This document shows, one piece after another, positions 1-46,940 of a stretch of DNA of 46,940 bases. This stretch comes from Clostridiales bacterium (GTDB taxonomy: Bacteria; Bacillota; Clostridia; TANB77; CAG-508), in contig SVGD01000011.1 of NCBI GenBank assembly GCA_015056485.1, positions 1 through 46,940 of the forward strand, in the 5' to 3' direction. The notes below the pieces were generated by a model. The model was not told where the DNA came from. It saw only the letters and a list, made by a program, of their open reading frames with translations, and ran no database searches. A program made the position numbers and the translations under genes. How positions within the stretch are numbered: position 1 is the first letter of the stretch; the number at the start of each line of letters is the position of its first letter.

Positions 1-138
1 TTATATGCAATATTATGTGCTTTAGGTGGTGGAATGGTAGGATTTTTTGCAAATCAGTTAAGTGAAATATATGGATGTATATTATTTGGCATTGGTGTTG
101 GCTTAATGGTATATTCAATATTTAATTTAAGTAAATAG
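1..138 (+). CDS. C-terminal fragment of a small membrane protein (partial at window edge)
   Basis: The frame is open from base 1 to TAG at 136-138 and gives 45 residues. It contains two hydrophobic glycine-rich stretches (around ALGGGMVGFFA and ILFGIGVGLMVYSIF) that look like transmembrane helices. The start lies outside the window. No family is recognisable. It is followed 20 bases later by the nitroreductase-like gene on the same strand. Confidence 0.5.
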   Translation, partial: LYAILCALGGGMVGFFANQLSEIYGCILFGIGVGLMVYSIFNLSK

Positions 139-158
139 TAATTTGTCGAGGTGATGAA

Positions 159-914
159 ATGAATGATAATTTATATGATATGATTTTTAAAAGAAAGTCT
201 TTTCATTTATTTAGAAACGTTGGTAATGAGAATATTACAGATGAAGAACTTAAAGATATTGAAAGCGAGTTTAATAAATTTAAACCATTAGTTGAAGATA
301 TTAAAGTAAAAATAAAAATTGTTAAAGATTCTACAACTTGTAAAAGAGGACAAGAGTATTGCATTTTACTTTATTCAGAAAAGAAAAATAATTATTTACA
401 AAATATAGGATACATTGGAGAACAATTAGATTTATATTTAGTATCTAAAAATATTGGCACACTTTGGTTTGGTATTGGTAAGGTAGAAGAAAAACAAGTA
501 GATGGACTTGATTTTGTGATAATGATTGCAATAGCTAAAGTAGATTCAGAAACTAAATTTAGAAAAGATATGTATAAAAGTAAAAGAAAAGAATTGTCTG
601 AAATTTGGAATGGAGATTATTATTTAGATATAGCAAATATTGTAAGATTTACTCCAAGTGCTTGTAATACTCAACCATGGATTGTTGATTCTTCAGAAAA
701 TGAACTTAAAGTTCATAGATATAGAAAACCAGGGAAAAGAGGAATTATGCCAATAGAAATGGTTAAATATTATAATCAAATTGATATTGGAATTTTCTTG
801 TGTTTTTTAGAATTATGTTTAAATAAGAATAACCTTAAATTTGATAGAACTTTATATGTAGAAGAGAATATTGATAATGAAAAAAATTTAACTGCGACCT
901 ATAAAATAAATTAA
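159..914 (+). CDS. Nitroreductase-family protein
   Basis: 251 residues starting at ATG after GAGGTG. The N-terminus has the family opening (FKRKSFHLFRN), and residues about 165-175 carry PSACNTQPW, the typical FMN-pocket motif (R/TPSxxNxQPW). Nitroreductases are FMN-dependent NAD(P)H oxidoreductases; the substrate cannot be read from sequence. The two halves resemble the divergent putative-TM nitroreductase type common in gut Firmicutes. It lies 27 bases upstream of the phosphatidyltransferase, probably in one operon. Confidence 0.75.
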   Translation: MNDNLYDMIFKRKSFHLFRNVGNENITDEELKDIESEFNKFKPLVEDIKVKIKIVKDSTTCKRGQEYCILLYSEKKNNYLQNIGYIGEQLDLYLVSKNIGTLWFGIGKVEEKQVDGLDFVIMIAIAKVDSETKFRKDMYKSKRKELSEIWNGDYYLDIANIVRFTPSACNTQPWIVDSSENELKVHRYRKPGKRGIMPIEMVKYYNQIDIGIFLCFLELCLNKNNLKFDRTLYVEENIDNEKNLTATYKIN

Positions 915-941
915 CAAATTACAATAAATAGGGGGAATACA

Positions 942-1439
942 ATGAAAAATATTCCAAATTATATATCAATTAGTAGAATTATAATGGCGATAGCATTGTT
1001 AATTCCTAAAACATTTTCGGTAACCTTTTATATAATTTATATCTATTGTGGTTTGTCTGATATATTAGATGGACTTTTAGCAAGAAAATATAAAATAACA
1101 AGTCAATTTGGTGCTAAAATAGATAGCATAGGTGATATGATATTTGTTTTTGTATCGATATTAAAAATAATACCTTTTATAGAAATATCAGTAGTAATAT
1201 ATATATGGATTATTATAATTGTACTAATAAAAGTTTTTAATATTATATTAGGTTATATTCAGTACAAAAAATTAACTTTATTACACACTGTTGCTAATAA
1301 AATTACAGGTTTTGTATTATTTATTATACCTTTAATGATAGAATTTATAGATATAAAAATATTAGAAAGTTTAATATGTGGTATAGCAACATTTTCGGCA
1401 ATTCAAGAGGGTTATTATATAAAAATAGGAAAAAGATAA
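942..1439 (+). CDS. CDP-alcohol phosphatidyltransferase family membrane enzyme
   Basis: 165 residues, ATG after AGGGGG. Residues about 38-65 hold the family signature D-x2-DG-x2-AR-x8-G-x3-D-x3-D (DILDGLLAR then GAKIDSIGD), whose aspartates bind metal and the CDP-alcohol. Four or more hydrophobic helices follow. The enzyme moves a phosphatidyl group from CDP-diacylglycerol to an alcohol. It is somewhat shorter than PgsA. The exact alcohol acceptor is not decidable. Confidence 0.85.
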   Translation: MKNIPNYISISRIIMAIALLIPKTFSVTFYIIYIYCGLSDILDGLLARKYKITSQFGAKIDSIGDMIFVFVSILKIIPFIEISVVIYIWIIIIVLIKVFNIILGYIQYKKLTLLHTVANKITGFVLFIIPLMIEFIDIKILESLICGIATFSAIQEGYYIKIGKR

Positions 1440-1455
1440 ATTACAATTTATAAAG

Positions 1456-1488
1456 AAGATTAGATTATATCTAGTCTTTATTTTTTTT
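1456..1488 (+). terminator. Intrinsic terminator after the phosphatidyltransferase
   Basis: A 10-bp stem (AAGATTAGAT / ATCTAGTCTT, one G-T pair) is followed by a run of T. It closes the nitroreductase-phosphatidyltransferase unit. Confidence 0.75.
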
Positions 1489-1528
1489 AAGAAATATGAT
1501 ATAACATAAAGAAGAAAGGAACTCAGAT

Positions 1529-2404
1529 ATGAACAAAATAAATGTAGTTGAATTAAAAGAATTGTTTTTAGAAATAAAACATGACAATAAAATAGCATTT
1601 GAAAAGTTATATAATCAATATCAAAAATTAGTTTATGGTGTTGCATTTAGTATATTAAAAAACAAACAAGATGCAGAAGATATAGTTCAAGTAGTATTTA
1701 CAAAAATATATGCTATTGATAAAAATAAACTACCTACTAATAATGAGACTAGCTGGTTATATTCTGTTACAAAAAACGAAACACTAAATTTTTTGAAAAA
1801 TAAAAATGAGAGTATGAGTTTAGATGATATATATGAAATTACAGACGAGAATAATGAAATTAATGAATTAATTGAACAAGATAGTTATAATAGATTAATT
1901 AGTAAATTAGACGATATAGAAAAAGAAATTATTTCATTAAAGATTTTAGCAAACTTTTCTTTTGAAGAAATAGGAAAATTATTAAATAAGCCAACAGGAT
2001 CTGTAAAATGGAAATATTATAAATCAATAAACACATTAAAATTATTATTAAGTAATTTAAGTATGTTTATTGTAACTTTCCTTTCTAGTATGGTTGCATT
2101 TAAAAACGGAAAGAAATCATCAAAGCCAGTAGATGCAGAAGATAAATATGAAGAAAATAGAAATGATGATGTTGCTGGAACACCACCTAAAGAAGAACTT
2201 AAAGATAAAAATGAGATTGTTGCTGACCAAGAAACAGAAAAATTAGAAAATATAGTAGTAGTAGAACCAAATATAAGAGGTAATGTTAATTATATTGGAA
2301 TAGGTATGATAAGTGTATCTTCAATATTTTTGATTTTAACAATAATTTTTTCAATTATTTTTGCAAAATACCAACTAAAAACAAGAAAAAAATTGTCTAA
2401 ATAA
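1529..2404 (+). CDS. ECF-type RNA polymerase sigma factor with a C-terminal membrane tail
   Basis: 291 residues, ATG after AAGAAAGGAA. Residues about 20-75 match sigma-70 region 2 (YNQYQKLVYGVAFSILKN, then QDAEDIVQVVFTKIY) and residues 130-170 match region 4 (ISLKILANFSFEEIGKLLN). Unlike an ordinary ECF factor of about 180 residues it continues with a hydrophobic segment at 175-195, an acidic lysine/glutamate linker and a second transmembrane helix near 255-280. The tail may tether or inhibit the sigma domain (inference). The following small membrane proteins may be its regulon or partners. Confidence 0.85.
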   Translation: MNKINVVELKELFLEIKHDNKIAFEKLYNQYQKLVYGVAFSILKNKQDAEDIVQVVFTKIYAIDKNKLPTNNETSWLYSVTKNETLNFLKNKNESMSLDDIYEITDENNEINELIEQDSYNRLISKLDDIEKEIISLKILANFSFEEIGKLLNKPTGSVKWKYYKSINTLKLLLSNLSMFIVTFLSSMVAFKNGKKSSKPVDAEDKYEENRNDDVAGTPPKEELKDKNEIVADQETEKLENIVVVEPNIRGNVNYIGIGMISVSSIFLILTIIFSIIFAKYQLKTRKKLSK

Positions 2405-2429
2405 TAGAAAGGTTAAAAAGGTGGTACAC

Positions 2430-3650
2430 ATGAAAAATAAGAAAGTTGTGATTTTAATAGTTGTAATAATAGCATTAATATTGTTATTTCCAATTCCAAT
2501 GAGATTAAAAGATGGAGGAAGTCTTAAATTTCAAGCATTATTATATAATGTAACATTTTATAATAAATTAAGTCATACAACAGATGATGGTTACATTAAA
2601 GGAATAGGTATTGAGATATTAGGAGTAGAGATATTTAACAATACTATAATTGAAGAACATACAGTTACAGAAGAAAGAATAAAGTTATCTGATTTGAAAA
2701 TTAAAGTAGAAGATGCGAGTGCTAATGAATTAGTGAAGTTTAATGGTAATATATACGGCAAATCTTTTATGGTTATCGACTATGGTGGAGATTTGAATAA
2801 ATCTATAGGTAAAATTGACTTTTTAATAGAAGAACAATATTTGCCACAATTAGATGGGGAAACAAATTGTAAAGAATTTTTAGGTGCTAAAGTATTAGAA
2901 GTAAATGATAAAAGTATGATTTTAAATGTTAATAATGTTGCAGTAGCTTTTACTCTAATAGAAAAAGAAAATATTAGAAGAACCAATGGTAAACTATTAT
3001 TTGAAAAATGTGGAGAAGATGAAGAAAACAATATAGTAAATTATAATAGTTTTGTTGGAACAGTTATAGAAGAAACAACTACATATATGATAGTAGAACC
3101 AAATGAAGATGAAATAGAGAGAAAGTCAGCAGATAGAATAGTTATAAATTATGGAACAGACCATCATGACTACTTATATGGTAAAGGAAGAAAAGTTATA
3201 ATTCAATATACAGGGTATATAAAAGAAACTTACCCAGCACAAATTGATACAGATAACATATTAATATTTGGTTATGAAGATTTTGAAATATCAGTAAAAA
3301 AAGCTGAAAAAGTAAAAAAGACTAAAATATTAAATGATATGGAAATACATAAAAATAACTCTGATGTTAATCTATATTATTATGGTTTAGAAGAAGTAAA
3401 TATAAAAGTAGATAATAAAACAATGACATTAGAAGAAGCAATAAGAAGTGGAAGAATGACTATTGATGGACTATTAGTAAGAGCAAATAAGGACGTAAGT
3501 GCTGGAATTATAAAAAGCGAAACATATAAAGATGGTGGAACAACAGAATGGTATTATAAAGATTATACAATAATAAAATGCCATTCATTAGATGGGGATA
3601 GAGATGTATATATAGGTATACCAGAAATGAGATTAAAAGATATAAAATAA
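2430..3650 (+). CDS. Membrane-anchored extracytoplasmic protein, unknown function
   Basis: 406 residues from ATG 2430, chosen over the in-frame GTG at 2421 because AAAAAGGTGG sits 5 bases upstream of it. An N-terminal helix (VVILIVVIIALILLF) is followed by a soluble beta-rich region. The phrase IQYTGYIKETYPAQID near residue 265 is shared in pattern with the next gene (IIFTGNIQETDPAKID), suggesting related OB-like DUF3221-type domains. It is directly downstream of the sigma factor. Confidence 0.6.
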   Translation: MKNKKVVILIVVIIALILLFPIPMRLKDGGSLKFQALLYNVTFYNKLSHTTDDGYIKGIGIEILGVEIFNNTIIEEHTVTEERIKLSDLKIKVEDASANELVKFNGNIYGKSFMVIDYGGDLNKSIGKIDFLIEEQYLPQLDGETNCKEFLGAKVLEVNDKSMILNVNNVAVAFTLIEKENIRRTNGKLLFEKCGEDEENNIVNYNSFVGTVIEETTTYMIVEPNEDEIERKSADRIVINYGTDHHDYLYGKGRKVIIQYTGYIKETYPAQIDTDNILIFGYEDFEISVKKAEKVKKTKILNDMEIHKNNSDVNLYYYGLEEVNIKVDNKTMTLEEAIRSGRMTIDGLLVRANKDVSAGIIKSETYKDGGTTEWYYKDYTIIKCHSLDGDRDVYIGIPEMRLKDIK

Positions 3651-3667
3651 CTAAAAATATTCATAGG

Positions 3668-3694
3668 GCAGATGATTGATAATTATCTGCTTTT
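3668..3694 (+). terminator. Probable intrinsic terminator
   Basis: Inverted repeat GCAGAT / ATCTGC followed by TTTT, between the two extracytoplasmic protein genes. Confidence 0.6.
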
Positions 3695-3740
3695 ATGATA
3701 TTATGGTTAAAAATAAATAATAATTGGTGGAGGTGTTAGA

Positions 3741-4160
3741 TTGAAAAACACAATAAATGTTATTGGAATTTTAATGTTTTTAATTATTGTATCCATTGTT
3801 AGTTATTTTGTAGGGAGTATAATTACTTATAAAAAATTGGATAATAGTTTAAACAATCATAAGGTAAATTATCAAAGCTTTTATGCTACTATTACTGATA
3901 TAAAAGATACAGGTAGAGAAAAAGAACCTAAATTACTCACTGTAAAGGGGTTAGATATAAATGATATAAATTTTAGGGGAGACTTTAAATTTGTTATTAC
4001 AGAGGCAACAGAGCTTGAATGGAGATATACTAATTTAAATGTTTCAGAATTAGAAATAGGAGACAATATTTCAATTATATTTACAGGAAATATACAAGAA
4101 ACCGATCCAGCTAAAATAGACCATGTATTAAAAATACAATTGTTAGATGATAAAAAATAA
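3741..4160 (+). CDS. Small membrane-anchored protein, DUF3221-like
   Basis: 139 residues. The start is TTG, fixed by GGTGGAGGTG upstream. One N-terminal transmembrane helix, then a domain ending in IIFTGNIQETDPAKID. This end resembles the corresponding part of the 2430-3650 product. It starts a tight run of three small genes (21-base gap, then a 10-base overlap). Function unknown. Confidence 0.6.
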   Translation: MKNTINVIGILMFLIIVSIVSYFVGSIITYKKLDNSLNNHKVNYQSFYATITDIKDTGREKEPKLLTVKGLDINDINFRGDFKFVITEATELEWRYTNLNVSELEIGDNISIIFTGNIQETDPAKIDHVLKIQLLDDKK

Positions 4161-4180
4161 TAAAATGGGGAGGTGATTTT

Positions 4181-4684
4181 ATGAAAAAAATTTTAATTAT
4201 TATTGGAATTATTATAGGAATAATTTTATTAGATTCTATACAAGCACTTGTTTTTGATAATAGTCCAATTTTAAAAATAAGAGAATATTATAATGGAGGA
4301 GATTTAAATTATAAAGATAAGGGAATTTTAGTAGATACTTATTGTGGAACAAATGGAATAAAGGATACGGCAATAAAAGGGTTTAGTTATTCGTTAAATT
4401 ATGAAGGTGGAAATTATATATTAGTTGATGAAACTAAAAAAATTAAAGATTTTGCTGCTGATACTGCTTTAGAACCTTTTTATGCAGATGAGAGTTATAC
4501 TTATTTTTGGAGTTGTATAAAAAATAAGTATATGATAGTAAAATATTCAGATGGTTCTAAAGAATTAATTAGTGATGCTTTAGAAAAAGGGCATATTGAT
4601 ATTCAAACTTTAGATAAGTTTGATATTAGTTATATTAAAGAAGAAAATTTTCAAATGTATAAAGGAGTAAACGATGAAAAATAA
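4181..4684 (+). CDS. Hypothetical membrane-anchored protein
   Basis: 167 residues, ATG after GGGGAGGTG. An N-terminal hydrophobic helix (ILIIIGIIIGIILL) precedes a soluble domain with one conserved-looking cysteine near residue 46. Its last codons overlap the next gene, so the two are translationally coupled. No family recognised. Confidence 0.55.
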   Translation: MKKILIIIGIIIGIILLDSIQALVFDNSPILKIREYYNGGDLNYKDKGILVDTYCGTNGIKDTAIKGFSYSLNYEGGNYILVDETKKIKDFAADTALEPFYADESYTYFWSCIKNKYMIVKYSDGSKELISDALEKGHIDIQTLDKFDISYIKEENFQMYKGVNDEK

Positions 4685-5237
4685 AAAAGTATTAATAATT
4701 GGTATAATAGTTTTTATAGTACTTGTAATTCTAGCATTTATTGCTAACTATGTTGATAAAGGTAGAGTATCAACAGGACACGAACCTAAATTTACAATAA
4801 AAATTACTACTGATGGTGGAAATAAGGTAACTTATTGGGGATTAGGTTACAAAGTGATTAGATATCCAGGTGTAAGCCCAAATGAACCATTTAAAAATGC
4901 ACTTGGTGTTAAAATGGGAAGTTGGTTTATGAATTATGAACTATCAGATTATGAAAGTATTGATATTGAATTGTTAATGGAAGGAAAAACAATTGCAGTT
5001 TCTAGAACAAGAGATATTGAAGCTATAATAAGTCTAGTAAGAGACTCAAAATATATTAATGAAGTTTGTGATGGTATAAATACTCATAAAATAAAAATTG
5101 ATAACCAAGTATATTATTTAAAAGAAAGCTGTTCTGAAATACAAAAAGGAAAGAAACAAGCAAAAATATCAAAAGAAGATTTAAATAGATTACTAGAGAT
5201 AATGAACTATTATATTGAAACGGAAGTAGTAGATTAA
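4674..5237 (+). CDS. Hypothetical membrane-anchored protein
   Basis: 187 residues starting at ATG inside the end of the previous gene (AAAGGAGTAAACG upstream). One N-terminal transmembrane helix, then a soluble region. Last gene of the run and followed by a good terminator. No family recognised. Confidence 0.55.
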   Translation: MKNKKVLIIGIIVFIVLVILAFIANYVDKGRVSTGHEPKFTIKITTDGGNKVTYWGLGYKVIRYPGVSPNEPFKNALGVKMGSWFMNYELSDYESIDIELLMEGKTIAVSRTRDIEAIISLVRDSKYINEVCDGINTHKIKIDNQVYYLKESCSEIQKGKKQAKISKEDLNRLLEIMNYYIETEVVD

Positions 5238-5245
5238 TAACATAG

Positions 5246-5279
5246 AAAGATTAGTTTGGAACATAACTAGTCTTTTTTT
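5246..5279 (+). terminator. Intrinsic terminator
   Basis: Eleven-base stem AAAGATTAGTT / AACTAGTCTTT with an 8-base loop and a run of T. It ends the membrane-protein operon. Confidence 0.8.
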
Positions 5280-5316
5280 ATGCTAATAAAAAGCAGATTT
5301 TTAGTGAAAAATATGA

Positions 5317-5378
5317 TATAATTTAAAAATGCAACCGAAAATTAACAAAAAACAACTTAAAATTGGTAGAATGCAACC
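5317..5378 (+). promoter_or_regulatory. Possible -10 box and ATGCAACC direct repeats upstream of the XRE gene
   Basis: TATAAT at 5317-5322 lacks a clear -35. The octamer ATGCAACC occurs at 5329-5336 and again at 5371-5378, between the -10 and the ribosome binding site. It could be an operator for the downstream autoregulator. Weakly supported. Confidence 0.35.
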
Positions 5379-5420
5379 AGTGGAAACTATATAATTTGAA
5401 TTAAGAAAGGAGGAATTGTA

Positions 5421-7004
5421 ATGAAATTATCAGACAATTTAAAAATAATTAGAAAAGATAACAACTTATCACAAGAACAACTTGCTGAAAAATTAGGTGT
5501 ATCTAGACAGGCTGTATCTAAATGGGAGTCAGGTCAAAGCTATCCAGAAATGGATAAAGTATTATTAATTTGTAAACTTTTTAATTTTAATATTGATGAG
5601 TTAATGAATGAAAATGTTATGGAGGTAAGCCAAAATAAACAATCTAAAACAAATATTAATAAATATATAGAAGATTTTTTTGGGTTTATTAATAAAACAA
5701 TAGATATGCTTAGTGTAATGAGATTTAGAGACAGGCTAAAATGTTTACTAGAGAATATTATAATGTGTGCGATAGTAGTGGTAGTATTTTTGGTTTTAAG
5801 TGCTATAGGAGGCCACATTTTTGCTAATGCCTTTGGCTTTTTATCTAGTAACATATTTATAATAATTAGAAATTTTTTAGAGTCATTCTTTACAATTTTA
5901 TATTTAATATTATCAGCAACTGTACTATTACATATATTTAAAGTTAGATATTTAGATTATTACGAAATAGTTAAAGAAAAGAATGATGAAGAAAAACAAA
6001 ACGAAAATGAAATTGAGAAAGAAGAACAAGAAGAAGTATATGACGATAAAAGAAAAGTGTTTATTGAAAAGAAAAAAGAAAAAATAATAATTAGAGATCC
6101 AAATCATTCTCAATCAAAATTTTTAAATGGTTTAGCTAGAATCTGTTTAGCATTCATTAAATTTATTGCTATATGTATTGCAATTTGTTTTGCCATTACA
6201 TTTGTTGCTTTATTTTGTGTATTAATGTTAAGCTTTATGTTTATAAAGACAGGTTTTATATTTTGGGGAACATTGTTAGCAACTATCTCTGCAATAATAG
6301 TGAACTTTATTATTTTAGAATTATTTTATAATTTTATAGTTAGTAAGAAATCAAAGAAGATTAGAATGGCAATTTCTTTTGTTATTGCATTAATTCTAGC
6401 AGGGCTTAGTATAGGTATGATATTAATTGGAATAACAAATTTTGATTATATAACAGATACTAAGGCGAAAAATGTTATTGAAGATGTTTATGAGTATAAG
6501 ATGACCGAGAATTTGTCAATAAATTATATGGTTTATGATGTTAAATACATTGAAAATAATAGCGATAAAGTTAAGATAGTGGTAAAACATTCAAAATATG
6601 TAGATGCAGATATACAAGAATATGGTGAAACATTAGAAGTTTATTGTAGACCAAGTAATAATAGCATAATGGAACTCGTAAGAGATAAAATTAAAGAAAT
6701 AAATAATAGAGAGATAATAGAAGAACCTTACCCAGAAGTATACATTTATAGTTCAAAAGAAAATATTGAAAAAATGAAACAAAATGAAAAAACAAAATAT
6801 GAAACAAGTATAGAAAGAGAATTAGCTAGATTTAATCAAGAAAACCAAGACTTGCAAAATGAAATTATAGAATTAGAAGATGAAATTGCAGAATTAGAAG
6901 ATGAAATTGCAGATAAAGAAAATACAATAGAAGTATTAAAATCTGAAATAAAAGATTTAAATTTAGAACTAAATGATGGTGTTTATTCAGAAGAATTAAA
7001 TTAA
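5421..7004 (+). CDS. XRE-family regulator fused to a multi-pass membrane domain
   Basis: 527 residues, ATG after AAAGGAGG. Residues 1-66 are a classic Cro/C1 helix-turn-helix (LSQEQLAEKLGVSRQAVSKWE). Several transmembrane helices follow at about 110-165, 235-300 and 310-345, separated by a charged lysine/glutamate stretch. The C-terminus is a heptad coiled coil with repeated ELEDEIA units. Such HTH-membrane fusions are common in Firmicutes; the signal sensed is unknown. Last chromosomal-type gene before the integrase. Confidence 0.8.
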   Translation: MKLSDNLKIIRKDNNLSQEQLAEKLGVSRQAVSKWESGQSYPEMDKVLLICKLFNFNIDELMNENVMEVSQNKQSKTNINKYIEDFFGFINKTIDMLSVMRFRDRLKCLLENIIMCAIVVVVFLVLSAIGGHIFANAFGFLSSNIFIIIRNFLESFFTILYLILSATVLLHIFKVRYLDYYEIVKEKNDEEKQNENEIEKEEQEEVYDDKRKVFIEKKKEKIIIRDPNHSQSKFLNGLARICLAFIKFIAICIAICFAITFVALFCVLMLSFMFIKTGFIFWGTLLATISAIIVNFIILELFYNFIVSKKSKKIRMAISFVIALILAGLSIGMILIGITNFDYITDTKAKNVIEDVYEYKMTENLSINYMVYDVKYIENNSDKVKIVVKHSKYVDADIQEYGETLEVYCRPSNNSIMELVRDKIKEINNREIIEEPYPEVYIYSSKENIEKMKQNEKTKYETSIERELARFNQENQDLQNEIIELEDEIAELEDEIADKENTIEVLKSEIKDLNLELNDGVYSEELN

Positions 7005-7009
7005 AAGAA

Positions 7010-7036
7010 AAAGAGAAAGTTTATCACTTTCTCTTT
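7010..7036. terminator. Bidirectional terminator at the host-prophage junction
   Basis: Perfect 11-bp stem AAAGAGAAAGT / ACTTTCTCTTT with loop TTATC, A-rich on one side and T-rich on the other. It serves the converging XRE gene and integrase. The prophage att core should lie near here; I could not match it by eye to the right end. Confidence 0.75.
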
Positions 7037-8592
7037 TATAATGCAATTTGGTTTTCTTTATAAAATTCTCCAATACGTTCATTTTGCCTATCTTTACGTT
7101 GGTCTAATAAATCACAATAAACATCAAGTGTCGTTTCAACTTTCACGTGTCCTAATTTGTTTTGTATAACATCTATATCTGTTCCAGCCTCAATTAATCT
7201 TGTCGCAAATGTATGACGTAGAATATGATTATGTAAGTGTGGTGCTATATTATATCTTTCATTTAATCTACGAAGATAACTATTTACTTCTGGAGGAGTA
7301 ATTAGATTTCTTTCGTATGGATCGTAGAATAATGCTTTTTCTGGATTTATAGCATAATTATTCAAGCAATTTATTAATATTTTTTTTACCTCTGGTGTAA
7401 TATCTATTATTCTTGTTGAACGTTTTGTTTTGGCTTTTGCATCATCTTCTTTTCTTAAAATGAATTTATCTTTTTTATCTCTAGTCATAGAATCATAAAC
7501 CCAAAAGTTAGGTTTGTTAGTACTTATTTGTGATTGAATATAATCATATCTTAATGCAAGAACTTCACCAATTCTCATTCCTGTAAATAACATTAACAAT
7601 ATAATGTTTTTATATTTATGGTCTTTTTCGTAAGTTGAAAGAATAGTTATTAATTTCTTTTGTTCACTCAAAGTAAGAGCTTCAACTTTTCTTGTTGCTT
7701 TACTAGATTTAGGTTTTTTAGCTTCTTCTTTTAGCATAGGATTTCTAACTATGTAATTTCTATCAACAGCCCTACGAAAAGCTTGGCATAATAATTGATA
7801 TACTTTATTAATTGTTGTTTGAGCATAAGGTGTCATTGATTGTAAGAATATTTTTATCATTCTTGCAGTAACTTCTTGTACCTTTTTTCTGCTAAGAGGA
7901 CTATTTTGAATATAAGATAGGGTATATAAAGCCCTTTTATATGTATTAGGACATATTGTATTATCTTTTAATTTATCTTCTACAATTTCCTTACATAATT
8001 CTCCTACTGTAACATTTTGTGGTTCTACATATTCATCTTTTAAAAGTTCATTTCTTACTTTTATTACTCTTGTTCTAAAGCTTTTGTCAGACTCATTTTT
8101 ATATTGACACATAGCCTTAGGTTTTCCATTGTAATTAAATTCATAAACCCAACATTGTTTTGAGTTATTATAGAAAAATGTACCTTCACCATTTCCAACT
8201 TTTCTTGTTTTTTTAGGTTTTTTATAGGTGATAGGAGTTGCTGTTTTTTGAAAATTTGTTGTAGTAGGGGCAAAGTTTTCTTTAGGTATTATTCCTAATT
8301 CTGTTATTCTAACCCAATCATCTTGTGTTAAATCTTTGAAATCTACAGCTTCTAAGCTGCTATACTGACTTTTGAAAGTGTTCCAATTTATAACAAAATC
8401 ATCGAAAAAGCTATTTTGTACAGCTTCAAAGCCAGATAGTCCTGTGGCTTGTGATTTATCATATTTGTGTTGATAGAATTGACCAATTACCCAATCAAGT
8501 TCTCCTCCTATAAACATAGAAATCTCTTGTTTGTATCTAAAAACAAACAATTCTTTTGTGTTAATGTTTCTTAAATAAAAGTTTTGTTCCAT
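7036..8592 (-). CDS. int: Tyrosine site-specific integrase
   Basis: 518 residues from ATG 8592, preferred to upstream in-frame ATGs because AAGG precedes it. An N-terminal DNA-binding part is followed by a core SAM-like domain and the catalytic domain. GMRIGEVLALR carries the first arginine; HLHNHILRHTFATRLI has the HxxR box; LGHVKVETTLDVY has the late histidine and the nucleophilic tyrosine. It recombines phage attP with a chromosomal attB. It sits at the prophage edge, as in most Siphoviridae of Firmicutes, and keeps an ATG start. Confidence 0.95.
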   Translation of the reverse strand: MEQNFYLRNINTKELFVFRYKQEISMFIGGELDWVIGQFYQHKYDKSQATGLSGFEAVQNSFFDDFVINWNTFKSQYSSLEAVDFKDLTQDDWVRITELGIIPKENFAPTTTNFQKTATPITYKKPKKTRKVGNGEGTFFYNNSKQCWVYEFNYNGKPKAMCQYKNESDKSFRTRVIKVRNELLKDEYVEPQNVTVGELCKEIVEDKLKDNTICPNTYKRALYTLSYIQNSPLSRKKVQEVTARMIKIFLQSMTPYAQTTINKVYQLLCQAFRRAVDRNYIVRNPMLKEEAKKPKSSKATRKVEALTLSEQKKLITILSTYEKDHKYKNIILLMLFTGMRIGEVLALRYDYIQSQISTNKPNFWVYDSMTRDKKDKFILRKEDDAKAKTKRSTRIIDITPEVKKILINCLNNYAINPEKALFYDPYERNLITPPEVNSYLRRLNERYNIAPHLHNHILRHTFATRLIEAGTDIDVIQNKLGHVKVETTLDVYCDLLDQRKDRQNERIGEFYKENQIAL

Positions 8593-8695
8593 TAAAAAAA
8601 TACCTTCTTTCATAAATATTTTGAACAAAACTCTTGAAAGTAAGGTATTTTTGGATTATAATAAAAATACAAGTACTTCCAGAGTATTTGTGTGG

Positions 8696-8750
8696 AACTA
8701 GGTAATGTGTCATGTTTCGCTGACAGCACATTATCTAGTTTTCTTTTTTA
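8696..8750 (+). terminator. Long hairpin with T tract between repressor and integrase
   Basis: A 14-bp stem (AACTAGGTAATGTG / CACATTATCTAGTT, one G-T pair) encloses a 17-base loop containing a shorter TCA/TGA stem. A T-rich tract follows on the plus strand, overlapping the repressor stop. It reads as a terminator for rightward transcription, although no rightward gene is seen upstream. It may alternatively limit leftward readthrough into int. Confidence 0.55.
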
Positions 8751-9707
8751 TATATTGCAAGTATAAGAAATAACTTTTCCTATAATTTCAATTTCTATTT
8801 CTTCTGGGTTATATATTTGTAATTGGTGTTTTGAATTTGTTGATAAAGGTTCTAATATAATTATATTTCCTTCTTTTTTAAATCTTTTAACAGTTGCATC
8901 ATCTCCATTAACACGTATAACCCCAATATCACCATTTTCTAAATCAGATTGTTTTTGTACAAGAACTCTCGAACCATGTGGGAACATTCTGTTCATACTA
9001 TCTCCATTTACAATTAAATAAAAATAGTCGTAATCTTTATTCAATCTAGAAGAAGGTGCAAATTCATAATCTTCAATATTCTCATTTGCTGATAGGGGAA
9101 GCCCAGCACTTATCTTACCAACAACTGGAATAGTTATAATATTATCAATATTTAAATAGTTATTATTTAATATCTTTTTTCTATCTAAATCTTTTAGTAT
9201 AGCCTTAAAGTCGTTATCTATTGGTTCTGTAAGTTTTCTCGCTTTTTCAATAGACTCTTCATCACTCATATCAATTTCAAAATCTATTGGTCTACAAGCA
9301 TGATAATTTAAATATACTTTAAAAACCAAACCAAAAGCTTCTTTTAATTTTTGGGTTTTGGGATCATCACTATCGTTTTCAGGATTTAAAATTCCTAAAT
9401 TAATAACAGGTGCTACCAAATAACTATCTAATAAAGCATCATATATTTCATCTGTTAAATTTAATTTGCTTAATTCTTCTTCTATATACAACTTTGGATT
9501 TTCAAAAGTTGTATTTCCTAATAGAAAGTCAATTGATACTCCTAAAGCTTTTGCAATAGTAGATGCTGTATCAACTCTCATGTTAGCAGTTTTACCTTCT
9601 AATATACTTTTTATAGTATTATATGGAACTTTAGTTTTTAATGATATTTCCCAAGCATTTGTTTTTCTTTCTTTTAATAATAAATCTAATCTTTCTTGTA
9701 AATTCAT
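8748..9707 (-). CDS. LexA/CI-like phage repressor (HTH plus S24 peptidase)
   Basis: 319 residues from ATG 9707, fixed by GAAAGGAGATAAA; upstream in-frame ATG codons lack a binding site. Residues about 1-65 form an XRE helix-turn-helix. The C-terminus is a LexA-type autoprotease: cleavage site AG in ISAGLPLSA, the catalytic serine in GDSMNRMFPHG and the lysine in ATVKRFKKEG. In lysogens it should hold down the promoter at 9803-9831 and cleave itself after RecA activation. It keeps a standard ATG, as expected for a gene needed in the lysogen. Confidence 0.9.
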   Translation of the reverse strand: MNLQERLDLLLKERKTNAWEISLKTKVPYNTIKSILEGKTANMRVDTASTIAKALGVSIDFLLGNTTFENPKLYIEEELSKLNLTDEIYDALLDSYLVAPVINLGILNPENDSDDPKTQKLKEAFGLVFKVYLNYHACRPIDFEIDMSDEESIEKARKLTEPIDNDFKAILKDLDRKKILNNNYLNIDNIITIPVVGKISAGLPLSANENIEDYEFAPSSRLNKDYDYFYLIVNGDSMNRMFPHGSRVLVQKQSDLENGDIGVIRVNGDDATVKRFKKEGNIIILEPLSTNSKHQLQIYNPEEIEIEIIGKVISYTCNI

Positions 9708-9802
9708 TTTATCTCCTTTCTTTTCTTTAATAATTATAACAATTAAAAAAACGTTTGTAAATAGAAAAGTGAAAAAAAATGCAGTAATTTTAAAAAAAGT
9801 AG

Positions 9803-9831
9803 TTGACAAACTGAAAAATATCGCATATAAA
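9803..9831 (+). promoter_or_regulatory. Early rightward phage promoter (PR-like)
   Basis: TTGACA at 9803-9808 and TATAAA at 9826-9831 with a 17-base spacer, the best sigma-A-like promoter of the phage. It faces away from the repressor and drives the early operon. Confidence 0.85.
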
Positions 9832-9888
9832 TATTACATACTACGAAAAATTTCAGCGAACAGAAAAAGAAAACTGAAAAATATTGCA
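9809..9888 (+). repeat. Repressor operator repeats
   Basis: The 17-mer AACTGAAAAATAT(C/T)GCA occurs at 9809-9825, filling the promoter spacer, and at 9872-9888 just before the ribosome binding site. A diverged inverted copy (around AAATTTCAGCGAA) lies between them. The position is what an operator for the adjacent repressor should have; binding is inferred. Confidence 0.6.
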
Positions 9889-9912
9889 GTGCAAAAAGGA
9901 GGTGAACAAGAT

Positions 9913-10204
9913 ATGGAACAAGAGATTCTGAATGCTTTAAAAAGAATCGAGACAAAATTGGATTATCCAAGTGGAGTTCCAACCGAGAAACTGGTGTTAT
10001 ATGACATTAAAGATTTAATGGAAATAACTGACCTGGGGTATAATAAAGTTTGGAATTTTTTCAAAGATAAAGAAAAATACCCAACTTTCCCACGGATTTC
10101 GTGCAGGAAGAAAGTATCAAGTCGAGGCTAAGAAATTTAATAAATGGTATACTAATTTTCCAAAAGAAGAATTGATGGACGGCGAACATCAAAATATATC
10201 ATAG
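9913..10204 (+). CDS. Small helix-turn-helix protein read through a CGGA +1 site
   Basis: First early gene, ATG after AAAAAGGAGGTGAACAAGAT. The first frame ends soon after codon 60 (CCA CGG ATT); reading CGGA (10093-10096) as one residue restores an excisionase/MerR-like ending: TFP, then [G or R], then FRAGRKYQVEAKKFNKWY, up to TAG 10202-10204. The product is then 96 residues, with a short coiled N-terminus and a winged HTH. Without recoding the wing is lost. Likely roles are excisionase, Cro-like control or early activator; not decidable. Confidence 0.75.
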
Positions 10205-10218
10205 ATAAGGAGTTTAAA

Positions 10219-10470
10219 ATGTTTAATAGAAAAAAGATAGAAAAATTAAATAAAACTATAAAAACATTAGGCAAACAAAACAAAGAATTAATATATGATT
10301 TTATTTTAGTCTTAGAAAATTTACAAGAGATTAACAATCAAAAGATGCAGTGGAAACACAAACAATTAGTTATTAATAATTCAATTAATTTGGCTACTGA
10401 AAATTTATATAAAAAAACAGTGGATATTGAAAACTTGGGGGCTTCCAAATCCACTTTTTATGGGTTGTAA
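10219..10470 (+). CDS. Small coiled-coil early phage protein
   Basis: 83 residues, ATG after AAGGAGTTTAAA. Lysine-rich and mostly helical, with no recognised domain. Fifteen bases after the HTH gene and probably in the same transcript. The 89 bases that follow contain no gene. Confidence 0.5.
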   Translation: MFNRKKIEKLNKTIKTLGKQNKELIYDFILVLENLQEINNQKMQWKHKQLVINNSINLATENLYKKTVDIENLGASKSTFYGL

Positions 10471-10559
10471 TATAGTTTTACTAAATATTACGTTAATATT
10501 ATAAATTAAAAGTATTAAAAAGTCAAATAATACACACAATTTCTGGAGGTCAAAAAGGT

Positions 10560-11441
10560 ATGAAGATTTGTAATAAATTGAATCTTCCTAAACCTTTTGT
10601 AAGTGCTGTAACAAGAGAATACGAATATAAAGAAAAACAATATTCTGTAACGACTATATTAAAAGATATTAGAGAAATATTACTTACTCGTAGGCATCAT
10701 AATGAAATTGAACAAGATGTGGCTGATATGATTTGGCTTATTTTTGGAACAGCAGTACATAAAGTATTGGAAGATAGCGAAGAAGAAAATGTAGAGTTAA
10801 AAGAAGAACATTTTTCTGAAGAAGTATTTAATGGGTATAAACTATCAGGACAAGCAGATTTATATAATGCAAAAGAAAAAATGGTTATAGATTATAAAAC
10901 TTGTTCTGCTTGGAAAGTTGTTTTTGATGATTGGGAAGATTATAGAAAACAATTATTAATGTATGCTTGGGCTTTTAAAAAGATGGGCTTTGAAGTTGAG
11001 AAAGGACAAATTGTAGCTGTAATTAAAGACCATAGTAAAACTAAAGCAAAAGTAGATAAGGATTATCCGAAATACCCTGTATATAAAAAAACATTTGAAT
11101 TTAAAGATAAAGATTTTGAAGAAATAGAAAAATTTATTATTGATAAATTTAAAGAAATAGAGAAATATGAGAATATTCCAGATGAAGAACTTCCTATATG
11201 TAGTGAAGAAAGCAGATGGAATACTGGCGATAAATTCGCAGTTAAGAAAAAGGGAAACAAAAGGGCTTTAAAAGTGTACGATACACTAGAAGAAGCTAAT
11301 GAACACATTGAAAAAGATGAAAATTTAGAATTAGAAATAAGAAAAGGCGAAGATAAAAAATGCTTAGAGTATTGTTCTTGCTGTGAATTTTGTGATTATT
11401 GGAAACAAAATTATGAAAATAAGGAGGAACAATATGAATAA
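10560..11441 (+). CDS. PD-(D/E)XK nuclease, Cas4/RecB-like
   Basis: 293 residues, ATG after CTGGAGGTCAAAAAGGT. YKLSGQADLYNAKEKMVIDYKTCSAWK holds the D...DYK active-site pattern of PD-(D/E)XK exonucleases. A C-terminal cysteine cluster (CLEYCSCCEFC) plus an earlier cysteine could bind an Fe-S cluster as in Cas4/AddB. It probably resects DNA ends for the annealing protein encoded just downstream. Its last codons overlap the next gene. Confidence 0.8.
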   Translation: MKICNKLNLPKPFVSAVTREYEYKEKQYSVTTILKDIREILLTRRHHNEIEQDVADMIWLIFGTAVHKVLEDSEEENVELKEEHFSEEVFNGYKLSGQADLYNAKEKMVIDYKTCSAWKVVFDDWEDYRKQLLMYAWAFKKMGFEVEKGQIVAVIKDHSKTKAKVDKDYPKYPVYKKTFEFKDKDFEEIEKFIIDKFKEIEKYENIPDEELPICSEESRWNTGDKFAVKKKGNKRALKVYDTLEEANEHIEKDENLELEIRKGEDKKCLEYCSCCEFCDYWKQNYENKEEQYE

Positions 11442-11739
11442 AGTAGGTATATGTATTAATCATCAACAACCGATGAGTATAAAAGAGATATTACAAGAAA
11501 TATCAAAAGAAAATAATGATAAGGCAAGAATGCCTGTGAGATATATTATTAATAAAAATGCAACAATTCTATTTTGGAATGATGGTGAGAAAACCATAGT
11601 AAGAAAAGCAGACGATGATGAATTTAATGCTAGATTAGGTTTCCTTACAGCATTCTTTCAACGTTATTCTGGATTATCCAAAAATAAAGCTAATAAGTTT
11701 TTAGCAAACCTGGAAATAGAAGAGACAAAGGAGGAATAA
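11434..11739 (+). CDS. Hypothetical early phage protein
   Basis: 101 residues from ATG 11434 (AAGGAGGAACAAT upstream), overlapping the nuclease gene by 8 bases. Compact, with a short beta pattern (RYIINKNATILFWNDGEKTIVRKA) and an alpha-helical end. Lies between nuclease and recombinase, so a recombination accessory role is plausible but unproven. Confidence 0.55.
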   Translation: MNKVGICINHQQPMSIKEILQEISKENNDKARMPVRYIINKNATILFWNDGEKTIVRKADDDEFNARLGFLTAFFQRYSGLSKNKANKFLANLEIEETKEE

Positions 11740-11742
11740 CAG

Positions 11743-12435
11743 ATGGAAGTTAAGTTTAGAGATTTAAGAGAAGATGAAATAGAATGTAGAGTTGCAAATA
11801 TAACGGCAAATGGAGTAAGTCTTTTATTATATAAGACGGCTAGAACAGATATGGATATTTTAGATGAGACTGTAGGTGCTACTAATTGGAAATGTGCATA
11901 TCAAGAAGTAAAGAGTAATATGTATTGTGGCTTATCAATTTTTGATAAAGATAAAACTGAATGGATCACTAAATGGGATTGTGGTAAAGAAAGTTTTTCA
12001 GATGCAGAAAAAGGAGAAGCTAGTGATGCCTTTAAAAGAGCTGGTTTTAAATGGGGAATTGGTAGAGAACTATATACAGCACCTTTTATATGGGTATCTT
12101 CAAATAATTGCACTATTGAACAAAAAAATAATAAGTTTATATGCAAAGATTCTTTTGAAGTATCAAAAATCGTTATAAAAGATAAAAAAATAGTTCAACT
12201 TGAGATAGCTGTAAAAGGAAAAGTTATTTATCAATATTCAAAAGAAATTAAAGAGAATAACACAGATGAGTATATTACAAAAGAGCAACAAAAGAAGTTA
12301 TTTACTTTAGCTAATAATAATAACGAGATAGTAAAGAATGTAATAAATAGATATAAATATGAAAAAACAAATCAAATAAAAACATCTGATTTTGAACAAA
12401 TATGTGTTGAAATAGAATCAGAAGTATTAATGTAA
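11743..12435 (+). CDS. Rad52/22-type single-strand annealing protein
   Basis: 230 residues, ATG after AAAGGAGGAATAACAG. The segment with TNWKCAYQEVKSNMYCGLSI and GEASDAFKRAGFKWGIGRELY matches the Rad52/Rad22 fold found in phage annealing recombinases. It would promote strand annealing during phage recombination together with the upstream exonuclease. The C-terminal 50 residues look flexible. Confidence 0.8.
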   Translation: MEVKFRDLREDEIECRVANITANGVSLLLYKTARTDMDILDETVGATNWKCAYQEVKSNMYCGLSIFDKDKTEWITKWDCGKESFSDAEKGEASDAFKRAGFKWGIGRELYTAPFIWVSSNNCTIEQKNNKFICKDSFEVSKIVIKDKKIVQLEIAVKGKVIYQYSKEIKENNTDEYITKEQQKKLFTLANNNNEIVKNVINRYKYEKTNQIKTSDFEQICVEIESEVLM

Positions 12436-12448
12436 AAGGAGAATAATT

Positions 12449-12787
12449 ATGAATAAAGATAAAATTGCAAAAAATATATCAAAAGATATAGAAGAAATTT
12501 TAGGAGAACTAATGATAGATGTATTAATAGATGAATATAGCAAAGGAAGAAAATCAATAGAAGAATTATGGACCAAAGCTATTAAAGAGTCAGAATTTAG
12601 AAGAGTTGTTAAAGAAAAGAAAGAATATAAAGAAGTTATAGGAACTTTATGTGGTGGTATGGAAATAGCTATGAAACTATTACATGCTAAAAAATTAAAA
12701 GACGATCCAAAAGGTAGATTATTCTTAATTAGGAAATTAGAAGATAATTTACAATTATTAAGAGAATATACTGAGGAGGTAATGTAA
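12449..12787 (+). CDS. Hypothetical phage protein
   Basis: 112 residues, ATG after AAAGGAGAATAATT. Entirely helical and charged, no recognised domain. Tightly spaced in the replication/recombination operon; ends two bases before the next start. Confidence 0.5.
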   Translation: MNKDKIAKNISKDIEEILGELMIDVLIDEYSKGRKSIEELWTKAIKESEFRRVVKEKKEYKEVIGTLCGGMEIAMKLLHAKKLKDDPKGRLFLIRKLEDNLQLLREYTEEVM

Positions 12788-12789
12788 CA

Positions 12790-13188
12790 ATGGGAATAGA
12801 TATTTTAGGAAAAACAACAGTATTAAAAGATGATAGAGGAATATATAAAGTTTCATTACTAGATAAAAAAATAAACAAACTAGGAGAAGAAATTAAAGAT
12901 TTCTGGAAAGTAAATATAAGTTTTCCAAGAGATGTAGTTTTAAAAAATAAAACTAAGATTGAAATTACAAAAGGCTTTTTAACATTTTTTAAAATAGATT
13001 CTGGTAAAAAGAATATGAAAGGTGAACCAATATATACTAAATTTCCAAAAGTAGTAGTACAACAATTTAATGTACTAGAGGAAGGTATTGATGAACCATA
13101 TAAACATACAGAATATGAAGAAAATAATACACAAGCCCCAAGACTATCAGGAGATATATCGTTAGCTGATGACGAACTTCCTTTTTAA
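12790..13188 (+). CDS. Hypothetical protein with single-strand-binding-like features
   Basis: 132 residues, ATG after GAGGAGGTAATGTAACA. Beta-rich body and an acidic tail ending DDELPF, the D/E-D-x-PF ending typical of SSB C-terminal tips. That tip, and its place beside replication genes, suggests a phage SSB-like protein. The OB fold cannot be confirmed by eye. Confidence 0.55.
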   Translation: MGIDILGKTTVLKDDRGIYKVSLLDKKINKLGEEIKDFWKVNISFPRDVVLKNKTKIEITKGFLTFFKIDSGKKNMKGEPIYTKFPKVVVQQFNVLEEGIDEPYKHTEYEENNTQAPRLSGDISLADDELPF

Positions 13189-13195
13189 ATTTGGC

Positions 13196-13215
13196 AGAGG
13201 CTAGAAATAGCCTCT
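13196..13215 (+). terminator. Perfect hairpin before the replication gene
   Basis: AGAGGCTA / TAGCCTCT stem of 8 bp with a GAAA tetraloop, followed only by TTAAAA. More likely an attenuator or mRNA stabiliser than a full terminator. Confidence 0.5.
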
Positions 13216-13237
13216 TAAAACATAGGAGGTAATAATA

Positions 13238-13891
13238 GTGAAAAAACCAACTTATTACACTGTTATTCCAGCTAAAATAAGATACGATAAAACTTTAAAA
13301 GCAAATGAAAAGATATTATATAGTGAGATAAAAGCTTTATGCAGTAATGACTCAGTATGTAATGCTTCTAATAAATATTTTGCAAACCTTTATAATGTGA
13401 GCAAAGATTCTATTTCTAGATGGATCAGAAATTTAGTTGATAAAGGTTATATCGAAGTAAAAGTGTTTTTTAAAGATGAATCAAAAGAAGTTGAAAAAAG
13501 AGAGATAAGAATCATTGAAGAAGGTATAGACGAAAAAATCGATAGGTATATGCAAAAAAGTCAGACAGGTATAGACGAAAAAGTCGAAGAGAATAATATA
13601 AAGATTAATAATATAAGTTCATCAGAAAATGAACTGGCAGAGAATTTTGAAAAAATATGGGTTTTATACCCACGTAAAGATGGAAAAAATTCAGCCTTTA
13701 ATCATTACAAAGCTTGGTTAAATGGTAAAAAATATGCAGGTAAAAAGATAAAGCTAACAAATAAGCAGATGTGGTATGCAACTAAGAAATATGCTGATTT
13801 AATGGTAGAGCAGCAAAGAGAATCTAGATATATACAAAAAGGTAGTACATTTTTTAATGAAACAATTATGGAATATGTGGAAGATGAATAA
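13238..13891 (+). CDS. Phage replication protein with helix-turn-helix
   Basis: 217 residues starting at GTG after ATAGGAGGTAATAATA. The N-terminus (PAKIRYDKTLKANEKILYSEI, then NKYFANLYNVSKDSISRWI) is the winged HTH of phage replication-initiation proteins of the O/DnaD type. The C-terminus, around WVLYPRKDGKNSAFNHYKAWL, is the segment often found in these proteins. It would load the downstream helicase. It uses GTG, not AGG. Confidence 0.75.
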   Translation: MKKPTYYTVIPAKIRYDKTLKANEKILYSEIKALCSNDSVCNASNKYFANLYNVSKDSISRWIRNLVDKGYIEVKVFFKDESKEVEKREIRIIEEGIDEKIDRYMQKSQTGIDEKVEENNIKINNISSSENELAENFEKIWVLYPRKDGKNSAFNHYKAWLNGKKYAGKKIKLTNKQMWYATKKYADLMVEQQRESRYIQKGSTFFNETIMEYVEDE

Positions 13892-14457
13892 TGAATGAAA
13901 AAAATAAAATCAAAGACACATTATTACCATCAAGTGTTGTTAGATATTATATAGGTGAACCTGTAAAAGAAAATTCATTGGGGTTATGGTACAAAAGCCC
14001 ATTTAGAGATGAAAGAACAGCTAGTTTTCTAGTGAATGATGCTAAAGGTATACATGATTTTGGAACAAGTGAGCATTATGATGTTATTGATTTTGTAGAA
14101 AAGCTATTTAATATTGATTTTGTAACGGCTATAAATAAATTATTTTATGATTTTGGAATAACAACAGAAAATAGAGAGTCTAAAAAATTAAAAGAGTATT
14201 TAATTAAGAAAAGAGAAGAAGAACTAGAGATAAAGAAAAAATTAAATGAATGGTTTAATTCTACCTATATAAGAATTTGTGAAGAGCTTATGCTTTGGAA
14301 AAGATTAATACCTCATTTAAAACAAGAAGCATTAGTAATAGCATATAAGAACGAAATGTATTTAGAATACTTAACAGAGATTTTTATTAATGCTAAAGAA
14401 AATGAAAAAATAGAAATATGGAGAGCAAAAGGGATAATAGAAAAATACATAAAGTAG
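13891..14457 (+). CDS. Primase-like protein (CHC2-type fold without zinc cysteines)
   Basis: 188 residues, ATG overlapping the previous stop. Residues about 25-75 (LWYKSPFRDERTASFLV, then GIHDFGTSEHYDVIDFVEKL) match the CHC2 primase zinc-finger domain core, but the zinc cysteines are missing. It precedes the helicase and probably takes part in primer synthesis or helicase loading. Confidence 0.7.
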   Translation: MNEKNKIKDTLLPSSVVRYYIGEPVKENSLGLWYKSPFRDERTASFLVNDAKGIHDFGTSEHYDVIDFVEKLFNIDFVTAINKLFYDFGITTENRESKKLKEYLIKKREEELEIKKKLNEWFNSTYIRICEELMLWKRLIPHLKQEALVIAYKNEMYLEYLTEIFINAKENEKIEIWRAKGIIEKYIK

Positions 14458-14467
14458 GTGATAAAAC

Positions 14468-15475
14468 TTGCAAGATTTAAGTGAAAATGAACAAGCTGAA
14501 TTACTTGGGAGGACACCTCAAAGAAAATTATATTTTAAATTTAATGAATATAAGTATAATACAGACTCTAAAGAAAGAGTGCTTTCAAAAATAGAAAATT
14601 TAGATTATTTGATTAAAGGGTTTGAACTAGGTTGTATAACAATATGGACAGGTGGAACAAATGCAGGAAAAACAACAGTAATGACTATGATAACAAAACA
14701 ATCTATATTACAAAATGAGAAAGTATTTTATTTCAATGGAGAACAAACAAAAGATGATTTTAAGAATAATCTTTATAAGCAAACTGTAGATAGAAAAGAT
14801 ATTTATACAAAGCAATATAAAGATAGTAATGTTTTTGATACTTTTGTTGCAGATAAAGAAGTTGAAAGATTAAATAGAATTTATGGCGAAAATTTATTGT
14901 TATATAACAATGAAGAACCAAGAACGATAGATTTTATATTACATGCTATGGAAGAAGTAAGAGTGAAATATAAAGTAAGAGTATTTATTTTAGATAATTT
15001 TATGCAGATTGATACAGCAACAAATGATGAGTATAGAGAACAAAAAGATATTATGGAAAAATTAAGAACTTTTGCTGTAAATAAAAATATACATATTCAT
15101 TTAGTAGTACATCAAAAAAAGACAGATAAACTAAACCCAAGAATAACGATATACGATGTTTTTGGAAGTTCTAATTTAGTAAATAAAGCTTATAATGTAA
15201 TTTCAATTATAAGAGTTGATACTTTAGATGAAGAAAACAATGAATATAAACGTTTGAGTAAAGCGATGTTCAAAGAGAGATATGACATAACAAAAACAAG
15301 TACAATATTAGAAATATTGAAAACAAAAGGAATGCGATGTGGAGTTGTAGGGCTGATATATGACAAAGATACAAAGACATTTAAGCAGCAACCTCAACTT
15401 ACAGAAGAAATTTACGAAAAAATGAAAAATCAAGATAATAAAACAGGAGATAAGAAAGAACCATGTCCGTTTTAG
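14468..15475 (+). CDS. Replicative DNA helicase, DnaB/RepA-like ATPase
   Basis: 335 residues starting at TTG after TAGGTGATAAAAC. Walker A is WTGGTNAGKTTVMT (residues about 58-71), Walker B is VFILDNFMQID (about 170), and later HLVVHQKKTD is the sensor-type motif of RecA-fold helicases. It lacks the DnaB N-terminal domain, as in phage mini-helicases. It unwinds the fork 5' to 3' (family knowledge). Confidence 0.85.
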   Translation: MQDLSENEQAELLGRTPQRKLYFKFNEYKYNTDSKERVLSKIENLDYLIKGFELGCITIWTGGTNAGKTTVMTMITKQSILQNEKVFYFNGEQTKDDFKNNLYKQTVDRKDIYTKQYKDSNVFDTFVADKEVERLNRIYGENLLLYNNEEPRTIDFILHAMEEVRVKYKVRVFILDNFMQIDTATNDEYREQKDIMEKLRTFAVNKNIHIHLVVHQKKTDKLNPRITIYDVFGSSNLVNKAYNVISIIRVDTLDEENNEYKRLSKAMFKERYDITKTSTILEILKTKGMRCGVVGLIYDKDTKTFKQQPQLTEEIYEKMKNQDNKTGDKKEPCPF

Positions 15476-15696
15476 AAAAAAAGGCTATGAATGACCTTAA
15501 ATGGAATTATAACTATAATTTACGAAGATATATAAATGGTTGTAATCATTTGAATAAAAATAAAAAAGATATTAAGAAATGGCTACCAGAGTTAATAAGT
15601 GTTTTAGAAAATATGAATTTAATTTTGGAAGAAATTTTAAAATATGAAGAATTGGATCACGAATCTATATTGAGAGGATTTGATATTAAGGAGTAG
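15463..15696 (+). CDS. Hypothetical small phage protein
   Basis: 77 residues, ATG overlapping the helicase end by 13 bases. Helical and lysine-rich, no recognised domain. Confidence 0.5.
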   Translation: MSVLEKKAMNDLKWNYNYNLRRYINGCNHLNKNKKDIKKWLPELISVLENMNLILEEILKYEELDHESILRGFDIKE

Positions 15697-15850
15697 AGAA
15701 TTAGAAAACGATAAGATTTGTAAATATTGCTTTGGGTGTAACAAATTAGAAAATGATGAGTTTAAGGGTATTAGAAATTGTAAAGATTTTGTACAAGCAA
15801 AAGATATGCAAGAATACTATATAGCCATTGGAAAGGGGAAAAGCACATAG
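15689..15850 (+). CDS. Small cysteine-rich protein, probable AGG start
   Basis: 53 residues with CKYCFGC and a further cysteine, a likely zinc knuckle. No ATG/GTG/TTG start precedes the cysteines. The only AGG in place is 15689, with GAGAGG 11 bases upstream; a clear AAGGAG at 15688-15693 instead points to a start near 15700, where no usual codon exists. The start is therefore uncertain. Its TAG overlaps the next AGG start (TAGG, 15848-15851). Confidence 0.5.
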   Translation, partial: RSRELENDKICKYCFGCNKLENDEFKGIRNCKDFVQAKDMQEYYIAIGKGKST

Positions 15851-16535
15851 GATTAGTTTAAGAAAAGGCGATTGTTTGGAATTAATAAAAGATATTCCAG
15901 ATGAAAGCATTGATTTAATAATAACTGATTGTCCGTACCATATTGTAACTGGAGGGTGTACTAACATACCTAAAAAAAGTGCTATGAAAGAAAGAGTATT
16001 TTTACAAGAGACATCTAAGACAGGTAAATTATTTAATCACAATGACATTAAATTTTCAGAATGGTTGCCAGAAGCATATAGAGTTTTAAAGGACGGAAGT
16101 CATATATACATATATATTAATGCAAGAAACTTAAAAGAATTACAACAGGAAGCGGAGAAGGTGGGGTTTGTATTTCAAAATATACTTATATGGGAAAAAG
16201 GTAATGCAACTCCTAACAGATATTATTTGAATGCTTATGAAATGATATTAATGTTAAGAAAAGGCAAAGCAAAGAACATAAATAATATGGGAACAAAAAA
16301 CATATTAAAAGTAAATAATATAAGAAATAAAAACCACCCAACCGAAAAACCAATAGAACTAAATGAAATTTTAATTGAAAATTCTAGTAAAGAAAATGAG
16401 ACAGTATTAGATATGTTTATGGGAACAGGTAGTAGTGGAATAGCTTGTTTTAATCTTAATAGAAATTATATAGGTATGGAAATTGATGAAAAATATTTTA
16501 ATATAGCAAGACAAAGAATAGAAAGAGGCGAATGA
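15849..16535 (+). CDS. Adenine/cytosine-N4 DNA methyltransferase, AGG start
   Basis: 228 residues. AGG 15849 follows AAAGGGG and gives the usual opening (M)ISLRKGDCLELI. Catalytic motif DCPYH (a DPPY variant) near residue 28; SAM motif FMGTGSSGIA near residue 190, preceded by NHPTEKP; this order marks a beta-class MTase. It could protect phage DNA from host restriction. The only other in-frame start, TTG 15828, has no ribosome binding site. It overlaps the stop of the preceding gene. Confidence 0.85.
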   Translation, partial: RISLRKGDCLELIKDIPDESIDLIITDCPYHIVTGGCTNIPKKSAMKERVFLQETSKTGKLFNHNDIKFSEWLPEAYRVLKDGSHIYIYINARNLKELQQEAEKVGFVFQNILIWEKGNATPNRYYLNAYEMILMLRKGKAKNINNMGTKNILKVNNIRNKNHPTEKPIELNEILIENSSKENETVLDMFMGTGSSGIACFNLNRNYIGMEIDEKYFNIARQRIERGE

Positions 16536-16536
16536 T

Positions 16537-16923
16537 AGGAAATTTACACTAGATATAGTACCAAGAACTAAAAAAAATTCACAACAAATTTTTGTTAGAA
16601 ATGGAAAAATATTTAATATTCCAAGTAAATTATATAGGCAATTTGAAGATGAAGCTATTAAGACGATACCTAAAAAATTTAGATTAGAAATTGATTACCC
16701 TGTAAATATAAAAGCAATATTTTATACAGAAAGTAGAAGAAGAATAGATTTAACAAATTTATTAGAGGCACTAGATGATATGTTAGTTAAAACTAAGGTA
16801 ATAAAGGACGATTGTAGAGATATTGTTGCATCTCATGATGGAAGTAGAGTGTATTGGGATAAAGAAAGACCTAGAATTGAAATTGAAATAACAAAAGTTG
16901 AGAATTATGAAAGGTGGAAATAG
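16537..16923 (+). CDS. RusA-like Holliday junction resolvase, AGG start
   Basis: 128 residues from AGG 16537 after AGAGGCGAATGAT. The body matches RusA: VPRTKKNSQ near the N-terminus and RIDLTNLLEALDDMLVKTKVIKDDC, with the conserved aspartates for metal-dependent junction cutting. An ATG start would fall inside the protein at the LDDM segment and remove half the fold. It resolves recombination intermediates before packaging. Confidence 0.85.
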   Translation, partial: RKFTLDIVPRTKKNSQQIFVRNGKIFNIPSKLYRQFEDEAIKTIPKKFRLEIDYPVNIKAIFYTESRRRIDLTNLLEALDDMLVKTKVIKDDCRDIVASHDGSRVYWDKERPRIEIEITKVENYERWK

Positions 16924-16927
16924 AGTT

Positions 16928-17233
16928 ATGAAAAAAGAAAGATTAATGAATATAGAAAAAATCGTTAAAAAAATTCTAGAAGAAAATGAACTAGCAAGAA
17001 AAGATGATTGTTTTTTAATATTAAAAGTAGTGCTTACAATATTTCCTTATGATTCTGTTAAAACTTTTACTGAAGTAATGTCTGGTGCAAAAAATAAAGG
17101 TATTAGTTTTGAAAGTATAACAAGAGCAAGAAGAAAAGTACAAAAGAATCACCCAGAATTAAAAGATAAAGAAACATCAGAAATAAGAGATGAAGAGCAA
17201 AAAGAATATATTGATTATTCAAGAGAAAGGTAG
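16928..17233 (+). CDS. Hypothetical phage protein
   Basis: 101 residues, ATG 16928 after AAAGGTGG. Helical, basic; the middle (SFESITRARRKVQKNHPEL) resembles a DNA-binding helix pair often encoded beside RusA in Firmicute phages. Uses ATG between two AGG genes. Confidence 0.55.
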   Translation: MKKERLMNIEKIVKKILEENELARKDDCFLILKVVLTIFPYDSVKTFTEVMSGAKNKGISFESITRARRKVQKNHPELKDKETSEIRDEEQKEYIDYSRER

Positions 17234-17241
17234 GAAAAAAG

Positions 17242-17550
17242 ATGAAAGTAGAAATAGAAACAAATTTAGGAAATGTAGAAGTAGAAAAAATGATAAGGTT
17301 AGATAGAAAAACAAAAATGTTATTAGCACTTAATATATTTGAAATTGTATTAAGTTTATGGGTTGCATTTATGGAAAAAAGATTTGAATGGGTAATAATT
17401 GCTATGTTATGGGTATTAGTAACATTAGATAATTATTATATGTTTAAGTTTAAAGCTGTAACAGAATTATTAAATACAGCACAAGAAAAATTAATATTTA
17501 GCTTGATGGAACAAATAAATAAACTAAAGAAAGGAGAAAAGAAGAAATAG
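17242..17550 (+). CDS. Small two-helix membrane protein
   Basis: 102 residues, ATG after GGTAGGAAAAAAG. Two hydrophobic segments at about 28-45 and 50-70, then a basic coiled tail. Its TAG overlaps the AGG start of the cytosine methyltransferase. Function unknown. Confidence 0.55.
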   Translation: MKVEIETNLGNVEVEKMIRLDRKTKMLLALNIFEIVLSLWVAFMEKRFEWVIIAMLWVLVTLDNYYMFKFKAVTELLNTAQEKLIFSLMEQINKLKKGEKKK

Positions 17551-18631
17551 GAGAATTATAGAATTATTTGCAGGAATAGGTGCTTGTAGTAAAGCACTAG
17601 AAAGAATAGGTGTAGATTTAGAAATAGTAGATGCTGTAGAAATTGATAAATATGCTATAAAAAGCTTTAATGCAATACACGGCACAAATTTTGAAACACA
17701 AGATATAAGAGAATGGAATAAAGATTTTAAAGATATAGATTTAATAACTCATGGTAGTCCGTGCCAAGACTTTTCACTAGCTGGAAAACAAGCTGGTGGA
17801 GATGAAGGAAGTGGAACCAGGTCAAGTTTAATGTATGAAACAATAAGAATTGTTGAGAAAATTAGACCTAAATATGTGTTATGGGAAAATGTAAAAAATG
17901 TTCTAAGTAAAAGACATAAGCATAATTTTGATAATTACATAGAGGCCTTAGAAAAATTAGGGTATAAATCATACTATCAAGTGCTAAATGCAAAAGACTA
18001 TGGAATACCTCAAAACAGGGAAAGAGTATTTTGTGTAAGTATAAGAAAAGAAAATATTATTTATGATGACTATAACTCTAATATAAGGAAAGACCAAGAC
18101 ACAATAGGAACTTTAACAACTAATTGTGGAAGTGGATCGGTTAAAAATGGTTGGAAAGTTATTGAACATAATCAAGAATTTGAGTTTCCAAAAGGAGAAA
18201 AATGCGATAACAAAATAAAGGTAATAGGAAATTATATGCCAAGTGGGCATAATGCTTCGAGAATAGTTGATGGGAATGGTTTAGCACCTACTGTTAAAGA
18301 AAATCACGGAACAGTAACATCTGTTTTAGAAGAATTTGAATTTCCACCTAAAAATGAATTAACTTTAAAATTAAAAGATTTATTAGAAGATAATGTTGAT
18401 GAAAGTTATTATTTATCAGATGAAAAAATAAGTAAAATAGCACATTGGAAAGCACATCAAAAACCATTTGAAAAAGTGAATGGAAAAGAAAGTGTTGTTC
18501 CTACATTAACAGCTAGAGGGGCAGGAGAAGAACATTCAGGAATGATAACTGTAAGTGAAGAATTAGATAATACTACTAATCTTCAAGAAAAGTGTTTAAA
18601 TGTTAAAGTGGAAGGTGCTGATGAGCTTTGA
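17549..18631 (+). CDS. DNA (cytosine-5) methyltransferase, N-terminal polypeptide, AGG start
   Basis: 360 residues from AGG 17549, giving (M)RIIELFAGIGACS, the SAM-binding motif I that opens nearly all C5 methyltransferases. Motif IV SPCQDFS has the catalytic cysteine at residue 72, then GSGTRSSL, and motif VIII PQNRERV. The first ATG (17831) would remove motifs I and IV. AGG codons inside the gene encode conserved arginines in GTRSSL (17819) and QNRER (18017), so internal AGG means Arg. Motifs IX-X are on the next polypeptide. Confidence 0.9.
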   Translation, partial: RRIIELFAGIGACSKALERIGVDLEIVDAVEIDKYAIKSFNAIHGTNFETQDIREWNKDFKDIDLITHGSPCQDFSLAGKQAGGDEGSGTRSSLMYETIRIVEKIRPKYVLWENVKNVLSKRHKHNFDNYIEALEKLGYKSYYQVLNAKDYGIPQNRERVFCVSIRKENIIYDDYNSNIRKDQDTIGTLTTNCGSGSVKNGWKVIEHNQEFEFPKGEKCDNKIKVIGNYMPSGHNASRIVDGNGLAPTVKENHGTVTSVLEEFEFPPKNELTLKLKDLLEDNVDESYYLSDEKISKIAHWKAHQKPFEKVNGKESVVPTLTARGAGEEHSGMITVSEELDNTTNLQEKCLNVKVEGADEL

Positions 18632-19018
18632 TGAATAATTTAAAAACTAAGTTATGCAATTATTTGATAGATAATAATTTAGTAGAAGAAAGCGATGTTA
18701 TAAGACATAGTTATTCTACTAATAGAATGAAAAACTTTAAAAAACAAAATTCAAGAAATAATAAAGTAGCACCTACATTAGATACTAGATGCGATTGTTT
18801 AGGTGTTGCAGTGAGGGGTGTAGATAGGGAAAATTTAAGAATTAGAAAACTTACTCCAAAAGAGTGTTGGAGATTAATGGGGTTTGATGATGAAGATTTT
18901 GAAAAGGCAAAAGCTTGTAATATGAGTCAAAACCAGCTGTATCGACAAGCACGGAAATTCTATAGTCGTAAATGTGTTGGAAAAAATATTTATTAATTTA
19001 TTAAAGGAGAATAAATAG
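18631..19018 (+). CDS. DNA (cytosine-5) methyltransferase, C-terminal polypeptide with CGGA +1 site
   Basis: ATG 18631 overlaps the previous TGA (TGATG). It carries target-recognition and motif IX parts (RIRKLTPKECWRLMGF). At GCA CGG AAA (18952) the frame must move +1: CGGA as one residue gives QA[G]NSIVVNVLEKIF, the invariant motif X of the family, ending at TAG 19016-19018. Read straight, the protein ends in an unrelated RKFYSRKC tail. The invariant glycine makes this the strongest proof that CGGN yields Gly. 128 residues after recoding. Confidence 0.85.
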
Positions 19019-19703
19019 GAATAAAATTAGTAAACAAAAAAATACAATAGATAAGAAAAAGATGGAAAATAAAGTTGAAAAACAAAATGTTTCCAATATG
19101 AAACAAGAACTAATCAAGAAAGAGTATCAAGATAATTTAACAAGTTATCTTGACTCTAAACTTGATGAAGTTATTGAAAAGTTGCAAAAGTCAAATAAAA
19201 ATTTATCTACTATTGAATTACGTTCTTTATTAGCACAAAAAAATACAATAGGTGTTTCACCTAAATATAATAATACTGAGTTAGCTATATTATTTGATTA
19301 TTATCAATTGTTTATAGAAAATATAAATAAGGTAAAACAATTTTTACCTACAAAAAAGAATTTCTGTAGTTTTATAGGTGTTAGTAGTAAAACTTATGAC
19401 AATTGGAGACAAGCAGAAGATATAGAAAGACAGGAAATAATGCAAAAAATAGATGACTATATAACTGACATATTACTTACATCTGCACAAGATGGAGAAG
19501 TAAAAGAAATAAGTACAATATATAGAACTAAAGCAGAACACGGAATGGTGGAAGCATCTAACCCAATAATAATAGAACACAAATCACAAGCAGATATAAA
19601 TAGCATAATGAAACAAATTGAGGCTGTAAATCAGGGAAAAAGTTTAAGAACAATTGAATTAAAGCAACAAGATGATGGAAGTTATGCAGAGGAGGAGAAC
19701 TAA
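19017..19703 (+). CDS. Terminase small subunit-like DNA-binding protein, AGG start
   Basis: 228 residues from AGG 19017, overlapping the methyltransferase TAG and preceded by AAAGGAG at 7 bases. An HTH (NFCSFIGVSSKTYDNWR) and a C-terminal part (IYRTKAEHGMVEA) resemble phage small terminases that bind pac/cos. It is far from the large subunit (26506); it may belong to another DNA-binding role. Confidence 0.65.
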   Translation, partial: RNKISKQKNTIDKKKMENKVEKQNVSNMKQELIKKEYQDNLTSYLDSKLDEVIEKLQKSNKNLSTIELRSLLAQKNTIGVSPKYNNTELAILFDYYQLFIENINKVKQFLPTKKNFCSFIGVSSKTYDNWRQAEDIERQEIMQKIDDYITDILLTSAQDGEVKEISTIYRTKAEHGMVEASNPIIIEHKSQADINSIMKQIEAVNQGKSLRTIELKQQDDGSYAEEEN

Positions 19704-19969
19704 TGAATATAATTGATAATATACCAATAGGTAAGAAATATAAAATTTCTAGAGAAGAACTAATGGAAAAGTGCAATATAAACGATAAAAGAATATTTAG
19801 AAAGAATTTAAGTGAATTACATGAAAAATATGTAATTATATACGATGATGGTTATTATTTACCAGCAAATGTAGAAGAATATCAAGAATTAATTGATAGA
19901 TTAAAAACAAAAGAAAAGGAAGTTAAAGATAGAATAAAGCAAGTTGAAAAAGAAATGAAAAAAGAATAG
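19703..19969 (+). CDS. Hypothetical phage protein with winged-helix-like start
   Basis: 88 residues, ATG overlapping the previous stop (TAATG). Residues 10-60 look like a small winged helix (SREELMEKCNINDKRIFRKN), then a coiled coil. Last gene before a terminator. Confidence 0.55.
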   Translation: MNIIDNIPIGKKYKISREELMEKCNINDKRIFRKNLSELHEKYVIIYDDGYYLPANVEEYQELIDRLKTKEKEVKDRIKQVEKEMKKE

Positions 19970-20001
19970 TGAAATGGTAGTGATACAATTTCACTATTTT
20001 T
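19966..20001 (+). terminator. Intrinsic terminator ending the early/middle operon
   Basis: Stem ATAGTGAAAT / ATTTCACTAT of 10 bp, 12-base loop, then TTTTT. Confidence 0.85.
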
Positions 20002-20003
20002 GG

Positions 20004-20032
20004 TTGTAAAATAATTGAATCTATGATATAAA
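20004..20032 (+). promoter_or_regulatory. Promoter for the 65-residue gene
   Basis: TTGTAA at 20004-20009 and TATAAA at 20027-20032 with a 17-base spacer, just after the terminator and before the gene at 20070. Confidence 0.6.
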
Positions 20033-20069
20033 AAAGTCGAGAACAGGTTGAAAGTGGAGAAGTGTATAA

Positions 20070-20267
20070 ATGGAAGATAAAAGCAATAAAGTTTATGGAC
20101 CTATAGGAAGCGGTAGATTATTAACAATAGAAGTTATTTTAGATGATGGACTAATAATCTATAGTGGGGAAATAGATGAGGCACCAGAGAATATAAGACA
20201 ATTAAAGTATTCTCATATTGAGATGACAAGACCAATGAAATATTATGTGTATTCAAAATGGAACTAA
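20070..20267 (+). CDS. Hypothetical 65-residue protein
   Basis: ATG preceded by a GGAG-containing leader. Beta-rich, no recognised domain. A single-gene unit between a promoter and the bidirectional terminator at 20341. Confidence 0.5.
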   Translation: MEDKSNKVYGPIGSGRLLTIEVILDDGLIIYSGEIDEAPENIRQLKYSHIEMTRPMKYYVYSKWN

Positions 20268-20340
20268 AAATTTGGAACGGAAATTTTGGAACGGAAAAAA
20301 ATGTGGCAAAAAAATAGTAAAAAAATCATAAATAATATGA

Positions 20341-20366
20341 AAGAGAGTAAATTTTACTCTCTTTTA
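20341..20366. terminator. Bidirectional terminator
   Basis: AAAGAGAGTAAA / TTTACTCTCTTT nearly perfect dyad between converging genes at 20267 and 20364. Confidence 0.7.
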
Positions 20367-20894
20367 ATTTTTTTCTGTTAAAGTTATTAAAATTCTATAG
20401 AATAGATAAATAATACCTAGAGTGATTTTGAATAAGAACTTTATTATTCTACCTATAACCTGGAAAAAGATTTTTATATTTGATGGGGTAGTGGTTGGAT
20501 CACAATTATAATTTTCTTTGTTTATTCGTTCTCTTGCTTTAAAATCATTTTCATATTTCTTTTTAACTTTATTTAATATTCTTTCATAGTTTTCGTGTAG
20601 AAAGTCGCTTTCATTTGAAGTTTCAGCAATATTTTTTATTATATTTTCTCTTGTTTCCAAAAGAGATAAAATATTTAAACCAACTTCAAGACCATTATTA
20701 TAAAAAAAGTCATCAAAGGTTGCTTTAAGTTCATTTTCTATAGCTTTTTTCATATCTTTTTCATAAATCTTTTGTTCATTCATTATTGCTTGTTGCCTTT
20801 CAAGTTTTGCAATTTCCTTTAGTGTTTCATCTCTTTTTAGTTCGGCAAGTCTACATTCATTTTTTAATTCTGCAATTTCATTTAATAAGCCCAT
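20364..20894 (-). CDS. Coiled-coil protein with C-terminal membrane helix
   Basis: 176 residues, ATG after AAAGGAGAATACATT. Residues 1-60 are a long charged coiled coil and the last 35 residues are strongly hydrophobic, so it is tail-anchored. Last gene of the leftward accessory operon. Function unknown; it could act at the membrane in superinfection exclusion. Confidence 0.55.
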   Translation of the reverse strand: MGLLNEIAELKNECRLAELKRDETLKEIAKLERQQAIMNEQKIYEKDMKKAIENELKATFDDFFYNNGLEVGLNILSLLETRENIIKNIAETSNESDFLHENYERILNKVKKKYENDFKARERINKENYNCDPTTTPSNIKIFFQVIGRIIKFLFKITLGIIYLFYRILITLTEKN

Positions 20895-20928
20895 AATGTA
20901 TTCTCCTTTAAATTAAAGTATAGGGGAG

Positions 20929-21090
20929 TTATATTTGAATAACTTCCCCGTTTATATGTAATGTAAAACTAACTTTGTCTGCATCAATTTTATTAATATC
21001 ATTTCTTATTTTAGTAATAATGTATCTTTTTTCTCTGGCATTTAAAGTACTTATAAAAGCATTAATTGTTTTTTGTCTTAGTCTTTGCAT
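20929..21090 (-). CDS. Small hypothetical protein
   Basis: 53 residues from ATG 21090, which has GGAG upstream. Basic N-terminus (MQRLRQKTINAF) and a short beta tail. Leftward accessory operon. Confidence 0.45.
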   Translation of the reverse strand: MQRLRQKTINAFISTLNAREKRYIITKIRNDINKIDADKVSFTLHINGEVIQI

Positions 21091-21104
21091 ACTATTTCTC
21101 CATT

Positions 21105-21707
21105 TTACCAAGATGAAGTATATATAACGTATTCATTGTCAAAGTCTACAGTTTCAAAAATTTTATTAATTATTGAGATAGTCTCTTTTATATCTTCGTA
21201 GTAATATTCATCATATTCGGTTGAACCAAAGAAAAAGCCTGGCTGTGTTGGTAAAAGTTCTCTGCATATTTCAGTATTATCAATAACTTTTCCATCTTCA
21301 AATATATCAATTTCTTTTCCGTTTTCATCATATTTGCGATAAGCTAATATTTTTCCATCAATTAATTTGGCTTTCTGCACAATTTCTTCACAAAGTTCTT
21401 TTAATTCGATTAATTTGTCTTTGCTAACGTAGTAGTAGTCGCAATCATCTTCACCATCTTGAACATTATCTACAAACCATCTGTGTATTTGGTTTGCTTT
21501 TCTCCAATAACCAATATTGGTTTGCATTGAATAATATTTATAATATTCACCTTTTAAAGTTATAAAATCTTTTAAACTTTCATTATTTTTATATTTATCA
21601 ATATTTGTTTCATCTAAATCTTGAATGATTTTTTCTATTCCAATTTGTTCGTTAAAACTAAATTTTTTTATCTTTGGCATTTTTGATATATACATGTCTA
21701 AACCCAT
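21105..21707 (-). CDS. Conserved hypothetical phage/plasmid protein
   Basis: 200 residues, ATG after AAAGGAGG. The opening GLDMYISK, the middle IGYWRKANQIHRWFVDNVQ and the end FFFGSTEYDEYYYEDIK match a family frequent in phages and mobile elements that has no known function. Confidence 0.6.
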   Translation of the reverse strand: MGLDMYISKMPKIKKFSFNEQIGIEKIIQDLDETNIDKYKNNESLKDFITLKGEYYKYYSMQTNIGYWRKANQIHRWFVDNVQDGEDDCDYYYVSKDKLIELKELCEEIVQKAKLIDGKILAYRKYDENGKEIDIFEDGKVIDNTEICRELLPTQPGFFFGSTEYDEYYYEDIKETISIINKIFETVDFDNEYVIYTSSW

Positions 21708-21709
21708 AA

Positions 21710-21847
21710 TTATTTTTCCTCCTTTATATTATCTATAATCTCATTTAAATCTTCCCAAATATCGAATGTGTCATAGTCGCTTTCTTCATCATTTAACATT
21801 CGAGCTATTTTACATAGTTTGTTATAATCACTTTTACTTATTTTCAT
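21710..21847 (-). CDS. Small acidic protein
   Basis: 45 residues, ATG 21847 preceded by GAAGGTGAAAAAAT. Helical and acidic (ESDYDTFDIWEDLNEI). Its stop lies 2 bases before the next gene in the operon. Acidic small proteins of this type are often anti-defence or DNA mimics, but nothing specific supports that here. Confidence 0.5.
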   Translation of the reverse strand: MKISKSDYNKLCKIARMLNDEESDYDTFDIWEDLNEIIDNIKEEK

Positions 21848-22040
21848 ATTTTTTCACCTTCTTTATAACTAAATCTTTATAATAAATTTTATCTGCTTTT
21901 TCCAATAATAAATTTTCTTCATAAAAAGGTAGTTTATACCATAAGGCATAAGCACAAATAGTATCTTGTATATCGTGCCAGGTATAACCATCTTTGTTTT
22001 CTTCAATATCTTTTAATAATTCTTCTTCATTTTTAAACAT
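21834..22040 (-). CDS. Small hypothetical protein
   Basis: 68 residues from ATG 22040, chosen because AAAGGAGAAAAAATT precedes it. Acidic N-terminus, aromatic middle (YTWHDIQDTICAYALWYK). Overlaps the next gene by 14 bases. Confidence 0.5.
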   Translation of the reverse strand: MFKNEEELLKDIEENKDGYTWHDIQDTICAYALWYKLPFYEENLLLEKADKIYYKDLVIKKVKKYENK

Positions 22041-22053
22041 AATTTTTTCTCCT

Positions 22054-22485
22054 TTAATCTTCACCACTTAAAACGTGTTCTATAGCTAATTTTAAGCCGT
22101 TTTTTAGTGCTTTGTTTTGTTCTAAATCTTTATTTGTAATTGCAAGTGCTGACAATGTCTCTTCTAGGTCGTAAGTATAAGCATACTCATGATTAAATAG
22201 TTCTGACACAAACATATCGTATATAAAGCCTGTCCCAGTTGTATCTGCTTTTATTGCATCATCAAGTTCTTTTTCAAGTCTATTTGTAAGGTCTCTAAAA
22301 TTTTGTAAGTCAGTTTTTCTTATAAAGCCACCTGCACTAATTGCAACAACTTTATCATCATCATTTTCATTTAGTCCTAATTTTAAAAGTCCTTCTTTAA
22401 ATTGTTCTTGAGAATAGGCAAAAGCCATTGGAAAAGCATTAAATTCTTTTTGTTGTTTGTTTATTAGTTCATCATATTTATTCAT
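22054..22485 (-). CDS. Hypothetical protein
   Basis: 143 residues, ATG with GGAGAATTAAT upstream. The string FNAFPMAFAYSQEQFKEGL near the start is a pattern recurring in small proteins of Firmicute plasmids and ICEs. Middle of the leftward operon. Confidence 0.5.
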   Translation of the reverse strand: MNKYDELINKQQKEFNAFPMAFAYSQEQFKEGLLKLGLNENDDDKVVAISAGGFIRKTDLQNFRDLTNRLEKELDDAIKADTTGTGFIYDMFVSELFNHEYAYTYDLEETLSALAITNKDLEQNKALKNGLKLAIEHVLSGED

Positions 22486-22488
22486 ATA

Positions 22489-22815
22489 TTAATTCTCCTT
22501 TTTATCTAAAAATTTTTTATTATACATTTCAATTAAATCGAGCATACAATCGATTGAAATTTCTTTTTCTTTTGTTTTATTACTTTTATCGTAATAAGTG
22601 CATAAATCTTTTAGAACGGAAATTGCATATTCTAGGTCAATTTGTTCTTTGGTCTTGTCTGGTTCCTGTAATATCTTAAATATTTTTTGCAATTTATCAT
22701 TTGTAACATTTAAATAATTTGTATAAATATTTAAATTTTGGTTGCATATTTGAATAGAAAAATCAAAATTTTCCATTCCTTTTACTTTGTTTATTTGACT
22801 TTCAATATAACTCAT
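22489..22815 (-). CDS. Hypothetical helical protein
   Basis: 108 residues, ATG after GGAGAATTAAAAA. All-helical, no recognised domain. Leftward accessory operon between RadC and the 143-residue gene. Confidence 0.5.
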   Translation of the reverse strand: MSYIESQINKVKGMENFDFSIQICNQNLNIYTNYLNVTNDKLQKIFKILQEPDKTKEQIDLEYAISVLKDLCTYYDKSNKTKEKEISIDCMLDLIEMYNKKFLDKKEN

Positions 22816-22818
22816 TTT

Positions 22819-23271
22819 TTAATTCTCCTTACCTCTTAACATATACACACAACTTGTAAACTTTGAATTTTCTCCTATAACAATATGGTCGACAAGTTGT
22901 ATTCTCATTATTTCACTTGCATTCAAAATATGTTCTGTAAGTTCTAAATCTGCATTACTTGGTTTGCTATCTCCAGAAGGGTGATTATGTACTAATATTA
23001 CTTTACAAGCATTTGCTAATAATGCTACTTTGAATATATTTCTTAAATCTATATTGCAAAAATTTATTCCACCTTTTGCAATTTCACTAATTCCAACAAT
23101 ATTATTTTTACAATCTAAGCAAATTAGAACCATAGTTTCCTGAGTTAAATTTTCCAATTTTTCTAAATCACTAATTAATTTTACAACGTCAATTGAACTA
23201 CCAATTTTTGTATTATCATAATTGAATGTTTTATCTTTTACCATCTCAAGATGGAATTTGTTGAATTTCAT
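22819..23271 (-). CDS. radC: RadC-like JAB/MPN domain protein
   Basis: 150 residues, ATG after GAAGGAGACTAAAAAAA. The metal-binding JAMM pattern is plain: LVHNHPSGDSKPSNADLELT (HxH, then S and D). The N-terminal HhH part of chromosomal RadC is missing, as is usual in versions carried by mobile elements. The activity is unsettled; it is often found in phage and ICE accessory regions. Confidence 0.85.
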   Translation of the reverse strand: MKFNKFHLEMVKDKTFNYDNTKIGSSIDVVKLISDLEKLENLTQETMVLICLDCKNNIVGISEIAKGGINFCNIDLRNIFKVALLANACKVILVHNHPSGDSKPSNADLELTEHILNASEIMRIQLVDHIVIGENSKFTSCVYMLRGKEN

Positions 23272-23360
23272 TTTTTTTAGTCTCCTTCTAATAAAAATTT
23301 TTGAACGGCTATTTTTGGAACGGCTATATTTATAGCCTTTATCTTATGTATTAGGGGGGC

Positions 23361-23397
23361 GATGGAGAAGGAATGGCTGATTTTTCCATTCTCCATC
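23361..23397. terminator. Hairpin between RadC and the upstream genes
   Basis: GATGGAGAA / TTCTCCATC with an inner TGG/CCA pairing. On the minus strand it follows the 84-residue gene and may act as a partial terminator. The 130-base gap also contains two TTTT(G)GAACGGCTAT direct repeats. Confidence 0.5.
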
Positions 23398-23404
23398 TTA
23401 TTTA

Positions 23405-23659
23405 TTAATAAGCTAATATCTCAGCTTTTGACATTTTCTTGAAGCCATGTTGTAGCAAAAATTCGTTTATATGTCTAGCTGTTGTGTTTGAATAATAGCC
23501 ATAAATAAATAACTTATTGTTGATTATACTAGCAACTTTTGTTGTATAGCTTATAAGGTCTTTATCTCCATTTTCATATTCTACAATTTTAGCTTTTCCA
23601 TAAAAGCTCTTTTGATTGTTATATTGTGAATTTAATTCATATACTTGTTTTATTCCCAT
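23405..23659 (-). CDS. Small hypothetical protein
   Basis: 84 residues, ATG 23659 overlapping the end of the upstream 49-residue gene and preceded by AAAGGAGATTTTAAGAA. Beta-rich with a helical C-terminus. Function unknown. Confidence 0.5.
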   Translation of the reverse strand: MGIKQVYELNSQYNNQKSFYGKAKIVEYENGDKDLISYTTKVASIINNKLFIYGYYSNTTARHINEFLLQHGFKKMSKAEILAY

Positions 23660-23799
23660 TTCTTAAAATCTCCTTTTTTTATAATTTTTACACTTTCAAA
23701 AACTCTATTTTTCAAAAGTAATTCTTTGATAACTTGGGCATAATATAAGCTATAAAATGTGCCTATAATTAAGCCTTTGCCATTTGTTAAAATATAAAT
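23650..23799 (-). CDS. 49-residue protein with an apparent ATT start
   Basis: The frame (IYILTNGKGLIIGTFYSL... ending KKGDFKKWE) has no ATG/GTG/TTG at its start. ATT 23799-23797 stands 8 bases after AAAGGAGG. ATT is a rare but real bacterial start (infC). A 17-codon TTG frame in the same place is the alternative. First gene of the leftward operon, coupled to the next by overlap. Confidence 0.5.
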   Translation of the reverse strand: MYILTNGKGLIIGTFYSLYYAQVIKELLLKNRVFESVKIIKKGDFKKWE

Positions 23800-23966
23800 A
23801 CAAAAAACCTCCTTTCATGTGTTTCCTGAATCTCACACAAAAGGGGGCTTGAAATTTTAAAAAATGTATGTTAATATATATAAAGATAGTCGCCTTTTGG
23901 TGATTATGGGGCTTGTGTATAGTTTAGGTCTGCCAAAACTTCAAACTATATACAAGTATTTTTTTT
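23800..23966 (-). promoter_or_regulatory. Structured leader that can mask the ribosome binding site
   Basis: In the leftward RNA, CUUUUGUGUG pairs with CACAUGAAAG (10 pairs with two wobbles), burying the first part of the AAAGGAGG site. Further upstream GTATATAGTTT / AAACTATAC forms a second hairpin. The arrangement looks like a translational switch; no known riboswitch class is recognised. Confidence 0.45.
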
Positions 23967-24003
23967 ACTCTTATATTATACCATAATACAAGTATTATAT
24001 CAA
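23950..24003 (-). promoter_or_regulatory. Leftward promoter with palindromic operators
   Basis: On the minus strand TTGATA (24003-23998), 17 bases, TATAAT (23980-23975). The spacer contains the perfect palindrome ATAATACAAGTATTAT (23983-23998), and the core ATACAAGTAT recurs at 23950-23959 in the transcribed leader. A related ATACAAGTACTT lies at 8667-8678 before the integrase. This suggests one regulator for several leftward genes. Confidence 0.65.
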
Positions 24004-24009
24004 ATTTAA

Positions 24010-24300
24010 AAAAGCCGTAAACCCTTAGAACTGAGCGACTTTGAGTACTACTGCGACATTACCAGGAAAGCCGTTAAAATAGCACATTACAGCGATTTTG
24101 CCAGATTTTACAATATAATCAAATATAAGCTGATATAAGAGCAATAAAGAGCATATAAGAGTATAAAAGAATAAAAAAATATATATATAAAAATATTAAA
24201 AAAAATTTAAAAAAAATAAATTTTTTACATAAATAATAATAAAAAATAATATAAAAAGTTACTTTTAAAAATATTTGTTTTTGTTTATAAAAAGCTATAT
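24010..24300. other. AT-rich origin-like region with imperfect repeats
   Basis: No gene is seen. Two related segments beginning AAAGCCGT(T/A)AAA and ending (G/C)AGCGA(C/T)TTT occupy 24010-24110. They are followed by tandem-like ATAAGAGCATATAAGAGTATAAAAG units and almost pure A/T to 24300. Similar AT-rich sequence recurs at 46600-46800. Together with the initiator-like gene at 24770 it looks like a replication origin. Confidence 0.4.
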
Positions 24301-24301
24301 T

Positions 24302-24321
24302 TACTGGACTTTTTACTGGAC
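24302..24321. repeat. TACTGGAC iteron pair
   Basis: TACTGGAC at 24302-24309 and 24314-24321, 12 bases apart. The same octamer in opposite orientation forms two more 12-base-spaced pairs at 46671-46690 and 46877-46896. Confidence 0.55.
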
Positions 24322-24400
24322 TTTAAAATTCTTAGTTGCTGAAAGCCTTTAAAATACTATGTTTTAATCAATAACGAATGTGGCTAGTGTAAGCAAATAA

Positions 24401-24436
24401 GCCCCCAGCCCCTATTAATTAAGTCGATAGGGGGGC
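24401..24436. other. GC-rich hairpin in AT-rich surroundings
   Basis: CCCCTAT / ATAGGGG with flanking GCCCCC and GGGGGC and an 11-base loop, the most GC-rich element of the region. It could be an origin or transfer nick site, or a strong attenuator; no relaxase is in the window. Confidence 0.4.
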
Positions 24437-24490
24437 ACAGTTACCCATAAAAATTTCTAGAAAAAATAAAAAGAATTTTCCAAAAATGGA

Positions 24491-24598
24491 TTGACTTTAT
24501 TATTTAAGCATGATATATAGTATATATAATTTAATAGATGAGCTTGTGATAGAAGCAACAAAACGAACGGAAAAAGTTTGTTTTTGTGGCTTCTTTTT
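24491..24598 (+). promoter_or_regulatory. Promoter followed by a terminator hairpin (attenuator or small RNA)
   Basis: TTGACT (24491-24496), 17 bases, TATATA (24514-24519). About 30 bases later a long stem closes with GAAGC (24552-24556) / GCTTC (24589-24593) around AACAAAACGAAC / GTTTGTTTTTGTG, then TTTTT. Transcripts would stop after about 70-80 bases unless antiterminated, upstream of the initiator-like gene. Confidence 0.5.
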
Positions 24599-24701
24599 GT
24601 TTTGTCTAAAATAATTTTAGATAAATTAAGAATAAGAGGGACAGAATTAAAAAAATAGGCTTTAAAACATTGATATTGTAAGAGTATAAAGATTTTTCAA
24701 A

Positions 24702-24749
24702 TGTTCACGATATGAACAAAAACGGCGATTTTAGTTCACCAGATGAACA
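24702..24749. promoter_or_regulatory. Two TGTTCA-N5-TGAACA operators
   Basis: TGTTCA-CGATA-TGAACA at 24702-24718 and a slightly weaker copy, (A)GTTCA-CCAGA-TGAAC(A), at 24733-24749, 31 bases apart (three helical turns). They are typical dimer operators. The second covers the upstream ATG at 24743, arguing that this ATG is not a start. Confidence 0.65.
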
Positions 24750-24769
24750 ATACAGGAGGAAGATTAGAT

Positions 24770-25288
24770 AGGAGTAAAGTGATACTAGATGTAGATACTG
24801 GTGAGTTTAGTGAGATAAAGGCAGGAGATAGGATCGTAAGAAAAAGTTCGATAGATGCCTTTAAAAATAAGAGTCAAGATGTGGGATTTGAAGAATGGGA
24901 AATGAAACATTTCTATAAAGGGAATATAGATGAGATACGAAGTACGATGAAAATGTTAGATGTTTATGAAAAAGCTTTTCTATATTCGATAGCAACATAT
25001 ATAGGCTATGAAGATTGTTGTTTAAAGTATGATAACGGAAATGAAATAAAAGCTGATGCCTTAATTGATATATCTGGAATAAGTAAAGGAAAGTTATATT
25101 CGGTTTTAGCATCACTAGCTAAGAAAGATATTATTTATAGGGGTAAGAATAGCAAATCGGCACAAATATTTGTAAATCCGTGGTTATTCTGTAAAGGACC
25201 TAGAATCAATAAAGTTCTAAAAACTATGTTTAGGAACTACAAGATTCAAATCAAAAATGGAGTTATGTGGCAAGATTTAAAAGAGTAG
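24770..25288 (+). CDS. Replication-initiator-like winged-helix protein (RepL/DnaD-like), AGG start
   Basis: 172 residues from AGG 24770, 10 bases after GGAGG; the in-frame ATG at 24743 lies upstream of that site and within an operator. The N-terminus (SKVILDVDTGEFSE) and the end (VNPWLFCKGPRINKVLKTMF) match proteins of the RepL/phage HTH type that bind an origin. A winged helix lies at about residues 85-125 (ISGISKGKLYSVLASLAKKDII). It faces the origin-like region. Confidence 0.65.
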   Translation, partial: RSKVILDVDTGEFSEIKAGDRIVRKSSIDAFKNKSQDVGFEEWEMKHFYKGNIDEIRSTMKMLDVYEKAFLYSIATYIGYEDCCLKYDNGNEIKADALIDISGISKGKLYSVLASLAKKDIIYRGKNSKSAQIFVNPWLFCKGPRINKVLKTMFRNYKIQIKNGVMWQDLKE

Positions 25289-25298
25289 GAGGAACGAG

Positions 25299-25514
25299 AT
25301 GAAGAAAGAAATCAAAGTAGATAAAAAGTATGTAGATATTAAAGGTATTTGCAAATTTAAAACATTTTATATTGAAAGAACAAGAAGTAATCTAAAAGTA
25401 AGTGAAAATTGCGATAAATGTGGCAAAAAATTTGAAGATGAAGAGCAAGTATTTGTTGCAACTACCGATAAAGATGAAAAAGAGTTTATATGTGCTAAAT
25501 GCAGTAAGGAGTAA
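25299..25514 (+). CDS. Small C4 zinc-ribbon protein
   Basis: 71 residues, ATG after AGGAGGAACGAG. Two CxxC pairs (CDKCG, CAKCS) 25 residues apart form a zinc ribbon. Uses ATG. Possibly a transcription accessory factor. Confidence 0.6.
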   Translation: MKKEIKVDKKYVDIKGICKFKTFYIERTRSNLKVSENCDKCGKKFEDEEQVFVATTDKDEKEFICAKCSKE

Positions 25515-25516
25515 AT

Positions 25517-25684
25517 ATGTTTTGTCCTTACGTTAGAAATGGGTTTGGAAGAGCTACATTTATTCAATATGACGAGAACGAAAATGAAAATGGTTCTGTG
25601 ATTGTTGAAACATACACACATGCTCATTGTGTGAAAGAAGAATGTGGTGTCTGGTATGACGGAAAATGTCATTACAACGATTAA
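25517..25684 (+). CDS. 55-residue hypothetical protein
   Basis: ATG after AAGGAGTAAAT, just behind the zinc-ribbon gene. Contains CPY, CVKEECG and CHYND cysteines, perhaps another zinc site. Ends 76 bases before the initiator-like tRNA; a hairpin (AAGTAC/GTACTT) and a CAGTATTT/AAATATTG dyad lie in that gap. Confidence 0.55.
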   Translation: MFCPYVRNGFGRATFIQYDENENENGSVIVETYTHAHCVKEECGVWYDGKCHYND

Positions 25685-25760
25685 TTTAAAGGGAGAAGTA
25701 CAAAAGGTTTATGGGTGTACTTTATACAGTATTTTAGGGGGAAATATTGTAGCCTTATAT

Positions 25761-25835
25761 CGCGAGATGGAGCAGTGGCAGCTTATTGGTCTCCTAAGCC
25801 AAAGGTCGAAGGTTCGATTCCTTCTCTCGCTACCA
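25761..25835 (+). tRNA. Initiator tRNA with CCU anticodon (reads AGG start codons)
   Basis: Full cloverleaf with encoded CCA. Acceptor CGCGAGA / TCTCGCT has an unpaired C1 x U72, the hallmark of bacterial initiator tRNAs. The D stem GAGC/GCTT has A11-U24, an initiator feature. The anticodon stem TTGGT/GCCAA keeps G29-C41 and G30-C40; the third pair is U31-G39. The loop is CTCCTAA, one base from the E. coli initiator loop CTCATAA, so the anticodon is CCU. The variable loop AGGTC equals that of E. coli tRNA-fMet. The T arm is GAAGG-TTCGATT-CCTTC. MetRS normally reads the anticodon, so the amino acid carried is open (Met, Arg or other). Confidence 0.93.
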
Positions 25836-25837
25836 CC

Positions 25838-25860
25838 AAAAAAGGAATTTTTCCTTTTTA
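25838..25860 (+). terminator. Terminator after the initiator-like tRNA
   Basis: AAAAAGGAA / TTCCTTTTT, a 9-bp stem with a TTT loop ending in T5, directly after the CCA end. A second dyad around GGGGATGC / GCATTCCCC follows at about 25895-25918. Confidence 0.75.
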
Positions 25861-25929
25861 CGACATTTTATTTTTGTTGTTTTTTTCATAAAGGGGATGC
25901 TTGGCATTTGCATTCCCCCTCCTTTCTAT

Positions 25930-25998
25930 CTGAACATAGTGTTTAACGGAAGCACAGAGTTGAAAATTCAAGAGTTGGTTCAAGTCCAGCTGTTCAGA
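25930..25998 (+). tRNA. Aberrant tRNA-Phe(GAA)-like gene with shortened anticodon arm
   Basis: Acceptor CTGAACA / TGTTCAG pairs perfectly, D arm GTGT/GCAC, T arm GTTGG-TTCAAGT-CCAGC, discriminator A without encoded CCA. Only 18 bases separate D and T arms where 22-23 are usual. A 3-bp stem GAG/TTC would present loop TTGAAAA with anticodon GAA (Phe); a 5-bp fold leaves a 3-base loop. It is either decayed or a special-purpose tRNA. Confidence 0.6.
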
Positions 25999-26040
25999 CA
26001 AGTACAACTCAAATTGTACACATTCACCACCTTTTTAAAA

Positions 26041-26150
26041 TAAAACGTTTACTGTCTTAACATAGGTAAAGCTATGGTTCAATGGAAACAGTGGCTAAAA
26101 AAGCTGAAAGAACTTATCCCAGGTAGAGAACGTGGCTCTACATTTTATAT
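26041..26150 (+). other. Structured segment in the tRNA cluster, not a recognisable tRNA
   Basis: Holds hairpins CATAG/CTATG, GTAGAG/CTCTAC (7-base loop) and a surrounding ACTGT/ACAGT pairing, plus a GGTTCAAT string that resembles a T loop but lacks the pairing stem. It could be a tRNA remnant or a spacer RNA. No anticodon is assignable. Confidence 0.35.
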
Positions 26151-26152
26151 AT

Positions 26153-26226
26153 TCGAGAATGGTGAAAAGGTATCACAAGAGATTTTGATTCTCTTGTTTC
26201 TAGTTCGAGTCTAGATTCTCGATCCA
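26153..26226 (+). tRNA. tRNA-Gln (UUG anticodon)
   Basis: Acceptor TCGAGAA/TTCTCGA with U1-A72 (a Gln identity feature), D arm GTGA/TCAC, anticodon arm AGAGA-TTTTGAT-TCTCT with anticodon TTG, T arm TCTAG-TTCGAGT-CTAGA, discriminator T, encoded CCA. Complete and canonical. It reads CAA, frequent in these genes. Confidence 0.88.
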
Positions 26227-26237
26227 AAGGAGAAAAT

Positions 26238-26507
26238 ATGATTACATTAGAAGATTATATTAAGTTAATATTAACCAAAAGGGGAATGACACAAGCCGAC
26301 TTATTAAAGTTAATGCAAGAGAAAAAACTTGGTAAGGTAGACAAGTGTCATTTAAATAATTTTATAAAAGGAACAGGTCCTAGAAGTTTTTTATGGGCTA
26401 AAAGAATTGAAATTGCTTTAGATTTAGAAAAAGATAGTATAGTTAAAATGATTGGAAAACCAACAGATTATGAAATTGTAAAGATGGAAGATTTAGAGGT
26501 AGAATAG
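26238..26507 (+). CDS. Small XRE-like helix-turn-helix protein
   Basis: 89 residues, ATG after AAAGGAGAAAAT, 11 bases after the tRNA-Gln. HTH around TQADLLKLMQEKKLGKVDKC. Probably a late-gene regulator or a terminase-associated DNA-binding protein, since its TAG overlaps the AGG start of the large terminase. Confidence 0.6.
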   Translation: MITLEDYIKLILTKRGMTQADLLKLMQEKKLGKVDKCHLNNFIKGTGPRSFLWAKRIEIALDLEKDSIVKMIGKPTDYEIVKMEDLEVE

Positions 26508-28288
26508 GCAAGATTATAAAAAGGTTATAGATGAAATTATAAAAATATTACATAAAAAGAAAAAGATAGATGAATATACAAGACTAGAAATGTGTAATAA
26601 TCTATACTTAATGCTATTACAACATTTTGATAATACATCTAAGCTATCTAAAGAAGAAAAGCAAGAAAGAGAATTAGAAGCCTGTAGATATTCTATAAAG
26701 TTTTTAATTCCAGAAATAGAAAAAAGAATATATGAATGTAATGAAGAATTTATGCCTAAATACTATGAGTTATGGGAGAAAGCTTATGCTTTTGCTGGAA
26801 GAAGGTCATTAGAACATTTTATTGATTATATTGAGTTAGATTTACCAGCACAATCCAAAGTATTAGCAAATAGAAGAAATGTATTAAAACCATTTATATT
26901 TTATTTGAATAAAAGTGCCTTTGATTCTAAATTACAATATATAGAAGCATCATTTCCACCACGGATATGGTAAAAGCTATACATTAAATAATTTTAGTGC
27001 TTGGTTATTTGGGTTAGATATAACAAATAGTATTTTGAGATGGTCATATTCACAAGAATTAGTGCTTGGTTTCAGTAGAGCAATACAAGCCATAATTAAG
27101 AGTCAAAGATTTAGAGATGTGTTCCCACAATTTAGAGTTTATGGAGATAAACCATTTGAAAAAGAAAAAGAGAGTGATTGGATTTTAAAAAATAGTGGTT
27201 CTCAAAAATCTCATATTGCAAGAACAAGAGATGGTGCAAGTACTGGTGAAAGAGCTAATAAAGCATTAATATTCGATGATATGACTAAAGGTGCAGAAGA
27301 AGCAACCAATAGTGAACAACATAGAAAAATATATGAGAGTTGGAGTACAGAATGGTTTAATAGAAGAACTGACCCAAGTGTTACATATATTTTTGTTGGT
27401 ACAATGTGGTCTCCAGAAGATATTTTAAATAGGACAATGAACGACATAGAATCAACCCACGAAATGAGACCATCAAAAATAAAAGGTTTTGAAAAATATG
27501 TAGTTGAGGCCGTAGATGGTTATGCAGCATTTATAAGAGTACCATTACTAGATGAGCAAGATGTTAGTACATGTCCTGCTGTAATGACCACAGAAGAAGC
27601 ATTAAGACTAAGAGATACAACTGATCCATTTTTGTTTAGTTGTGTATATCAACAAGAACCTATTGCACCAACAGGGCTTGAATTTGCTGATGATTTATTA
27701 GAACATTATGAAACACTTCCTTTAAATGAAAAAGGAGAAGAACTTTGTTCTAATTATGCCTTAGCAGTTTTGGACCCAGCAAGAAGAGGAAAAGATAATG
27801 TGTCAATGCCTATTTTTAGAACAGATGGAACAAAATACTATATGATAGATTGTATTTTTAAGCAAAAGGCTATGACAGAATTATATGATTTAATAGTTGA
27901 TAAAATAATAGAACACAATATTACAACATTAGTTGTTGAAAATAATATTGATACATCTTTAAAAACATTATTAGAAGAAAAATTACACAAGAAAGGTTAT
28001 TTCTTATGTGAGATAGTAGAAAAATATAATACTGTAAAAAAAGAGCAAAGAATTAAAGACACAAGAGGACTAATAAAGAAATTTATGGTATTTAAAGATA
28101 AAAAAACATATAAACCGAATACCGATTATGGTAGGTTTATGAAAAATTTTACAACATATAGTTTCGATTATGCGAATAAACATGATGATGCACCAGATAG
28201 TGTCGCTATGTTTACAACCGAGATTATATTAGGAAGGGGTAAACCAAGTAGACCAAAACCAATAAATAGAGGTTTACTGGGAATTTAA
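26506..28288 (+). CDS. terL: Terminase large subunit, AGG start and CGGA +1 site in Walker A
   Basis: AGG 26506 (TAGG overlap with the previous stop). The first frame stops in the middle of the P-loop: TTT CCA CCA CGG ATA TGG TAA. Reading CGGA (26962-26965) as one residue gives FPP[G/R]YGKSYT, the Walker A of phage terminases, and the frame runs on to 28288 (593 residues). LIFDDM gives the ATPase acidic motif, and the nuclease domain starts with AVLDPARRGKDN and ends with HDDAPDSVAMF. It powers DNA packaging. Without both recoding events no functional terminase is made. Confidence 0.88.
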
Positions 28289-28292
28289 AATA

Positions 28293-28562
28293 AGGTCAAA
28301 TATTTGTTGGAAATGTGAAAATTGGGAAGATTGCTTTTTTTGTAGATATAATAATTTGAGACAAGATTATATGACTAAGATACATCGAGAAAAGGACACT
28401 TGGGGAAAATTGGTGATATATGTCGAAAAATGTCAAAAATTCAAACTTGAAAATCAGCAAATTCCAAAATATTTACAAGAAAGATTACATAAAATTGATA
28501 AAGTGGAAAATATAAGAATACGTGATATAATATCAAGAGCAGAGTACTATGATTTATCATAG
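28293..28562 (+). CDS. Small zinc-finger-like protein, AGG start
   Basis: 89 residues from AGG 28293, giving (M)SNICWKCENWEDCFFCRY with CxxC and CxxC pairs. The first ATG (28368) and other candidate starts lie after the cysteines. Ribosome binding site weak (GGGAATTT). Lies between terminase and portal; function unknown. Confidence 0.6.
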   Translation, partial: RSNICWKCENWEDCFFCRYNNLRQDYMTKIHREKDTWGKLVIYVEKCQKFKLENQQIPKYLQERLHKIDKVENIRIRDIISRAEYYDLS

Positions 28563-28619
28563 TGGGGATACGATTAATGTGGAGGGAAAGTATCAAACTA
28601 ATTCACTCCATTTAAATTA

Positions 28620-28674
28620 AAAAAGGTGTGGTAATGAATAACAAGTAATTGATATTGTATTATTGCACCTTTTT
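28620..28674 (+). terminator. Long hairpin upstream of the portal gene
   Basis: AAAAAGGTG / CACCTTTTT closes a structure with inner AATAACAA / TTGTATT pairing, ending in T5. Upstream TGGAG...CTCCA forms another hairpin, and TGGAGGGAAA occurs both at 28580 and as the portal ribosome binding site at 28681. It may separate packaging and head gene expression. Confidence 0.5.
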
Positions 28675-28692
28675 ATAATATGGAGGGAAATT

Positions 28693-30336
28693 AGGTCAGA
28701 AGAAAAATCAAATGTAGAAAACACACAAACAGCCGAAAGACCAACAGAAAGTCCACCAGCTGTTATTCCAGTGCAAGATTTTCAAAGGGTATTTTTTGGA
28801 AGAAGAATTATAACTCATTCAATAAAAAAAGAAGAGTTGACTTCTAAAAAGATATTAGAGATTTTGCCACAAGTGTTGAGAGAACATGAAAAAAATTCAA
28901 AGGAAATTGATTATCTATATAACTATTATAAAGGGAAACAACCTATTCTGAAAAAAACAAAAAATGTTAGACCAGAAATAAATAATAAAGTGTTAGAGAA
29001 TCATGCCTTTGAAATTGTTGAATTTAAAAAAGGTTATGTATATGGTGAACCTATACAATATGTTCAAAAAGGGGAAAAAGAAAACGAAAAAATCACTCCA
29101 GAAATATCAATAATTAATAAGTTTATGGAAAGTGAAGATAAAGCTAGTAGAGATAAAGAAATCGCAGAATGGCAATATATTTGTGGAACGGCTTATAGAT
29201 GGGTTGATATTGATAAGGAAGATGAGTCAGATGATGCACCTTTTGAAATTAGGACACCAGATCCAAGAAGGACTTTTGTTGTATACAATAGTGGTATAAA
29301 AGGTGAGCAATTATTTAGTGGTTATTATAGTTATTTTAGTGAACAAGTTCAAATTGAAAATGGAGAATCTAAAATAAATAAATATAGAATAATAACAATT
29401 TATACCGAAGATTGTATGTATGAAATAAAAGAATCTTCTGGAATGTTAGAATTATTGAACTTTGAAATAGAATTAAATGAAAACTCTAAGCAATCAGTTG
29501 AAGCCTATCCATTAGTGGTTAAAGGTCATAGAATAATAGAATACCCTTTAAATCAAGCAAGAATAGGTCTAATTGAATTAGTAATGACAGGTTTAAATGC
29601 CTTAAATAGAATAAAATCAGATGATTTAGATGGTATTGACCAATTCATACAAAGTTTACTTGTTTTTATAAATCAAGAAATAGAACCAGAAAAATTTAGA
29701 GCATTAGTAGCATTAGGTGCTGTAGAGGTAACATCGAATGACCCTCAAAAACCAGCAGATGTAAAATTATTGACATCACAATTATTACATAGCGAAACAA
29801 AAATTGTAACAGATGATTTATACAATAATGTATTAACTATATGTGGTGTTCCAAGATTAAATCATAAAGCATCTGGTGGAGATACAGGACAAGCAAGATT
29901 ACTTGGAGAAGGCTGGACTATGGCTGATGAAAGAGCAAAGCAAGATGAGCTTTCATTTAAAAAATCTGAAAGGCAGTTTTTGAAACTAATTTTAAGAATA
30001 TGTGAATATAAAGCTGTTGTTAAAGAATTAAAATTATCAGATATAGATATAAAATTTACTAGAAACAAATCAGATAATTTACTTGTTAAAACTCAGGGAT
30101 TAATGAATATGAAACAAGCACAAGTGCCACCAGATGTAGCATTTGCAATTTGTGGGTTATTCTCTGATCCAAATGATGTTTTTAATAAGGGTAAAAAATA
30201 TTTTGGTGATAATTTTTGGAGTTCAGAAATTGAAAACTTTACTACTCCAACAAGTAAAGATGACAATGAAAAGAACGAAAAAAAGGAAAATCAAAGTATA
30301 AATAAAAATAATCTTGCTAGTGGGGATAATAACTAG
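28693..30336 (+). CDS. Portal protein (SPP1 gp6-like), AGG start
   Basis: 547 residues; AGG 28693 stands 6 bases after GGAGG. The body fits SPP1-type portals: KGKQPI then FKKGYVYGEPIQY, DPRRTFVVY, LIELVMTGLNALNRIKSDDLDGIDQF and the stem/crown helices. The portal forms the dodecameric DNA gate of the capsid. The acidic/lysine-rich tail is usual. It precedes scaffold and capsid in the standard order. Confidence 0.88.
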   Translation, partial: RSEEKSNVENTQTAERPTESPPAVIPVQDFQRVFFGRRIITHSIKKEELTSKKILEILPQVLREHEKNSKEIDYLYNYYKGKQPILKKTKNVRPEINNKVLENHAFEIVEFKKGYVYGEPIQYVQKGEKENEKITPEISIINKFMESEDKASRDKEIAEWQYICGTAYRWVDIDKEDESDDAPFEIRTPDPRRTFVVYNSGIKGEQLFSGYYSYFSEQVQIENGESKINKYRIITIYTEDCMYEIKESSGMLELLNFEIELNENSKQSVEAYPLVVKGHRIIEYPLNQARIGLIELVMTGLNALNRIKSDDLDGIDQFIQSLLVFINQEIEPEKFRALVALGAVEVTSNDPQKPADVKLLTSQLLHSETKIVTDDLYNNVLTICGVPRLNHKASGGDTGQARLLGEGWTMADERAKQDELSFKKSERQFLKLILRICEYKAVVKELKLSDIDIKFTRNKSDNLLVKTQGLMNMKQAQVPPDVAFAICGLFSDPNDVFNKGKKYFGDNFWSSEIENFTTPTSKDDNEKNEKKENQSINKNNLASGDNN

Positions 30337-30394
30337 CCACACAATTACGAGAACGACTCGGTAAAAACGGAAGTGTGAGAAAAGGAGTAGAATT

Positions 30395-31018
30395 AGGAAC
30401 GAAGAAGAATTAAATCAAATCTTGTCAAATGAAGAATTAGATGCAACAGGAAAAGCAGAGGCTATAAAAACTTTAGTTGGAAAAAGTTTTGTACCTACAA
30501 CAAAATATAACAATGAAAAGCAAAACACAAAAGCACAATTAGATGCTTATAATGCTTTAAAAGCTGAGTACGATTCATTTAAAGAAAGTAAAATGACAGA
30601 TGAAGAAAAACAGGCTAAACAAGCTAAACAATTGCAAGAACAATATCAAAAACAAAACTTAACAATAAGTAGAATGTATGCTGAGAATGTTTTTGCAAAA
30701 GCTGGGTTTAAAGAAGATGATTATAGTGGAATATTAGAATCAATAATTCAAGAGGACCCAGAAAAAACAAAGACTTTAGCTGAAACAATATGTAATACTA
30801 TGCAAAAGCAAAAAAAAGATATTGAAAAAGCTATAACAGACAAAATAATTAAAGGTACTAAAACACCTCCAGCTGGAAATGATAAAGGTTCAGAACCAGA
30901 AGGAGATTTAGAAAAGTATAAAAAGTTATATGCCGAAGCCCAAAAGAAAAATGATTTTGGTAAGATGGCATATTACACAAGATTAGTGCAAGAAGCACAA
31001 AATAAAAATGAAGAATAA
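30395..31018 (+). CDS. Scaffold protein (gp14/DUF4355-like), AGG start
   Basis: 207 residues; AAAGGAG, 7 bases, AGG 30395 gives (M)NEEELNQILSNEEL. Highly charged coiled coil in the centre and a disordered C-terminus, as in scaffolds that guide capsid assembly and are then removed. Directly before the capsid gene. Confidence 0.75.
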   Translation, partial: RNEEELNQILSNEELDATGKAEAIKTLVGKSFVPTTKYNNEKQNTKAQLDAYNALKAEYDSFKESKMTDEEKQAKQAKQLQEQYQKQNLTISRMYAENVFAKAGFKEDDYSGILESIIQEDPEKTKTLAETICNTMQKQKKDIEKAITDKIIKGTKTPPAGNDKGSEPEGDLEKYKKLYAEAQKKNDFGKMAYYTRLVQEAQNKNEE

Positions 31019-31032
31019 AGGAGAGAATTGAT

Positions 31033-32067
31033 AGGGCAGAAACAAACGGAACAGTACAAAGTTTTGGAGTACTAAATTATGCAGGTTTATTATTTAACAA
31101 AGGAAATACAAGAACACCATTTTTAAGTATGATAGGTGGAAAAACTAAATATACAAATTCAGTAGAATTTATATTAGGACAAGAATATGCAAGTGAAGAT
31201 GGAGATATACCAAATATATCAGAAACAGATTCATTAAATGCACCAAATCCATCATATATCACAAGAAGTCAAACAACTAACGTAACTCAAATATTCCAAG
31301 ATGCAGTGGCTATAAGCTATGCAAAAATGTCTAATATGGGTACATTAGCAGGTGCAAACTTAGAAGGTTTAGAAGCTAACCCACAAAATGAGTTAGATTT
31401 CCAAGTAGGAAATAAAATGAAAAAATTAGCGAGAGCTATAGAAAAAACATTTATTCAAGGAACACACAACAAAGCTACAAAAGATAGTGAAGTTAATAAA
31501 ACAAGAGGTATTAATCAAGCTATAGTAACAAATGTTGTAGAAGCTAATGGAAAACCAATTGATATATGGTTAATTAATGACTTAGTTCAAAAAATAGATA
31601 AAGCTAATGGTGATATTTCTAACCTAACATTATGGGTTGATAATACAACATTAAATCAAATAAACGGAAATGCTATTGAAATGGGTGTTGAAGTTGGAGA
31701 ATTTAAATCAAATGAATATGGAATACAAATAAGAGATTTATATTTACCAACAGCTACTGTACATATAGCACAGGGGCAATTCATACCAGAAGGTACAGCT
31801 TTCTTATTAAACTTTGATGCTATAAGCCCAGTTGAACAACCAGTTCCAGGCAAAGGTAACTTCTTCTTAGAACCACTTGCTAAAACAGGTGCAGGAGAAA
31901 AATACCAATTGTTCGGACAAATAGGTTTAGACTATGGAAATGAAGCATTACACGGAAAAATAACTGGATTATCTACTTCATTTACAAAACCTGTTGGAAG
32001 AAAAGTTGTAGCTGTTTCAGAAGCATCAGCAGCAAGTGTTGATGGTGACGAAACACCAACTGTCTAG
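31033..32067 (+). CDS. Major capsid protein, AGG start
   Basis: 344 residues; GGAG, 9 bases, AGG 31033 gives (M)AETNGTVQSFGVLNYAGLLF, so the next ATG (31129) would delete the N-arm. Sequence of the phage capsid type with SFK/SU10-like core (TRSQTTNVTQIFQDAV, KKLARAIEKTFIQG, NLTLWVDNTTLNQI). The position after the scaffold supports the call. Confidence 0.85.
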   Translation, partial: RAETNGTVQSFGVLNYAGLLFNKGNTRTPFLSMIGGKTKYTNSVEFILGQEYASEDGDIPNISETDSLNAPNPSYITRSQTTNVTQIFQDAVAISYAKMSNMGTLAGANLEGLEANPQNELDFQVGNKMKKLARAIEKTFIQGTHNKATKDSEVNKTRGINQAIVTNVVEANGKPIDIWLINDLVQKIDKANGDISNLTLWVDNTTLNQINGNAIEMGVEVGEFKSNEYGIQIRDLYLPTATVHIAQGQFIPEGTAFLLNFDAISPVEQPVPGKGNFFLEPLAKTGAGEKYQLFGQIGLDYGNEALHGKITGLSTSFTKPVGRKVVAVSEASAASVDGDETPTV

Positions 32068-32078
32068 TAGGTGATTAG

Positions 32079-32216
32079 ATGAAAGTTAAGATAATAAAAA
32101 GATATTTTGATAGTACTAAAAATAATGAACCAATTGAGGTAGGCACAGAATTAACTGTGTCTACCAAAAGAGGCAAAGAATTAATAAAAGCAAGAGTTGC
32201 AGAAGAAATAAAATAA
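32079..32216 (+). CDS. Small late protein with ATG start
   Basis: 45 residues, ATG after TAGGTGATTAG. Basic, beta-rich (MKVKIIKRYFDS). One of only two head/tail genes that keep ATG. Possibly a small capsid decoration protein. Confidence 0.5.
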   Translation: MKVKIIKRYFDSTKNNEPIEVGTELTVSTKRGKELIKARVAEEIK

Positions 32217-32236
32217 CGAATAGGAGGAACTAGATA

Positions 32237-32578
32237 AGGTCTATATCAGAAAGCGAACAATTAATTGAAATGAGGATAGAAATATTAGGCAATAAAGATG
32301 ATACAAGCAAAGACGATATTTTTAAAATAAAGTTAAAAAGAGCTAAACAAAGATACCTTAGGCTAGTATATCCTTTTGATAAAGATATAACAGAATTGCC
32401 TAATGATAATGCTAGAGAATGGCAAACACAATGTGCAATTGAATTGTACAATATGCAGGGTGATGAGAATGTTATACAATATTCAGAAAATGGACTAAGT
32501 GAAACGAGAGCAAAAGCAGGACTTTCACAAGACTTGTTAAATGAATTGCCACCAGCTAAGGCAGGTGTTCCAATATAG
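32237..32578 (+). CDS. Head-tail connector (gp6-like), AGG start
   Basis: 113 residues; GGAGG, 9 bases, AGG 32237 gives (M)SISESEQLIEMRIEIL. Helical sequence with KRAKQRYLRLVYPF and WQTQCAIELYN fits the Phage_connect_1/gp6 family that joins portal to tail. TAG overlaps the next AGG start. Confidence 0.75.
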   Translation, partial: RSISESEQLIEMRIEILGNKDDTSKDDIFKIKLKRAKQRYLRLVYPFDKDITELPNDNAREWQTQCAIELYNMQGDENVIQYSENGLSETRAKAGLSQDLLNELPPAKAGVPI

Positions 32579-32930
32579 GTTAAAAAAATGGAATAAAAGA
32601 ATTTGGATCGCAAAACAAATACCGAATGAGGTAGATGATTATGGAAGAGCAAAATATGAAAAACCAGAATGTTTTGAAATGAATGTTCAACCAATTAGTT
32701 CTTCAAATGATATGCAAGAGTTTGGAGAAAATGCGAAACAAATACAAAGAGCAGTAATAGAATATGATAAATATTTTGATAAATTTAGTCAGTATGATTT
32801 AGCATATTTAGATGGTGCTACTCCAAATGGTGAAACTATAAATGGTTCAAATGCTAATTATAGATTATTACCACCAAGAAATCAAAACAAAGTTATTTTA
32901 TTATATTTTGAGAGATTAACAGCTAAGTAG
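32577..32930 (+). CDS. Head closure/head-tail joining protein, AGG start
   Basis: 117 residues from AGG 32577, inside the TAGG of the preceding stop. The opening (M)LKKWNKRIWIAKQ is appropriate for a head-closure protein of the gp16 type; beta-rich body. An upstream TTG-like frame would overlap the connector by 36 bases without a ribosome binding site. Confidence 0.65.
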   Translation, partial: RLKKWNKRIWIAKQIPNEVDDYGRAKYEKPECFEMNVQPISSSNDMQEFGENAKQIQRAVIEYDKYFDKFSQYDLAYLDGATPNGETINGSNANYRLLPPRNQNKVILLYFERLTAK

Positions 32931-32938
32931 GTGATTTT

Positions 32939-33424
32939 ATGATTGATATAAATGGAAAATTTATAATGAAATTATCATTAGATAGTATTTCAGAATATAT
33001 AGATTATTTGACCAAGTATGGAACACAAAGATTGCCAGAAATTGCAGAAAACATTGTAACTAGAGTTTCAGAAGAAGGGCTTAAAGATAATTATAAATCA
33101 ACAGTAGTTATACCAACTAAAAATTCAGGTGGAATAATTACTGGTGGAATAGAAACGAAAGCCGAGAAAGATACATACTTAGAATTTGGAACAGGATTTG
33201 TTGGTAGCGAAAACCCACATGTAGATACAATGTTAAGTCAGGCAGGGTGGAAATATGATGTTAATAAACATGGAAAAAAAGGTTGGTTATACCCAAAAGG
33301 CGATGGCACTTTTGGGTGGACCAAAGGTCATATTGCAGAGAAAAAATTTTATAATGCTATGAATAGAATGCAAGATTCTTTTCAAGAGATAGCACGAGAA
33401 GAATTTAAAAGAGGAGGTAAGTAG
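32939..33424 (+). CDS. HK97 gp10-like tail-component protein (ATG start)
   Basis: 161 residues, ATG after AAGTAGGTGATTTT. YLEFGTGFVGSENPH, then GWLYPKGDGTFGWTKGHIAEKKFYNAMNRM matches the gp10-like family (neck/tail completion). Keeps ATG among AGG neighbours; its TAG overlaps the next AGG. Confidence 0.8.
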   Translation: MIDINGKFIMKLSLDSISEYIDYLTKYGTQRLPEIAENIVTRVSEEGLKDNYKSTVVIPTKNSGGIITGGIETKAEKDTYLEFGTGFVGSENPHVDTMLSQAGWKYDVNKHGKKGWLYPKGDGTFGWTKGHIAEKKFYNAMNRMQDSFQEIAREEFKRGGK

Positions 33425-33836
33425 GGCATTATTAGATATATATGAAGAAATATTTGAATATTCAAAACAGTACATAAAAAACAGTTCAAATAATAACCCT
33501 TATGTTTTAAAAGATACTCCAGAACAAACTAATCTTTTTCCGTTAGTAATTATAAAACAAGTAGACGATCCATTAGTAGATGAAAATTTAGATAAAACAG
33601 ACCAAAAATTCAATGTGATTTTTGAAATAGAAATATATTCTAAAGATAAAGAGCTAAAAGCAAAACAAGAAATAACCAAAGAATTATCAAAATTAGTAAA
33701 TGATATTTTTGATGAACATTATGGTTTTTCTAGAAAGTCTAATATTCCTATACCTAATATTGATTTAGATGTAGATAGAAGATATATGAAATATCAGGCT
33801 AAAATAGATGAAAATAAAAGAATTTATAGGAGGTAA
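33423..33836 (+). CDS. Tail terminator/completion protein, AGG start
   Basis: 137 residues from AGG 33423 (TAGG overlap; GGAGG at 9 bases). (M)ALLDIYEEIFEYSKQYI and the beta segment FNVIFEIEIYSK match minor tail/terminator proteins. The first ATG lies at codon 65, leaving half a protein. Confidence 0.7.
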   Translation, partial: RALLDIYEEIFEYSKQYIKNSSNNNPYVLKDTPEQTNLFPLVIIKQVDDPLVDENLDKTDQKFNVIFEIEIYSKDKELKAKQEITKELSKLVNDIFDEHYGFSRKSNIPIPNIDLDVDRRYMKYQAKIDENKRIYRR

Positions 33837-33842
33837 TTTAAT

Positions 33843-34271
33843 AGGGCAGATTCAGTAGTAGCTATTAACGACCAGGGAACATTACTATATGTGAAAGGTG
33901 CATCAAAATTTGAAAAATTAATAAGTATCAAATCAGTTCCAGCAAGTGGGGCAGAAGGTGGAACAATTGAAGTAACAGAATTAGACAGCCCAGTAAAACA
34001 ATATATAGATGATAGAAAAGATACACCAAGCCAAGATTACACATATAATAGAACGGCTGAAAAATTTGATAAAGTAAAAAATATTTGTGATGGAAAACCA
34101 CACGAGTTCTTAACTGTGTTTAGTGATGGTACAGGAACATATTGTAAAGGTACAGCACAAACTTGGAAAAATGAATTTAGTGCAGGTTCTGCACAAGAAG
34201 CTACATTACATATTGTAGCAACTGAAATAGCTGATAAAACAGCTGAAGAAGTAACAGCTTTATTAGCTTAG
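33843..34271 (+). CDS. Major tail tube protein, AGG start
   Basis: 142 residues; GGAGG, 9 bases, AGG 33843 gives (M)ADSVVAINDQGTLLYVK. Beta-rich; the middle (TEKFDKVKNICDGKPHEFL pattern) and GTGTYCKGTAQTWKNEF agree with siphophage tail tubes of about 140-150 residues. Precedes the chaperone pair and tape measure. Confidence 0.7.
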   Translation, partial: RADSVVAINDQGTLLYVKGASKFEKLISIKSVPASGAEGGTIEVTELDSPVKQYIDDRKDTPSQDYTYNRTAEKFDKVKNICDGKPHEFLTVFSDGTGTYCKGTAQTWKNEFSAGSAQEATLHIVATEIADKTAEEVTALLA

Positions 34272-34297
34272 TAAAATTTTAAATGGAGGAGAGAATT

Positions 34298-34627
34298 AGG
34301 AGTAAATTAATAAAAATAGAAGTAGGAGATAAAGAATATACATTAGGCTTTCCTACTAGAAAAGATGCTAAAAGAGCAGAAGATTTAGGGTTAGACTTAG
34401 TAAATAATGGAGGAAAACTTATAACATTAAATGATAAGATTTTCTATACAGGATTACTAGCGAAGCACCCAAGTATTACAGAATATGAGGCGGAAAAAAT
34501 ATTAGAACAATATAGGGCTGAAAATGGTGATACAGATGAGGTTATAAATTTTCTAGTAGGTCAATATATGGCTTTTATGAGATCCCCAGATGGAAAGAAG
34601 AAAAAAGCGAAAATATTGGAGATGTAG
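34298..34627 (+). CDS. Tail assembly chaperone (gpG-like), AGG start
   Basis: 109 residues; AGG 34298 is 8 bases after GGAGG, giving (M)SKLIKIEVGDKEYTLGF. The ATG at 34283 lies before that site. Standard tail-chaperone sequence ahead of the tape measure. A run G AAA AAA GCG (34600-34609) near the end is a candidate -1 slip site that would fuse it to the downstream frame. Confidence 0.75.
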   Translation, partial: RSKLIKIEVGDKEYTLGFPTRKDAKRAEDLGLDLVNNGGKLITLNDKIFYTGLLAKHPSITEYEAEKILEQYRAENGDTDEVINFLVGQYMAFMRSPDGKKKKAKILEM

Positions 34628-35050
34628 ATAATTCAGAAGCCAATGGGGAACAAAAAGAATTTAAAAATTTAACTGAGTTCTTTTATGACTATCTACTACC
34701 ATTAGCAATAACATTTCGGTATGTCTAGTAAAGAATTTTGGGAAGATGAACCCAATCTCTTGTGGGCATACCGAAAATCGTATATGGAGAAAATAAAAAT
34801 AGAAAAAGAAATAGATAATGTAAATGCTTGGTTAATAGGTTTATATATATACGATGGAGTTAATAAGGCTTTATATAATAATTTTGGAAGAAAAGAAAGT
34901 CAACCTGTTCTTTCATATATGGAAAAACCAATTGATTTCAACGAAAAACCTAAAACACAAGAAGAAATTGAAAGAGAGAATATATTAAAAGTAGAAGAAC
35001 AAATAAGAGAACGAAATAAACAAATAAAGGAAATGTTAAAGAATAAGTAG
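34606..35050 (+). CDS. Tail chaperone extension (gpGT-like) needing -1 then a CGGT +1 site
   Basis: After a -1 shift at 34600-34606 the frame reads SENIGDVDNSE and on to LLPLAITF, then hits CGG T (34717-34720) and would stop at TAG. Reading CGGT as one residue gives ITF[G]MSSKEFWEDEP, the conserved (Y/F)GMSxxEFW motif of distal chaperone domains, continuing to 35050. The ATG at 34721 alone would give only the distal part. Two recoding events in one gene are unusual. Confidence 0.75.
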
Positions 35051-35059
35051 GTGAAATAA

Positions 35060-38000
35060 AGGGCTGATTATCAGGTTGGAACATTAGAAAATAAAGTAGA
35101 GATAGAAATAAATGGTGCTGTAAGTTCAATAAGAAATTTAATTGGTTCTTTAAATTCTTTACAAGAAGCATTAAATGGAACAATAAGTTCTACTGCTAAT
35201 AACAAATTAAAACAAAATATTGATAGTTCAACTCAAAATATAAGAAGCTTAAAAAAAGCTTTAAATTTTGGTGGAATAGTTTATGGAATAAGAAAACTAG
35301 GAACAGCAATTGGAACAGTAGCACAGGCAAATATTGATATGATAGAAACAAACAATTTGTTTGAAGTATCAATGGGAAAAGTTGTTGATGAATATGGAAA
35401 TTTAGATGTTACAGCAAGTGAATATTATACAAAGGCAATTAATTTTCAAAATGAAATGAATGAAAAGCTTTTAACAAATAAAGCAGAGTTAAAGAAATAT
35501 CAAGCTATGTATTTTTCAATGCTTAAATCTCAGGGAATAGATAAGTCATCATCTTATTTTATGTCAGAAAATTTAACAAAAGCAGGTTATGATATAGCAT
35601 CTTTATATAATTTAGATGTAAGTGATGCTATGGCTAAAATAAAATCAGGACTTGCTGGTCAAGTAGAATCATTAAGAAAAATAGGTATAGATGTTTCAGA
35701 AAGTGCTTTGAAAAAAGTTTTAGATGAAGCTGGAATTGAAAGAAGTGTACAACAACTTTCTTATGCAGAGAAAGAAATTGCTAGATACATTTCAATAGTA
35801 GACCAAGCTAAAATGGCACAGGGAGACTTTGCAAAAACATTTGAACAACCAGCTAACCAAATAAGAGTATTTAAGAATCAGTTATTAGAATTAAAACAAA
35901 TAGCAGGTTCATTTATTACTAATGCTTTTGGTGGAATTATAGTAGCTGCCAATGGAATAATAATGGCAATAAAAGAAATTTTGAAAGCTATTGCTATATT
36001 ATTTAATTGGGATTTAGAATCAGGAGGTGCTGATTTAAGTTCATCAGTTGGAGTAGAAGATTTAACATCTGGCTTAGGTGGTGCTACTAAAAAAGCTAAA
36101 GAATTGAAAAAACAATTAATGGGCTTTGATGAAATTAATAATATTAGTAAACCAACTAATACATCAGCTGGTGGATCTGGTGGAGTTGCTACAGGAATTG
36201 ATGATAAATTATTAAAAAGTTTAAAAGAATGGGATAACAAGATGAGTAGTATTTCTAGTAAAGCAAAAGAAATACGAGATTCAATATTAGAATGGCTAGG
36301 ACTATCTGATGGTATTCCAAAAACTTTTGAAGAATGGTGGAAAAAACTAGGTGCTATTCAAAAAACTATTATTACTATTAGTGCTATAATTGCTGGAATA
36401 TTTGTTATAGGAAAAATAACTAAATTAGTTAATTGGATTACAACTTTAATCACAATATTAAAAACTGGACAGGGTGCAACTACAACTTTTGGCTATGGCT
36501 TACAAACAATAGGAAAAATTGCTGGAGGTGTAAAAACTGGTTTTTCAGTTTTGGTTGAGTGGGGTAAAAAAGCTGTAACACAATATGGTCTTTTTAGAGA
36601 GGCTGGTTTTGGTGTAATGGAATCATTACAATTAACAAACGGCTATTTAGGTGCAACAAATCAGGGATTTCTTTCGATAATTCCAACAACAGCAAGAGTA
36701 ATAGGAGGTCTAACAGGTTTAGTAGCATCAAGTGCTTTAACATATACATCTATGCAAGATTTAGAAAGTGGAACTATAACGGCAGAAGAAGGACTTTTAA
36801 AATTAGCAGGTGGACTAGCAGGGGCAGCTGCTAGTGGTGCTGTATTAGGTTCTGTAATACCACGGAGTAGGAACTGCTATTGGTGCTGTAACAGGTTTAG
36901 TTGTAGCAGGAACAACGGCACTTGTAGGTTATATAACTTGTACAGAAGAAGTTAAAGATGATTTTAATACTATTGGAGAAAGTGCAAATAATTTTATAAC
37001 AGGAATAGAAAGTGCAAATTCACATTTAAGTAGTTTTAATATTACATTATTTGCATCAGCAGAAGAACAAAGAAAATTACAAACTAACATGGACGAGATA
37101 CAATCTGCTATAACAACTATATGTAAAACGGCATCAGATGAAAGAAGAAGTTTAACAGAAACAGAAATTGAAAGATTAGATAAATACTTTGAAAAATTAA
37201 GAGAATTAAAAGATAGAGAAATTGAAATTCAAAATCAAATATCAAAAGCAATTACTCAACAAGCTAGAACTAATGCAGAGACATTTAAAGGTTCTCTTGA
37301 TGAATATAAAATTCAATCGCAAGAATGGATTAAAACAGCAGAAGAACAATCAGAAAAAACGATTGAAATTATAAAAGAAGGTACTATTGAAGAAATTGCT
37401 TTGTTAAATCAAAGATATGGCGATAGTGCAAATATGCAAAATGAGGCTTATGCAAAAGAATATGAAAAAATCATAAGTCAAAGAGATTTAAAAATTGAAC
37501 AGGCACAAGATGAAGTTGCAAAAGTAAATGAAGCTTATGCAAAAGGGTATCTAGAAAGAAGTAAAACTAACGAAGGTTTTTATAAAACATTAACTGAATA
37601 TCAAGAAAAACAAAGAAAACTAGAAGAAGGACATTTATCACAAATAGAAAAAATTAAAAATGGAGAATTATGGTATGTTACAAATACATACCAAGCTATA
37701 CAAAGTGAAAATAGCACATTTGCTTTTCATCAAAAAGAAACTTGGAAAGAAATGTATAAGAATATGTCTGATGAACAAGCTAGTGAACTTGGTATTTGGT
37801 TAGCGATGGTATCTCAAACTGAAATGTATGGTGGAGAAATAAGCGAAGAAACAAAAGAGCTTGTTGATTCATTAATGGATAGCTATGATAGTATGCCAAA
37901 AGGAACTAAAAAAGCTATGGAAAATGCTATGAAACCAATGTTAGATGAAATGGAAAAGAAAGAACCATCATTATTTAAGAAAGCAAGTAATATAGCAAAT

Positions 38001-38480
38001 GGAATATTAAATAGATTAAAGACAGCTTTCGATATACATTCTCCATCTAGAAAAACAAGAGAAATATTTAGAAATGTAATGTATGGAATGGAAGAAGGTA
38101 TAGATGAAGAAGAAAATGGTATTTTAAAAGCAACTAGCGATTTCTCTAAAAAGATACTATCAAATTTAAATATTTCAGATAAATTAAAAAATATAAATGA
38201 TGGAATAAAAATTAATACTAGAGATATGAAAATAGATACAACACAATATGTAGATTATAGTTCAATAAAAGGCAAGATAAATACTCAAATAAACACATCA
38301 ATAAATAACAACTTAATAAACGGAATAATAAATGCAATAAAACAGGGAATTGTAGAATCAGACTTTAATGTGAATATTGAAGCTAAAACTGAAGAAGGGG
38401 TAATTGTAAGAAAAGCTACAGAAGGTTTTAAAGAATATGTAATGCAAACAGGTGAATTACCATTTCCTGTTCCAGTATAG
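35060..38480 (+). CDS. Tape measure protein, AGG start and CGGA +1 site
   Basis: 1139 residues after recoding. AGG 35060 after TAGGTGAAATAA gives (M)ADYQVGTLENKVEIEI, typical of tape measures. The frame breaks at GTA ATA CCA CGG AGT (36863); CGGA as one residue gives VIP[G]VGTAIGAVTGLVVAG, a glycine-rich hydrophobic segment expected in this family. Repetitive coiled coils follow (37090-37660), then FDIHSPSRKTREIF, a common late tape-measure motif. Sets tail length. Confidence 0.88.
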
Positions 38481-38491
38481 GAGGCAACAAT

Positions 38492-38869
38492 AGGTATGTA
38501 AACGATATTATAAAAATAGATGGAATTGATATAAGTAAATACTTAAAAGATGAAGGTTATGAAGTTGAAGAGTATGATTTAAGTTATGATAGTGGAAGAA
38601 ATGCAAAGGGTTATATGCACTATAACCCTATTGCAACAAAAATAAAAATAATTCTACATACTAGACATCTTACACAAGAAGAATTTGTCGAATTTTATTC
38701 TGCTATAAGGACTTTAAAACAATATTCGGTAGAGTTCTACAATCCATATACGGCTGAGATACAGACAGCAAATTGTTATAGAGGCGATAGAAAAATAGTT
38801 ATGAAATGGAATAGAGTAGATAAAGGGATTTTATATAATCCAATAGATATAAGTTTAATAGAATTATAG
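38492..38869 (+). CDS. Tail protein (distal tail region), AGG start
   Basis: 125 residues; GGAGG, 7 bases, AGG 38492 gives (M)YVNDIIKIDGIDISKYL. Size and place between tape measure and the large tail protein fit the small tail proteins of DUF6711 type. The first ATG is at codon 40. Confidence 0.65.
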   Translation, partial: RYVNDIIKIDGIDISKYLKDEGYEVEEYDLSYDSGRNAKGYMHYNPIATKIKIILHTRHLTQEEFVEFYSAIRTLKQYSVEFYNPYTAEIQTANCYRGDRKIVMKWNRVDKGILYNPIDISLIEL

Positions 38870-38877
38870 GTGATAAT

Positions 38878-40851
38878 AGGTACGATGTAAGTGAAGAATT
38901 TAGAACAAGTTGTAAATCTAATGTAGGAACAAATAGAAAAGCAAGAATACATGTCGTTGAAGATAATATAGATATTCTTGGTGAAGATTATGGCGATCCA
39001 TTAATAGATTTTACTATAGAAGATAATTGCTATGTAAACGATAATTTTATTGGAACAACAGTATCTAAGAAAATAACAGTTAATTTATTAAATTCTAACA
39101 ATGAAATAAATCTAGAAAATAAAAATATAGAAGTTTATGTAGGGGTTGGAGAAGAATATATACCTTATGGAACATATTTAATTCAAAGTTTAGAAAATAA
39201 AGAAGTTCAAGAAAAAACAAATTTTGTTGGATATGATTATATGATTAAGTTTAACAAGATTTATGAAGATAATAATACATACCCTATAACATTAAAACAA
39301 TACTTAATAAATCTATGTACACAGGTTGGTTTAGAACTTGGTTCTGAAAATATAGTAAATGAAGATTATTTAGTAAAAGGAAACCCATTTACTAATAATG
39401 AAGATTGTAAGACAGTATTGGGTGCTATAGCACAAATTTGTGGTGGATTTGCTAAGATAGGTAGAAATAATAAGGTTTATATTGTAAATCTAGAAAAAAA
39501 TTCAAGTTTAGAAAATATAGATGGAAACAATTATAATGATTCGTTTTCAAAAAATAGTGTTTTTGGAAAAGTTAATTCATTAATTATAAGACTTAGTGAT
39601 ATTGAAGGAGAAAACACAGTAAGAGAAGATGCTGAAAGTATAATTGAAAATGGACTTACAGAAATTACAATTGCAGATAATTATATTTTAACAAATAAAG
39701 AAGAAAGAGAATTAGTAATAGATGCTATATGGGAAAAGGTAAAAGATATAGAATATTTACCATTTAATACAGAATATTATGGTTTCCCATATTTAGATGT
39801 AGGAGATAAGATAAATATTTTAGACAATCAAGATGTATCATACCAATCATATATTTTAAATCACACATTTCATTTTAATGGTGCTTTTTCTGGAAATATA
39901 GAAACAAAAGCATTAAATAAGACACAAACGGCATATAAAAACACAGTAAATTTAAAAAATAAATTTAAAAAGGTTGAGTATATAGTAAATAAACAGGAAG
40001 GAACAATTACTCAACTTACAGAAGAAAGTAATGAACACGGATATAAGCTAACACAGGTTGAACAAGATATTAATGGAATAAAAACTGAAATAAAAGATAC
40101 CACTGATGAAATACAAGATAAACTTACAACTATAGAAGAAACAATAGATGGACTTATTACTAATAAAACTGTAACAGGTGGTCAAAACTTAATAAAAAAT
40201 TCAGTTGGTTATTTTGAAAATGATTATTGGCAGATAAACGAAGATACAGAAGGAAATGTTATTAGAAATACAAGTTCAGATGTAAAACAAAATAGTATTT
40301 CAGGTAGTGCTTTAGAATTAAAAAAGGAAACTATATATCAAAATATTACTGAAATAAAGAATGGCGAATATTACTTATCTTTTATGTATAAAAAAACAAA
40401 TAGCGCAGCAATAGCTAATTTAAAAATTAATGATTTAGAAATAGAACTTAACGAGCTTAATTGGAGTGAAATAGAAAGAATAATAGAAGTTAATTCTAAT
40501 GCAATAAAAATAGAAATAACAACTGATATAGATAATTCTGTTTTGATAACTGACTTGATGCTTGCAGAAGGAAACATAAAAACAAGTTGGACTCAAAATG
40601 CGAATGAAAGTTACACAGATACAGTACAAATTGGAAAAGGTGTAAGAATAAGGTCAACAGGGTCAGATACTGAACTTAGTGCTGAATCTGATGGTGTTAG
40701 TATTAAAAATACTGAAACATCTGAAAAGGTTGCTGAATTTACAAAGTATGGAACGGAAACTCAGGAGTTAATAGTTCATAAAAATGTAAAAATATCAGAG
40801 ATGCTATTAATACAAAAAATTGGAGACCAAGTTTGGTTTTGTAGTATGTAG
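38878..40851 (+). CDS. Large tail/baseplate protein (tail endopeptidase-like), AGG start
   Basis: 657 residues; AGG 38878 after ATAGGTGATAAT gives (M)YDVSEEFRTSCKSN. The N-terminal half resembles the Dit/Tal hub of siphophages (DYMIKFNKIYEDNNTYPITL, FGKVNSLIIRLSD, PYLDVGDKINI); the second half carries a coiled linker and a carbohydrate-binding-like beta domain. Starting at the first ATG would remove 121 residues. Confidence 0.7.
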   Translation, partial: RYDVSEEFRTSCKSNVGTNRKARIHVVEDNIDILGEDYGDPLIDFTIEDNCYVNDNFIGTTVSKKITVNLLNSNNEINLENKNIEVYVGVGEEYIPYGTYLIQSLENKEVQEKTNFVGYDYMIKFNKIYEDNNTYPITLKQYLINLCTQVGLELGSENIVNEDYLVKGNPFTNNEDCKTVLGAIAQICGGFAKIGRNNKVYIVNLEKNSSLENIDGNNYNDSFSKNSVFGKVNSLIIRLSDIEGENTVREDAESIIENGLTEITIADNYILTNKEERELVIDAIWEKVKDIEYLPFNTEYYGFPYLDVGDKINILDNQDVSYQSYILNHTFHFNGAFSGNIETKALNKTQTAYKNTVNLKNKFKKVEYIVNKQEGTITQLTEESNEHGYKLTQVEQDINGIKTEIKDTTDEIQDKLTTIEETIDGLITNKTVTGGQNLIKNSVGYFENDYWQINEDTEGNVIRNTSSDVKQNSISGSALELKKETIYQNITEIKNGEYYLSFMYKKTNSAAIANLKINDLEIELNELNWSEIERIIEVNSNAIKIEITTDIDNSVLITDLMLAEGNIKTSWTQNANESYTDTVQIGKGVRIRSTGSDTELSAESDGVSIKNTETSEKVAEFTKYGTETQELIVHKNVKISEMLLIQKIGDQVWFCSM

Positions 40852-40865
40852 GAGGAAGAAAAAAT

Positions 40866-43646
40866 AGGGCTTATACGTATGGAAGTGTAACGAATTGTAA
40901 GGTAAGAAACGGACAAACAAGAAAAGAATATGAACTGAGATTGGGATATCAAGTAAATAGTCAAGATATTGCAACAAATACTTCAAGTGTAACATTAAAG
41001 TTAGAATGTAGGTCAATAAATTCATCTTATGCAACATATAACTCTACCAAAGGTTTGACTTCAATAATAGATGGAACAACAGTAAAAAATAACAAACCTG
41101 TAGATATGAGAAGTACAAATACTTGGCAGAACTTTGGTGAAAAAACAATTACAGTAACACATAATACTGATGGTACATATTCAGCTAGTAAGTCAGGATC
41201 TTTCACTTGTACAGCAGGTACATCTGATTATTCTTTGACTTCTGGTTCTGCAAGTGTAACAGTAGCACCAGCAACAATACCACGTTATGCAACTTCAAAT
41301 CAAAGTTTGGCAAGTAGAACAAGTGCAAGTATAACAATGAATTGGAGTTCAGATAGTACTTGCGATTGGATTTGGTATTCAAAAGATGGTGGTTCTAATT
41401 GGACAGGAATAGATGTAGCTGACGGAACTTCTGGAAGTTATACAATAAGTGGGTTAGGTGCAAATACTACTTATAATATAAAAACAAGAGTTAGAAGAAA
41501 AGATAGTCAATTAACAACTGATTCGGCAACTTTAAGTGTTACAACTCATGCAACAACAATTCCAACGATAGCATTATCTAGTAAAACAGTAAATTCTATA
41601 ACAGTAACCTCAGGGTGTAACGTAGCAGTTTCTAGTACTCAATATAGAATAAAAGTAAATGGTGGAAGCTATGGTGCTTATCAATCAAGTGCTACTTTTA
41701 GTGGGTTATCTCCTAATACTACTTATGTTATAGAAGTATACAAAGTGGGTTCTGCGAGTGGAGAAAGTGGAACAGCAACAATTAGTATTGCTACTTATCA
41801 AATTGCAACTATAACATCTGCACCTAATATTAATATAGGTCAAAACCCAACAATAACATTTAGCAATCCTAGTGGGCAGAAAATATATGTTTATTTAGAA
41901 AATATAGTAAATGGAAGTAGAGAAAGTTCATTTACGGCTGATGAAGTAGTAACAGGAAAAACAAGTCATACTTTTTATCCAACGGCTAGTACAATGTATG
42001 CAAAGATTCCTAATTCTAATAAAGGATATATGCGATATTGTTTAGTAACAGTGTGTAATGGAATGAATTATTGGAGTACAGTTGATAGAGAATATTATGT
42101 AACAAATTCAAATCCAATATTCTCAAACTTTGATTATGAAGATACCAATTCGACAATTGTTGCATTAACAGGAAATAAACAAATATTAATTTCTGGTTAT
42201 TCTAATGTTAAAGCAAAAATATCAACAAGTAATAAAGCAGTAGGAAATAATAGTGCAACAATAAAAACATATAGATTAGCTGTTGGAAATTTAACTAAAG
42301 ATGCTAATTATAGTTCAAGTGCAGAAGTAAGTATGGAAGTTTCAAAAGTAACAAATGCAACAATTTCAGTAAGTACAATAGATAGTAGAGGTAATAGTAC
42401 TACTGTTACAAAAATAGCTACAATGAAAAACTATACTAAACCTGTAATAACAAAAGTTGGAACAAGTCGTAGTGAAAATGGAGTAGGCGAAAAAGTAACT
42501 TTAACTTTTGAAGGTACCTGGTGGAATGATAGTTTTGGAAGTGTAACAAATTCAATAAAAAGTATTAAGTACTATTATAAAACTACTACATCTAATACAT
42601 ATACAACTGGAGCAACAACTTTAACTTACAATGTAAATGCAGGAAAATTTAGTGGTGGTTTAGTGATTGAAGGTCCAACAAGTAACAAAGGATTTGATGT
42701 GTCAACGGCATATCATATAAAACTAATAGTTACAGACCAATTAGAAACATCTACTGAATATATAATAACTTTAGGAAGCGGAACACCAGCAATTGCTATA
42801 TATGGAAGTAAAGTAGCAATTGGTCAAAAATACGATACAGCACTAGGAGGAACATTACAAGTTGATGGAGAAATTTTGGGTTCTGGTTTACCTGTTGGAA
42901 GTGTTTTTCAGTTTGCTAGTGATAATGTTCCAAATAAATTTTTACTATGTAACGGACAAGCTGTTTCAAGAACAACCTATAGTCAATTGTTTGCTGTAAT
43001 AGGAACAACTTATGGGGCAGGAGATGGGAGTTCTACATTCAATGTTCCAAATTTAAAGACAAGAGTTCCTGTAGGAAAAGATTCAAGCAATACATCTTTT
43101 TCATCATTAGGAAAAACAGGTGGTTCGGCAACACATACTTTATCAACAAACGAAATGCCAAGTCATACTCATACATTTACTGGTTCTGGGCATACTCATA
43201 CATTGAATGGTCACGTTCACTCTGTTGGGGCACACGCACATGGTTTAAATGGGCATACTCATAGTATACCTGTACTATGGGGAACGGCAGCAAGTGCTGG
43301 GGCACACGAACATAGTATAAGATACAAAGGTTTTTCAGGAATGAATCAATCAACAGGTGGTTATATGGTTTTAAGAAGAAATGATTCAGCAGATAGTTAT
43401 GATGGAACTGATGGAAATGGTGCTATTTCTGCTGGGGCACATACACATAGTGTAAGTACTAATGCTTCAACTACTGGAGGAAATAGTGGTTCAACAGCTA
43501 ATAGTGGTGCTTTTAATACAGGTGGGAATAGTGGAAATACTTCAAGTACAACACAGGGTGGTTCAAACTCAAATACTGGTGGTAGTGGATCACACAACAA
43601 CTTACAACCATATTTAGTTATAAATTACATAATAAAAGCAAAGTAG
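40866..43646 (+). CDS. Tail fibre with repeats and collagen-free collar domain, AGG start
   Basis: 926 residues; GGAGG, 10 bases, AGG 40866 gives (M)AYTYGSVTNCKVRNGQ. Fibronectin-like beta repeats (residues about 130-330), then a phage tail-collar domain (GSVFQFASDNVPNKFLLCNG; YGAGDGSSTFNVPNLK), and a His/Gly/Ser-rich C-terminus with repeated HTH units that often bind iron in trimeric fibres. Receptor binding is inferred. Confidence 0.82.
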   Translation, partial: RAYTYGSVTNCKVRNGQTRKEYELRLGYQVNSQDIATNTSSVTLKLECRSINSSYATYNSTKGLTSIIDGTTVKNNKPVDMRSTNTWQNFGEKTITVTHNTDGTYSASKSGSFTCTAGTSDYSLTSGSASVTVAPATIPRYATSNQSLASRTSASITMNWSSDSTCDWIWYSKDGGSNWTGIDVADGTSGSYTISGLGANTTYNIKTRVRRKDSQLTTDSATLSVTTHATTIPTIALSSKTVNSITVTSGCNVAVSSTQYRIKVNGGSYGAYQSSATFSGLSPNTTYVIEVYKVGSASGESGTATISIATYQIATITSAPNINIGQNPTITFSNPSGQKIYVYLENIVNGSRESSFTADEVVTGKTSHTFYPTASTMYAKIPNSNKGYMRYCLVTVCNGMNYWSTVDREYYVTNSNPIFSNFDYEDTNSTIVALTGNKQILISGYSNVKAKISTSNKAVGNNSATIKTYRLAVGNLTKDANYSSSAEVSMEVSKVTNATISVSTIDSRGNSTTVTKIATMKNYTKPVITKVGTSRSENGVGEKVTLTFEGTWWNDSFGSVTNSIKSIKYYYKTTTSNTYTTGATTLTYNVNAGKFSGGLVIEGPTSNKGFDVSTAYHIKLIVTDQLETSTEYIITLGSGTPAIAIYGSKVAIGQKYDTALGGTLQVDGEILGSGLPVGSVFQFASDNVPNKFLLCNGQAVSRTTYSQLFAVIGTTYGAGDGSSTFNVPNLKTRVPVGKDSSNTSFSSLGKTGGSATHTLSTNEMPSHTHTFTGSGHTHTLNGHVHSVGAHAHGLNGHTHSIPVLWGTAASAGAHEHSIRYKGFSGMNQSTGGYMVLRRNDSADSYDGTDGNGAISAGAHTHSVSTNASTTGGNSGSTANSGAFNTGGNSGNTSSTTQGGSNSNTGGSGSHNNLQPYLVINYIIKAK

Positions 43647-43659
43647 GGAGAGGTGAAAA

Positions 43660-43980
43660 AGGGAAAATTTAGAAATATTTAAAATAATAACTTCTTATTT
43701 AATAACAGCTTTTCTAGGTGCTGGAATGGGATTTATAACAACTAGAGTAAAGAAAAATAGAAAAAAAGAGAAAGCAATAGAAGAAGGAGTACAAGCATTA
43801 TTAAGGAATGAACTTGTACGAAGATATAGAGAGTATGAAACAAAAGGAGAGTTATCGATATTAGATAAAGAAAATATTGAGGCTATGTTTATTCAATATG
43901 AGAATTTAGGTGGAAATGGAACAGTAAAACATTTAATGGAAGAACTATTAAGTTTACCAACTAAAGTTATAAAAGGGTAG
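43660..43980 (+). CDS. Small membrane protein in the lysis module, AGG start
   Basis: 106 residues; AGGTG, then AGG 43660 gives (M)ENLEIFKIITSYLITAFLGAGMG with one N-terminal transmembrane helix. The soluble part (ALLRNELVRRYREYETKG, then NIEAMFIQYENLGGNGTV) is a frequent phage protein near holins. Starting at ATG 43726 would remove the membrane helix. Confidence 0.7.
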   Translation, partial: RENLEIFKIITSYLITAFLGAGMGFITTRVKKNRKKEKAIEEGVQALLRNELVRRYREYETKGELSILDKENIEAMFIQYENLGGNGTVKHLMEELLSLPTKVIKG

Positions 43981-43992
43981 GAGGAAAAAAGT

Positions 43993-44298
43993 AGGGAATA
44001 TTTATTAATAGGAATAATTGCAATAATAGTTTTTATTGTATTGATATTAATTTTAAAAGTAGAATCTTTTAGGAATAGAGCAAATGCTTTGTTTTTGGAG
44101 GCTGAGAAAAATGTAACAGAAGATAAATTTCAATATGTTTATGATAATTTATATGATTATGTACCAACAATTATAAGAATATTTATAACAGATGAAACAT
44201 TTAAAGAAATAGTTCAATTTTTATATGACAATACTAGAAAGATTGCAAAAGATTTGCTAGATGACGGAAAATTAAATAAATCGAATAAGGGGGAATAA
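43993..44298 (+). CDS. Holin (LL-H type), AGG start
   Basis: 101 residues; GGAGG, 8 bases, AGG 43993 gives (M)EYLLIGIIAIIVFIVLILIL, an N-terminal membrane helix lost if a later start is used. The C-terminal helical part (AEKNVTEDKFQYVYDNLYDYVP) matches LL-H-type holins. It lies before the amidase. Confidence 0.7.
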   Translation, partial: REYLLIGIIAIIVFIVLILILKVESFRNRANALFLEAEKNVTEDKFQYVYDNLYDYVPTIIRIFITDETFKEIVQFLYDNTRKIAKDLLDDGKLNKSNKGE

Positions 44299-44301
44299 TA
44301 T

Positions 44302-45144
44302 AGGAAAATTGCAATAGATGCAGGACACGGATATAATACACCAGGAAAAAGAACACCAGATGGAATAAGAGAATGGACTTTGAATAATAAGGTAGCTAAC
44401 TATTTAGCTGAATATTTAAAAGGGTATGCAACAACATTTAGAGTTGATGATACAACAGGAAAAACAGATGTTAAATTAACTACAAGAAGAAATACAGCAA
44501 TTAATAAAGGTGCTAATTTATTAATATCAATTCATCATAATGCTTTTACTGGAAAATGGAATAATGCAACAGGAACAGAAGTATTTAGACATTCATTATA
44601 TGCACATAAAGATACAAAGAAATTAGCAAAAAGAATGTCTGAATTAATATCAAAAGAAACAGGATTAAAAAACAGGGGAAGTAAGACGGCATTATTTACT
44701 GTAATAGCTACATCTAAAATTCCGTGTTTATTATGTGAAGGTGGTTTTATGGACGGCAATTATGATTATAAACTTATTTTGTCTGACATAGGACAAAGAG
44801 CTTATGCAAAGGGAGTTGCAGATGCTATAATAGAATATTATAATCTAAAAAAAGAAACAGTAGAAAATAAGCCTAAAACTTCTCAATACACAAAAGGGTT
44901 ATACAAAACATTATATAATATGAAAGTAAGAACAGGTGCAGGAACTAATTATAGAGCTAAGAAAAAAAGCGAACTAACAAAAGACGGACAAAAGAATGCC
45001 ACTATAACAGGTTGCTATAAAAAAGGAACTATATTTACAGCACAAAATATAATAAATAATTCAGATGGTTCTGTTTGGGCGAAGTCTCCAAGTGGTTATA
45101 TTTGTATTAAAGATAAAAAACAAGTATATTGCAAGAAAGTTTAA
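44302..45144 (+). CDS. N-acetylmuramoyl-L-alanine amidase endolysin, AGG start
   Basis: 280 residues; GGGGG, 8 bases, AGG 44302 gives (M)KIAIDAGHGYNTPGK, the exact start of Amidase_3 enzymes. DAGHG holds the first zinc histidine; SIHHNAF and CEGGFMDG hold the second histidine and the glutamate. The next ATG (44380) lies after the first histidine and would kill the enzyme. C-terminal SH3-like domain (GLYKTLYNMKVRTGAGTNY). It cleaves peptidoglycan for lysis. Confidence 0.92.
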   Translation, partial: RKIAIDAGHGYNTPGKRTPDGIREWTLNNKVANYLAEYLKGYATTFRVDDTTGKTDVKLTTRRNTAINKGANLLISIHHNAFTGKWNNATGTEVFRHSLYAHKDTKKLAKRMSELISKETGLKNRGSKTALFTVIATSKIPCLLCEGGFMDGNYDYKLILSDIGQRAYAKGVADAIIEYYNLKKETVENKPKTSQYTKGLYKTLYNMKVRTGAGTNYRAKKKSELTKDGQKNATITGCYKKGTIFTAQNIINNSDGSVWAKSPSGYICIKDKKQVYCKKV

Positions 45145-45201
45145 AATGTTCTAACATACTACCTGTAAATAAGGTAAGGAACTATATTAATAAAAAAATA
45201 A

Positions 45202-45247
45202 AAGCCTTTAAAAACGATTCTCGTAAGTCGTTTTTAAGGCTTATTTT
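45202..45247. terminator. Terminator at the end of the late operon
   Basis: AAGCCTTTAAAAACGA / TCGTTTTTAAGGCTT, a 14-15-bp stem with one bulge and T-rich flanks, shared by the late operon and the converging gene at 45234. Confidence 0.85.
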
Positions 45248-45452
45248 TATCTTCTCTACAAAATTTCTCTTTTAATTTTTTAGCTTGTGATTCTGAAAAT
45301 CTATCATTCATTTGTGCCATGTTAATCAACATTACTACATCATTCCAAGATTCACGAGAGTAAGTTTCTTTTGCAGAATGTTCAACATAATTTACTATTG
45401 CTTCAAAAACATAATATGGTATATTAAATTCTTCATTTATTTTATTTTTCAT
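45234..45452 (-). CDS. Small hypothetical protein
   Basis: 72 residues, ATG after AGTAGGTGATTTATAT. Helical; no recognised domain. It has its own promoter and operator at 45477-45508, so it is probably expressed in the lysogen. ATG start. Confidence 0.55.
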   Translation of the reverse strand: MKNKINEEFNIPYYVFEAIVNYVEHSAKETYSRESWNDVVMLINMAQMNDRFSESQAKKLKEKFCREDKNKP

Positions 45453-45476
45453 ATATAAATCACCTACTCAATATTA

Positions 45477-45508
45477 ATAATAAAGTATTTGTTGCCAATT
45501 GTCAACAA
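45477..45508 (-). promoter_or_regulatory. Promoter with overlapping palindromic operator
   Basis: On the minus strand TTGACA (45505-45500), 17 bases, TATTAT (45482-45477). The near-perfect dyad TTGTTGCCAATTGTCAACAA (45489-45508) covers the -35 and spacer. One of the neighbouring XRE proteins is a likely ligand. Confidence 0.75.
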
Positions 45509-45568
45509 ATGTAAATGATTATTCTGTTAAAATTTCTTTAAATAGAAATAATATTTAAAGGGGTTTTT

Positions 45569-45817
45569 GTGGTGGAAAGAGATTTATCAGAAGCTATTAG
45601 AATAAGAATAAATAATTTAATGAAAGAAAATGATTTAAATGAATCAAAATTAAGTACACTTGCTGGAATATCTAGGTCTACGATTTCTAGATTTTTAAAG
45701 AAGGAAAGAAAGTATTTAAGAATAGATGTTATTGAATATATTTGTGAGGGGTTAAATATAAAATTGAAAGATTTTTTTGACGATCCAATATTCGACAATA
45801 TTAATATCACGGAATAA
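45569..45817 (+). CDS. XRE-family regulator
   Basis: 82 residues; start GTG 45569 or GTG 45572 after AAAGGGG. HTH: SKLSTLAGISRSTISRFLKKERKYLRID. Diverges from the 45234 gene with the operator between them, fitting autoregulation. Confidence 0.75.
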   Translation: MVERDLSEAIRIRINNLMKENDLNESKLSTLAGISRSTISRFLKKERKYLRIDVIEYICEGLNIKLKDFFDDPIFDNINITE

Positions 45818-45845
45818 ACCTTATAAAAGATAGGGTTTATTTTTT

Positions 45846-46184
45846 TTATTTTTTTAGTTCTCTTGGTTTAAAAATAAGGTTCATAAGTAAATCAATAACT
45901 CTACTAACTTCTAAAACTTCTGGAGAATGTATGCCGTGCATTTCAATTCTAGCATCTAATTCTTCTTTTAACTCATCTATATCTAATTTTGTATAGAATA
46001 AGTCTTTTACATTCACTGATAAAGCATCAGCTATTATACCTAATGTTTTCATTGTAGGGTTGTATTTTCGATTACCTTCTAAATCTTTTATATATGCAGG
46101 AGAAAGTTTTGTTTTTTTACTTAATTGATTTACACTTATTCCTTTATTTTTTCTTACTTGTTTAATTACAAATACGTACATCAT
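45846..46184 (-). CDS. XRE-family regulator
   Basis: 112 residues from ATG 46184 (a second ATG at 46181), 11-14 bases after GGAGG. N-terminal HTH (GISVNQLSKKTKLSPAYIKDLEGNR), C-terminal helices. Converges with the other XRE gene. May belong to a neighbouring element. Confidence 0.75.
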   Translation of the reverse strand: MMYVFVIKQVRKNKGISVNQLSKKTKLSPAYIKDLEGNRKYNPTMKTLGIIADALSVNVKDLFYTKLDIDELKEELDARIEMHGIHSPEVLEVSRVIDLLMNLIFKPRELKK

Positions 46185-46283
46185 AATACTAAATACCTCC
46201 TTTTTCGACATACACATTCTATAACAAATATTTCCAGTTGTCTAGAGTCGGCTTGTAGCAACCCTTTTGTCGAAATATTTTGC

Positions 46284-46312
46284 TTGACCATAATTTGCTA
46301 TGGGGGTATAAT
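46284..46312 (+). promoter_or_regulatory. Strong rightward promoter
   Basis: TTGACC (46284-46289), 17 bases, TATAAT (46307-46312), divergent from the XRE gene at 46184. Drives the hairpin at 46318 and the small gene at 46442. Confidence 0.75.
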
Positions 46313-46317
46313 AAAAA

Positions 46318-46353
46318 GAGGGGGAGTCTGCCTTAGAAACAAAACTCTCCCTC
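46318..46353 (+). promoter_or_regulatory. 5' leader hairpin
   Basis: GAGGGGGAGT / ACTCTCCCTC, 10 bp with one G-T pair and a 16-base loop, at the very start of the transcript. It lacks a T tract directly behind, so a leader structure rather than a terminator. TATACTT/AAGTATA follows. Confidence 0.5.
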
Positions 46354-46441
46354 ATAGGTCGATATACTTTTGCAAGTATATACACATTTAGTATATCTTC
46401 TAAAAGTATATTTGTCAATATTTTTTTATGGGAGGTATATA

Positions 46442-46579
46442 GTGAATGAGAAGGAGTTTAATGAACTTACAAAAGAGATTTCTATAAGATTCGGAGTTGA
46501 TATAGAAATAGTAAAAGTAGTTCTGGTTAAAATGGGGGCTTTACCAGAAAAACTTGACAAGAAAACAAATGAAAAATAG
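46442..46579 (+). CDS. 45-residue hypothetical protein
   Basis: GTG start after GGAGGTATATA. Helical (MNEKEFNELTKEISIRFGVD). No family recognised. Followed by an AT-rich non-coding region to the window end. Confidence 0.5.
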   Translation: MNEKEFNELTKEISIRFGVDIEIVKVVLVKMGALPEKLDKKTNEK

Positions 46580-46940
46580 TAGGAAAATTTTAAAAAATTG
46601 CTAAAAAGAAAAAGTGTAAAAAACATAAAAAAAACTTAAAAAAACTACTAAAAAATACTTGAAATTTTTTGTCCAGTATTTCGTCCAGTAGTAGCAAAAA
46701 AGAACAGTGAAGAATAGAAAAGAGTAGAAAAGAAAAAATCCCGAAAAATAGCCATTTTTTAAAAGCATAAAAGAACATAAAAGTGTAAAAAAGAGTTGGA
46801 TATGTCCAGCCCAGCCACATTCGTTAAGATGGGAAAGTACTGGAAACAGTGCTTTTTTTATTTTCAAAAAGCAAAAGTCCAGTATTCTGTCCAGTAGTAA
46901 GATTTTAAAAATTAAAAACGGATGGGATAAAATGTAAAAT
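46580..46940. repeat. AT-rich non-coding region with two GTCCAGTA pairs
   Basis: No gene is visible. GTCCAGTA occurs at 46671-46678 and 46683-46690, then at 46877-46884 and 46889-46896, each pair 12 bases apart. Between them are GTAAAAAAGA/ATAAAAGA-type purine runs like those at 24120-24200. This resembles the origin-like region upstream of the initiator-like gene. Confidence 0.5.

What the first reader, a model, noticed from the sequence alone, without database searches (positions are those of the whole stretch)
25761..25835. Phage-encoded initiator tRNA with a CCU anticodon
The tRNA has the marks of a bacterial initiator (C1 x U72 mismatch, A11-U24, G29-C41 and G30-C40, loop CTNNTAA, AGGTC variable loop, encoded CCA). 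Its anticodon is CCU because the loop is CTCCTAA instead of CTCATAA. CCU pairs with AGG, which is precisely the codon found at the start position of 22 genes of the same phage. I know of no described natural initiator tRNA with this anticodon.
Basis: partly seen in the sequence, partly recalled or inferred. Interest (0 to 1): 1.

Follow-up and report, generated by a model that had tools for sequence, protein, structure and literature searches.

The report
Phage tRNA with private start codon
This prophage carries a tRNA built like a bacterial start tRNA but with an anticodon for AGG, and 22 of its genes have AGG where ATG is expected, so the phage likely begins most of its late proteins with its own private start codon.

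Summary
The tRNA at 25761-25835 has C1xU72, A11-U24, G29-C41, G30-C40, loop CTCCTAA and an encoded CCA. I hand-called AGG at the start of 22 genes; a stricter automatic caller gives 15. In 20 pooled loci of AGG-using relatives, AGG behind a Shine-Dalgarno is enriched 7.6-fold (143 of 414), against 1.2-fold in 13 ATG-using relatives. At orthologous late-gene starts AGG stands where relatives have ATG. A CCU tRNA with mismatched or weak 1-72 pair is in 19 of 19 AGG phages whose contig clearly covers the region and in 0 of 11 ATG-using records searched. Two ATG groups nested among AGG phages carry CAU initiator-like tRNAs instead. Internal AGG aligns to Arg, so this is not general recoding. Strongest evidence: tRNA base 37 covaries with the base before AGG (A37: T 108/156; U37: A 92/107; p=5e-22), while ATG starts of the same phages do not (p=0.77). 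Other phage families show the same pairing. Charging (Met inferred), formylation and initiation are untested.

The parts
25761..25835 (+). Initiator-like tRNA with CCU anticodon, encoded CCA
   Evidence: C1xU72, G2-C71, C3-G70, A11-U24, G29-C41, G30-C40, A37, A73
26153..26226 (+). Second phage tRNA, tRNA-Gln (UUG)
7036..8592 (-). Tyrosine integrase; start taken as ATG 8592 behind a weak SD (AAGG)
   Evidence: PF00589 1.3e-24; phrog_1
8748..9707 (-). CI/LexA-like repressor (S24 peptidase + HTH), ATG start with SD AAGGAG
   Evidence: PF00717 4e-26
15849..16535 (+). N4/N6 DNA methylase, AGG start
   Evidence: PF01555 (run on the ORF from 15825)
16537..16923 (+). RusA-like nuclease, AGG start
   Evidence: PF05866
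17549..18631 (+). C5 DNA methylase, AGG start; profile position 2 aligns to protein residue 2
   Evidence: PF00145 5.3e-62
19017..19703 (+). Unknown protein, AGG start
24770..25288 (+). Unknown protein, AGG start behind AGGAGG
26506..28288 (+). Terminase large subunit in two overlapping frames (26506-26973 and 26945-28288), AGG start
   Evidence: PF22530 on the second frame
28293..28562 (+). Small cysteine-rich protein, AGG start (weak SD)
28693..30336 (+). Portal protein, AGG start behind GGAGG
   Evidence: PF05133 4.5e-60
30395..31018 (+). Gene before the capsid gene (scaffold position, from gene order), AGG start
31033..32067 (+). Major capsid protein (SU10-like), AGG start
   Evidence: PF17236 1.3e-51
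32237..32578 (+). Late gene (head-tail connector position, from gene order), AGG start
32577..32930 (+). Late gene, AGG start
32939..33424 (+). Late gene with ATG start (AGG with SD in 6 of 21 AGG-phage orthologues, ATG in 11)
33423..33836 (+). Late gene, AGG start
33843..34271 (+). Major tail protein, AGG start
   Evidence: phrog_158
34298..34627 (+). Late gene, AGG start
35060..38480 (+). Tape-measure protein (by place and length) in two frames (35060-36955, 36858-38480), AGG start
38492..38869 (+). DUF6711 protein, AGG start
   Evidence: PF20458
38878..40851 (+). Tail protein, AGG start
   Evidence: phrog_6616
40866..43646 (+). Tail fibre/collar protein, AGG start behind AGGAGG
   Evidence: PF07484, PF05895
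43660..43980 (+). Small, hydrophobic-start protein, AGG start
43993..44298 (+). Small, hydrophobic-start protein, AGG start
44302..45144 (+). N-acetylmuramoyl-L-alanine amidase (endolysin), AGG start; profile position 1 aligns to residue 3
   Evidence: PF01520 4.3e-36

Best explanation
The prophage encodes a tRNA with initiator features and a CCU anticodon that most likely acts as a second initiator tRNA, predicted to start translation at AGG codons placed behind Shine-Dalgarno sequences, mainly in the late structural and lysis genes. Shown by sequence: the tRNA, the AGG starts, their substitution for ATG at orthologous positions, co-occurrence of the two across phages, and covariation of tRNA base 37 with the base just before AGG, which points to a four-base UAGG or AAGG contact. 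Inferred: the tRNA is charged with methionine (A73, G2-C71, C3-G70, no A20), formylated because 1-72 is unpaired, kept out of elongation for the same reason, and placed in the P site by IF2. Internal AGG stays arginine, presumably read by the host's own elongator tRNA-Arg(CCU). Proposed role: integrase, repressor and most early genes start with ATG, GTG or TTG and work with host tRNA alone, while most virion and lysis genes cannot start until the phage tRNA is made, giving a translational lock on late genes and independence from the host tRNA-fMet pool.
For: tRNA anatomy. SD-linked AGG 143 of 414, 7.6-fold, p=2e-83 in 20 AGG-phage loci, against 6 of 137, 1.2-fold, p=0.38 in 13 ATG-phage loci. 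Orthologous late-gene starts: AGG 190 with SD plus 9 without, of 264 in AGG phages; 1 of 83 in ATG relatives (Fisher 1e-37). Portal 24/24, capsid 18/18 and terminase 18/18 AGG in AGG phages. Co-occurrence: CCU initiator-like tRNA in 19 of 19 AGG phages of the portal tree whose contig clearly covers the region, 0 of 11 ATG records (Fisher 2e-8). The portal tree needs 4 label changes; ATG L146 is sister to AGG L177 and ATG L154/L158 to AGG L179/L180, and L146 and L158 hold CAU initiator-like tRNAs. Base 37 against base -1: p=5e-22, ATG control p=0.77. Internal AGG aligns with Arg 414/827 and Met 20/827, like AGA. Capsid AGG GCA ATT of G046 lines up with ATG GCA ATT of Dulem virus 31. AGG starts cluster downstream of the tRNA: 38 of 70 against 3 of 96 in four records.
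Against: No experiment. Three consecutive G-C pairs, a main initiator element, occur in 1 of 20 CCU tRNAs; A11-U24 in only 10 of 20. C35 lacks MetRS's A35. Two phages break the base-37 rule: L175 (U37 but T at -1 in 7 of 8) and L135 (A37 but C in 7 of 8). L204 and L240 carry such a tRNA but no SD-backed AGG start in their 8.5 and 9.2 kb, L244 none in 5.8 kb, and G038 and G040 have one each. AGG contig L185 holds 4.4 kb before its portal and no such tRNA was found there. Five AGG genes of the window lie upstream of the tRNA, and in G004, G006, G014, G031 and G046 AGG starts also lie away from it or ATG starts are as many, so a lock would not be strict. The AGG and ATG groups were sorted by the start codons themselves, so the contrasts are partly by construction; many compared phages are close kin, so gene-level p-values overstate independence.
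Confidence: 0.88

Rival explanations
1. The tRNA does initiate at AGG but is charged with arginine by ArgRS (formyl-Arg start), so late proteins begin with Arg, not Met.
For: CCU is an arginine anticodon. From memory, not from a call: initiator bodies with changed anticodons can be charged by the synthetase of the new anticodon. In PMC8576571 (passages) a tRNA-Gln body turned into an initiator started proteins with Gln, so initiation with other amino acids is possible.
Against: Nucleotide 20 is A in only 1 of 20 tRNAs (L007), by hand reading of the D-loops (the script misread L180, which is T); A20 and A/G73 are named as Arg identity elements in PMC8629427 (passages). A73 in 19 of 20, G2-C71 and C3-G70 in 20 of 20 are the Met features that paper uses for its AGG=Met tRNA, and it notes that C35 affects the least critical anticodon base for MetRS.
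Confidence: 0.15
2. The main benefit is resistance to host defences that cut or deplete tRNA-fMet; late-gene timing is a by-product.
For: VapC toxins cut initiator tRNA and phage tRNAs are proposed to evade anticodon nucleases (passages of PMC10264068). The anticodon loop differs from the host initiator's only at base 35.
Against: Not tested here. ATG sister phages carry CAU initiator-like tRNAs with loop CTCATAA. The same paper says phages generally avoided encoding tRNA-fMet where VapC-LT2 cuts the anticodon. It does not by itself explain why most early genes keep ATG.
Confidence: 0.3
3. AGG is recoded to methionine everywhere in these phages (as in UBA7642 Bacilli), and start codons merely follow.
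For: The tRNA features match the AGG=Met tRNA described in PMC8629427.
Against: Internal AGG aligns to Arg 50%, Lys 15%, Met 2.4% (827 cells), like AGA (51%, 15%, 1.3%) and unlike ATG (Met 35%). The host has a normal elongator tRNA-Arg(CCU).
Confidence: 0.02
4. AGG at starts is an artefact of purine-rich Shine-Dalgarno regions, and the tRNA is an ordinary elongator for a rare codon.
For: SD sequences contain AGG; AGG is rarer in five host genes of the window (1 of 1640 codons) than in late genes (20 of 4929, start codons left out).
Against: Not seen in ATG relatives with the same SD use (6/137, 1.2-fold), nor clearly in the nine phage loci checked whose CCU-pattern tRNA is G1.U72 (eight) or U1-A72 (L203): SD-linked AGG 0 in seven, 1 of 9 and 2 of 14 in the others. 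Does not explain ortholog substitution, CAU/ATG pairs or base-37 covariation.
Confidence: 0.02

Closest known systems
Bacterial initiator tRNA-fMet (CAU)
   Same: Unpaired 1-72, G2-C71, C3-G70, G30-C40, encoded CCA; the window tRNA is 76% identical to the host's own tRNA-fMet (58 of 76 columns)
   Different: Anticodon CCU for AGG; two instead of three G-C pairs; phage-encoded; half of the 20 CCU tRNAs have U11-A24
AGG-to-Met genetic code of UBA7642 Bacilli (Shulgina and Eddy 2021, PMC8629427; passages read)
   Same: tRNA-CCU with Met identity elements and no A20
   Different: There AGG is Met inside genes and an Arg tRNA changed charging; here internal AGG aligns with Arg. That paper's two AGG=Met phages carried no tRNA-CCU
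Engineered orthogonal initiators (UAG start, CUA anticodon; PMC8576571, passages read; PMC13232202, search listing only)
   Same: Initiator elements with another anticodon reading a non-AUG codon at the start only
   Different: Engineered, not natural; a stop codon in the paper read; here a sense codon in many genes of wild phages
Phage-encoded CAU initiator-like tRNAs (Prevotella phage Lak-B1; L146 group)
   Same: Phage carries its own initiator-like tRNA
   Different: CAU anticodon; in the L146 group ATG starts
Stop-codon recoding of phages with suppressor tRNAs (recalled, no call)
   Same: A phage tRNA changes codon use in phage genes
   Different: Acts in elongation on stop codons; here on initiation at a sense codon

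Membership tests
Bacterial initiator tRNA | No Watson-Crick pair at 1-72, or U1-A72 (98.6% mismatch in 4438 initiators, rest U1-A72: PMC5143459) | tested here: met
   Window C x U; 20 CCU tRNAs: CxU 7, CxA 6, AxA 3, U-A 3, GxA 1
Bacterial initiator tRNA | A11-U24 (4430 of 4438) | tested here: inconclusive
   Met in the window; over the 20 tRNAs A-U in 10, U-A in 10
Bacterial initiator tRNA | Three G-C pairs 29-31/39-41 | tested here: not met
   Window has two (31-39 is U.G). G30-C40 in 19 of 20, G29-C41 in 14 of 20, all three in 1 of 20 (L178)
Bacterial initiator tRNA | CAU anticodon | tested here: not met
   CCU
Bacterial initiator tRNA | Formylated, IF2-bound, active in initiation only | not testable with these tools
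   Needs biochemistry
Elongator tRNA-Arg(CCU) | Paired 1-72 | tested here: not met
   C x U in the window; host Arg-CCU is G1-C72
Elongator tRNA-Arg(CCU) | A20 | tested here: not met
   C20 in the window; A20 in 1 of 20 by hand reading
AGG-to-Met genetic code | Internal AGG at Met positions | tested here: not met
   R 414, K 121, M 20 of 827
Second-initiator (private start codon) system, defined here | tRNA base 37 complements base -1 of AGG starts | tested here: met
   11 of 12 A37 phages have T, 18 of 19 U37 phages have A as commonest -1 base (Fisher 1.6e-6)

The most novel reading that the evidence does not exclude
Several families of phages run a second, insulated translation-initiation channel: an own initiator tRNA-fMet(CCU) reads a four-base start signal, UAGG or AAGG, in virion and lysis genes, while the same AGG triplet stays arginine inside genes. 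The anticodon and many start codons have switched together between CCU/AGG and CAU/ATG more than once, and tRNA base 37 and the base before the start have switched together between A/U and U/A.
Probability: 0.78. Interest if true: 1.

Novelty: categorically new. Interest (0 to 1): 0.97.

Why it matters
Initiation with a CAU initiator is among the most conserved steps in biology. In the rows shown by ten searches of the held paper library (two searches showed 20 of 419 and 20 of 258) I saw no natural initiator tRNA with another anticodon and no gene set with a private sense start codon. If right, one codon has two meanings set by position, phages gain a translational switch for late genes, gene finders that look for ATG, GTG and TTG miss the true starts of capsid, portal and lysis genes in these phages, and nature has already built the orthogonal initiation that engineers seek. 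The base-37/-1 covariation makes extended start-codon pairing directly testable.

Tried and rejected
Ordinary elongator tRNA-Arg: rejected by 1-72, nt20 and the controls. General AGG=Met recoding: rejected by internal alignment. Shine-Dalgarno artefact: rejected by ATG relatives. Confinement to one phage or an assembly artefact: rejected by many contigs from different metagenomes and MAGs. ARAGORN missed the CCU tRNAs of L145, L173, L178 and L182; a covariance model found hits there and the anticodons were read. One search's pattern gave 83 stretches, of which two (L026, L075) held an ARAGORN CCU tRNA with C1 and A/U72; patterns with the 3' end did better. Prevalence: the pattern hits 5 of 292 genomes of the host family; three (G000, G145, G118) are CCU tRNAs, G283 gave no tRNA by ARAGORN, G091 was not scanned. 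It misses other loop types, so this is a lower bound, but the tRNA is no family-wide host gene. Pfam scans of 40 window ORFs showed no synthetase, formyltransferase or initiation factor; a last batch of ten failed and was not rerun, so several small genes stay unscanned by Pfam. Structure prediction and the homologous-protein search were not used.

Rows left out and limits: (a) The loci were put into AGG and ATG groups by their own start profile, so searches compare groups made from the same data; one search chose among ATG, GTG, TTG and AGG only, and neither thinned near-identical kin (L139/L172; L181-L184/L164). (b) Co-occurrence leaves out AGG contigs with 1.0-3.1 kb before the portal or a cut start (L138, L139, L172, L177, L184, L187, L188, L009/L152) and L185, which holds 4.4 kb and shows none; in phages with the tRNA, apart from L008 where the contig end lies between, it lies 2.9-5.2 kb before the portal. 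The 11 ATG records are those of L010, L012, L013, L015, L016, L019, L146, L149, L150, L159 and L165; several are partial, and L146, L149, L150 are near copies. L166 (25 kb, no tRNA), L189, L191, L192 (no tRNA in the locus) and short ATG contigs were not counted. ARAGORN's 'CCU' call in ATG phage L190 has a C1-G72 pair and an odd loop and was not counted. (c) One search used 31 phages; G040 (one AGG start, A37, T at -1: fits), L204, L240, L244 (no AGG start) and short contigs with such tRNAs (L221, L222, L227, L235, L239, L249) were not in it. (d) The four records of the 38/70 against 3/96 count were picked because the late operon follows the tRNA; one search shows seven more. (e) In one search the script misread nt20 of L180 as G; by eye it is T.

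Full report
What is there. The window is stretch C24:1-46940 of a 1.7 Mb genome in 40 contigs at 27.7% G+C. Bases 159-7004 look like host genes (nitroreductase, sigma factor, HTH protein); from 7036 an integrated prophage follows: tyrosine integrase, CI/LexA-like repressor, recombination and replication genes, a reverse-strand module, then a late operon from terminase to endolysin. Its right-hand junction was not mapped. Just before the late operon lies the tRNA at 25761-25835, then a tRNA-Gln at 26153. A 41.5 kb IMG/VR contig (L003) holds the same phage with an identical tRNA.

The tRNA. Read by hand it has C1xU72, G2-C71, C3-G70, A11-U24, G29-C41, G30-C40, U31.G39, loop CUCCUAA, variable loop AGGUC, A73 and an encoded CCA. 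It is 76% identical (58 of 76 columns) to the host's own tRNA-fMet, 65% to a host tRNA-Met (L299) and 60% (50 of 84) to the host's elongator tRNA-Arg(CCU). The host's fMet is CAU with C1xA72 and GGG/CCC, its Arg CCU has G1-C72 and A20.

The start codons. Hand-calling gives 22 genes with AGG in the start position, all verified as AGG; 17 of them lie in the late operon 26506-45144, where one further gene (32939) has ATG. The Pfam amidase profile begins at residue 3 and the C5 methylase profile at residue 2 of the AGG-started proteins. A strict automatic caller finds 15 AGG, 24 ATG, 2 GTG and 4 TTG starts in the window. Integrase, repressor, most early genes and the reverse-strand module are called with ATG, GTG or TTG.

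Relatives. A tape-measure search gave 17 viral loci; L003-L009 show AGG starts, L010-L019 ATG. A portal-profile search gave 33 viral loci and 24 loci in genome contigs, 22 of the 24 titled as Clostridia, Clostridiaceae, Clostridium or Lachnospiraceae MAGs. Pooled over 20 AGG loci (453 ORFs, first 50 codons each) AGG stands behind an SD 143 times of 414, 7.6-fold, p=2e-83, and ATG 78 of 514, 3.3-fold; in 13 ATG loci (254 ORFs) ATG is 106 of 403, 7.3-fold, and AGG 6 of 137, 1.2-fold, p=0.38. The groups had been sorted by start use, so it is the rank of AGG among all codons, not the contrast alone, that carries weight.

Orthologous starts. For 18 late genes compared by BLAST over 24 AGG-phage and 19 ATG-phage loci (14 genes had AGG-phage orthologues), the called start in AGG phages was AGG 190 (+9 without clear SD), ATG 53 (+2), GTG/TTG 9, none 1; in ATG phages ATG 71 (+5), GTG/TTG 6, AGG 1 (Fisher 1e-37). 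Portal 24 of 24, capsid 18 of 18 and terminase 18 of 18 are AGG in the first group; terminase in the second is ATG 3, TTG 3. The relatives' ATG often falls within three residues of the window's AGG (capsid 5 of 5; tail gene 33423 6 of 7; portal only 1 of 15, its N-terminus being of variable length). An independent case: the capsid of a different family (G046) reads AGG GCA ATT where Dulem virus 31 reads ATG GCA ATT and Geobacillus phage phiOH2 ATG CCA ATT.

Co-occurrence. ARAGORN, Rfam and a covariance model find a CCU tRNA in 19 of 19 AGG phages of the portal tree whose contig clearly covers the region, and in 0 of 11 ATG-using records (Fisher 2e-8), several of them partial. AGG contig L185 shows none in the 4.4 kb before its portal. 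With the 52% G+C phage L135 there are 20 distinct CCU tRNAs: 1-72 is CxU 7, CxA 6, AxA 3, U-A 3, GxA 1; G2-C71 and C3-G70 20 of 20; G30-C40 19; G29-C41 14; all three G-C pairs 1; A11-U24 10, U11-A24 10; A73 19; CCA 20. In a survey of 4438 bacterial initiators 98.6% are mismatched at 1-72 and the rest are U1-A72, while 99.5% of elongators are paired; A11-U24 is near universal (PMC5143459, passages). So the 1-72 rule is met by all, the 11-24 and three-G-C rules only in part.

CAU/ATG sisters. On the portal tree (40 rows) the AGG label needs 4 changes, at least 3 by well-supported branches. ATG phage L146 groups with AGG fragment L177 (100/100; its tRNA is unknown), and ATG phages L154/L158 with AGG phages L179/L180 (100/100). 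L146 and L158 carry, 2.7-3.3 kb before the portal, a CAU tRNA with A1-U72 and loop CUCAUAA; L154's 4 kb contig shows no tRNA. Anticodon and start codon thus appear to have changed together more than once; the direction is not settled.

AGG inside genes. Over alignments with ATG-phage homologues, internal AGG codons face Arg 414, Lys 121, Met 20 of 827; AGA faces Arg 51%, Met 1.3% of 6374; ATG faces Met 35% of 5167. AGG therefore keeps its arginine meaning inside genes. This separates the case from the AGG-to-Met code of UBA7642 Bacilli (PMC8629427, passages), whose tRNA-CCU nevertheless shares A73, G2-C71, C3-G70 and lack of A20; I use the same argument to infer Met charging here.

Base 37 and base -1. 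Over 31 phages with a CCU tRNA, AGG starts called by SD have T at -1 in 108 of 156 cases when tRNA base 37 is A (12 phages), and A at -1 in 92 of 107 when it is U (19 phages): p=5e-22 for T, 4e-27 for A. ATG starts of the same phages do not differ (T 74 of 169 against 119 of 282, p=0.77). By phage the commonest base fits in 11 of 12 and 18 of 19 (p=1.6e-6). L174, a U37 phage inside the window's own subclade (support 89/92), has A at -1 in 9 of 10. Exceptions are L175 (U37, T in 7 of 8) and L135 (A37, C in 7 of 8). I read this as pairing of base 37 with the base before the start codon, and as sequence evidence that this tRNA reads these codons.

Other families. Patterns for the tRNA led to phages with unrelated or only distantly related virion genes. 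In G039, G046, G047 and L198, AGG behind SD starts capsid (phrog_422, scanned in G039) and, in the first three and G034, a portal-type gene (phrog_156, scanned in G046); G042 portal (phrog_533), G041 endolysin, G031 portal (phrog_64) and major tail protein (phrog_158) likewise. In most of them ATG starts are more numerous, so AGG serves a subset. L204, L240 and L244 have the tRNA but no SD-backed AGG start in short contigs; G038 and G040 one each. Nine loci with other CCU-pattern tRNAs (eight G1.U72, one U1-A72) show no clear AGG enrichment.

Where AGG genes lie. In window, G005, G039 and G047, AGG makes 38 of 70 called starts downstream of the tRNA on its strand and 3 of 96 elsewhere (Fisher 9e-15). 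These four were picked because the late operon follows the tRNA; in G004, G006, G014, G031, G041 and G046 the layout is less clear and AGG also occurs elsewhere in all but G041.

Mechanism. Most likely the tRNA is a second initiator: Met charged, formylated, excluded from elongation by its open 1-72 pair, and used at (U/A)AGG. Because lysogeny and most early genes avoid AGG, a translational lock on late genes and independence of host tRNA-fMet both follow; I cannot rank these uses firmly. All biochemical steps are inferred.

Literature. Ten library searches listed, in the rows shown, no natural initiator with a non-CAU anticodon and no AGG start system. Read as passages: PMC8629427, PMC8576571, PMC5143459, PMC12482277, PMC10264068; PMC13232202 only in a search listing. 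Most subscription papers are not held, so other reports could exist.

Noticed in passing
window 26945-26973 and 36858-36955; L140, L143, L145, L173, L174, L175: Terminase and tape measure of the window are each split into two frames with a +1 step at CCACGGA; the two CGG codons among 4929 late-gene codons counted (second frames left out) sit at these sites. In terminase a CCN-CC(A/T)-CGG site with the frame change recurs in 7 phages, the window included; in-frame kin lack that CGG. Possibly a programmed +1 frameshift at a hungry codon CGG. L158 also changes frame there, without CGG.
   Followed up: partly
window 17549-18996: C5 DNA methylase is split into two ORFs (profile 2-219 and 244-305).
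   Followed up: no
window 34298-35050: Overlapping ORFs before the tape measure look like the usual tail-assembly chaperone frameshift, so 34721 ATG is probably no start (likeness recalled).
   Followed up: no
L137, L164, L174, L141, L171: Several CCU tRNAs seem to have an extra base between acceptor and D stem and a G7xG66 mismatch (read by eye).
   Followed up: no
L144 2926-3001; L182 4854-4927: Two AGG phages also carry a CAU tRNA with a similar body to each other, role unknown.
   Followed up: no
L325 67-140: Prevotella phage Lak-B1 encodes an initiator-like CAU tRNA in an unannotated record.
   Followed up: partly
L324 (PP511318.1): Dulem virus 31 is filed under Microviridae although its 35.8 kb record codes a capsid protein 54% identical to that of a tailed-phage-type contig; the taxonomy looks wrong.
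   Followed up: no
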